Shown here one piece after another: positions 1 through 30,967 of a stretch of 30,967 nucleotides of DNA; positions within the stretch are counted from its first letter, which is position 1; every line of letters begins with the position of its first letter. The stretch covers positions 1-30,967 of IMG/VR virus record IMGVR_UViG_3300048030_000536. One strand, given 5' to 3'. The notes under the pieces were generated by a model. That model was not told the origin of the DNA. It did no database searches and was given only the letters and a program-made list of their open reading frames with translations. Source of the stretch: a virus. The translations under genes and the position numbers were made by a program.

Positions 1-2
1 TT

Positions 3-581
3 ATGATTAATCCAGCAGAAGTAACAAACTACAATAGAACACAATACGAATTAGAAGAATTTATTTTATTTTGTATTAATGTCGCAGGTAAAAAATCTGC
101 AATAGAAGCTCCTAAATTAGAAGTATTCATAGAGAGAGCAAAAAACATTACAGAAGAAAGTACTCCATTTAATTGTATTAAAAAATTAATTAAGTTGGGT
201 AGATTGAATGAGATTATGCATTGGGCTAAGCTTAGTCCTTACGCCCAGAGATACAACTCCTATGTCGCTGTAGCTAAGATCAAAGACCTTCAGACCGTTA
301 CGCTTAATCGTTTACTTCAGATTCCGGGTATTGGTCTTAAAACCGCAAGGTTTTTCTTGTCGCATTCCAGAGAAGATTTCGACGAACCTATGTTGGACAC
401 ACATATTCTACGGTTTCTTCGCGACCAAGGATACAGTGACGCCCCGAAAAGCACGCCAACTAATGAGAACACTTACTATTATTTCGCGAACATCTTCAAA
501 AACATTGCCCGACAGTTAGGGAAATCAGTTACTGATCTTGATCTTGAAATCTGGAAACAGTATTCTGGCACAGCTGCTTAA
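3..581 (+). CDS. HhH-GPD superfamily DNA glycosylase-like protein
   Basis: A 192-aa protein of the endonuclease III-like helix-hairpin-helix glycosylase superfamily, expected to excise damaged or modified bases. The hairpin PGIGLKTA lies at residues 108-115; its Lys113 is in the place of the sugar-attacking Lys of bifunctional enzymes. LDTH follows at 131-134, with Asp132 in the place of the conserved catalytic Asp. The N-terminal 100 residues are helical. The C-terminal four-Cys iron-sulphur cluster of EndoIII is absent, as in shorter archaeal or phage-type relatives. Only two bases precede the ATG, so its promoter is not visible. It starts ATGATTAAT, like other block-first genes here. Its stop overlaps the next start (TAATG). 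The superfamily call is fairly safe; the substrate is unknown. Confidence 0.72.
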   Translation: MINPAEVTNYNRTQYELEEFILFCINVAGKKSAIEAPKLEVFIERAKNITEESTPFNCIKKLIKLGRLNEIMHWAKLSPYAQRYNSYVAVAKIKDLQTVTLNRLLQIPGIGLKTARFFLSHSREDFDEPMLDTHILRFLRDQGYSDAPKSTPTNENTYYYFANIFKNIARQLGKSVTDLDLEIWKQYSGTAA

Positions 582-658
582 TGGAGCTAACAATACTACT
601 AACCATTTCGTTTGTAATAGGCATGTTTAGAGGATATTTCGATGGGCGCGATGATTGA
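581..658 (+). CDS. Micro membrane protein (25 aa), paralogue of 6869-6943
   Basis: A 25-aa peptide starting on the TAATG overlap with the glycosylase gene, so probably translationally coupled. Residues 2-15 are a hydrophobic helix (ELTILLTISFVIG), followed by MFRG and an acidic/basic tail. A gene on the opposite strand at 6869-6943 encodes the same pattern (MEL...LL.I.FVIG.FRG.D). This is the best evidence that both are real genes rather than chance ORFs. A single-span inner-membrane peptide is expected. The function is unknown; small phage membrane peptides often modulate host envelope or membrane enzymes, but nothing here shows which. Confidence 0.6.
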   Translation: MELTILLTISFVIGMFRGYFDGRDD

Positions 659-695
659 TCCAAATATCAAAGACAAATACCCAAATACTAAATAA
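642..695 (+). CDS. Possible 17-aa ORF, low confidence
   Basis: ATG at 642 lies in another frame inside the end of the 25-aa gene; the ORF ends in PNTK and TAA. Its stop overlaps the next ATG (TAATG at 693-697). The same ending PNTK, encoded by CCAAATACTAAATAA, closes the gene at 5880-6074, so the bases may be a repeated 3-prime sequence rather than a gene. No Shine-Dalgarno site is seen. Confidence 0.2.
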   Translation: MGAMIDPNIKDKYPNTK

Positions 696-763
696 TGAAA
701 ATTGCAATAGTAAATAAGACAAATAATAAACTAAATAATAAAAAATTTGTGAAATTAGAATAA
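695..763 (+). CDS. Possible 22-aa Lys/Asn-rich ORF, low confidence
   Basis: Starts on a TAATG overlap and encodes a Lys/Asn-rich 22-aa peptide (MKIAIVNKTNN...). It would be the last member of block 1 before element E1. The composition follows the AT richness of the DNA, so only the chain of overlaps argues for it. Confidence 0.2.
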   Translation: MKIAIVNKTNNKLNNKKFVKLE

Positions 764-784
764 AAAGAATAAGTAATTAAAAAA

Positions 785-847
785 ATTATTTTGTGCAGTC
801 AGGCCCCCCCTTGAGAGGATAAGTCACAAACTTAGTTGAATATTAGC
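785..847 (+). repeat. Element E1: G/C-core stem-loop cassette
   Basis: First of ten related intergenic elements. The core AGGCCCCCCC (801-810) is flanked by short inverted TCA/TGA arms. The right or start arm (GGATAAGTCACAAACTTAG then TTGAA) ends 8 bp before the -35 box of the next gene. It separates block 1 (ends 763) from block 2 (starts 883). Confidence 0.75.
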
Positions 848-848
848 C

Positions 849-876
849 TTGACTTTGTGCAAAAAAATGTCATACT
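849..876 (+). promoter_or_regulatory. Early sigma70-like leaderless promoter for 883-1281
   Basis: TTGACT (849-854), 16-bp spacer, CATACT (871-876) preceded by TGT (extended -10 style), then 6 nt to the ATG at 883. The predicted transcription start is the A of the ATG. Confidence 0.75.
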
Positions 877-882
877 AAAGCT

Positions 883-1281
883 ATGATTAAGACAAAGCCT
901 CACGACAAAAAGTATGAGATTAATTTTAATCAACCTGTCTACGCTTACAAAAACCTTCACAAAGATTGTTGGAGTATTCGTCAAGATGGATTGGTTAAAG
1001 CTCACACCAAAGAACTTTCCATGCATAGTTGCGTGTTTAAAGTCAGTAAGCATGGAAGAGCAAGAGTGTTAAAAGAAAAACGCAAAAATGTTCATGCAGG
1101 TATTGAAGGTTACATTGAACCTTGGTTTGTTGGTAAATGGATTGACTCGCATCCAACAGCAAGACCCGTTACTTACAATCCATACAAGTATGAGAATTTT
1201 GTTGACAAAGACACCGAGCAAATGGTAGACTATGCTATTGCCGTAAGATTAGAACCCAAACAAGTATTAGCAGTATTATGA
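883..1281 (+). CDS. Conserved phage hypothetical protein
   Basis: A 132-aa soluble basic protein and first gene of block 2. It matches from memory a recurring phage/plasmid family with the pattern NLHKxCWSIRxDGLVxAHT...FxVxxxGRxRVLxEKRKNVHA; no function is known to me. Those conserved stretches lie at about residues 24-42 and 57-72. The start is fixed by the promoter, which places the transcription start on this ATG. It begins with the shared codons ATGATTAAGACA. The gene ends with an ATGA overlap into the next gene. No catalytic motif was identified. Confidence 0.75.
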   Translation: MIKTKPHDKKYEINFNQPVYAYKNLHKDCWSIRQDGLVKAHTKELSMHSCVFKVSKHGRARVLKEKRKNVHAGIEGYIEPWFVGKWIDSHPTARPVTYNPYKYENFVDKDTEQMVDYAIAVRLEPKQVLAVL

Positions 1282-1511
1282 CGCAAGCAAAAATTAGAGA
1301 AGAAATTCTAAGCATAGTTCGAGGAGAACTTGCATGGGCAGATCCAATGTCTAAAGTATGCTTAGATCAGCATGAATTGCATCCAAAAAAGTTTCCGATT
1401 GGCTCAACTTTTCAATCAGCCGAAGAAGTCTTAGACGACATAATTCATGGCTTGACATCTTTACGAGATGAGATTAGAATAGAATCTTCATTTCAATCCG
1501 CACAACTCTAA
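1278..1511 (+). CDS. Hypothetical protein
   Basis: A 77-aa protein starting in an ATGA overlap with the preceding gene, so probably coupled. It is mostly helical and acidic (REEILSIVRGELAW, EEVLDDIIHGLTSLRDE), with no membrane segment or recognised motif. Real by position, spacing and codon use; function unknown. Confidence 0.65.
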   Translation: MTQAKIREEILSIVRGELAWADPMSKVCLDQHELHPKKFPIGSTFQSAEEVLDDIIHGLTSLRDEIRIESSFQSAQL

Positions 1512-1524
1512 CAAAAGGAAAATC

Positions 1525-1932
1525 ATGGGATTAGACCAAGAAGCATACTCACGAGGCAAAGAAGATCAAAGTTCTTTCTCTCATTATTGGCGAAAGCATA
1601 ATCGTCTCCAAGGATGGATGGAAAACCTTTGGGAAGAAAAAGGTAGACCAAATTCTCGCACAGAAAATGATCCAATGGGAGACTTTAATTGTGTTGAGCT
1701 AGAATTAACAAGAGAAGACATTGATTTGCTAGAGGAAGCAGTAAATGATTTTGCATTACCTGAAACACAAGGATTTTTCTTTGGAGATGATTCTTACTTC
1801 TACAAAGATGACAATGGAGAATCTCTTCCTGAGAACGATTACTACCACAAAGAGCAAGATTTGCAATTCATCGAAGATGCAAAAAAAGCTCTTGACAAAG
1901 GTGAGAAAGTTTACTATTCTAGTTGGTATTGA
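1525..1932 (+). CDS. Conserved phage hypothetical protein (MGLD-type)
   Basis: A 135-aa acidic protein starting MGLDQEAYSRGKE and containing WRKHNRLQGWME at about residues 22-33. These resemble a family common in phages (MGLDxYxY... with a WRKH...LQ.WME segment) of unknown function. The second half is rich in Asp, Glu and Tyr (FFFGDDSYFYKDDNGE) and ends in SSWY. AAAGGA about 8 nt before the ATG is a plausible ribosome-binding site, as expected for an internal gene of a transcript. No enzymatic motif is evident. Confidence 0.72.
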   Translation: MGLDQEAYSRGKEDQSSFSHYWRKHNRLQGWMENLWEEKGRPNSRTENDPMGDFNCVELELTREDIDLLEEAVNDFALPETQGFFFGDDSYFYKDDNGESLPENDYYHKEQDLQFIEDAKKALDKGEKVYYSSWY

Positions 1933-1934
1933 TT

Positions 1935-2135
1935 ATGGAAGAACTACAAAACACAATTAACGATCTGCAAGCTAGACTAGCAATAGTTGGCGGAGGCAGG
2001 ATCATTATTACTAGCGACCATGTTTCGATTCGTCTCGGAAGAGAACATGAATACTTTGAGGTTCAAGAACAAAGTTCTTTTGACTCGCCAAACGAAGTCG
2101 ATGTGGAAATGCACAAACAAATGTACAATTACTAA
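1935..2135 (+). CDS. Hypothetical protein
   Basis: A 66-aa protein. I chose the ATG at 1935, 2 nt after the preceding TGA, over an in-frame upstream start at 1923 that would lie inside the previous gene. An N-terminal amphipathic helix (MEELQNTINDLQARLA) is followed by strand-like GGGRIIITSDHVSIRLG. No family recognised. Confidence 0.6.
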   Translation: MEELQNTINDLQARLAIVGGGRIIITSDHVSIRLGREHEYFEVQEQSSFDSPNEVDVEMHKQMYNY

Positions 2136-2136
2136 A

Positions 2137-2352
2137 ATGGAAAACGAAAATTACATTAATGCGGTTTGCGAAGGCGAGCCATTAGAAACGCCATCCTACA
2201 ATCAGGATTCAGAAACTTGGAGTTTATGGTTTGAGGAATCAGAAACCCCTTACCATCCATATTTTCAAAAGGATTTAATCGAGGTTCATTTTGAATCTCA
2301 AGCGGAAGCAGAGAGTGCTTACAACCATTATTCACAAATTAACCAAGGTTAA
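2137..2352 (+). CDS. Hypothetical acidic protein
   Basis: A 71-aa protein starting at the ATG 1 nt after the previous stop. The frame is open upstream to 1987, but that part overlaps the previous gene. It is rich in Glu, Ser, Tyr and Trp (SETWSLWFEESETPYHPYF), with no membrane segment. Reading-frame order and tight packing support it; function unknown. Confidence 0.6.
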   Translation: MENENYINAVCEGEPLETPSYNQDSETWSLWFEESETPYHPYFQKDLIEVHFESQAEAESAYNHYSQINQG

Positions 2353-2354
2353 TC

Positions 2355-2516
2355 ATGTCGAATTCAGCTCAATCATTGCAGAAGAAAGTTCGTGAAATAG
2401 GTTTTAATTTAGCTATGATCGAAAAGCGTGGGCTTCGGGGCAAGGATCATCTTGCTCGCAGGCTTGCACACAATCTCTTGCTTAATCAGCTTTACGAGTT
2501 AGAGAAAAAGGTTTAG
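2355..2516 (+). CDS. Hypothetical small basic protein
   Basis: A 53-aa protein (MSNSAQSLQKKVREIGFN...) beginning 2 nt after the previous stop and ending just before a strong terminator hairpin, so it is the last gene of block 2. Strongly helical and basic (EKRGLRGKDHLARRLAHNLLLNQLYELEKKV). It could bind nucleic acid, but no helix-turn-helix consensus is clear. Confidence 0.6.
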   Translation: MSNSAQSLQKKVREIGFNLAMIEKRGLRGKDHLARRLAHNLLLNQLYELEKKV

Positions 2517-2523
2517 TAGGTTT

Positions 2524-2562
2524 GGGTTCGGTGGGTTAATCCTGCCGAACCCTTCTACTTTA
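2524..2562 (+). terminator. Rho-independent terminator after block 2
   Basis: Perfect 8-bp stem GGGTTCGG (2524-2531) and CCGAACCC (2545-2552), with a 13-nt loop, followed by TTCTACTTTATT. It can be extended by GTAG/CTAC flanks. It follows the last stop by 7 nt. Confidence 0.7.
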
Positions 2563-2624
2563 TTGCACAATTTTACTCAGGCCCCCCCGCAAAAGAATAA
2601 GTCAATTATTTAGTAGAATGTTTT
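2559..2624 (+). repeat. Element E2: G/C-core cassette
   Basis: Left arm TTTATTGCACAATTTTACTC, core AGGCCCCCCC (2579-2588), right arm AGAATAAGTCAATTATTTAG. The left arm is the reverse complement of the GTGCAATAAA arm seen in the - strand copies. It lies between blocks 2 and 3. Confidence 0.7.
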
Positions 2625-2637
2625 TTGCATTTGGGGG

Positions 2638-2665
2638 TTGACAATACCGGATTTTCTGTCATACT
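2638..2665 (+). promoter_or_regulatory. Early-type promoter P1 upstream of 2809-3561
   Basis: TTGACA (2638-2643), 16-bp spacer, CATACT (2660-2665) preceded by TGT. Unlike its relatives it is not followed by an ATG at +1: the expected position reads ATA (2673). This is either a relic or a long-leader promoter. Confidence 0.5.
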
Positions 2666-2741
2666 AGTAAACATAAAGGCGATAATCACAAACAAAAAAA
2701 ATTAGTCGAAACAAAAAAAACTTAATTGAAGAAAAAAAAGC

Positions 2742-2770
2742 TTGACAGATTAGACCAAATTTAGTACAAT
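2742..2770 (+). promoter_or_regulatory. Early promoter P2 for 2809-3561 (with a leader)
   Basis: TTGACA (2742-2747), 17-bp spacer, TACAAT (2765-2770): near-consensus sigma70. The predicted start near 2777 gives a leader of about 32 nt, an exception to the leaderless pattern of the region. Confidence 0.7.
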
Positions 2771-2808
2771 TAACTCATCAAAGACAATAACTCACAAAGC
2801 TAAAAATT

Positions 2809-3561
2809 ATGACAAATCGAATTAACCTCAAAGTATGTGCAACCAAAGAATCCTCTTTCAAAGATGTTCAGGCAGTTCAAACTCCTGAAGCAACTGATTC
2901 ATGGAGACCAATTAGCCACTCATTCTTAGTTGACCGAGTGCAAAACCAAATGGAACAAAATGGTTGGGAAATCGTTGACACTTACCATTCTCTTCATCGT
3001 TTCGGTCAACGCTACTTCGGACTTTTTCATGTTAAGAATACAGGAGTTGACAACGATGAGCGTGGCACAATCGTTGGGCTTCGCAACTCTCACGACAAAT
3101 GCTTTCCCGCAGGACTTTGCATGGGTAACGCTCCATTTGTTTGTTCAAACTTGATTTTTACCAATGAAGTTGTTCTTGCTCGTAGGCATACTAAGAACAT
3201 CTTGAACGATCTTTCACAAGTAATCGCTCGCACTCTTGGCAAGATGACTGAGACATGGGCAAGTGATGAGCAACGCATTCAAGCTTACAAGGAGCATGAA
3301 CTTGGCAACGAGCAAGCACATGATCTTGTCATCCGTGCATACCAAAACGGAGCAATTCCAAAAGCAAAGATTGCTGATGTTGTTGAGCAATGGCACAAGC
3401 CTGAACATGATGACTTTTCACCTCGCACCATGCACTCATTGTACAATGGATTCACTCACATTCTAAAGGGTGGAATTACCGCCTTGCCAAATCGTTCACT
3501 TGCATTGCATGGTGTTCTTGACTCGGAAGTCGGTTTGACTTCTCAAGTTGCAGTTTCTTAA
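2809..3561 (+). CDS. DUF932-like phage/plasmid protein
   Basis: A 250-aa soluble protein. The segment GLRNSHDKCFPAG...FVCSNLIFTNEVVLARRHT (about residues 90-129) resembles, from memory, the conserved region of DUF932 proteins, which occur on phages and plasmids and have no established biochemical role. The rest is helical with no membrane part. Codons are richer in GC than its AT-rich neighbours, which may indicate good expression. It is driven by a near-consensus promoter (2742-2770) and is the first gene of block 3. A downstream 45-nt gap leads to the small gene at 3606. DUF932 membership is likely but not certain. Confidence 0.65.
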   Translation: MTNRINLKVCATKESSFKDVQAVQTPEATDSWRPISHSFLVDRVQNQMEQNGWEIVDTYHSLHRFGQRYFGLFHVKNTGVDNDERGTIVGLRNSHDKCFPAGLCMGNAPFVCSNLIFTNEVVLARRHTKNILNDLSQVIARTLGKMTETWASDEQRIQAYKEHELGNEQAHDLVIRAYQNGAIPKAKIADVVEQWHKPEHDDFSPRTMHSLYNGFTHILKGGITALPNRSLALHGVLDSEVGLTSQVAVS

Positions 3562-3605
3562 TCATAACCTAACCTAATCTAAAAATCATTAAAACTAATA
3601 ATACT

Positions 3606-3836
3606 ATGAAAAAACAGCCAAAACTACAAAATGTCGTTGATTCTCTCAAAGGTCGTTTCACTTCTCTTCTTGTCAAGAGAGGCGAGCAAAGAAGGGTGTA
3701 TTCCGCCAAAATCACAGGAGTGACTTCTCGTCATGTGATGTTCAAGGATACCAACGGAGGCAATCGTCGAGTCAATCGTCGTCATGTGCTTCGAGCCACT
3801 TGTGCTGACAAAACTTTTAAGAGGTCGGTGAGTTAG
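3606..3836 (+). CDS. Hypothetical small basic protein
   Basis: A 76-aa very basic protein (MKKQPKLQNVVDSLKGRFTSLLVKRG...) with a likely small beta-barrel pattern: strands RVYSAKITGVTSRHVMFKDTNGGNRRVNRRHVLRA. This looks like an RNA- or DNA-binding SH3/Tudor-like barrel, but that is my inference. It lies 44 nt after the DUF932-like gene and ends before a strong terminator, so it closes block 3. Confidence 0.6.
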   Translation: MKKQPKLQNVVDSLKGRFTSLLVKRGEQRRVYSAKITGVTSRHVMFKDTNGGNRRVNRRHVLRATCADKTFKRSVS

Positions 3837-3863
3837 TGATTCGCTCGTAAAGAGCAAAGATTA

Positions 3864-3892
3864 AGCCTCCCGAAAGGGAGGCTTTTTCTTTT
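3864..3892 (+). terminator. Rho-independent terminator after block 3
   Basis: Perfect 8-bp stem AGCCTCCC/GGGAGGCT closed by a GAAA tetraloop, then TTTTCTTTT. A textbook intrinsic terminator 27 nt after the stop at 3836. Confidence 0.9.
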
Positions 3893-3894
3893 AT

Positions 3895-3957
3895 AAAGTT
3901 AACCTATTCAATCCGGGCCCCCCGGCAGTAGAATCGTGCAAAAACTTAGTTGAATTT
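3895..3957 (+). repeat. Element E3: G/C-core cassette
   Basis: End arm AAAGTTAACCTATTCAATCC, core GGGCCCCCC (3915-3923) in a CCGGG-CCC-CCCGG hairpin (3913-3925), start arm GAATCGTGCAAAAACTTAG then TTGAA. The start arm lies 8 bp before the -35 box of the Gp88-like gene. The 25+ bases from GAATCGTGC to the -35 box are repeated at E4. Confidence 0.85.
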
Positions 3958-3962
3958 TGGAC

Positions 3963-3990
3963 TTGACTTTAGGCAAGAATTTGTCATAAT
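3963..3990 (+). promoter_or_regulatory. Early leaderless promoter for 3997-4737
   Basis: TTGACT (3963-3968), 16-bp spacer, CATAAT (3985-3990) preceded by TGT, then 6 nt to the ATG at 3997. The predicted transcription start is the A of the ATG. Confidence 0.8.
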
Positions 3991-3996
3991 GAAACC

Positions 3997-4737
3997 ATGA
4001 TTAAGACAACAATTCTCACTCAAGGAAATGCAAAGATAGTCAAAGGCGAGGAGCTTGGCTATGTTACTAAAGGCATCCATTTTGCTCCTGCTAGTCTCTC
4101 AGGTAATGAGGTTTGCCAATGGCGAAGCAAAGGTTGCACTGCTTCTTGTCTCAACACTGCTGGTCGTGGGCAAATGAACTCAATTCAGGCATCAAGAGTA
4201 GCAAAGACAAAACTATTTTTTGACAAGAAAAAAGAATTCATGTACAAGTTGTGCAAAGAAATTGCTTCTTCAATCAAGACTTCAACCAAGAAAGGAATGA
4301 AATCAGTTTTCCGTCTCAATCTAACTAGCGACATTGCTTGGGAGGATGTTTACATGAAAGACCCAGATTACAACATCTTTGAATACTTCTGTGGAGAACA
4401 ATTCTACGATTACACAAAGTCATTCAAGAGAATGTGTGCTTTTCTTGGTAAACCTTTTACTAAAGATGAACAAAAATTTCCATCTAATTACCATCTAACT
4501 TTTTCTCGCTCAGAAAACAATGACAAGAAATGTGAAATGGTTCTTGCTATGGGTGGTAATGTTGCCGTTGTGTTTCGCAACCAACTTCCGCAAACTTGGA
4601 AAGGTTACAAAGTTGTCAATGGTGACGAAAACGATTTGCGTTTTCTCGACAAGCAAGGTGTTGTTGTTGGCTTAATCGAGAAAGGTTTAGCAAAGAAAGA
4701 TGAAACAGGATTTGTACAGGAAGGAGTAAACTCATGA
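3997..4737 (+). CDS. Gp88-like protein (mycobacteriophage gp88 family)
   Basis: A 246-aa protein matching, from memory, the Gp88 family of phage and plasmid proteins (Pfam name Gp88; function unknown). The diagnostic stretch is GYVTKGIHFAPASLSG, then C40, C47 and C51 in CQWRSKGCTASC, then LNTAGRG (residues 21-58). The three cysteines suggest a metal or iron-sulphur site. The remainder has alternating helices and strands (SVFRLNLTSDIAWED; NYHLTFSRSENND). First gene of block 4, starting with the shared codons ATGATTAAGACA on a leaderless promoter. It ends in an ATGA overlap with the next gene. Confidence 0.72.
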   Translation: MIKTTILTQGNAKIVKGEELGYVTKGIHFAPASLSGNEVCQWRSKGCTASCLNTAGRGQMNSIQASRVAKTKLFFDKKKEFMYKLCKEIASSIKTSTKKGMKSVFRLNLTSDIAWEDVYMKDPDYNIFEYFCGEQFYDYTKSFKRMCAFLGKPFTKDEQKFPSNYHLTFSRSENNDKKCEMVLAMGGNVAVVFRNQLPQTWKGYKVVNGDENDLRFLDKQGVVVGLIEKGLAKKDETGFVQEGVNS

Positions 4738-4901
4738 GTGATACTTATTACGATTCAGCCGAAGAAATTAAACTCTCACAAAGCGAAGCATTTAATGTGC
4801 TTGCTCAACATGGTTGCCAAGAGCTTGATGAATTTTTTCAAGACATGGGCGACAAAGAAGAGTATGATGCACAAAAAGTGTTGGAATGGTTAGGCTACTA
4901 A
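4734..4901 (+). CDS. Hypothetical acidic protein
   Basis: A 55-aa acidic helical protein starting in an ATGA overlap with the Gp88-like gene, so likely coupled. Sequence features: SQSEAFNVLAQHGCQELDEFFQD and a C-terminal VLEWLGY. AAGGAG 9 nt before the ATG is a good ribosome-binding site. Its stop codon abuts element E4 (AAAAAGTTAACC). Function unknown. Confidence 0.7.
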   Translation: MSDTYYDSAEEIKLSQSEAFNVLAQHGCQELDEFFQDMGDKEEYDAQKVLEWLGY

Positions 4902-4969
4902 AAAGTTAACCAATCCTGCCGCGGGGGGCCCGCGATAGAATCGTGCAAAAACTTAGTTGAATTTTGGAC
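4902..4969 (+). repeat. Element E4: G/C-core cassette with inverted core
   Basis: End arm AAAGTTAACCAATCC, core GCGGGGGGCCCGC, start arm GAATCGTGCAAAAACTTAG then TTGAA. The core is in the opposite orientation to E3 (GGGGGGCCC rather than GGGCCCCCC), while both arms keep their orientation. CGCGGG-GGG-CCCGCG forms a 6-bp stem. The end arm starts at the stop codon of the preceding gene. Confidence 0.85.
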
Positions 4970-4997
4970 TTGACTTTTGCTATTGACCTGTCATAAT
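4970..4997 (+). promoter_or_regulatory. Early leaderless promoter for 5004-5117
   Basis: TTGACT (4970-4975), 16-bp spacer, CATAAT (4992-4997) preceded by TGT, then 6 nt to the ATG at 5004. Confidence 0.8.
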
Positions 4998-5003
4998 TGA
5001 ACC

Positions 5004-5117
5004 ATGATTAAGATTAGAAAAACCATTCTCTTCACTAAGTCGAGACCTCACAAGGTCAAAGCAAAAGTGATTCATCGGAAGCTAAAACATAAGGAGGTAT
5101 TAAAAAATGTTCATTAA
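5004..5117 (+). CDS. Small very basic protein, leaderless leader gene of block 5
   Basis: A 37-aa peptide beginning MIKIRKTILF, with about a third Lys/Arg/His. The start sits exactly at the predicted transcription start and opens with the shared ATGATTAAGA. Its end overlaps the start of the next gene by 11 nt, and its coding sequence contains the strong AAGGAGGT site that serves that gene. It could therefore act as a leader peptide that couples translation, or as a small nucleic-acid-binding protein. Both are inference. Confidence 0.6.
   Translation: MIKIRKTILFTKSRPHKVKAKVIHRKLKHKEVLKNVH
5091..5098 (+). promoter_or_regulatory. Strong Shine-Dalgarno site for 5107-5343
   Basis: AAGGAGGT, 8 nt before the ATG at 5107, inside the preceding leaderless gene. 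It shows that downstream genes of a block use canonical initiation while first genes do not. Confidence 0.85.
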
Positions 5118-5343
5118 AGAAAATTCTGAAGAAATTCCTAACTCAAAAGAGGCTATGAGTCTTTGCATGGCATACCTCTGGGAAAATGTCATTGAACCAA
5201 GTAGCAAGGAAGGCGTCATTAGTCTAAAAAATTATGACATGATTAAAGAGATTGGTCATGCTTTAACCATCATTGGAGAAAAAGCTCACGCTTACGAGAA
5301 AATGATTGACAACAACGAGCAATTCCCTTACAATCCTAATTAA
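5107..5343 (+). CDS. Hypothetical protein
   Basis: A 78-aa acidic, helical soluble protein with a near-perfect Shine-Dalgarno site. It contains SLCMAYLWENVIEPSS and MIKEIGHALTIIGEKAHAYEKMID. Ends on a TAATG overlap with the next gene. No family recognised. Confidence 0.68.
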   Translation: MFIKENSEEIPNSKEAMSLCMAYLWENVIEPSSKEGVISLKNYDMIKEIGHALTIIGEKAHAYEKMIDNNEQFPYNPN

Positions 5344-5534
5344 TGAAACACTTGCTAACAAAATCAAATGACGGATGTTTCATCATTGTAAGCTCAGAAG
5401 AAAAGACAGACAAGAATGATTTGTTCATCTCTGAAGACACATTCAAAAAGAACATTAACACTAAAACATTCGTAAAACACTCAACGCTAACCCATAATTC
5501 ACAACCAATCTACATTTACCATGAAGACCTTTGA
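5343..5534 (+). CDS. Hypothetical protein
   Basis: A 63-aa protein beginning on TAATG after the previous gene. The N-terminal strand pattern (HLLTKSNDGCFIIVSSEE) and Lys/Thr-rich middle give no family match. The last 14 nt overlap the following gene in another frame. Position within a tightly overlapping chain supports it. Confidence 0.58.
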   Translation: MKHLLTKSNDGCFIIVSSEEKTDKNDLFISEDTFKKNINTKTFVKHSTLTHNSQPIYIYHEDL

Positions 5535-5883
5535 TGACTTAAAATTCGCACCTCACCCTCACGCAAAAGATTTGGGAGTGATGGCAAGTTTAACCCTTGA
5601 CAATGGCTATGCTTTCAGCGTTGTTGCTAATACTGATGGTGGCGATGTGTATTACGGCAATCACCCAAACACTTTTGAGGTTGCAGTCTTCAATCAACGA
5701 GGTGACTTTGTTCCACTCTCTGTTTCGGACGATGTGCTTGGTTGGCAAGCTCCACACCAAGTGACTTCGCTGATGCATCAATTTGAGATTGACGGAATTA
5801 AGCACGAAAAATTACTTCACGATCTTCGGAATGACTTCAACGAAAAAGTAGTAAAAAAACACAAAGAAAGGGTAGGATTATGA
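5521..5883 (+). CDS. Conserved phage hypothetical protein
   Basis: A 120-aa protein with the pattern F.DL.F.PHP...A...L.NGY..SVV...GG..Y......FEVAV....GDFVPLSVSDDVLGW, then VTSLMHQ. This resembles a small family found in many phages and of unknown function (recalled, not searched). It is beta-rich to about residue 75, then has a helical, basic C-terminus. The start lies inside the preceding gene, and the end makes an ATGA overlap with the next. Confidence 0.68.
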   Translation: MKTFDDLKFAPHPHAKDLGVMASLTLDNGYAFSVVANTDGGDVYYGNHPNTFEVAVFNQRGDFVPLSVSDDVLGWQAPHQVTSLMHQFEIDGIKHEKLLHDLRNDFNEKVVKKHKERVGL

Positions 5884-6074
5884 ATAGTTACCAAATACTA
5901 AAGAACGGCGAGCCAATGGGCATTCAAGGAACTTTTGATTACATTGTCAATGCAATACGCAACCTTGAATCAAATCTTGATCGAGCAACTGAACATTCAC
6001 CTTTTACTGTTGCACTCGTAAATACTCAAGCTAAAATAACAAAAAATTTAGTGGAAATACCAAATACTAAATAA
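5880..6074 (+). CDS. Hypothetical protein, last gene of block 5
   Basis: A 64-aa protein starting in an ATGA overlap (AAAGGGTAGGATTATG gives a plausible ribosome-binding site). A small alpha/beta pattern (SYQILKNGEPMGIQGTFDYIVNAIRNLE) is followed by a polar tail ending PNTK. The terminal bases CCAAATACTAAATAA repeat those at 680-695. Confidence 0.6.
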   Translation: MNSYQILKNGEPMGIQGTFDYIVNAIRNLESNLDRATEHSPFTVALVNTQAKITKNLVEIPNTK

Positions 6075-6096
6075 TAAATAACAAATACTAAATAAA
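6058..6096 (+). repeat. CAAATACTAAATA direct repeat
   Basis: CAAATACTAAATA occurs at about 6060 and again at about 6083, and also near 682. All copies lie at the 3-prime ends of + strand early blocks (1 and 5). Either a small 3-prime-end repeat or AT-rich drift. Confidence 0.4.
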
Positions 6097-6138
6097 AGAA
6101 TAGGTCAATCAAGATATAAAAATTATATTATAAAAGTA

Positions 6139-6198
6139 TTTAATTAACCGATTCTACCAGGGCCCCCCTGCAGTGGGATAAGATAACTTTTTAAGAGG
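6139..6198. repeat. Element E5: convergent-junction copy
   Basis: Core GGGCCCCCC (6160-6168) within a CAGGG-CCC-CCCTG hairpin. The left flank TTAATTAACCGATTCTACC resembles the end arm of E3/E4. The right flank, read on the - strand (TTAAAAAGTTATCTTATCCC), resembles the end arm of the - strand copies. It lies between the convergent blocks 5 and E, where two gene ends meet and no promoter is needed. Confidence 0.7.
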
Positions 6199-6384
6199 TT
6201 ACTCCCATTGGGAGTGAAATCCCCAATCAATGTCGGGCTGGTCTTCAAATTGTATGAGTGAGATCTGGTCTTCCAGCTCGCCAATTTCATTGCGTATTGC
6301 AATTCTTTGAGAGTCGGTCAAGATGCACTCTTTAAGAACTTTGTGAAGTTCGAGGATTTCTTTTTGCATTTCGTTTTTGGTCAT
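6199..6384 (-). CDS. Hypothetical coiled-coil protein
   Basis: A 61-aa protein, largely one amphipathic helix (EMQKEILELHKVLKECILTD...RNEIGELEDQISLIQ), ending in an acidic/aromatic tail. Last gene of block E. It has its own promoter with the predicted transcription start on its ATG. Function unknown. Confidence 0.65.
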   Translation of the reverse strand: MTKNEMQKEILELHKVLKECILTDSQRIAIRNEIGELEDQISLIQFEDQPDIDWGFHSQWE

Positions 6385-6390
6385 AAAAGT

Positions 6391-6419
6391 AATTTAGCAA
6401 AGTAAAAAAGTAATTGCAA
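6391..6419 (-). promoter_or_regulatory. Early leaderless promoter for 6199-6384
   Basis: On the - strand: TTGCAA (6414-6419), 17-bp spacer, TAAATT (6391-6396), then 6 nt to the ATG (6384). Confidence 0.6.
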
Positions 6420-6424
6420 GCTTT

Positions 6425-6652
6425 TTATTCATCCATTAACCACTCGTCAAGTGCGTAAATGTCAAGCTCTTCATCTTTAAAGCTCGCTCCGTCAGGAGTA
6501 GCAAACATTCCTGCATTTTCAAGGCAACTTGCAAGATCCTTAAAGCTCACAAATCTACGAGAGAGCTTGTAAAGGAATTCGTCATTATCTAACCAAAGAG
6601 CGACATTCCAAGTTGCCCAATTTTTCCATCCGTTGTATGTTGTATCTGTCAT
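6425..6652 (-). CDS. Conserved phage hypothetical protein
   Basis: A 75-aa acidic protein, MTDTTYNGWKNWATWNVALWLDNDE and onward. The NGWxNWATWNVALWL stretch (residues 7-21) recalls a family often seen in phages and plasmids, function unknown. The frame extends 16 codons upstream (to 6700), but that extension is the promoter. The start at 6652 is where the predicted transcription start falls and where the conserved sequence begins. First gene of block E. Confidence 0.72.
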   Translation of the reverse strand: MTDTTYNGWKNWATWNVALWLDNDEFLYKLSRRFVSFKDLASCLENAGMFATPDGASFKDEELDIYALDEWLMDE

Positions 6653-6658
6653 GATAGT

Positions 6659-6687
6659 AATGTAGTCAAATTTTTCGCAAAAGTCAA
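6659..6687 (-). promoter_or_regulatory. Early leaderless promoter for 6425-6652
   Basis: On the - strand: TTGACT (6682-6687), 17-bp spacer, TACATT (6659-6664), 6 nt, ATG. The AGTTGAA of element E6 ends 8 bp before the -35 box. Confidence 0.75.
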
Positions 6688-6691
6688 GAAA

Positions 6692-6758
6692 AACTTTCAA
6701 CTATTTTATTGCACAATTCGCTCGCAGGGGGGCCCGAGCCGGATAGTGCAACTTTTTA
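6692..6758 (-). repeat. Element E6: G/C-core cassette
   Basis: Read on the - strand: end arm AAAAAGTTGCACTATCC, inner stem GCTCG/CGAGC around the core GGGCCCCCC, start arm GAATTGTGCAATAAAATAG then TTGAA. TTGCAC/GTGCAA form an outer stem. The first 45 bases on the + side (6681-6725) are identical to 8851-8895 (E8). Confidence 0.85.
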
Positions 6759-6770
6759 ACGCTAAAGGTC

Positions 6771-6789
6771 AGGTCACTAAAAGTGACCT
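6771..6789. promoter_or_regulatory. Palindrome AGGTCACT-AAA-AGTGACCT with flanking half-sites
   Basis: Perfect 8-bp inverted repeat with a 3-nt loop. Extra GGTCA (about 6767) and TGACC (about 6792) half-sites flank it, making four half-sites in about 31 bp. It lies between the 24-aa gene and E6. It could be an operator or an RNA hairpin; no T-run follows on either strand, so it is not an obvious terminator. Confidence 0.5.
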
Positions 6790-6868
6790 ATTGACCTAAA
6801 GCATGAACCAAAGAAAGAATAATGGAGAGAGGATTATGCAACCTAGTTCTAGTAAAAGTAATTCCATT

Positions 6869-6943
6869 TTAGAAAACTGAATCGGTTATTCCACGAAAAA
6901 TGCCAATGACGAACGCTATTGAGAGAAGTAGTGCTAATTCCAT
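6869..6943 (-). CDS. Micro membrane protein (24 aa), paralogue of 581-658
   Basis: A 24-aa peptide: a hydrophobic helix (ELALLLSIAFVIG), then IFRG and a short tail. Ten or more positions match the 25-aa peptide at 581-658. It has the best promoter of the region (TTGACT, 17 bp, TACAAT), with 6 nt to the ATG, so it is a single-gene leaderless transcript. Likely inner-membrane; function unknown. Confidence 0.7.
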   Translation of the reverse strand: MELALLLSIAFVIGIFRGITDSVF

Positions 6944-6949
6944 AATCTA

Positions 6950-6978
6950 ATTGTAGCAAAAAAAGGCTTGTTAGTCAA
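6950..6978 (-). promoter_or_regulatory. Early leaderless promoter for 6869-6943
   Basis: On the - strand: TTGACT (6973-6978), 17-bp spacer, TACAAT (6950-6955), 6 nt, ATG. The -35 box is inside the terminator stem of the upstream gene. Confidence 0.85.
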
Positions 6979-6982
6979 GCCT
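6958..6982 (-). terminator. Terminator of 6981-7274, overlapping the next promoter
   Basis: On the - strand: AGGCTTG-ACTAA-CAAGCCT, 7-bp stem with a 5-nt loop, then seven Ts. It begins at the stop codon, and its loop and stem supply the TTGACT of the next promoter. Confidence 0.8.
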
Positions 6983-7274
6983 ATTCTCCGAAGATTTCAC
7001 GCATTGACGAACTCACGGATTTCATGTCGTGAAGATTTTCGTCATTGTCAAAGTCATCATCTTCTTCGGCTTTGTCATCAAAAGAAGCAAGCTCTTGAAC
7101 TTCATCTTGAACATCTTCTTTTTTTGCGTTAAGTAAGCCATATTCGAGAACGAGATCTTCAGCAAGCTTTTCGACCTTTAATTCTTCAATGAAGTTTTGA
7201 AGTACAGGACTTACTTCGGCATTATTATTTTCCGCAATTCTACGGATGTTTTCTAGTCTTTGTGATTCTGTCAT
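6981..7274 (-). CDS. Hypothetical highly acidic protein
   Basis: A 97-aa protein starting MTESQRLENIRRIAENN. Helical to about residue 68, then an Asp/Glu-rich stretch (DDKAEEDDDFDNDEN) and a polar end. An upstream extension to 7310 is in frame but holds the -10 and -35 boxes, so the start at 7274 is chosen. Acidic small phage proteins can mimic DNA or sequester basic partners; that would be speculation here. Its opening ATGACAGA is shared with 6652 and 9448. Confidence 0.68.
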   Translation of the reverse strand: MTESQRLENIRRIAENNNAEVSPVLQNFIEELKVEKLAEDLVLEYGLLNAKKEDVQDEVQELASFDDKAEEDDDFDNDENLHDMKSVSSSMREIFGE

Positions 7275-7281
7275 AGTAATT

Positions 7282-7310
7282 AGATTAAACGAATTTTTCA
7301 GGTTTTGCAA
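7282..7310 (-). promoter_or_regulatory. Early promoter for 6981-7274
   Basis: On the - strand: TTGCAA (7305-7310), 17-bp spacer, TAATCT (7282-7287), 7 nt, ATG. It overlaps the 3-prime end of the preceding gene, whose stop codon lies in the -10 box. Confidence 0.55.
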
Positions 7311-7470
7311 GCAAAAACTTCATGAAAGTTTTTTGTGCTTTTTGATTGTCTTGAATCTCGTCAAGCTCAATTTGGGCATTGATGACCATTTGCATGGATT
7401 CAATGTTGCCAAGATCGGCAAGAGGTGTTTGGATTCGAATGATTTCTTTGAGTTCTTTTATTTTGTCCAT
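7285..7470 (-). CDS. Hypothetical protein
   Basis: A 61-aa helical protein (MDKIKELKEIIRIQTPLADLGNIESMQMVINAQIELDEIQ...) ending in a basic FMKFLLAKPEKFV. Own promoter with 6 nt between the -10 box and the ATG. Its final codons carry the -35 box of the next gene. No family recognised. Confidence 0.62.
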   Translation of the reverse strand: MDKIKELKEIIRIQTPLADLGNIESMQMVINAQIELDEIQDNQKAQKTFMKFLLAKPEKFV

Positions 7471-7476
7471 GGTAGT

Positions 7477-7505
7477 AATCTAGTTGATTTTTTAATTTAT
7501 TGCAA
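7477..7505 (-). promoter_or_regulatory. Early leaderless promoter for 7285-7470
   Basis: On the - strand: TTGCAA (7500-7505), 17-bp spacer, TAGATT (7477-7482), 6 nt, ATG. Confidence 0.65.
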
Positions 7506-7517
7506 GCTAAAAACGAT

Positions 7518-7721
7518 TTATTTTTGAATTTCTTTAAACATTTTTTGAAGAGCTTCAACCTTTTCAATGAGTCCTTGCGTTGTCATTTCTTCAGTCAAAG
7601 TCCTTGCGGATTCTTTTTTTTCTGTGTTCATGTAATGCAAAAACTCAATAGAACCTTTGATTTGAGCAAGCTTAATTCCGAAGTCGAGTTCTTGGAGGAG
7701 TGTTTCTTTTGTCTTAATCAT
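7518..7721 (-). CDS. Hypothetical helical protein
   Basis: A 67-aa protein opening with the shared codons ATGATTAAGACA. Predicted mostly coiled-coil or helical (TKETLLQELDFGIKLAQIKGSIEFLHYM; GLIEKVEALQKMFKEIQK). First gene of block D. Its general size and helical style resemble 8495-8695 and 9245-9448, which may be diverged relatives. Confidence 0.65.
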   Translation of the reverse strand: MIKTKETLLQELDFGIKLAQIKGSIEFLHYMNTEKKESARTLTEEMTTQGLIEKVEALQKMFKEIQK

Positions 7722-7727
7722 AAGTAA

Positions 7728-7756
7728 AAACTACCACAGAAACCGGCAAAACACAA
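7728..7756 (-). promoter_or_regulatory. Early leaderless promoter for 7518-7721
   Basis: On the - strand: TTGTGT (7751-7756), 17-bp spacer, TAGTTT (7728-7733), 6 nt, ATG. AGTTGAA of element E7 ends 8 bp before the -35 box. Confidence 0.6.
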
Positions 7757-7762
7757 GCCTAA

Positions 7763-7825
7763 AATTCAACTATTTTATTGCACAATCCGCTCGCGGGGGG
7801 GCCCGAGTTGGATCGGGCAACTTTT
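7763..7825 (-). repeat. Element E7: G/C-core cassette
   Basis: Read on the - strand: TTGCCCGATCC (7810-7820) pairs with GGATTGTGCAA (7778-7788) with one wobble and one mismatch. An inner CTCG/CGAG stem closes the GGGCCCCCC loop. Then come AAAATAG and TTGAA. The end arm merges with the stop codon of 7825-8442. Confidence 0.88.
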
Positions 7826-8442
7826 TAAAACATTGGTGTTAGTTTTTTGAGGTTAAGACTGAGAGAGGTTTGTCTTGCCTCATTCTCCCATTTTTGTTTA
7901 CTATTGCTCCACCTAACATCTCTAGAAAGATTAGTTACTGAAAAAGCTCCATTATGCACTCTGTTTACATTACTGCACATTTCTCTTGTTTTATTGATTG
8001 GGTTTGACTTGTCTTTGATGTATTCATCAACTTGAAGCCAAACTTTTTGCATCTTAAGAATTTCAACATTTGTTTTGATTTTGTAGAATTTTACATCAAC
8101 TAGATTTTCGGGTGATCCATTATAAAAACCAATTACAAGAATTAATCCTTTTTTGAAAGAATCAACTTTTCTTTTAATGTCTCCGAGTAAGATGTTTTGC
8201 CTTTTTATATCATAGTATTTTACTTCCCAATCTCCAACCAATTGACTAGGAACAACGCCTTGACTTACTACCTCAACAGGAAAGTCAACTTTCGCGTTGT
8301 GCTGTTCGTGGGCAGGAAGGCAGAAGTAATCAGAAAGAAACCTTTCAAAGGCTTTGCCGTGCTTACCTTTTTGCTTGTTGTGAACGCTGACATTGCGGAC
8401 ATATTGTTTAATTTTAGCGAGGGAGTTTGATGTGATTTTCAT
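7825..8442 (-). CDS. Hypothetical protein, possible PD-(D/E)XK nuclease-like
   Basis: A 205-aa basic protein. I chose the ATG at 8442 (MKITSNSLAKIKQYV); an in-frame start at 8502 lies upstream of the likely promoter. GKHGKAFERFLSDYF (about residues 27-41), then DFPVEV and GDWEVKYYDIKRQ (about 68-80) could form the E...D...ExK skeleton of a restriction-endonuclease-like fold, followed by a hydrophobic strand LILVIGFYNG. This is a motif-level guess; no family is recognised. It is the largest protein of the - strand early region and closes block C. Confidence 0.6.
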   Translation of the reverse strand: MKITSNSLAKIKQYVRNVSVHNKQKGKHGKAFERFLSDYFCLPAHEQHNAKVDFPVEVVSQGVVPSQLVGDWEVKYYDIKRQNILLGDIKRKVDSFKKGLILVIGFYNGSPENLVDVKFYKIKTNVEILKMQKVWLQVDEYIKDKSNPINKTREMCSNVNRVHNGAFSVTNLSRDVRWSNSKQKWENEARQTSLSLNLKKLTPMF

Positions 8443-8470
8443 AATTTTATTTTTTAAGCAATTAGATTTG

Positions 8471-8498
8471 AGTTTATATAAATTTTTTTTTCTGTCAA
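8471..8498 (-). promoter_or_regulatory. Candidate promoter for 7825-8442
   Basis: On the - strand: TTGACA (8493-8498), 16-bp A-rich spacer, TAAACT (8471-8476); TATAAA (8474-8479) is an alternative. It leaves a leader of about 20-28 nt, so it is not leaderless. The -35 box overlaps the stop codon of 8495-8695. Confidence 0.45.
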
Positions 8499-8695
8499 GC
8501 ATTTCTTTCTACTGACTTCCAACCATAAGCTAAAACTTTGTCATTATAGCGAGCTTGTGAAAGCATAGCCTTAAGGTCAGAAATTTTTGCATTGATCCAA
8601 TCAATTTCGCTTTGATCCATTTTACCTTGCCACATTGCAAGTTGGTTTTTTTCTATTGCGATTTCGTTTTTTATTTGTTCTGTTGTCTTAATCAT
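8495..8695 (-). CDS. Hypothetical helical protein
   Basis: A 66-aa protein opening with ATGATTAAGACA, with a helical N-terminal two-thirds (TTEQIKNEIAIEKNQLAMWQGKMDQSEIDWINAKISDLKAML). A leaderless promoter lies directly upstream. Unknown function. Confidence 0.66.
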   Translation of the reverse strand: MIKTTEQIKNEIAIEKNQLAMWQGKMDQSEIDWINAKISDLKAMLSQARYNDKVLAYGWKSVERNA

Positions 8696-8701
8696 ATTTA
8701 C

Positions 8702-8730
8702 AATCTATTATATATTTTAGCAAAAGTCAA
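8702..8730 (-). promoter_or_regulatory. Early leaderless promoter for 8495-8695
   Basis: On the - strand: TTGACT (8725-8730), 17-bp spacer, TAGATT (8702-8707), 6 nt, ATG. A TATAAT also occurs in the spacer, but at a poor distance. Confidence 0.7.
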
Positions 8731-8733
8731 ACT

Positions 8734-8823
8734 TTATTTTACTTTTTTTTGAGTTTTTTTAAGTTTGAAGGCGAGGAGAATTTTTTCTCTTTCTGTGAGT
8801 GGTTGTCTATCTTTTTGATTCAT
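8734..8823 (-). CDS. Small basic protein (29 aa)
   Basis: A 29-aa Lys-rich peptide (MNQKDRQPLTEREKILLAFKLKK...), first gene of block C. It is placed like other leaderless genes: about 5 nt after a -10-like box, under an element (E8) whose sequence is the same as that driving 6425-6652. Its stop falls just before the -35 box of the next gene. Short, so moderate confidence. Confidence 0.5.
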   Translation of the reverse strand: MNQKDRQPLTEREKILLAFKLKKTQKKVK

Positions 8824-8828
8824 ACCTA

Positions 8829-8857
8829 AACATCGCACAGAAACCCCGAAAAGTCAA
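8829..8857 (-). promoter_or_regulatory. Early promoter for 8734-8823
   Basis: On the - strand: TTGACT (8852-8857), 17-bp spacer, weak GATGTT (8829-8834), 5 nt to the ATG. The -35 region is identical to that at 6682-6687. Confidence 0.5.
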
Positions 8858-8861
8858 GAAA

Positions 8862-8929
8862 AACTTTCAACTATTTTATTGCACAATTCGCTCGCGGGGG
8901 GGCCCGAGTTGGATCGGGCAACTTTTTAG
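8862..8929 (-). repeat. Element E8: G/C-core cassette
   Basis: Nearly identical to E6: 8851-8895 matches 6681-6725 base for base. Read on the - strand: TTGCCCGATCCAACTC, core GGGCCCCCCC, CGAGCGAATTGTGCAATAAA, then ATAGTTGAA. It separates blocks B and C. Confidence 0.88.
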
Positions 8930-8933
8930 TTGG

Positions 8934-9242
8934 TTAAAACACAAGAAGATCTGGCTCAGCAGTATTAGAAGCGAACCAGTCGGATGGGTTAATTTCTTGA
9001 CCATTTAGTACAGGCTCGAATTTGTACTGATAGACGCCCGCGTTAGCTATGCCGTTGACGCGTTCGCGTGTGGTGGGTGTATTCCATCCCGCAAGCGACC
9101 ATCTGACAAGCCCGTCAGGATCGCGTTTGACAATTGCGTTACCATGCAGCCAAACGGTTTTGCCGTCTGTCTCGGTGTTGCCGACTTTTAAAGATGTGCC
9201 TTGCTCGAAGGCTGCTTTGATTTGTGCTGTTACTTTTCGCAT
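8934..9242 (-). CDS. Conserved phage hypothetical protein
   Basis: A 102-aa protein with GNTETDGKTVWLHGNAIVKRD (about residues 22-42), then LVRWSLAGWNTPTTRERVNG and a C-terminal acidic tail. This pattern (GNTxTDG...LxLHGNxIA..., AGWxTxTTRxRLNG) recurs in small phage proteins of unknown function (from memory). More GC-rich than its neighbours. The start is 2 nt from the stop of the upstream gene, so probably coupled; no own promoter seen. Last gene of block B. Confidence 0.72.
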   Translation of the reverse strand: MRKVTAQIKAAFEQGTSLKVGNTETDGKTVWLHGNAIVKRDPDGLVRWSLAGWNTPTTRERVNGIANAGVYQYKFEPVLNGQEINPSDWFASNTAEPDLLVF

Positions 9243-9244
9243 AA

Positions 9245-9448
9245 TTATTTTGTTTCGTTTTTTCTTTGTTTGTGAAGGATTGCTTGCAATTGTTTTCTTG
9301 CTTCCTGTATTGCATGCAACGCATCCAACACAGCTTCGCCTTGTGTGAATGTTTTCATTTCTGCATTAGCAAGGAAGTTCAGATTTCCTTCGGCTTTCGA
9401 AAGAGCGAGTCCGAGTTCTAGTTCGATGAATCTTTTTTGTTCTGTCAT
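9245..9448 (-). CDS. Hypothetical helical protein
   Basis: A 67-aa protein, MTEQKRFIELELGLALSKAEGNLNFL and onward, strongly helical with a Lys/Gln-rich C-terminus. It opens with ATGACAGA, like 6652 and 7274. Leaderless promoter upstream; the downstream gene is coupled. Resembles 7518-7721 in size and pattern (ELxxGIxLAxxxGxxxFL), possibly the same family. Confidence 0.65.
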   Translation of the reverse strand: MTEQKRFIELELGLALSKAEGNLNFLANAEMKTFTQGEAVLDALHAIQEARKQLQAILHKQRKNETK

Positions 9449-9454
9449 AGTATT

Positions 9455-9483
9455 ACTTTAAGAAATTTTTTGTGCAATTGCAA
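9455..9483 (-). promoter_or_regulatory. Early leaderless promoter for 9245-9448
   Basis: On the - strand: TTGCAA (9478-9483), 17-bp spacer, TAAAGT (9455-9460), 6 nt, ATG. Confidence 0.62.
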
Positions 9484-9500
9484 GCTAAAAGTGAATTATT

Positions 9501-9692
9501 TTAAGCTATCCATTCGACAAGTTCAAACTTTCTAGGCAGTCCAAACTTGGCAAGATCTTTGTTCAAGTCTTCAATCGTTGCGTGATGTTCGCATTTCATC
9601 ATTACATTTGAGCTGATCAGCTCGCCTGTCTTGCGGTCAATTATATTTACTTTGGCAATGAAGCCGTTTACTTTATTATTTGTCTTAATCAT
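9501..9692 (-). CDS. Hypothetical protein
   Basis: A 63-aa protein opening with ATGATTAAGACA. The frame runs 6 codons further upstream, but that part holds the -10 region, so the start at 9692 is preferred. Beta-rich (NGFIAKVNIIDRKTGELISSNVMMKCEHHATIEDL), probably a small beta-sheet domain. NIIDRKTGE here resembles NIDRKTGRA in 10103-10309. First gene of block B. Confidence 0.65.
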   Translation of the reverse strand: MIKTNNKVNGFIAKVNIIDRKTGELISSNVMMKCEHHATIEDLNKDLAKFGLPRKFELVEWIA

Positions 9693-9700
9693 ATACCTAC

Positions 9701-9729
9701 AAGGTAGCACATCAGGTCAGAAATTGCAA
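9701..9729 (-). promoter_or_regulatory. Early promoter for 9501-9692
   Basis: On the - strand: TTGCAA (9724-9729), 17-bp spacer, TACCTT (9701-9706), 8 nt to the ATG. Confidence 0.5.
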
Positions 9730-9749
9730 GCAAAAAGTGAAAAAAGATT

Positions 9750-9810
9750 CTCTTATTTTATTGCACAATTCAACCGCCGGGGGGCCCGAGTTGGATCGGG
9801 CAACTTTTTA
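9750..9810 (-). repeat. Element E9: G/C-core cassette
   Basis: Read on the - strand: end arm TTAAAAAGTTGCCCGATCC, AACTC, core GGGCCCCCC (9779-9787 on +), GGCGGTTGAATTGTGCAATA. The usual AGTTGAA is replaced here. The end arm contains the stop codon of 9808-9885. Confidence 0.85.
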
Positions 9811-9885
9811 GTCAGTTAGTAGATCGCTAAACATAAAGTAGAATACGAGAGACATATTGGCGAAAAAGATAATTTCTAAGATCAT
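9808..9885 (-). CDS. Micro membrane protein (25 aa)
   Basis: A 25-aa peptide, almost entirely hydrophobic (MILEIIFFANMSLVFYFMF then SDLLTD): a single transmembrane segment. It lies 19 nt after the stop of 9905-10063 and has no clear own promoter. Its TAA forms the edge of element E9, as the stops of other block-end genes do, which supports it. Unrelated in sequence to the MEL...FRG pair. Confidence 0.5.
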   Translation of the reverse strand: MILEIIFFANMSLVFYFMFSDLLTD

Positions 9886-9904
9886 AATTTTTTAGTTGTT
9901 TAGG

Positions 9905-10063
9905 TTACTTATTACTTGAGAGAATAGGTGAGCGAGTGCGTTGGCTTAATTCTTGAGCTATTTCTAAAGCCTTCGCATAGCTTTTCGCGTTGTCAACGAG
10001 CTTGCCGTTGTAAAAAACATTGAACCAATTTTGGAAGTTTGGGTTTCTGAATACATTAATCAT
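9905..10063 (-). CDS. Hypothetical small protein
   Basis: A 52-aa protein, MINVFRNPNFQNWFNVFYNG then KLVDNAKSYAKALEIAQELS. A short beta-hairpin then helix, reminiscent of small phage domains that recur with a KxxxAxxLAxxLA helix. It opens ATGATTAAT like the window-first gene. It has a promoter with a 16-17-bp spacer and 7-8 nt to the ATG. Confidence 0.58.
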   Translation of the reverse strand: MINVFRNPNFQNWFNVFYNGKLVDNAKSYAKALEIAQELSQRTRSPILSSNK

Positions 10064-10070
10064 AATTATT

Positions 10071-10099
10071 TATTCTAAAGGTTTACTAGCAAAGGTCAA
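10071..10099 (-). promoter_or_regulatory. Early promoter for 9905-10063
   Basis: On the - strand: TTGACC (10094-10099), then TAGAAT at a 16-bp spacer (10072-10077) or AGAATA at 17. The ATG follows after 7-8 nt. Confidence 0.5.
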
Positions 10100-10102
10100 G
10101 CC

Positions 10103-10309
10103 TTATTGCCAAATTGTTTCCACATCGTCGTGGATTTGAGAGAAAGAAATGTCTTGCTCTTCCGCAAGTATTCTGTCAAGGTATGGAGCTCGACCTGTTT
10201 TGCGGTCGATGTTCGCAGAACGAACTCGTGGATATTCTTGGGATGGGTTATCCCAAACTTTAACGCTGTAGTGGGTTGACCACTTTTTAATTCTTATTTT
10301 CTTAATCAT
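10103..10309 (-). CDS. Hypothetical basic protein
   Basis: A 68-aa protein, MIKKIRIKKWSTHYSVKVWD then a polar helical end (AEEQDISFSQIHDDVETIWQ). It opens ATGATTAAGA. First gene of the - strand early region; element E10 lies upstream. The central NIDRKTGRAPY is shared in part with 9501-9692. Function unknown. Confidence 0.62.
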   Translation of the reverse strand: MIKKIRIKKWSTHYSVKVWDNPSQEYPRVRSANIDRKTGRAPYLDRILAEEQDISFSQIHDDVETIWQ

Positions 10310-10317
10310 ATGTAATT

Positions 10318-10346
10318 ACATTAATCTTTTTTTTTAAAAATTGCAA
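10318..10346 (-). promoter_or_regulatory. Early promoter for 10103-10309
   Basis: On the - strand: TTGCAA (10341-10346), 17-bp spacer, TAATGT (10318-10323), 8 nt to the ATG. Confidence 0.5.
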
Positions 10347-10364
10347 GTAAAAAGCGAAAAAAGA

Positions 10365-10406
10365 TTCAACTATTTTATTGCACTATACCCCCACCCCCGG
10401 TATGAC
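10365..10406 (-). repeat. Element E10: start-arm copy with a divergent core
   Basis: Read on the - strand: ATACCGGGGGTGGGGGTAT, then AGTGCAATAAAATAGTTGAA. The start arm is conserved; the GGGCCCCCC core is replaced by a G-rich stretch between ATACC and GGTAT. No end arm is seen on the far side, which faces the late region rather than an early block. Confidence 0.7.
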
Positions 10407-10416
10407 CCTACCCATT

Positions 10417-10430
10417 AAATGAATTCATTT
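10417..10430. repeat. 14-bp perfect palindrome
   Basis: AAATGAATTCATTT, in the switch region; a related ATGAAATTCAT follows near 10477. Could be an operator. Confidence 0.4.
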
Positions 10431-10596
10431 CCTGTATTAGTTTTGTGAGAAGTGCGGGGGGTGCCTTTTTTCAATATGAAATTCATCTTATAAATTACAA
10501 TATATATGTTCAACTAAAAAAAAATACGGGGCCTATATAAAAATAATCAATTTATATATAAAACAATAAGGCTTGCCTCATAAAAAAATAAAAAAC

Positions 10597-10607
10597 GTGT
10601 ACTATTA
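10597..10607 (+). promoter_or_regulatory. Late-type motif upstream of phoH
   Basis: CGTGTACTATTA. Here the motif is 30 nt before the ATG at 10627, further than usual. TAGTATAATATATAAA lies between them and could itself be a -10-like sequence. Confidence 0.4.
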
Positions 10608-10626
10608 TGTTAGTATAATATATAAA

Positions 10627-11361
10627 ATGCCTCGACGCAAGAAAAAACCGGAAATCGTGAATGAGGATGATATCGAAAGAATTCGTACCTCATTAACCAA
10701 AACAAATATAAAACTTAAACAAATAAGTTTAACGGACAAACAAAAACAATTATTAAAAATTATCTTTGACAAAGATAGTAAAATAATATTTATTAGTGGT
10801 CCCGCTGGAACAAGTAAAACATATGTTGCAATATATGGAGCCTTGCAATTATACAACATGAATAATGAGCGCGGAATTACTTATGTTCGAACAATTGCAG
10901 AGAGTGGTGAAAAAAGTCTTGGAGCGTTGCCTGGCGAAATGGCGGAAAAAATCAATCCATACATGATGCCAATGAATGAAAAACTAGATGAATTATTAAT
11001 TCCTGGTCAAGCAAGTATAGTAAAAGATAAAGAAATAGTTAAAGGTATGCCTATCAACTACTTACGCGGAGCAAGTTGGCGCGACGAGATTGTAATCGCG
11101 GATGAATCTCAAAATTTCACATTTAAAGAATTAACAACATTAATGACACGTCTTGGTCGCGGCAGTAAATTAATTATTTGCGGTGACCCTATGCAAAGTG
11201 ATATTAATGGGAAAAGTGGATTTGCAGATATGTACTCTGTGTTTAATGATGAAGATAGTCGCGAGAAAGGAATACATACTTTTCATTTCGGAGCAGAAGA
11301 TATTCAAAGAAGTGAAATACTTAAGTATGTAATAACTAAAATTCAAAATCATAAAAAATAG
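10627..11361 (+). CDS. phoH: PhoH-like P-loop ATPase
   Basis: A 244-aa PhoH-family NTPase, common in marine and freshwater phages; the family is linked to RNA metabolism, but its phage role is unsettled. Walker A GPAGTSKT at residues 58-65, Walker B VIADESQN at 156-163 (D159, E160), then sensor-like IICGDPMQSD at about 183-192. Length fits the single-domain phage PhoH. A basic N-terminus (MPRRKKKPE) precedes the domain. I chose the ATG at 10627; an in-frame TTG at 10573 is unlikely. First gene of the late-oriented module. Confidence 0.92.
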   Translation: MPRRKKKPEIVNEDDIERIRTSLTKTNIKLKQISLTDKQKQLLKIIFDKDSKIIFISGPAGTSKTYVAIYGALQLYNMNNERGITYVRTIAESGEKSLGALPGEMAEKINPYMMPMNEKLDELLIPGQASIVKDKEIVKGMPINYLRGASWRDEIVIADESQNFTFKELTTLMTRLGRGSKLIICGDPMQSDINGKSGFADMYSVFNDEDSREKGIHTFHFGAEDIQRSEILKYVITKIQNHKK

Positions 11362-11374
11362 TGTATGAAGTACT
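11361..11374 (+). promoter_or_regulatory. Late-type GTGTA promoter for 11375-11911
   Basis: AGTGTATGAAGTACT, with the G 14 nt before the ATG; it overlaps the end of phoH. Confidence 0.5.
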
Positions 11375-11911
11375 ATGTCTATTCAGTTATTAGCATCTTC
11401 TCCAGGCCAAGTAGGAGTTGATAGTATTCGCACTGCAGTTAATACTGTATTAACTACAATCGGCGCAAGCACTACTCCATTAACAGCTAGCCCTGGTCAA
11501 ACTTCAGTTGACACAATTAGAACAAAGGTTAATCAATTATTGCAAGATGCAGGTTCAACTATTACTTTATTATCTGTAAGCCCGAATCAAATTACAGTTG
11601 ATCAATTAAGAACTAAAGTTAACGAAATCATTCAAGCCGCAAATGATGGAACGATAGGTGGAGGCGGAGCGCTTAAATTTGCTCTACTTGAAAATAGCGA
11701 CAAGATATTGATTGAGGTCGGCGGAGGACTACTTCTTGAGGGTAGTCAAAGTCTTGACAGATTAACCTCAGAATCTGAAGTTGACATTATCACAGAAGGA
11801 ACTGAAGATTTTATTGTTGTCGAAGGAGACGCTAGCCTTAATGCACTTTCTCTTGAGAATGGAGATGAATTATTGCTTGAAGATTTAGTGACTACATTAG
11901 ATTTAGAATAA
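11375..11911 (+). CDS. Repeat-containing structural-type protein
   Basis: A 178-aa acidic protein with two repeat types. The N-terminal half has three copies of about 31-34 residues: SPGQVGVDSIRTAVNTVL, SPGQTSVDTIRTKVNQLL, SPNQITVDQLRTKVNEII. After a GGGG hinge (about residue 105), the second half repeats strand units of the kind ALLENSDKILIE, GLLLEGSQSL, LSLENGDELLLED. Such LLLE..G..LLLE units occur in phage virion-associated proteins as far as I recall. Located just before the fibre genes, so a baseplate, neck or fibre-accessory role is plausible; not proven. Confidence 0.75.
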   Translation: MSIQLLASSPGQVGVDSIRTAVNTVLTTIGASTTPLTASPGQTSVDTIRTKVNQLLQDAGSTITLLSVSPNQITVDQLRTKVNEIIQAANDGTIGGGGALKFALLENSDKILIEVGGGLLLEGSQSLDRLTSESEVDIITEGTEDFIVVEGDASLNALSLENGDELLLEDLVTTLDLE

Positions 11912-11923
11912 TATAAAAAATTA

Positions 11924-11937
11924 GTGTATAATAAATT
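11924..11937 (+). promoter_or_regulatory. Late-type GTGTA promoter for 11938-13320
   Basis: AGTGTATAATAAATT, then the ATG; G at -14. The archetype of the late motif. Confidence 0.6.
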
Positions 11938-13320
11938 ATGGCCGATTCAAAGATATCAGATTTACCAACAATATCAAATCTAAGCTCAAACTCAGAGGTT
12001 ATTATTGCATTTGGGGGATCAAATTACAAAGTAAAAATTTCAGATTTACTAAACACAACTTCTGCAATATATACTTCAACAGTAGGATTTATTGGAGATT
12101 CTTCGAGTGGAGCTATTGAAGGAGGTCAAATATATTTTGGTTTACCTGGTATTAACCAAAGTGAATTATCTTCAAGTCCAGAAGGCAACGGTTGGAATAT
12201 CGATTGTTTTAGAGATATAGATGGTGGATATGGATTTGGTGCTGGCGATAATACTTATTTGCGATTTTTCTCGCCTATGCAAAGATGGAGTTCCACGGCA
12301 GGCGGACTCTTAGACCCTATACTAATGACTCCAAGAGGAGGTCTATACGCTAATGGTTTTGTTAATCGACTGTATCATAATATAACTTATTCAAGGCGTA
12401 GCGTGATAGGTGGAGGTTCTGGCGCATCAAAGGGAGATGTTATCATGCAAGCAAATTTAGGACTCACTAATCTTGATGAAGGCGATGCGATTAATGTAAC
12501 TTACGGTACAGGAAATCCTACATTTATATCGTACACCGGAGGAGCATCTGCGGGCATGCGTATATCAACGGTGTATAAACCTGACGGTTCCGAGACTAGC
12601 ACCGCTATAAGAAACACAGATATATTTAATGAAGGAAGTTATGGAACTCTTCACATTACAAAACCAGGAAAAACTTCAAATTCAACAATTCTTACTCTCA
12701 CTGTAGATGGAGTATTGAATACTATTGGCGGAGGAGCTTCTGACGAAAGAGTCAAAAAAGACATAGAATCCTTAAGTGAAGCTGAAAAAAATGTAGCTTT
12801 AAAAATAAAAGCTAACATGAAAAAATTCAGAAGAACTGATCAAATAGAAGAAGGAGAAAAACTTAAGATTGGTGCTATCGCACAAGAAGTTGAGCAATTT
12901 TTTAACGAAGAGGGTCTAGACTATAAAGATTATTCAATTATTCACACGGAAAAAAGGTATGCTTTATTTGAAGGAGACAAAATAATCAAACACGAGTTAC
13001 CTTCCGACATTGAAAATACAGAAGTAGAAGAACAAAAATCTAAAACTCAAGTTATATTAAAAGACGGCACTGAATATATCGGCGACGTTACTTCTTGGTT
13101 TTCAGAAGAAGAATGTGCAGAGTGTGTAAGTCATGGTATGACAAGAGATGAGTACCTTAATACTAAAATTTGCATACATATTGATGAGGATAAATATGAA
13201 GTTATTGCGCGCGAAGATATTGCTTCACAAAAAATTCTTCCACCAAAAGGTTGGGTTGAAGTAGACTTTTTTAGAATAGATTACGATCAACTTTTGGCAT
13301 TTATAATTTCAGCTTTATAA
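11938..13320 (+). CDS. Tail fibre with C-terminal peptidase S74 chaperone domain (1)
   Basis: A 460-aa receptor-binding-type fibre. Residues 1-40 (ADSKISDLPTISNL...EVIIAFGGSNYKVKISDLL) form the anchor shared by six genes here. A Gly/Ser-rich beta region follows (about 40-262). The C-terminal intramolecular chaperone begins near ASDERVKKDI with Ser268 and Lys273, the dyad of the self-cleaving S74 family. AIAQEVEQFFNEEGLD follows, and the end is LLAFIISAL. An insertion of about 110 residues with an acidic, Cys-containing stretch lies before the end, making this the longest of the three. Released chaperone would leave a mature fibre of about 267 residues. Confidence 0.88.
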   Translation: MADSKISDLPTISNLSSNSEVIIAFGGSNYKVKISDLLNTTSAIYTSTVGFIGDSSSGAIEGGQIYFGLPGINQSELSSSPEGNGWNIDCFRDIDGGYGFGAGDNTYLRFFSPMQRWSSTAGGLLDPILMTPRGGLYANGFVNRLYHNITYSRRSVIGGGSGASKGDVIMQANLGLTNLDEGDAINVTYGTGNPTFISYTGGASAGMRISTVYKPDGSETSTAIRNTDIFNEGSYGTLHITKPGKTSNSTILTLTVDGVLNTIGGGASDERVKKDIESLSEAEKNVALKIKANMKKFRRTDQIEEGEKLKIGAIAQEVEQFFNEEGLDYKDYSIIHTEKRYALFEGDKIIKHELPSDIENTEVEEQKSKTQVILKDGTEYIGDVTSWFSEEECAECVSHGMTRDEYLNTKICIHIDEDKYEVIAREDIASQKILPPKGWVEVDFFRIDYDQLLAFIISAL

Positions 13321-13326
13321 TATATC

Positions 13327-14316
13327 ATGGCTATTAAAATATCAGAATTAAACTCGAACACAGCACCTAATCAAGATTCCGAGATTGCTATTGCATATGG
13401 AGGATCAAGTCGTAAAGTAAAAATACAAGATCTATTTAAAGGGTGGGATCCTGCGGATTCAGGTGATGGGGCGATTAATTTTGGTAATGCTTCAACTTCT
13501 GTTTTTGGCATGTCAATTCATGGAGGAAATCTTTCTGGAAATATTGCTAGGTTTTCTGTAGGAAATAGCGGTGCGAGCCAAGCGAATTCTAAGGCTATAA
13601 CCGGAGAATCCGGATCCGCGGGTGGCCCGTGTTCTGTTTTTATACATAATAATTATAATGACGGAGGTAGCGCAATTATTCAATTACTAGCTAGGTCAGG
13701 TGGAGGATTAAGTACAGCTTGTAATATTGATATGAGTTATAATATCAAGGCGTTTCAAATTGCATTTAACCAAGGTCAGCAAAATGGAATTAGGGTTGTA
13801 GACGGAGCTACTCAAGGAACAACGAGTAATCCAATAGTAGATGGTTCTGCTGTAACAGGCATACATGACAATAAGACATCTATGGGTAATGCTGGTTTTC
13901 GTTGGACTCAATTACACGCTGCAACCAGTACTATTGCTACTTCTGATATTAATCTTAAAGATGATATTGAAGATTTATCGCAAAGCGAAAGAAATGCAGC
14001 TTCCAAAATTAAAAATTCAATCAAAAAATATCGATGGAAAGACGCAAAAGAGCAAAAAGGAGAAAATGCTAGAATACATGTAGGCGTAATTGCTCAAGAA
14101 GTGCAAAAAATCTTTGAGGATGAGGGTTTAGATGCTCATCGATATGCAATATTCTGTGAAGATACTTTTTGGAAAGGTGAAGAAGAGATGGGTTCAGAAG
14201 GAGAAACGCGAATGATGCCAGTTACATCTCAAACGGAAAAAGAGGGTTACGAAAAAGTTACTAGGTTAGGAGTGAGGTACGAACAACTTTTGGCGTTTAT
14301 AATTTCAGCTTTATAA
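13327..14316 (+). CDS. Tail fibre with C-terminal peptidase S74 chaperone domain (2)
   Basis: 329 aa. N-terminal anchor AIKISELNSNTAPNQDSEIA to about residue 38, then a Gly/Asn/Ser-rich beta region. The S74 domain begins at TSDINLKDDI with Ser206 and Lys211, then HVGVIAQEVQKIFEDEGLD, and ends LLAFIISAL. The 3-prime end of the gene (about 14284-14320) is almost identical in DNA to that of the gene before, indicating recent duplication or exchange. It starts 6 nt after the previous stop and has no GTGTA motif of its own. Confidence 0.88.
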   Translation: MAIKISELNSNTAPNQDSEIAIAYGGSSRKVKIQDLFKGWDPADSGDGAINFGNASTSVFGMSIHGGNLSGNIARFSVGNSGASQANSKAITGESGSAGGPCSVFIHNNYNDGGSAIIQLLARSGGGLSTACNIDMSYNIKAFQIAFNQGQQNGIRVVDGATQGTTSNPIVDGSAVTGIHDNKTSMGNAGFRWTQLHAATSTIATSDINLKDDIEDLSQSERNAASKIKNSIKKYRWKDAKEQKGENARIHVGVIAQEVQKIFEDEGLDAHRYAIFCEDTFWKGEEEMGSEGETRMMPVTSQTEKEGYEKVTRLGVRYEQLLAFIISAL

Positions 14317-14320
14317 TATC

Positions 14321-15487
14321 ATGGGAACATCAATATCACAATTAACAGAGGACGTAAGACCTGATTCAGATCAATATAAAATCCCTGTCGCATACAATGG
14401 AAATAATTATAGAGTAGATCTTAGATATCTATTTAATTTTGCCGATTCAACTGTCGGAACTCTATATATGAGAAATTCAATATTTAGATTCGGAGCAGGC
14501 GTTGATAGTTCTACTGCAGAGAGTACTGCCCTGGCAAATGGAGCGCCAATATTGTATGTTGATGAGGGTCTCAATTTAAATTTTAGGAAAATAAATAGCC
14601 AAGGTTACGCTAGAATATATGTACAAAATTCCTCCACAGATGCAAAGGGCGCATCTATAGGTCTTGCTGCAGCAAGAAACCCTCTAAATGGATATGTAGG
14701 ATATAGATACTCTAACCGTACGAGTAATCCTGTTGATGGGGAGAATTACCTTGAACTAATAAATTCAAACGTTAAATCTTCTCAAGTAACAATGCAGTGG
14801 CAATGTGATTCTAATCGTTTTATAATGAATGCGCTTTATTACCCCGAAAATCCAAATAGTAGTGCTGGTAGTAATGGAGTGCAAGTATCAACTTCAAATG
14901 GTCAAGATTTTGGAGGATTAGTAGGGGTATATTTATATCCAAAGATTACATCTTCTACTAATTCTTCAAGCGTTATTCAAGAAAGAGCTCTCATTCCTGC
15001 GTATACACATCAGGATGGTATCACAATGAATCTAGGTGATTCAAGTAGAATATGGAAAAATGTATATGCAACCAACGGAACAATTCAAACTTCTGATAAA
15101 AATTTAAAACAAGACATATCTTCCTTGGAAGACGCAGAAAGAAAGGTCGCATTTAAACTAAAAGATATGGTTAAAAAATTCCGCTGGATTGAATCTGTAA
15201 AAGATAAAGGAGAAGATGCAAGAATTCATGTAGGATTTATCGCTCAAGAAGTAGAAAAAGCTTTTAGCGAAGAGGGTTTAGACGCAAGAAGATACAGTCT
15301 GTTTTGCGTAGATAAAATTTACGATGTTTTTAGAGATGGAGTTTCATTGAATCAAAGCCAAGCTCAAAACGAATGGTTTGAAACAGAAGATGAAAGTGAG
15401 ACTGACGAAGGTATTACATATGTAGAAAAAGAAAAATACTCTCTTCGTTTAGATCAAGTTTTAGCATTTGTAATTTCAGCTTTGTAA
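14321..15487 (+). CDS. Tail fibre with C-terminal peptidase S74 chaperone domain (3)
   Basis: 388 aa. N-terminal anchor GTSISQLTEDVRPDSDQYKI to about residue 39, beta-rich middle, S74 domain from TSDKNLKQDI (Ser258, Lys263) through HVGFIAQEVEKAFSEEGLD to the C-terminal VLAFVISAL. The three fibres share both ends but differ in the middle, the part that would contact the host. It starts 4 nt after the previous stop. Confidence 0.88.
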   Translation: MGTSISQLTEDVRPDSDQYKIPVAYNGNNYRVDLRYLFNFADSTVGTLYMRNSIFRFGAGVDSSTAESTALANGAPILYVDEGLNLNFRKINSQGYARIYVQNSSTDAKGASIGLAAARNPLNGYVGYRYSNRTSNPVDGENYLELINSNVKSSQVTMQWQCDSNRFIMNALYYPENPNSSAGSNGVQVSTSNGQDFGGLVGVYLYPKITSSTNSSSVIQERALIPAYTHQDGITMNLGDSSRIWKNVYATNGTIQTSDKNLKQDISSLEDAERKVAFKLKDMVKKFRWIESVKDKGEDARIHVGFIAQEVEKAFSEEGLDARRYSLFCVDKIYDVFRDGVSLNQSQAQNEWFETEDESETDEGITYVEKEKYSLRLDQVLAFVISAL

Positions 15488-15498
15488 GTTTTATTTTC

Positions 15499-15512
15499 GT
15501 GTATTTTAATAC
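15499..15512 (+). promoter_or_regulatory. Late-type GTGTA promoter for 15513-15824
   Basis: CGTGTATTTTAATAC, then the ATG; G at -14. Confidence 0.55.
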
Positions 15513-15824
15513 ATGAATTTAATTATAGAATCTTGCTTATCAGAACCTCCTAGTGAAATTTATTGTTTTCGCGATATTACATTGTATGCTCGCACATATA
15601 TTTTTGATGATATTTTATTAGAATGTCCACCAGGAACGCGCACTGCTTATTGGAATTGGTTAAAGCATTATGGCGCGCATGACTTTATATCTTATCTTGT
15701 TCGAAATACTGAAAATGAAACTGGGTATACAATAAAAACGGCCAACGATGCTAATATCACCGTTGACCGTATTGACGTCAGAAATTTAAACGATATTATT
15801 CTTCGCCTACAGGCTCTTCGCTAG
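15513..15824 (+). CDS. Hypothetical protein
   Basis: A 103-aa soluble protein, MNLIIESCLSEPPSEIYCFR and onward, with two Cys in the first 18 residues and a third (LECPPGTRTAYWNW) further on. Mixed alpha/beta. Its own late-type motif precedes it. Its last 29 nt overlap the convergent gene on the other strand. No family recognised. Confidence 0.65.
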   Translation: MNLIIESCLSEPPSEIYCFRDITLYARTYIFDDILLECPPGTRTAYWNWLKHYGAHDFISYLVRNTENETGYTIKTANDANITVDRIDVRNLNDIILRLQALR

Positions 15825-16095
15825 GCTCTGGAGGAGGTTTATTAGCCTCTTCAAGGGCTGACTTAAACTGTTCCTCAGAGAAACCTTCAACTGCATTTTT
15901 AGAGCGGTTAATGGCTTGCGTTTGAAGAAGCTGAATTAACGTATTAACTGGAACGCCAGATAGTAAGTCTACCATGGTAGCGTTTTTTAAGTAATCATTA
16001 GCAATGAATGTTACCACTTTTTCCATATCTTCATCAGAAGGAGTATGCGCGTTATCATTTTTTGTTTCAGTTTGTTCTGCTGTTGCTGTTGTCAT
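15796..16095 (-). CDS. Hypothetical acidic protein
   Basis: A 99-aa protein. Low-complexity Thr/Asp/Glu N-terminus, a helical core (MEKVVTFIANDYLKNATMVDLLSGVPVNTLIQLLQTQAINR), then a Pro/Glu-rich tail (PPPEPSEEPVGEE). The core would suit a small tail-assembly or scaffold-like oligomer, but this is a guess. It forms a - strand pair with 16102-16308 and overlaps the convergent 15513-15824. Confidence 0.65.
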   Translation of the reverse strand: MTTATAEQTETKNDNAHTPSDEDMEKVVTFIANDYLKNATMVDLLSGVPVNTLIQLLQTQAINRSKNAVEGFSEEQFKSALEEANKPPPEPSEEPVGEE

Positions 16096-16101
16096 AATAT
16101 A

Positions 16102-16308
16102 TTATTGTTGATTAAATTGATTATTATATAATTGTTGATTGTTATTTCTATAAATTTGTTTAGTAAATAAATTATGAAATAATACTTGTTGTTGTAGTGT
16201 TCTTATTTCTTTATTTTGCTGATTCACCAATTCATTCTGATCCCATGCAAACCACATCATAAAAAATAAAGCCAATAGTAAACTCACGATAGTTAAATGA
16301 TCATTCAT
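16102..16308 (-). CDS. Small membrane protein with coiled coil
   Basis: A 68-aa protein: an N-terminal transmembrane helix (LTIVSLLLALFFMMWFAW, about residues 5-22), then a Gln/Asn-rich coiled-coil stretch (QNELVNQQNKEIRTLQQQ) and an Asn/Gln/Tyr tail. This is the topology of an inner-membrane spanin (Rz-like), but it lacks a recognisable partner and is short, so only a possibility. 6 nt before 15796-16095. Confidence 0.62.
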   Translation of the reverse strand: MNDHLTIVSLLLALFFMMWFAWDQNELVNQQNKEIRTLQQQVLFHNLFTKQIYRNNNQQLYNNQFNQQ

Positions 16309-16433
16309 TAGTATATAGTAATATAATATATTTAAAAGTAAAGTGTTTTTTAATTTAAAATTGTTTATTATAAATTATAATGAATATTATAGAATGCAGA
16401 GAGGTTCTGCAGGAATCTATATAGAAACTTTTA

Positions 16434-16449
16434 GTGTAAATATATTTTA
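16434..16449 (+). promoter_or_regulatory. Late-type GTGTA promoter for 16450-16932
   Basis: AGTGTAAATATATTTTA, then the ATG; G at -16. Upstream (16394-16411) is a small hairpin TGCAGA-GAGGT-TCTGCA. Confidence 0.5.
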
Positions 16450-16932
16450 ATGTCTAATAAAAAAATAAGTGAAATTCCAGAAATTACAGATAGCGCTTTT
16501 TCTGCGTTCGGTCATCAGTATTTTGTGATGGTTGAGAAAGCTGATGGAACGCTTTATAAAATGCTAGCAAATGAGGCTTTGAAACCTGCAGAAAGTTTAA
16601 GTGGTTTTGTATTTTTAGATGGACATAAAAAAATTTATACTTTTGGAAGCGATATTTCAACTAATGAAGCTATCACTAATACAGTAAATTTATCTCAACA
16701 TGGAGTGCCTCAAAACGCAACTATCGCAATTATTTCTGTAAAAATAACTGGAGGTAATTACCCCTCTTACAGCCTTAACTTTAATGGAGTAGATGTAATA
16801 AGGTGGCATGGGGTGGGCCACCATTGGACTCAGCAATACACCGTTCCAATCAACAACTCAAAGCTTGAAATAAAACTTTTGGCGAAAAACGTGCAAAACA
16901 CTATAGAAATTCTTCTTAACGGATATGGCTAA
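16450..16932 (+). CDS. Short fibre-like protein with shared N-terminal anchor (1)
   Basis: A 160-aa protein beginning SNKKISEIPEITDSAF, the same KIS.LP anchor as the long fibres. The C-terminal part is beta-rich (IAIISVKITGGNYPSYSLNF; WHGVGHHWTQQYTVPI...LEIKLLAKNVQNTIEILLNGYG), like a jelly-roll or receptor-binding domain. No S74 domain. It overlaps the next gene by 8 nt and is likely a second set of tail fibres or decorations. Confidence 0.72.
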   Translation: MSNKKISEIPEITDSAFSAFGHQYFVMVEKADGTLYKMLANEALKPAESLSGFVFLDGHKKIYTFGSDISTNEAITNTVNLSQHGVPQNATIAIISVKITGGNYPSYSLNFNGVDVIRWHGVGHHWTQQYTVPINNSKLEIKLLAKNVQNTIEILLNGYG

Positions 16933-17458
16933 TAAAAAAATATCTGATTTACCTCAAATCTCTTCAAATTCTTTTGATGCAGATGAAGATTATCTGCTTG
17001 TGCAGAGAAATTTATCGAACGCTCCTACGTTTAGGGCTAATGTTTCTTATACAACTGCAAGCGCTAAATCTTCTAAAAAAATAACACTATTTGACGGGAA
17101 GAAAAGCATTTTCTATGACATGCCAAATATTGGCCACGCTTCAAAGACATATAGACCCCCGGCGGAAAATAGGCAAAGAGATGTTTATGATTTAAGTCCA
17201 TTGGGAGTTCCAAAAACAGCTTCTGCGGCTTATGTTTGTTTTGATCATCACGGCAGTGGTTACCCTGCTTTAGTTTTTAATTATTACAATAATGCAACCA
17301 CTTCTAAATCTCATAGATTTGAGTATTGGTATAACAGGGGTATAATTAGCAATCACACCTTGTGGATGCCTTTAGACGACGCAAAGCTTCATATTCAATG
17401 GGTATGGGTTTATTTTCTTGATGCTGCGTGTAGTTTGTATCTCCACGGTTACGTGTAA
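16925..17458 (+). CDS. Short fibre-like protein with shared N-terminal anchor (2)
   Basis: A 177-aa protein: ANKKISDLPQISSNSFDADE anchor, linker, then a domain with YDLSPLGVPKTASAAYVCFD, SGYPALVFNYY and a C-terminal CSLYLHGYV. It shares the spacing of the preceding gene (LSQHGVPQNATIAIISV; GNYPSYSLNF; EILLNGYG), so the C-terminal domains are also paralogous. Starts inside the previous gene; ends on TAATG. Confidence 0.72.
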   Translation: MANKKISDLPQISSNSFDADEDYLLVQRNLSNAPTFRANVSYTTASAKSSKKITLFDGKKSIFYDMPNIGHASKTYRPPAENRQRDVYDLSPLGVPKTASAAYVCFDHHGSGYPALVFNYYNNATTSKSHRFEYWYNRGIISNHTLWMPLDDAKLHIQWVWVYFLDAACSLYLHGYV

Positions 17459-17979
17459 TGAGTAAAAAAATAGAAGAATTGCCTACCTTAGATCCCGCCG
17501 ATTATAATCCGGAGGAGGATTTAATCTTAATAGAAAAAAGTACAGGAGGCACTTTCTGTACTACAAGTCAAGCAATTTTTGAATCACAACGCTCTGAACA
17601 ATCAAGTTTTATCAATTTTTTCAAAACTCCAAAAACTTTAGCTACAATTACTGCAGAAGATGTAGCTAATCAATCAAAACAATATAATGTCCAAAGCTCT
17701 GGAGTTCCGCATACGGCGAAATATGTATTAATTCATTTTGTTGAAACCTCAATTCATGCAGATTCAAGCCCAAAATACCTTGTATTCAACGCTGACGCAA
17801 TAAGTGATAACTTCTATTACAGAAGAACTTATAACCCAAACCCTAAGAAATCTAACAACTCTCCTCATAGGTGGACAGATACTCACTGGTTTCATATACA
17901 ATCAGATGGAACAATTAAAATTAGCTATCGCGACTGTAGGCATTTTACAATTGACATTGAATTAATTGCTTACTCATAA
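17458..17979 (+). CDS. Short fibre-like protein with shared N-terminal anchor (3)
   Basis: A 173-aa protein: SKKIEELPTLDPADYNPEED anchor, then YNVQSSGVPHTAKYVLIHF, SPKYLVFNAD and a C-terminal FTIDIELIAYS. It has the same order of elements as the two previous proteins and is the most diverged of the three. Starts on TAATG; ends on TAATG with the next gene. Confidence 0.72.
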   Translation: MSKKIEELPTLDPADYNPEEDLILIEKSTGGTFCTTSQAIFESQRSEQSSFINFFKTPKTLATITAEDVANQSKQYNVQSSGVPHTAKYVLIHFVETSIHADSSPKYLVFNADAISDNFYYRRTYNPNPKKSNNSPHRWTDTHWFHIQSDGTIKISYRDCRHFTIDIELIAYS

Positions 17980-18131
17980 TGCCTTTACCAAAAAAAAATT
18001 CCAAAGAAAAAAATAGCGATTTCATGAATCGTTGCATGAGTGACCCGTCCATCAAAAAAGAATTTAAGGAAATAAAACAAAGAGCCGCAGTTTGCTATAG
18101 CAAAATAACTCGAAAGAGTAAAAAGTCTTGA
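17979..18131 (+). CDS. Small conserved phage protein (FxxRCM...QRxAVC type)
   Basis: A 50-aa basic protein, MPLPKKNSKEKNSDFMNRCM then EFKEIKQRAAVCYSKI. The pattern F..RCM......EF....QR.AVCY is a recurrent motif of phage proteins, often seen as a tail of head-morphogenesis or protease-like proteins; here it stands alone. Two Cys (about residues 19 and 39) and basic ends suggest metal binding or a structural role. Coupled by TAATG to the preceding fibre-like gene. Its stop codon lies in the -35 box of the next gene. Confidence 0.68.
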   Translation: MPLPKKNSKEKNSDFMNRCMSDPSIKKEFKEIKQRAAVCYSKITRKSKKS

Positions 18132-18156
18132 CTTTATAAATAAAATTTGAGATAAT
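18128..18156 (+). promoter_or_regulatory. Early-type leaderless promoter for the metallopeptidase
   Basis: TTGACT (18128-18133), 17-bp spacer, GATAAT (18151-18156), then exactly 6 nt to the ATG at 18163. It is the only clear early-type promoter seen in the late region. Confidence 0.82.
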
Positions 18157-18162
18157 TCTAGT

Positions 18163-19653
18163 ATGAGATACTGGATATTATTTTTAATTAGTTTTAAGCT
18201 ATTTTCTGCGGAATATACCAATATTCAACATACAGGGGGGTCCAAAAATAGGTTTGATTTAGTTTTTATTGGAGATAGATATTTTGAAAATGAAATGGAT
18301 AAATATTTTGAGGATGTAAATTATATATGGGAAGCGTTACCTAGGCATTATGCATTCTGGAATCGTTATAAGAATTTTTTCAATGTTCACAGAATTGATA
18401 TGATTAGTCGTCTTAATCGACCTGAAGATATTAATGATCCATCAAATTCTGCTTTCGGCATAGATTTTAATTTAGGTTATTGGGATGGTTGGAATGATTG
18501 GCAAAAATGTTTGCGTATAGCCGCGGAGTTTGGTATTGAAAATGAGACTACTTGTATTTTAACTAATCGAATTTTTAATGTTGGAACAGCGCTAGATAGA
18601 TCAAGTACGAAACTAATATATTCTGCGCCATGGGCTAGTATAGTAGCTCACGAAATAGGTCATATTCTTGGTATGGCTGGCGATGAATATTCTGGAGAGA
18701 TTCAAGAATATATGTTTGATTATGCTTTTAATATGGCTCGATCTGATGCCGAGGCTAGGCAAAGGTGGGGTCATTGGATTGGATACAAAGATCCTATTAG
18801 TGGATATGAAATAAATCAGCCATACATGAGGGGTGGAACAAATTATTTTGTGCCAACTAAGTCAAATGGTCTAATGCATAATAGTTCAACTGGAGACTTT
18901 CATGCAGTTAATAGAGAGCAAATGGTTCTAGAGCTATATAAGAGGGTCTCACCTATAGATAGTCATACCGAAAACAATAAAACAATAAAACCAAATATTA
19001 TTCTAGAATTAAATGTTGTAGATAAAGACGTAATATCCACAGCGTGGATTATCAATAATAAAATTATATCTACTGCTGAAAGTTTGGATCTCTCTGAATT
19101 AGATATAGATGAAAACACTACAGTTTATGGATGTGCATGGGATAACGCTTTGAATTTAGATTATTTATCAAACGACAGAGGTGGGTGGGTAAGAAAAGAT
19201 GAGCGAGGGCTGCTTTCTCAAATTGTTTCTTGGAAAATATCTAGTATCTCTTCGAATCATTTAGAAGGTGATAATGATCATTTATTGCCTTTATTGCTTC
19301 ATAACACCTTCAATGATAATTTTTTTAATTCAGATGAGGTAATTACTTTTAGGGGTGGAGATGAAAAAAAATACAACTGGACTGAATTGAGAGAAGAAAA
19401 AACTGAGAACGAAAACATCGTGCAACAAGAAACTGTTCAGACTCAACCTGCATCTTATGGTTGGGTTGATGGAGGTTTTTTTGGAATATTTTACCCTCTA
19501 GATAATGGCTGGATTTACCACATAGAGCACGAATGGATGTACCTTGCAGCAGACTGGATGTGGATTGAATCTAAACTTGATTGGTTTTGGACTAGAGAGG
19601 ATTGTTATCCTTATTTTTATTCCAACAATTTAAAGACTTGGATTTTACTTTAA
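18163..19653 (+). CDS. Secreted M64-like zinc metallopeptidase (IgA peptidase family type)
   Basis: 496 aa. The N-terminal hydrophobic stretch (YWILFLISFKLFSA, residues 3-16) is a likely Sec signal peptide. The catalytic site HEIGHILGMAGDEY at 163-176 gives the HExxH zinc motif with a third ligand or Asp in GDEY, as in peptidase M64 (HExGHxxxxxxDEY). The last 60 residues are a Trp/Tyr-rich tail (GWVDGGFFGIFYPLDNGWIY; WMWIESKLDWFWT; YPYFY; WILL). I associate that tail with secreted proteins of Verrucomicrobiota, from memory only. Expected to act outside the cytoplasm. It has its own early-type leaderless promoter, unlike all neighbours, and ends overlapping the convergent 19650-19841. It looks like host-derived cargo. 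Confidence 0.82.
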   Translation: MRYWILFLISFKLFSAEYTNIQHTGGSKNRFDLVFIGDRYFENEMDKYFEDVNYIWEALPRHYAFWNRYKNFFNVHRIDMISRLNRPEDINDPSNSAFGIDFNLGYWDGWNDWQKCLRIAAEFGIENETTCILTNRIFNVGTALDRSSTKLIYSAPWASIVAHEIGHILGMAGDEYSGEIQEYMFDYAFNMARSDAEARQRWGHWIGYKDPISGYEINQPYMRGGTNYFVPTKSNGLMHNSSTGDFHAVNREQMVLELYKRVSPIDSHTENNKTIKPNIILELNVVDKDVISTAWIINNKIISTAESLDLSELDIDENTTVYGCAWDNALNLDYLSNDRGGWVRKDERGLLSQIVSWKISSISSNHLEGDNDHLLPLLLHNTFNDNFFNSDEVITFRGGDEKKYNWTELREEKTENENIVQQETVQTQPASYGWVDGGFFGIFYPLDNGWIYHIEHEWMYLAADWMWIESKLDWFWTREDCYPYFYSNNLKTWILL

Positions 19654-19841
19654 CTTTTTTTAGATTTAATTCTTTTAATTTCTTCTGGCAAAATTTTAAT
19701 CACTTTTTCAGGCTGATTACCCATCATTAATTCTGCGGGAGTAGAGCCATTTAGTCTATCATTCTCTGTTTTTAACCACCTAGTAGATTGATAAGAATTT
19801 AAATTTTTGCTTAATATTTCGAGTATAGACTTTTGAGACAT
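19650..19841 (-). CDS. Standalone MbcA/ParS/Xre antitoxin C-terminal-like domain (DUF2384)
   Basis: A 63-aa protein. TRWLKTENDRLNGSTPAELM (about residues 20-39), then EKVIKIL, matches the toxin-binding domain found at the C-terminus of Xre/MbcA/ParS antitoxins (W-L-x-x-x-N-x-x-L-x-G-x-T-P-x-E-L). The DNA-binding N-terminal half of those antitoxins is missing and no toxin gene lies nearby. It has a late-type GTGTA motif 14 nt before the ATG. It could act as an anti-toxin or an anti-defence protein, or be a reused dimerisation domain. Motif-based, not searched. Confidence 0.72.
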   Translation of the reverse strand: MSQKSILEILSKNLNSYQSTRWLKTENDRLNGSTPAELMMGNQPEKVIKILPEEIKRIKSKKS

Positions 19842-19855
19842 ATAACATATTACAC
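19842..19855 (-). promoter_or_regulatory. Late-type GTGTA promoter for 19650-19841
   Basis: On the - strand: AGTGTAATATGTTAT, then the ATG; G (19855) is 14 nt before the A. Confidence 0.55.
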
Positions 19856-19869
19856 TTTTTTTTATTAAA

Positions 19870-20478
19870 TTAAATTACAATGTATTTTATATGTTCTTGA
19901 TTTGGATATTGTTCCAGTAAAACATGCTTACCTGTTTGAGGTTCGAATATATACCATCCTTGTGTTGTGAATACAATATTTAATGCATGTAAACCTCCTG
20001 CGGGTATTCCCCCGAATTCTTCTACTTGATCTACGATAACTAAGCCTACAGCAGGCTCTACTTTGTCGTTGCTTTTATAGCTTGATATCGAAAATAATGA
20101 TTTGTATAGCATTGCAAAATTATCACAATCATGGCTTTCTCCTTGGTCGATCGGTAGTATTCCGTTTTCAAATTTCAACTTTTCAAACCAATTATTAAAT
20201 TTTTTATATAAGAAAAAATCAACATATCTATATCTTGAATCTAATCTTAGAAATTGTAAGTCTTTGGGGGTATGTATTTTTATATTATTAAACCCTCTTC
20301 CGTATGCAAAATGATATGCAAAATCTCTGTTATCTAGAAAAGAATCTCTTTTTTCTTCTGTAGTTGGAATTGATTTTATTTCTTTTAGGTCTGTTTTAAT
20401 GCAAGAACTTAATAGCCAAGTAGATAATACAACGCCAGAAAATACCGCAAGGCACGATACGCAAAATTTATTTTTCAT
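19870..20478 (-). CDS. Lipoprotein with transglutaminase-like cysteine-hydrolase signature
   Basis: A 202-aa protein with a lipoprotein-type signal: hydrophobic segment to residue 25 and lipobox LSSC (Cys26). The body has DCDNFAMLY (Cys118), then GGLHALNIVF (His164), then GWYIFEPQTGK (Glu179, Gln181). This Cys...His...(E/D)PQ order is that of transglutaminase-like or related cysteine peptidases and amidases (CDNFA...GGHA...EPQ). Probably at the envelope or periplasm; might serve lysis or cell-wall entry. It diverges from 20520-20954 with a shared 41-bp region holding two late-type motifs. Confidence 0.68.
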   Translation of the reverse strand: MKNKFCVSCLAVFSGVVLSTWLLSSCIKTDLKEIKSIPTTEEKRDSFLDNRDFAYHFAYGRGFNNIKIHTPKDLQFLRLDSRYRYVDFFLYKKFNNWFEKLKFENGILPIDQGESHDCDNFAMLYKSLFSISSYKSNDKVEPAVGLVIVDQVEEFGGIPAGGLHALNIVFTTQGWYIFEPQTGKHVLLEQYPNQEHIKYIVI

Positions 20479-20495
20479 TGTAGTATAATATACAC
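20479..20495 (-). promoter_or_regulatory. Late-type GTGTA promoter for 19870-20478
   Basis: On the - strand: AGTGTATATTATACTACA, then the ATG; G (20495) is 17 nt before the A. Confidence 0.5.
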
Positions 20496-20505
20496 TGAAA
20501 TACTG

Positions 20506-20519
20506 GTGTATATAAATAT
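20506..20519 (+). promoter_or_regulatory. Late-type GTGTA promoter for 20520-20954
   Basis: GGTGTATATAAATAT, then the ATG; G at -14. Back-to-back with the - strand motif at 20491-20495. Confidence 0.6.
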
Positions 20520-20954
20520 ATGGGTCCTATATTGAATACTATAATTGGAGCAGGAATTAAACTAGCATGTAATTTAATCAATGCGTGGCTCGACCAAAAA
20601 AGGCAGGATCAATTAGCTTTAGCTTCAAGAGATGAAAAAATGATGCAAGCTTTAATAGATAGCCAAAATGAAAATTCTAAAGATCCTTTTGTCAAAGTTA
20701 CAAGAAGAATACTATTTATGAGTATTACATTTACTATGTGTTTTTTAATGATTTATTATGCAATGAATCCTCATATATCATACGATCTAATCGTACCTAA
20801 GGGAGATGGATCAAGGTTCGGTTTTTTTGGTTGGATTTTTGGAGCTAAGGATTGGGAGCTAGTAAAAATGACTGGAGGTCTAATGCTAGCATCGTTTATG
20901 GATTTATGTTTTATGGTGGTGGGATTTTATGCAATACCGAGTAAAAGAAGATGA
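20520..20954 (+). CDS. Membrane protein, holin candidate
   Basis: A 144-aa protein with a hydrophobic/amphipathic start (MGPILNTIIGAGIKLACNLI), a charged linker, and two transmembrane helices (about residues 64-83 and 118-139). The tail is basic (SKRR). The arrangement and the GGLMLASFMDLCFMVVGFY segment recall phage proteins often placed in lysis modules, and its neighbours are a lipoprotein hydrolase and a small membrane lipoprotein. Holin function is inference from size and context. Overlaps the next gene by ATGA. Confidence 0.6.
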   Translation: MGPILNTIIGAGIKLACNLINAWLDQKRQDQLALASRDEKMMQALIDSQNENSKDPFVKVTRRILFMSITFTMCFLMIYYAMNPHISYDLIVPKGDGSRFGFFGWIFGAKDWELVKMTGGLMLASFMDLCFMVVGFYAIPSKRR

Positions 20955-21199
20955 ATAATTTTATTCTACCTATTTTACTTTTTTTATCTGGTTGTGCATC
21001 AAAAAGCAATCAAAATAAAAAACCTACAGAAAGTTTTAATAAGTTAGATCAAAATAGAGATGAAATAATAACTATCGACGAATATAGTAGAGCCATAATA
21101 GATAATTACGATTATACTGGCCCTTTATTTTGGTTGGGGGTAATTCTTGGTGTAGTATTTTTTATAAATTTAGTTGTATCATATATTTCAAGAAAATGA
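20951..21199 (+). CDS. Small lipoprotein with EF-hand loop and C-terminal transmembrane segment
   Basis: An 82-aa protein: signal sequence NNFILPILLFLSGC with lipobox Cys15, then an EF-hand-like loop DQNRDEIITIDE (residues 33-44), with ligands Asp33, Asn35, Asp37, Thr41 and Glu44; Glu replaces the usual Gly at loop position 6. A C-terminal hydrophobic helix follows (WLGVILGVVFFINLVVSYI, about 61-79) with a basic end. It is thus anchored at both ends if the lipobox is used. Such a two-anchor protein could bridge membranes or be a spanin-like unit; calcium binding is suggested by the loop only. Overlaps both neighbours. Confidence 0.65.
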   Translation: MNNFILPILLFLSGCASKSNQNKKPTESFNKLDQNRDEIITIDEYSRAIIDNYDYTGPLFWLGVILGVVFFINLVVSYISRK

Positions 21200-21786
21200 A
21201 TTCAGGTTTAGATATTATAAGCGTGCTGACAGGGTTGGTTTCTGCCGCGACTGCAGTTTTAGGTGTCTGGTTAAAGATTAAATATGACGAAAATAAAAAC
21301 AAGCAATTAAATTATGATCCGCAATTACATGGAAATGTAGTAACTGCTTTAGAGTTTATATTGCAAGAAACTGAAGCTGATAGATCTTACGTTTTAGAAT
21401 TTCACAACGGAGAACATTATTTTTCGGGCAGAAGTCAGCAAAAATTAAGTTGTACATACGAGATAGTGAGCGAAGGTATTTCAGTTGAGTCTCAAAATAT
21501 TCAAAATATAAGAGTTTCTAATTTTCACGGGCTAGTTAAATCAATATCACAAGATCAAACTTTTGCTTGCAGAAATGTTGACCGATATGATGACGATATG
21601 TCTTTTAGGGCTTTTATGCAAAGCAAAGGGGTTAAAAGTATGTTTGCTCGACCAATAAAAACCTTAAATGGAAAAATTATAGGAATTATAATTCTCGAAT
21701 ATGTGAAAGAACCTAGGCGATGGAGTGATGATGCAGAAGAGTTTTTAAAGAAACAGTCTCGAATAATAAGTGGTTATTTGATATAA
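21196..21786 (+). CDS. Membrane-anchored GAF-like domain protein
   Basis: 196 aa. I chose the ATG at 21196 (ATGA overlap) over an in-frame upstream start at 21130. An N-terminal transmembrane helix (ISVLTGLVSAATAVLGVWL, about residues 8-26) is followed by a cytoplasmic domain. In it, VTALEFILQETEADRSYVLEFHNGEH, then a long strand-rich part, and FARPIKTLNGKIIGIIILEY near the end are GAF-like: strands around a ligand pocket, closing with a helix. No ligand residues can be named. Part of the membrane-gene cluster after the lysis-like genes. Confidence 0.6.
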   Translation: MNSGLDIISVLTGLVSAATAVLGVWLKIKYDENKNKQLNYDPQLHGNVVTALEFILQETEADRSYVLEFHNGEHYFSGRSQQKLSCTYEIVSEGISVESQNIQNIRVSNFHGLVKSISQDQTFACRNVDRYDDDMSFRAFMQSKGVKSMFARPIKTLNGKIIGIIILEYVKEPRRWSDDAEEFLKKQSRIISGYLI

Positions 21787-21813
21787 TTATTTTTTTTATT
21801 ATAATAAATTAAT

Positions 21814-22179
21814 ATGGCTTTTTCTTACTGTCCTCATTGTGGGTTTAAAAATATGTATTCTATGCAAGCGCCAAAATTTTGTGGTGGTTGTGGAGAAAGT
21901 TTGAGTATATTGTCTGCTGCAAAAACTCAAAAATCTATTTCACGCAAACAGGTTTCTCCCCAAAGAAATCAAGTGGTTGATGATCCTGACGGAGTTGACA
22001 TTTACGAAGTGCCTCACATTTCAAAATTGTCGTATAGTATAGAAACAGATAAAAACAAATTCGATTTAAAAGATTTAGTTCCATTGGAAGCTCTTGAGGA
22101 ATTTAATGAAGATGAGGGAAAGTCAACTGTAAAAAAACAAGCAACAAAAAAGAAGCGTGGAAGACCAGCAAAGCGATAG
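21814..22179 (+). CDS. Zinc-ribbon protein with C-terminal AT-hook
   Basis: A 121-aa protein. Two CxxC knuckles (Cys6/Cys9 and Cys23/Cys26; CPHCG...CGGCG) form an N-terminal zinc ribbon. The middle is polar and acidic. The C-terminus KKKRGRPAKR carries an AT-hook core (RGRP). Both ends would bind nucleic acid or RNA polymerase. Placed directly before the sigma-like gene, which starts inside its last 23 nt. A role as transcription accessory factor is plausible, but inference. Confidence 0.72.
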   Translation: MAFSYCPHCGFKNMYSMQAPKFCGGCGESLSILSAAKTQKSISRKQVSPQRNQVVDDPDGVDIYEVPHISKLSYSIETDKNKFDLKDLVPLEALEEFNEDEGKSTVKKQATKKKRGRPAKR

Positions 22180-22900
22180 TTTTTCATACGAGGACAAAGC
22201 TGAAGAGATTGACATAGAGATTAAAAAAAGAAGAGGCAAGTGGTTTTTAGATTCTCTTGCTTGGTTCGACTTTGAAGATGTAGAGCAAATTATAAAAGCT
22301 CATATTTATAAAAAATGGCACCAATGGGATCAACGAAGGTCTTTGAAGCCGTGGGTTAACAAAATTATAACTAATCAAATGAAAAACATCTTGCGCAATA
22401 ACTATAGTAACTTCGTTAGACCTTGTTTGAATTGCCCATTTAACCAATCAGGCCCCGCTCAAGATGGTTGTAGTCATTCTCTATGCGGTTTCACAAAAAG
22501 CGGGCTGCAAGACTCGACTTGTCCATTGTACGCAAAATGGGAACGAACAAAAAAATCTGCTTATGGAATTAAAATGGCTTTAGCTTTAGAAAACCATAGC
22601 CACGAAGTTGGGCAAATGCAAGACGGAAGCTTTGATATACAACAGTGTCAGGATAAATTAAATGAGTATATGAAAAAAGATTTATCCGAAAAACAGTTTA
22701 CCGTATACAAATTACTTTTCATTGATCATAAAAGTGAAGAAGAGGTTGCTAAAAAAATGGGTTATAAGACTTCCGAAAAAGGGAGAAAAGCGGGATACAA
22801 GCAAATTAAAAATCTTAAAAAAATATTTAAACAAAAAGCGCAAGAAATACTTGAAAAAGAAGATATTATTCCGGTAAAAAGTGTGATGCTATGGAGTTAA
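22157..22900 (+). CDS. Phage sigma-factor-like protein with inserted Cys cluster
   Basis: 247 aa, starting at GTG (22157) after AAGAAG. Residues about 29-85 (WFLDSLAWFDFEDVEQIIKA; KPWVNKIITNQMKNILRNNY) look like sigma region 2. A Cys-rich insert follows (Cys90, 93, 105, 110, 122; PCLNCPF...CPLYAKWE), probably zinc-binding. Residues about 175-225 (SEKQFTVYKLLFIDHKSEEE; VAKKMGYKT) fit a region-4 helix-turn-helix. The combination matches a phage sigma type that I recall from aquatic phages. It is the likely reader of the GTGTA late motif. Translation coupling with 21814-22179 is likely. Confidence 0.75.
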   Translation: MEDQQSDSFSYEDKAEEIDIEIKKRRGKWFLDSLAWFDFEDVEQIIKAHIYKKWHQWDQRRSLKPWVNKIITNQMKNILRNNYSNFVRPCLNCPFNQSGPAQDGCSHSLCGFTKSGLQDSTCPLYAKWERTKKSAYGIKMALALENHSHEVGQMQDGSFDIQQCQDKLNEYMKKDLSEKQFTVYKLLFIDHKSEEEVAKKMGYKTSEKGRKAGYKQIKNLKKIFKQKAQEILEKEDIIPVKSVMLWS

Positions 22901-23943
22901 CTGATTCTCAGAAACAATTAATAATAGAAAATTCAAAAAAGATCTCAGATCTTACGGAGCTAACTAGGCTTGCATTCCCTGATTGTGATAAAATTGATGG
23001 AAGAAGTAAGCAGGGAAGAGCTGTGAGGGCTTTCTTAGCTCAACAAGAAATTGAATACGAGACAAGGCATCCTGAGGTCAAGCCCCCTATAGATTTAACC
23101 TTAGAGCAAAAACAATTTATTGATAATTCTATTAACGAAGGAATGACCTGCATGCAGGTCGCTTCAGTTTTGTTTCCTAATATGCGGGTCACTCATACAA
23201 CAAAAGAATATCTGGCAGTATTTGAATATGTCGACGAAAATCAAAATTTAGAAACGCCAGCCACAGAGAACGCGATAAATAAAAAATATTCTCCTCCTAA
23301 AGCCCCAAGTAAAATAATTAAAAAAATAAATGATTATTGCCAAAAAGAAATCCAAGAAGATAAACTTAGCGTAACAGAAAAAAAAGGTGTTGAGGCATTG
23401 GGGTCTTTTCTTGGTTCTCCTAGATTTGTTCAGGTTATTAATACGTACGACAGCCAAGCAGATAGAGATCTATTTGAAGCGGAATTTGTTCGCGCAACAT
23501 GGGATAAGCCAGATTTAACTAGCGATGAAATTAATTTATATATTAATGTATGTATGGATTATATACATCTCAAAAATATTCAAAGCGCAATTAATAAATT
23601 AAACAGAATGTTCGATGAGGCGGAAGATCAACAGGATTTAACTGTTAGATTAGCAGAGTTATTGAAAACAAAAAGCGAAGAATATAATCAATGCGAAAAA
23701 AGAATGGAATCATTGATCCAAAAACTTCAAGGAGATAGATCAAAAAGAATATCAAGTCATCAAAGGCAGAACGCAAACATTTTAGCTCTTGTTCAATTAT
23801 TTCAAGAAGAGGAGGAAAGGAAAGTTATGGTCAAAATTGCACAATTACAGAAGAAGGCAGCAAAAGAAGAGGCTGACAACCTAGAGTCAATGCCTGATTG
23901 GAAAGCTAGAGTGTTAGGAATATCTAAAGAGGATGTAATATGA
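22891..23943 (+). CDS. Two-HTH and coiled-coil protein, small-terminase candidate
   Basis: A 350-aa protein. The N-terminus has two similar modules: LTDSQKQLIIENSKKISDLT...LTRLAFPD, then LTLEQKQFIDNSINEGMTC...ASVLFPNM; each looks like a helix-turn-helix-type DNA-binding unit. From about residue 215 it is long helical and coiled coil (RMFDEAEDQQDLTVRLAELL; KRMESLIQKLQGDRSKR; VQLFQEEEERKVMVKIAQLQ). DNA-binding plus oligomerisation in front of the TerL operon suits a small terminase, but I recognise no TerS signature. Overlaps both neighbours. Confidence 0.65.
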   Translation: MELTDSQKQLIIENSKKISDLTELTRLAFPDCDKIDGRSKQGRAVRAFLAQQEIEYETRHPEVKPPIDLTLEQKQFIDNSINEGMTCMQVASVLFPNMRVTHTTKEYLAVFEYVDENQNLETPATENAINKKYSPPKAPSKIIKKINDYCQKEIQEDKLSVTEKKGVEALGSFLGSPRFVQVINTYDSQADRDLFEAEFVRATWDKPDLTSDEINLYINVCMDYIHLKNIQSAINKLNRMFDEAEDQQDLTVRLAELLKTKSEEYNQCEKRMESLIQKLQGDRSKRISSHQRQNANILALVQLFQEEEERKVMVKIAQLQKKAAKEEADNLESMPDWKARVLGISKEDVI

Positions 23944-24614
23944 ATATAAATTTAGAGGATCAAGTTTTTTCTAGCAATATAGTCGAAAAAAGCGAAAGTA
24001 AATTTAACGGCCTTAACGCTTTAGGTTTTGCTTGGAGGCCTGGTGAGGATCAATTCTCTATAAACATTAAATCTTGTACGATTGACGGAACAGGGGTTGC
24101 TGAAGGCTTAAAATTGTCTTTCTGCAGAAACGTAAAAGTCGTAGACTCTACCATTATTGGCGGATATGAAGATTGTGTCGATATGGTTCGCGGAGAAAAT
24201 ATAACTTTTGAAAATTGTACTTTTATAGCTAAAAATGGAACCAAGCAACATATAACCTGCAAAGGAGGCGCAAAAAATGTATCATTTAAAGACTGTAAAT
24301 TCATAGGTTCTTTTAGAAACTGGTGGGACGGAGCTTGTATAGATTTGGGAAATTGGGGAGACTACGACGATGTAGTTAGACCTAAGGTTAGAAATATATC
24401 TATTACTAATTGCTCAATGGAAAATGTTTCATTTCCAATTTTATACAGACGTTTATATTCAGAGACTCCAAAAGTCGAATCTTCTTTTGGTTTAGGTTTT
24501 CGTGTTCCAACCTTATTCGTGAAAACATTTTGGTTCCTACAGAGAAAAGAGTTAATTGGTAAACGTAGAAGATTTGCCGATGATCAGTTAAAAGTTTACG
24601 ATTTTGAATTATGA
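23940..24614 (+). CDS. Right-handed beta-helix protein
   Basis: A 224-aa protein with regular Asn/Cys-ladder repeats typical of parallel beta-helix folds: INIKSCTIDGTG, VKVVDSTIIGG, ITFENCTFIAKNG, VSFKDCKFIGS, ISITNCSMENVS. This fold is usual for tailspike or pectate-lyase-like proteins. It ends in a basic segment (KELIGKRRRFADDQLK). It lies inside the packaging operon, overlapping both neighbours by ATGA, which is an unusual place for a spike-like fold. The fold is well supported by the repeat pattern; the function is unknown. Confidence 0.75.
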   Translation: MNINLEDQVFSSNIVEKSESKFNGLNALGFAWRPGEDQFSINIKSCTIDGTGVAEGLKLSFCRNVKVVDSTIIGGYEDCVDMVRGENITFENCTFIAKNGTKQHITCKGGAKNVSFKDCKFIGSFRNWWDGACIDLGNWGDYDDVVRPKVRNISITNCSMENVSFPILYRRLYSETPKVESSFGLGFRVPTLFVKTFWFLQRKELIGKRRRFADDQLKVYDFEL

Positions 24615-25525
24615 ACATATGTAAAATATGTGGTGCAGAATTTACTTCAGAAAGAAGCCTGCACGCTCATTTGAAAACTCATAAAATTATGCTTGCAGAA
24701 TATTATACCAAGTATTATCCGCGATACAATCTATATAACGGAGACCCTTTACCGTTTAAAAAGAAAGACGAATACTTCTCTAAAGACTTTTCTACTCATT
24801 CTCAATTATTAAAATGGTGCGCAAGAGAACCAGCCGACATTGTAAAGCCGTATATTCTGGAATTATTAAAAAGAAGGATTGAGCAAAAACAATTAAATTT
24901 TGGTCCATCATATTTAGAATTGAAATTACATGAATTACCAACTATAGAAATATACAAAAAACATTTTGGGTCGTATACAGCTGCTTGCAAGGAAGCTAAT
25001 GTTAAACCTATGTTTAGCTCTCCTTTACCTAAAGCATGGGGGAACAGAATCGAAGATGTCGAGATATTCATTGATACACGAGAACAGCAACCTCTAGCAT
25101 TCCCTAGATCCCAGTCCCTGAAATTGGATTTTGGAGATTATGCTGTAGGGCAGGATCACTATGATTATACTTATGTAGATCGCAAAGGAGAGCAAGACTT
25201 TAAGTCTACATTAAGTAAAAATAATTTAGATAGATTTGAGTATGAATTGCAAAGAACAAAAGAATTTGATAGTTATTTGTTTATTGTTACAGAAAGTCCA
25301 ATTTGGCAAATAGAAAAAAATAATAGATGGGGCGCACATAAATCAAATTTAAAATATGTATATCATAACATGAGGGTACTTAATCATAAATTTTCAGGGC
25401 ATTGCCAATTTATATTTACGAAAAATAGAGAGCATAGTCAAAAAATTATTCCTAAGTTATTAGTATTAGGTAGAAAACTTTGGAATGTAGATTTGCAATA
25501 TTACATAGATAAGGATATTGTATAA
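24611..25525 (+). CDS. C2H2 zinc finger + homing-endonuclease-repeat + ERCC4-type nuclease
   Basis: 304 aa. A C2H2 finger at residues 4-24 (Cys4, Cys7, His20, His24). A stretch SYLELKLHELPTIEIYKKHF (100-119) then GSYTAACKEANV resembles a homing-endonuclease-associated repeat (LPS..tY..~FGS...A...A). The nuclease domain has IDTREQQPL (154-162), DFGDYAVG (173-180) and VDRKGEQDF (189-197), matching ERCC4/XPF-type GD...ERKxxxD with Asp for Glu at 190. Structure-specific DNA cleavage is expected. Location before TerL suggests use in concatemer branch removal during packaging. Ends on TAATG with TerL. Confidence 0.82.
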   Translation: MNICKICGAEFTSERSLHAHLKTHKIMLAEYYTKYYPRYNLYNGDPLPFKKKDEYFSKDFSTHSQLLKWCAREPADIVKPYILELLKRRIEQKQLNFGPSYLELKLHELPTIEIYKKHFGSYTAACKEANVKPMFSSPLPKAWGNRIEDVEIFIDTREQQPLAFPRSQSLKLDFGDYAVGQDHYDYTYVDRKGEQDFKSTLSKNNLDRFEYELQRTKEFDSYLFIVTESPIWQIEKNNRWGAHKSNLKYVYHNMRVLNHKFSGHCQFIFTKNREHSQKIIPKLLVLGRKLWNVDLQYYIDKDIV

Positions 25526-27396
25526 TGGCTTGGGAAACAGGAAAACAGTTATCTAGAAAAAGCGAAGAAGACTTCAATGAAAAGCTTTTAAAAATTGAAG
25601 GTTTTTTAGAAGAGAAGGAAGCTAAGCTTTTACTTTATCAATTCCTAAGAGAAAACATTACGTTTACTGCAGATTTAGTTAGTGGAGTCAAATTATTCCC
25701 TTTTCAGCATATGGCGATCAAGGCTATGTTTGAAACTGATTATTTTATGGGAGTATGGTCTCGGGGAATGAGTAAATCATTTACTACTGCAATATATGCT
25801 TATCTCGACGCGATATTAAATCAAGGTGTTGAGATTGGTATACTTTCTAAATCTTTTCGCCAAGCGAAAATGATATTTAAGAAAATTGAAGATATTGCAT
25901 CGAAGCCTGGCGCTACATATTTGTCTCAATGCATAACTCATAAATCAAAAAGCAATGATGAGTGGTTGCTTGAAATTGGTTCTAGCCGCATAAGAGCTCT
26001 GCCGCTTGGTGATGGTGAAAAACTACGGGGTTTTCGTTTCCATAGAATTATTATCGACGAGTTTGCTCTTATGCCTGAAAGAATTTATAATGAGGTTATT
26101 ATACCTTTCCTTAGTGTTGTTGAAAATCCGACACAAAGAGAAGAGTTGTATAATTTAGAGACAGATTTGATAGATAAGGGGGAGATGACTGAAGATGACA
26201 GGCATATCTGGCCAAATAATAAATTGATCGCATTATCTTCTGCAAGTTATAAGTTTGAATATATGTATAAAGCATACGAACAATTTGAAGAGCTTATTAT
26301 GAAGGGGGGAGATAAGCATTCTGATGCGCATAGGATCATTATGCAATTCAGTTACGACTGCGCTCCAAAACAGCTATATGATAAAAATTTGATAGAGCAA
26401 GCGAAGTCTACAATGAGCCAAAGTCAATTCGACAGAGAGTTTGGTTCTATATTTACAGATGACAGTAGCGGATATTTTAAAACTTCTAAAATGGCAGCAT
26501 GCACTTTGCAAGATGGAGAGAGACCTAATGTTGAAGTTTGTGGAGAAGTCGGAGAAAAGTATATACTGGCATTTGATCCGAGTTGGGCAGAGAGTGAGAG
26601 TAGTGACGACTTTGCAATGATGGTATTAAAATTAAATGACGATAAAAAAATTGGCACTGTAGTTCATAGCTATGCATTATCTGGAACAAACTTAAAACAA
26701 CATATATTTTATTTTTATTATTTACTAACTCATTTTAATATTGTATCTATTGTGGGAGATTATAATGGAGGAGTTCAGTTTATAAATGCATGCAATGAAA
26801 GTAGTTTATTTAAAAAGAATAAAATTAACATTGGATGTTTGAATACTAATTTTGATGATCTTGAACATTATCAACAAAAGCTTCTTGAAGGTAAAAGAGA
26901 ATATAATCTTGAAACAAGGCATATTTGTTATTTAAGAAAGCCAACAAGCCAGTGGATAAGATTAGCTAATGAATTACTTCAAGCTAATTTTGATCACAGA
27001 AGGATATATTTTGCATCTCGCGCAATCGACGATTCATATAACGAGCAAAGAAAAAAGAAAATACCAATACAAGATTTAAAATTTTTAAGAACTTCACAAA
27101 GTTTAGAAAGGCAGACTAACGCTGCAAAGATGATTGATTTCGTAGAACATCAATTTGATATGATTAATTTAATTAAAGCTCAGTGCGCTTTAATTCAGAT
27201 AACTACTTCAGCGGGAGGAACTCAAACCTTCGATCTACCTCCGAATTTAAAAAGGCAGACTGGCCCAGAAAAAGCAAGAAAAGATTCATATTCTGCATTA
27301 GTCCTTGGAAATTGGATGATTAAATTATATTATGATATGATGAATGTTCAAGTAAAAAATGTAAATTATACCTTTACTCCCATGTTTATAAACTGA
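25525..27396 (+). CDS. terL: Terminase large subunit
   Basis: A 623-aa DNA-packaging motor. ATPase: Walker A-like SRGMSKS (residues 79-85), Walker B IIIDEF (175-180, Asp178, Glu179). Nuclease: LAFDPSWAE with Asp351, IVGDYNGG with Asp412, and Asp587 in KDSYSALV; together they give the RNase-H-type acidic triad of TerL. Length fits the T4 gp17-type class. It starts on TAATG after the ERCC4-type nuclease gene. The next gene is the prohead protease; no portal gene follows, contrary to the usual terL-portal-protease order. Confidence 0.93.
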   Translation: MAWETGKQLSRKSEEDFNEKLLKIEGFLEEKEAKLLLYQFLRENITFTADLVSGVKLFPFQHMAIKAMFETDYFMGVWSRGMSKSFTTAIYAYLDAILNQGVEIGILSKSFRQAKMIFKKIEDIASKPGATYLSQCITHKSKSNDEWLLEIGSSRIRALPLGDGEKLRGFRFHRIIIDEFALMPERIYNEVIIPFLSVVENPTQREELYNLETDLIDKGEMTEDDRHIWPNNKLIALSSASYKFEYMYKAYEQFEELIMKGGDKHSDAHRIIMQFSYDCAPKQLYDKNLIEQAKSTMSQSQFDREFGSIFTDDSSGYFKTSKMAACTLQDGERPNVEVCGEVGEKYILAFDPSWAESESSDDFAMMVLKLNDDKKIGTVVHSYALSGTNLKQHIFYFYYLLTHFNIVSIVGDYNGGVQFINACNESSLFKKNKINIGCLNTNFDDLEHYQQKLLEGKREYNLETRHICYLRKPTSQWIRLANELLQANFDHRRIYFASRAIDDSYNEQRKKKIPIQDLKFLRTSQSLERQTNAAKMIDFVEHQFDMINLIKAQCALIQITTSAGGTQTFDLPPNLKRQTGPEKARKDSYSALVLGNWMIKLYYDMMNVQVKNVNYTFTPMFIN

Positions 27397-27412
27397 GTGT
27401 AACACTTTGCAA
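27397..27412 (+). promoter_or_regulatory. Late-type GTGTA promoter for 27413-29023
   Basis: AGTGTAACACTTTGCAA, then the ATG; G at -16. It overlaps the TerL stop region and heads the capsid operon. Confidence 0.5.
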
Positions 27413-29023
27413 ATGTCATTACCATATAAATATACAACAACATTCGATAATGTTATTATTGCTTCTAATGAGTTAGAACATTCTAATATTAGTGAGGCAT
27501 CGCTTGAGTCATTAAGACCTTTAATTCCAAAAAATATAAATCTTGAAAGAAACATTGATTTATTAGGGGTGGCTTTTAATGCAGCGGTGGTAAATAAATT
27601 TAATAAAAATGGAGACGGGATAGACAGCGAAACCGCAGTATCGGTTAAAGACTATTTCGTTCACAAACCAACGAACATAGAACACGATAGAGATAAAATC
27701 GTAGGGCATATTGTTTCTGCCGGTTTTTCTAGATATGGAGATTCTTCAGAATTAATGAATGACGATGAAGCTTTAATCGAAGATAAGGCTTATAATATAG
27801 CTCTTGCGGCAGTAGTTTATCGAACAGCCAGTAAAGAATTTGCAGACTTAGTTGAAAATTCTACAGATGAATCTAGCGATTATTTCCAGACTGTTTCTGC
27901 TAGCTGGGAAGTTGGGTTTAATGATTATGTAATATCTGTAGGTGGGGATGATTTATATGAATCTTCTATTATATCTGATCCAGATGAAGTCAAGGCTTAC
28001 TCTCCATATTTAAAATCTTTAGGAGGAAAAGGAATGCTGCAAGATGGCAGAAAGGTAAACCGATTGATTGTGGGAGATATTTATCCGCTAGGAATAGGTT
28101 TCACTTCTAACCCAGCTGCAGACGTAAAAGGTTTAGTTGCTGAAAACCGCAAAACCCAAGAGGAGAAGCCCAATAGAAACGAACCAATTGATAAGATCAT
28201 TATTAAAAGCAAAAAAATTTCCCATTCTTCTGAAGAAAATGTACTAAACAAAGAACCCAATAATAATACTATTATGGATAAAGATCAAATAATTAACGAA
28301 TTCCGAGCAGCTTTAGATGAAAAGCTTGGCAACCAAGATTTCTCTGAAGAAAGCGTCGCTAGCATTTCCAAAGTGTTTATCGAAGCTATTCGCGAGAAAG
28401 GCGAGCAGTATGTCGCCGATCTTGAAAAAGCTAAAGCTGAAAAAGAAGAGGCTGTTCAGGCTCAAAATTCTCTTCAAGAAAAAATGAATGAAGTAGAGAA
28501 TCAACTTAACGCAACCAAAGAAAAACTTTCCGCTCTTGAAGAAGAAAATTCTGCCAGAGAGGCAGAAGTAAGATTCAATGCAAGAATGGAAGCTCTTAAT
28601 GAAGTTTACGAACTTGACGAAGAGGATTCTAAAATTGTTGCATCTGAGCTTTCGGATCTCGACTCAACAGATGATAGCTTTGCAGCTTATCAAGAAAAAT
28701 TGGCTAAAATTTGGAAGCATAAGAATAAAGAAGTTATCGCTGCCGAACAAAAAGCTTTTGAAGATAAAGTAGCTCAAGAAGTTCAAAAAAGACTTTCTGA
28801 AGCTCAAGCTGATACAGAAGAAACTTCAGAAGAGGTTGTTGAAGTATCTGAGGCGTCAAGCACTGAAGAAACTGACGAAACCGATGAGGTTTCTGAGGCT
28901 TTGGAAAATCTTGAAGTTGAAGAAGCTGCAGTTATAAACAATAATGAAAGTTCATCCGAAGGCGATTCTCTTAAAGAACGTTTCGCAAAAACTTTTAAAC
29001 AATCAGTAAAAATTTCATACTAA
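27413..29023 (+). CDS. Prohead protease fused to scaffold
   Basis: 536 aa. I chose the ATG at 27413 over a TTG two codons upstream. Residues 1-240 are a prohead serine-protease-type domain (LLGVAFNAAVVNKFNKNGDG; HKPTNIEHDRDKIVGHIVSA; FQTVSASWEVG); His91 and Ser162 or Ser164 are candidate catalytic residues. A linker (about 240-287) leads to a long acidic coiled coil (about 290-480; EKAKAEKEEAVQAQNSLQEK) and Glu/Ser-rich tail with a basic KQSVKISY end, typical of scaffold. It probably guides assembly and then processes the capsid. Codon use becomes more GC-rich from about 28274. Confidence 0.85.
   Translation: MSLPYKYTTTFDNVIIASNELEHSNISEASLESLRPLIPKNINLERNIDLLGVAFNAAVVNKFNKNGDGIDSETAVSVKDYFVHKPTNIEHDRDKIVGHIVSAGFSRYGDSSELMNDDEALIEDKAYNIALAAVVYRTASKEFADLVENSTDESSDYFQTVSASWEVGFNDYVISVGGDDLYESSIISDPDEVKAYSPYLKSLGGKGMLQDGRKVNRLIVGDIYPLGIGFTSNPAADVKGLVAENRKTQEEKPNRNEPIDKIIIKSKKISHSSEENVLNKEPNNNTIMDKDQIINEFRAALDEKLGNQDFSEESVASISKVFIEAIREKGEQYVADLEKAKAEKEEAVQAQNSLQEKMNEVENQLNATKEKLSALEEENSAREAEVRFNARMEALNEVYELDEEDSKIVASELSDLDSTDDSFAAYQEKLAKIWKHKNKEVIAAEQKAFEDKVAQEVQKRLSEAQADTEETSEEVVEVSEASSTEETDETDEVSEALENLEVEEAAVINNNESSSEGDSLKERFAKTFKQSVKISY
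28274..29023 (+). CDS. Possible separately initiated scaffold protein (nested)
   Basis: An in-frame ATG at residue 288 of the protease-scaffold gene (MDKDQIINEFRAALDEKL) stands exactly where the scaffold-like part begins; it would give 249 aa. Lambda C/Nu3 is the known precedent for a nested scaffold. No strong Shine-Dalgarno site precedes it, so it is only a candidate. Confidence 0.3.
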   Translation: MDKDQIINEFRAALDEKLGNQDFSEESVASISKVFIEAIREKGEQYVADLEKAKAEKEEAVQAQNSLQEKMNEVENQLNATKEKLSALEEENSAREAEVRFNARMEALNEVYELDEEDSKIVASELSDLDSTDDSFAAYQEKLAKIWKHKNKEVIAAEQKAFEDKVAQEVQKRLSEAQADTEETSEEVVEVSEASSTEETDETDEVSEALENLEVEEAAVINNNESSSEGDSLKERFAKTFKQSVKISY

Positions 29024-29041
29024 TACAGAAAGAAAAAAATT

Positions 29042-29662
29042 ATGGCAAAAAGAATACTACCATACCGAGACTACAGTGAACATGACGTTGTCAATTTGTT
29101 CGCCCTCAATGTTAGCGGCAAAACTCTTTCGAGTTTTGTTTCTGGCGGAACTGGCGACTTTGACTCTGGCGTTGTTGTTTCTGTAAGCGCGGGAGCTCTA
29201 CCTGGTGAGGTTTCCGAATTGCGTGCATCAACACCTGATAATCTTCGTGATTATTTAGGCGCTAGTTTTGATGGAGCGCATATTGGATTCAACGGATACC
29301 CCGCTAATACAGGTATGACTGTTGCTCCTGCTGCTGCTGGCGGTCGTGGACTTGGAATCACTCTTCGTGAGACCTTGGCTTTCGACGAGAATGGAGAAAA
29401 ATTACTCTATTATAAACAAAAACTTGACGAAGCTCAAGCAGTTCTTCCAGGTCAAACAGTTCCTGTTCTGACTCGAGGATTAGTTCTTCTTGCTGCTAGC
29501 GCAATTGACGGAGCTCCATCTGTTGGAGACGATCTTGAGATTAAATCTGGCGGTAAATTAGGAACACAAGGTTCTGGCACAGCAGTAGGTTCTGTAATCG
29601 CTGTCGGCGAAGAAAGCGATGATTCATCTGCAAAGAAATATCTCTGCAAAGTCAGCTTCTAA
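29042..29662 (+). CDS. Head decoration-like / structural protein
   Basis: A 206-aa protein, MAKRILPYRDYSEHDVVNLF and onward, Gly/Ala/Ser/Val-rich with many short strands (GVVVSVSAGALPGEV; TVPVLTRGLVLLA; GTAVGSVIAVGEE). Small beta-rich proteins starting with ILPY...DVVNLFAL between scaffold and MCP genes are, as I recall, capsid-associated or decoration proteins in related phages. GC-rich codons for this genome suggest high expression. 18 nt after the scaffold gene; RNA start not visible, so co-transcribed. Confidence 0.7.
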   Translation: MAKRILPYRDYSEHDVVNLFALNVSGKTLSSFVSGGTGDFDSGVVVSVSAGALPGEVSELRASTPDNLRDYLGASFDGAHIGFNGYPANTGMTVAPAAAGGRGLGITLRETLAFDENGEKLLYYKQKLDEAQAVLPGQTVPVLTRGLVLLAASAIDGAPSVGDDLEIKSGGKLGTQGSGTAVGSVIAVGEESDDSSAKKYLCKVSF

Positions 29663-29680
29663 GAAAGGAATTAAAAAATA

Positions 29681-30799
29681 ATGAAAATTACTTTAGAAAG
29701 AACACCCGAGCAAGTCGAGCTTATCAAAGCTATGGCTTCGAAAAACAGAGACGTTGCTTACGAAGCTCAAACTGCTTTGGCTGAATTTATTGGTCCAGTC
29801 TTGGCAGAAGTTGTTAATGCAGCTCCTACAGTGAGTAATATGTTTACCTCTCTTCAGTTCAATAGTGATGAAAGCCCAAGTATTCCCTTGGATCTCTATC
29901 ACGACATCACTGATGAAGACTATATTCAAGTTTGGAGTCAATCAGTCGCTGGCGGACTTCCTACTAATCAAGTTGCACCTTCACAAAGCGAGCTTAAGTT
30001 CACAACTTATACTCTCGATAGTGCGTTGAGTTTCGATAAGCGTTATGCTTCCCGCTCAAGACTTGATGTTGTTAGTAAAACATTTACTCGTATGGCGCAA
30101 GAAGTCCTTCTTAAACAAGAAAAAACTTCTGCAACCATGATAATGACTGCATTAGCAAACGCCGAAACAAACGGAGAGAAACATGTTATCCGTTCTGCTC
30201 AAGCAAACCGTTTCTTGCTTTCAGATCTTAATAAGCTTTTCACAAAAGCGAAAAGAATTAATACTGCATGGACCGGAGGAACTCCTGCTGATCGCCGCGG
30301 ACGCGGAATTACAGATCTTCTTGTTTCTCCTGAAATCGTAGAAGAAATTCGTGGCTTAGCTTACAATCCGATCAACACTAAAGGTGAAAACACTGATATT
30401 GCTGGAACAGACAGCATGCGTGATGCCATCTTTAATAGCGCTGGTATTCCTGAATTCTATGGCGTATCTATCCAAGAGTATAATGAAATGGGTGATGGTC
30501 AAAAATGGAATACTACATTCGACGTTGCTGCAGATAACACTTCTTATGATGACCACTATGCTGTTGCGGCAAGTAAATCAACATTTGATGGTGCTTCTGA
30601 GCAAGTTCTTGTTGGTGTAGACCTTAGTCGTGAATCTATGATTCGTGCAGTCGCTACAGATTCCGAGTCCGGAGACGAGTTTTCTCTCGTAGCCGACGAT
30701 CAATTCGTAACTCGTCAGTCTAAGATTGGTTATTATGGTTCTCTTGAAGAAGGCCGTATGATCATCGATGATCGCGTGTTGCTTGGTCTTATCGTTTAA
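29681..30799 (+). CDS. Major capsid protein
   Basis: 372 aa. Position after protease-scaffold and decoration genes, size, high-expression codon use and the strong terminator behind it identify the MCP. An N-terminal helical arm (EQVELIKAMASKNRDVAYEA) is followed by the body with strand/helix mixture (LDSALSFDKRYASRSRLDVV; RGRGITDLLVSPEIVEEIRG) as in HK97-fold capsids. AAAGGA about 12 nt before the ATG is the probable ribosome-binding site. HK97 fold is inferred from the phage class, not from a sequence match. Confidence 0.85.
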   Translation: MKITLERTPEQVELIKAMASKNRDVAYEAQTALAEFIGPVLAEVVNAAPTVSNMFTSLQFNSDESPSIPLDLYHDITDEDYIQVWSQSVAGGLPTNQVAPSQSELKFTTYTLDSALSFDKRYASRSRLDVVSKTFTRMAQEVLLKQEKTSATMIMTALANAETNGEKHVIRSAQANRFLLSDLNKLFTKAKRINTAWTGGTPADRRGRGITDLLVSPEIVEEIRGLAYNPINTKGENTDIAGTDSMRDAIFNSAGIPEFYGVSIQEYNEMGDGQKWNTTFDVAADNTSYDDHYAVAASKSTFDGASEQVLVGVDLSRESMIRAVATDSESGDEFSLVADDQFVTRQSKIGYYGSLEEGRMIIDDRVLLGLIV

Positions 30800-30828
30800 T
30801 TTTAACTAAAATTACCGTTTTATAAAAG

Positions 30829-30858
30829 TCCACCTCAGGCAACTGGGGTGGATTTTTT
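30829..30858 (+). terminator. Strong intrinsic terminator after the MCP
   Basis: 10-bp stem TCCACCTCAG/CTGGGGTGGA (one T-G wobble) with a GCAA tetraloop, then TTTTTTAT. Typical of terminators behind capsid genes. Confidence 0.9.
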
Positions 30859-30880
30859 ATTTAATTTATTTATAATAAAT

Positions 30881-30890
30881 GTGTATTAAT
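30881..30890 (+). promoter_or_regulatory. Late-type GTGTA motif for 30914 onward
   Basis: TGTGTATTAATAC, directly after the MCP terminator. The ATG is 33 nt downstream with AAAGGT between, so this transcript would have a leader. Confidence 0.5.
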
Positions 30891-30913
30891 ACATAAAGGT
30901 AAAAGGTAAAATT

Positions 30914-30967
30914 ATGGCAAATAAAAAAACAACATCGAGCAAGTCTAGCGCTTCTAAAAAAACGAAG
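30914..30967 (+). CDS. Start of a gene cut by the window end
   Basis: The first 18 codons give MANKKTTSSKSSASKKTK, a Lys/Ser/Thr-rich basic start. The ribosome-binding site AAAGGT is about 8-10 nt upstream. Too short to identify; probably another structural gene with a disordered basic N-terminus. Confidence 0.55.
   Translation, partial: MANKKTTSSKSSASKKTK

Follow-up and report, generated by a model that had tools for sequence, protein, structure and literature searches.

A stand-alone antitoxin-type domain retained throughout a sampled lineage of marine phages may act as a late core binding protein

Genes and features of the locus

The window, that is, the whole stretch of DNA analysed here, is a viral record of 30,967 bases, whose main features are collected in Table 1. 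It contains a conserved block of genes encoded on one strand, which comprises the terminase, a nuclease-like protein of 304 aa, a protein of 350 aa, a sigma-like factor, a protein of 121 aa, a GAF-like protein, and a protein of 144 aa for which neither Pfam nor PHROGs provided a match. Next to this block, on the other strand, lies the gene for a protein of 63 aa which is the subject of this work. In a more divergent group of relatives, it is usually a gene for PhoH that adjoins the homologue of the 63-aa gene instead.

Several other genes of the window exhibit features of their own. The 496-aa protein, encoded in the tail region and found only in a minority of relatives, starts with a signal-peptide-like sequence. 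The product of the 202-aa accessory gene is lipoprotein-like and shows a weak lectin C-terminal match (E=0.0055), while the sigma-70-like factor holds a Cys-rich insert. The three consecutive tail-fibre/spike-like genes have near-identical spacers (tttataatttcagctttataatat), and the 99-aa gene is accompanied by a second small gene on the minus strand.

Table 1. Position of the genes and promoter-like motifs of the window
Feature	Position	Strand	Remarks
PhoH-like ATPase	10573-11361	+	E=5e-45
Three consecutive tail-fibre/spike-like genes	11938-15487	+	match the same PHROGs
99-aa gene	15796-16095	-	weak phage tail chaperone match, PF23857 E=0.0043
Small gene beside the 99-aa gene	16102-16308	-	conserved in relatives
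496-aa protein	18163-19653	+	N-terminal Peptidase_M64 (IgA peptidase) match, E=8e-9
63-aa stand-alone Xre/MbcA/ParS C-terminal (DUF2384, PF09722) domain protein	19650-19841	-
Promoter-like motif GTGTAATAT	19847-19855	-	14 nt before the ATG of the 63-aa gene
202-aa accessory gene	19870-20478	-	between the 144-aa and 63-aa genes in a minority of relatives
Motif copy of the 202-aa gene	20495	-
Motif copy GTGTATATAA	20506-20515	+	14 nt before the 144-aa gene
Conserved 144-aa protein	20520-20954	+	divergent from the adjoining 63-aa gene in most relatives
Sigma-70-like factor	22157-22900	+	region 2, PF04542 E=3.4e-5; conserved in the relatives examined
Terminase	25525-27396

Identity of the domain

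An earlier note on this DNA had described the 63-aa product as a standalone DUF2384-like toxin-binding domain, and had proposed a profile search for DUF2384 as one way to check it. That search yielded a match to the Pfam family PF09722 (Xre_MbcA_ParS_C) with E=3.5e-5 and 24.2 bits, which is borderline when taken alone, since the curated cut-off of the family is 24.5. A score just below the cut-off is also what could be expected from a convergent small helical protein that merely resembles the domain. However, PF09722 was matched individually by all 25 aligned homologues, some of them only 37-39% identical to the protein of the window. Among 12 large related records, each showed exactly one match, which reached the cut-off in two of the records and fell in an open frame of only 63-107 aa. 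Profile-profile comparison also argues against convergence: with hhalign, the phage profile aligned to 30 bacterial PF09722 domains with a probability of 92.3% over 35 columns, while the maximum obtained with 100 column-shuffled decoys was 11%. In the opposite direction, the bacterial PF09722 profile was compared with 2,325 ORFs of these phages, and the six top-ranking ORFs were all copies of the 63-aa gene. Sequence searches of the PDB with the protein or its profile returned nothing but spurious matches, ankyrin-type repeats among them.

The predicted fold points to the same family. A first AlphaFold model, built on 24 close homologues, had a pLDDT of 76 and gave no useful fold match, antitoxins included, a result that would also suit convergence; this was cured by adding distant homologues, and the model built on the diverse alignment reached a pLDDT of 92.6 and a pTM of 0.76. 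When this model was compared by Foldseek with 350,542 PDB chains (E up to 10), six hits were obtained, corresponding to MbcA, ParS (two chains), VPA0769, and the Xre protein from P. putida (two chains). Even though the single E-values are weak (best 0.8), the result is specific because all six chains are antitoxins of the PF09722 family. The Z values given by VIA-align (6.4, 5.6, 4.6, and 4.0) are moderate, being below 8, and are insufficient alone. Considering these data together, convergence is very unlikely, and the assignment of the 63-aa protein to PF09722, on which Pfam, hhalign, the fold model and Foldseek agree, can be regarded as established with high confidence, as the earlier note had claimed.

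The nearest relative by Foldseek is MbcA (Rv1990c; PDB 6fkg), with a probability of 0.90 and a TM of 0.66 over the query; by VIA-align, 59 residues are aligned, with a Z of 6.4 and an rmsd of 2.8. Both proteins have in common the signature W[LM]xxxNxxL...PA[DE]L and an all-helical fold. Unlike MbcA, the 63-aa protein is phage-borne, has no N-terminal half and no adjacent toxin gene, and its C-terminus forms a longer, basic helix (IKRIKSKK) where MbcA finishes with EGVFV. The same domain is present in ParS (6d0h), VPA0769 (8gug), and P. putida Xre (9r35/6gw6), which were returned by Foldseek or VIA-align, as well as in NatR (8qnl), which was absent from the Foldseek hits. Each of these four antitoxins is paired with a RES toxin, whereas the phage protein is an orphan.

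A real gene encoding the domain alone

The 63-aa gene starts with ATG, has exactly the coordinates given in the earlier note, and its stop overlaps by 4 nt that of the convergent gene for the 496-aa protein. Full-length homologues were found in IMG/VR contigs with identities of 52-95%, plus three at 37-39%, and their start sites agree with that of the 63-aa gene, whose position and orientation are also conserved in relatives. For the three closest pairs, dN/dS is 0.01-0.05, although values of up to 0.22 are obtained in some more distant pairs, in which synonymous sites are near saturation. Because the homologues are full-length, the position and orientation are conserved, and dN/dS is so low, the ORF is a real gene and not the product of chance.

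The open frame in which the gene is located totals 74 aa, and similar frames are found in the relatives. This is too short for a helix-turn-helix (HTH) plus a PF09722 domain, so the domain stands alone, and the N-terminal DNA-binding half typical of RES-Xre antitoxins is absent, just as the earlier note had said. Its further statement that there is no toxin gene holds as to the relatives, since the RES toxin domain (PF08808) was found in none of 35 relatives' records, a set which may include fragments and to which the window's own record does not belong. PF18760 and PF03496, two other ADP-ribosyltransferase families that could provide a phage-encoded partner, were likewise not found in 12 relatives' records, which are possibly fragments too.

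Distribution and selection

The gene was identified in about 70 IMG/VR marine viral contigs, in records of up to 211 kb and with identities of 37-95%. Its orientation is always opposite to that of the virion block, inside or beside which it lies, down to 37% identity. At least one of these viruses, represented by a record of 184 kb, is a contractile-tailed phage, because it encodes a tail sheath. A scan with divergent members added one extra contig (L198) and no new clade.

The core status of the gene was evaluated at 80 loci retrieved through the 350-aa protein, which correspond to the best matches of this bait (62-99% identity) and not to the whole lineage. Some of these loci were unscorable, either because they ended too early or because the 144-aa marker gene was not in the available piece; all of the 54 scorable loci carry the 63-aa gene. 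Therefore, the accessory or variable presence that is usual, though not strict, for a counter-defence protein was not observed. Together with the dN/dS values reported above, the gene is under strong purifying selection and shows no sign of an arms race.

Outside these contigs, no credible homologue was found among 50,697 phage records, which represent the cultured phages, and PHROGs gave no match either for the 63-aa protein or for the bacterial members of the PF09722 domain. The single match in GTDB, on a contig of a Bacteroidia MAG (JALRKL010000041.1, 1-549; L055), is limited to the first 24 residues, after which the frame continues as another protein, so that it was rejected as a probable assembly chimera. 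The first ~129 bases of this contig match the phage gene and its upstream region before the switch to the other protein. The 350-aa neighbour protein is absent from 395 genomes of the phylum of this contig, a result that is uninformative as to the host.

A promoter-like motif and the timing of expression

In most relatives, the 63-aa and the 144-aa genes diverge from a short common spacer, with GTGTA-type motifs directly before both starts. Of the 36 homologues of the 63-aa gene, 26 have the sequence GTGTA[AT]3 no more than 24 nt from their start, compared with 74 of 658 other ORFs from the same loci; the 10 without this strict motif include the three most divergent loci. In the window, the motif precedes by 14-17 nt the starts at 11938, 15513, and 16450, all in the tail region, and those at 19841(-), 20478(-), and 20520, and no AGTGTAATATA motif was found before the genes encoded in the first 10.5 kb.

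Two promoter-like classes can be distinguished along the window. In its left part (1-10500), several small-gene starts have CTTGAC/CTTGCAA-like boxes, while AGTGTAATATA precedes virion-type genes in the right part (10500-30967). The gene for the 496-aa protein has a box of the left type.

In the 184-kb relative, the motif precedes 13 of the 241 predicted genes, including those for the tail sheath and a tail-fibre-like virion protein. It is not exclusive to virion genes, as it is also found before a kinase and a Clp-like ATPase. The GTGTA-type motif may thus be a promoter that these phages use chiefly for late genes, for which the sigma-70-like factor of the window is a candidate reader (GTGTAATATA-type promoter). 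Since the AGTGTAATATA motif at the start of the 63-aa gene also precedes tail-fibre and tail-sheath genes, this gene is probably expressed late.

Conserved residues and the C-terminal end

The RES antitoxin NatR is reported to neutralise its toxin by means of a C-terminal helix that reaches into the NAD pocket (PMC11535050), and neutralisation through this helix has been described as the mode in other RES-Xre systems (PMC12457610). In an alignment of 13 bacterial PF09722 members, W26, P39, G48, V52, and G62 are invariant, with the last Gly located near the C-terminus. In the phage family, compared by eye from a separate alignment, the Trp and the Pro are invariant and the Val nearly so, and neither Gly is apparent at the corresponding positions. 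Its C-terminal end is instead a basic helix of the type found in the window protein, which is changed in the most divergent members. The phage protein thus lacks the Gly of the RES-plugging end, and by this loss it may no longer bind a RES toxin.

The invariant residues of the phage family are Y17, T20, W22, L23, K24, E26, N27, L30, P35, and A36, among which Y17, T20, K24, and E26, located in helix 2 and the loop after it, lack conservation among the bacterial members. Because the phage-invariant residues centre on this region, the conserved function of the family seems to sit on a face other than the toxin plug.

Possible roles of the protein

To our knowledge, the only established role of the PF09722 domain is toxin binding and dimerisation, as the toxin-binding half in RES-Xre pairs. 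Accordingly, the earlier note had suggested that a phage copy could block a host RES toxin-antitoxin defence. The data do not support this as the principal role, although it is a possible one: the gene is present at every scorable locus, its sequence is conserved, it lies opposite the virion block, it shares a motif with virion genes, and its product lacks the C-terminal Gly. We tentatively favour, with a confidence that falls just short of even, the reading in which an antitoxin domain has become established as a core binding protein of the late phase. We prefer such a domesticated domain, which would bind a constant partner, to a RES-toxin blocker because of its universality, its slow evolution, its late-type control, and a conserved face away from the plug. 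In addition, as the gene is carried by every checkable virus and is located among particle-building genes, its product may have a basic function late in infection, either instead of blocking bacterial defences or in addition to it.

According to this proposal of a late core binding protein, the toxin-binding domain of an antitoxin, deprived of its DNA-binding half, would have become a core protein in a lineage of large marine tailed phages. Being small and helical, it would most likely dock stoichiometrically onto a partner, as antitoxin domains physically do, and it would act during the late, virion-building phase. The partner would be constant from phage to phage, and could be either a late-made phage protein or a universal host protein. 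What speaks against this proposal is that a new partner is an extra assumption, given the established role of the domain mentioned above.

A less probable explanation, which nevertheless deserves serious consideration, is that the protein mimics an antitoxin and binds host RES-type NAD-consuming toxins once the labile antitoxin has decayed after host shut-off, keeping the cell alive until lysis. The RES-antitoxin fold with its signature motif, the proximity to MbcA in Foldseek, and the lack of a RES toxin in the 35 relatives' records are in agreement with this mimicry, as is the proposal that free-standing antitoxins of large aquatic phages serve in counter-defence (PMC12619734). T4 Dmd provides a precedent (PMC9503650). 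Against it stand the universality of the gene in the sampled lineage, its slow evolution, the motif of virion genes before its start, and the missing C-terminal Gly. Moreover, in one bacterial phylum that was sampled, and which may not be that of the host, PF09722 was detected in just 27 of 99 genomes. A universal gene is an odd response to so patchy a target, since it is not evident how a defence present in only some hosts would favour a late gene that is universal and evolves slowly. As a rule, genes for counter-defence are expressed early and occur patchily. Still, action as a late core protein and blocking of RES toxins are not mutually exclusive, and would be compatible if the RES-type target were itself universal.

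It is improbable that the lone domain hetero-oligomerises with host antitoxins or regulators of the Xre/MbcA type and alters their DNA binding, because, even though the NatR antitoxin of the NatR-NatT pair acts as an oligomer whose assembly state sets DNA binding (PMC11535050), an early and host-variable gene would be expected in that case, and neither property was observed.

Relation to known systems and significance

By its domain, the 63-aa protein is a member of PF09722, but as it lacks the HTH, the accompanying toxin gene, and the C-terminal Gly, it does not belong to the RES-Xre type of toxin-antitoxin systems. Even so, it may function in the manner of an antitoxin. T4 Dmd and the free-standing antitoxins of moraphages are, like the 63-aa protein, phage-encoded antitoxins or antitoxin-like proteins without a toxin. 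The fold of Dmd is different from that of the PF09722 domain. The moraphage antitoxins have been named as CcdA/HicB-like, with no mention of MbcA, ParS, or DUF2384 (PMC12619734). In its arrangement, the gene resembles that of bS21 in Bacteroidetes phages, a small core gene encoded opposite the terminase/capsid block and expressed with the structural genes (PMC9723584), although bS21 is a ribosomal protein and its function is unrelated.

The core status of the gene in this lineage, along with its apparently late-type control, goes beyond the earlier note and is of more interest than the domain assignment. A bolder extension, which we consider rather unlikely as it stands, is that this marine phage lineage depends on the stand-alone antitoxin domain as a core late protein, which might guard constitutively against NAD-consuming enzymes of the RES type, or might travel with the virion and be delivered when the next cell is infected. 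The PF09722 domain is here encoded on its own and has been strictly conserved throughout a marine phage lineage; PHROGs contained no match to it, and the phage records searched no credible one. Either the pressure from RES-type NAD-consuming toxins is so general that a gene for their inhibitor has become part of the phage core, or the domain binds in a second role that has yet to be charted.
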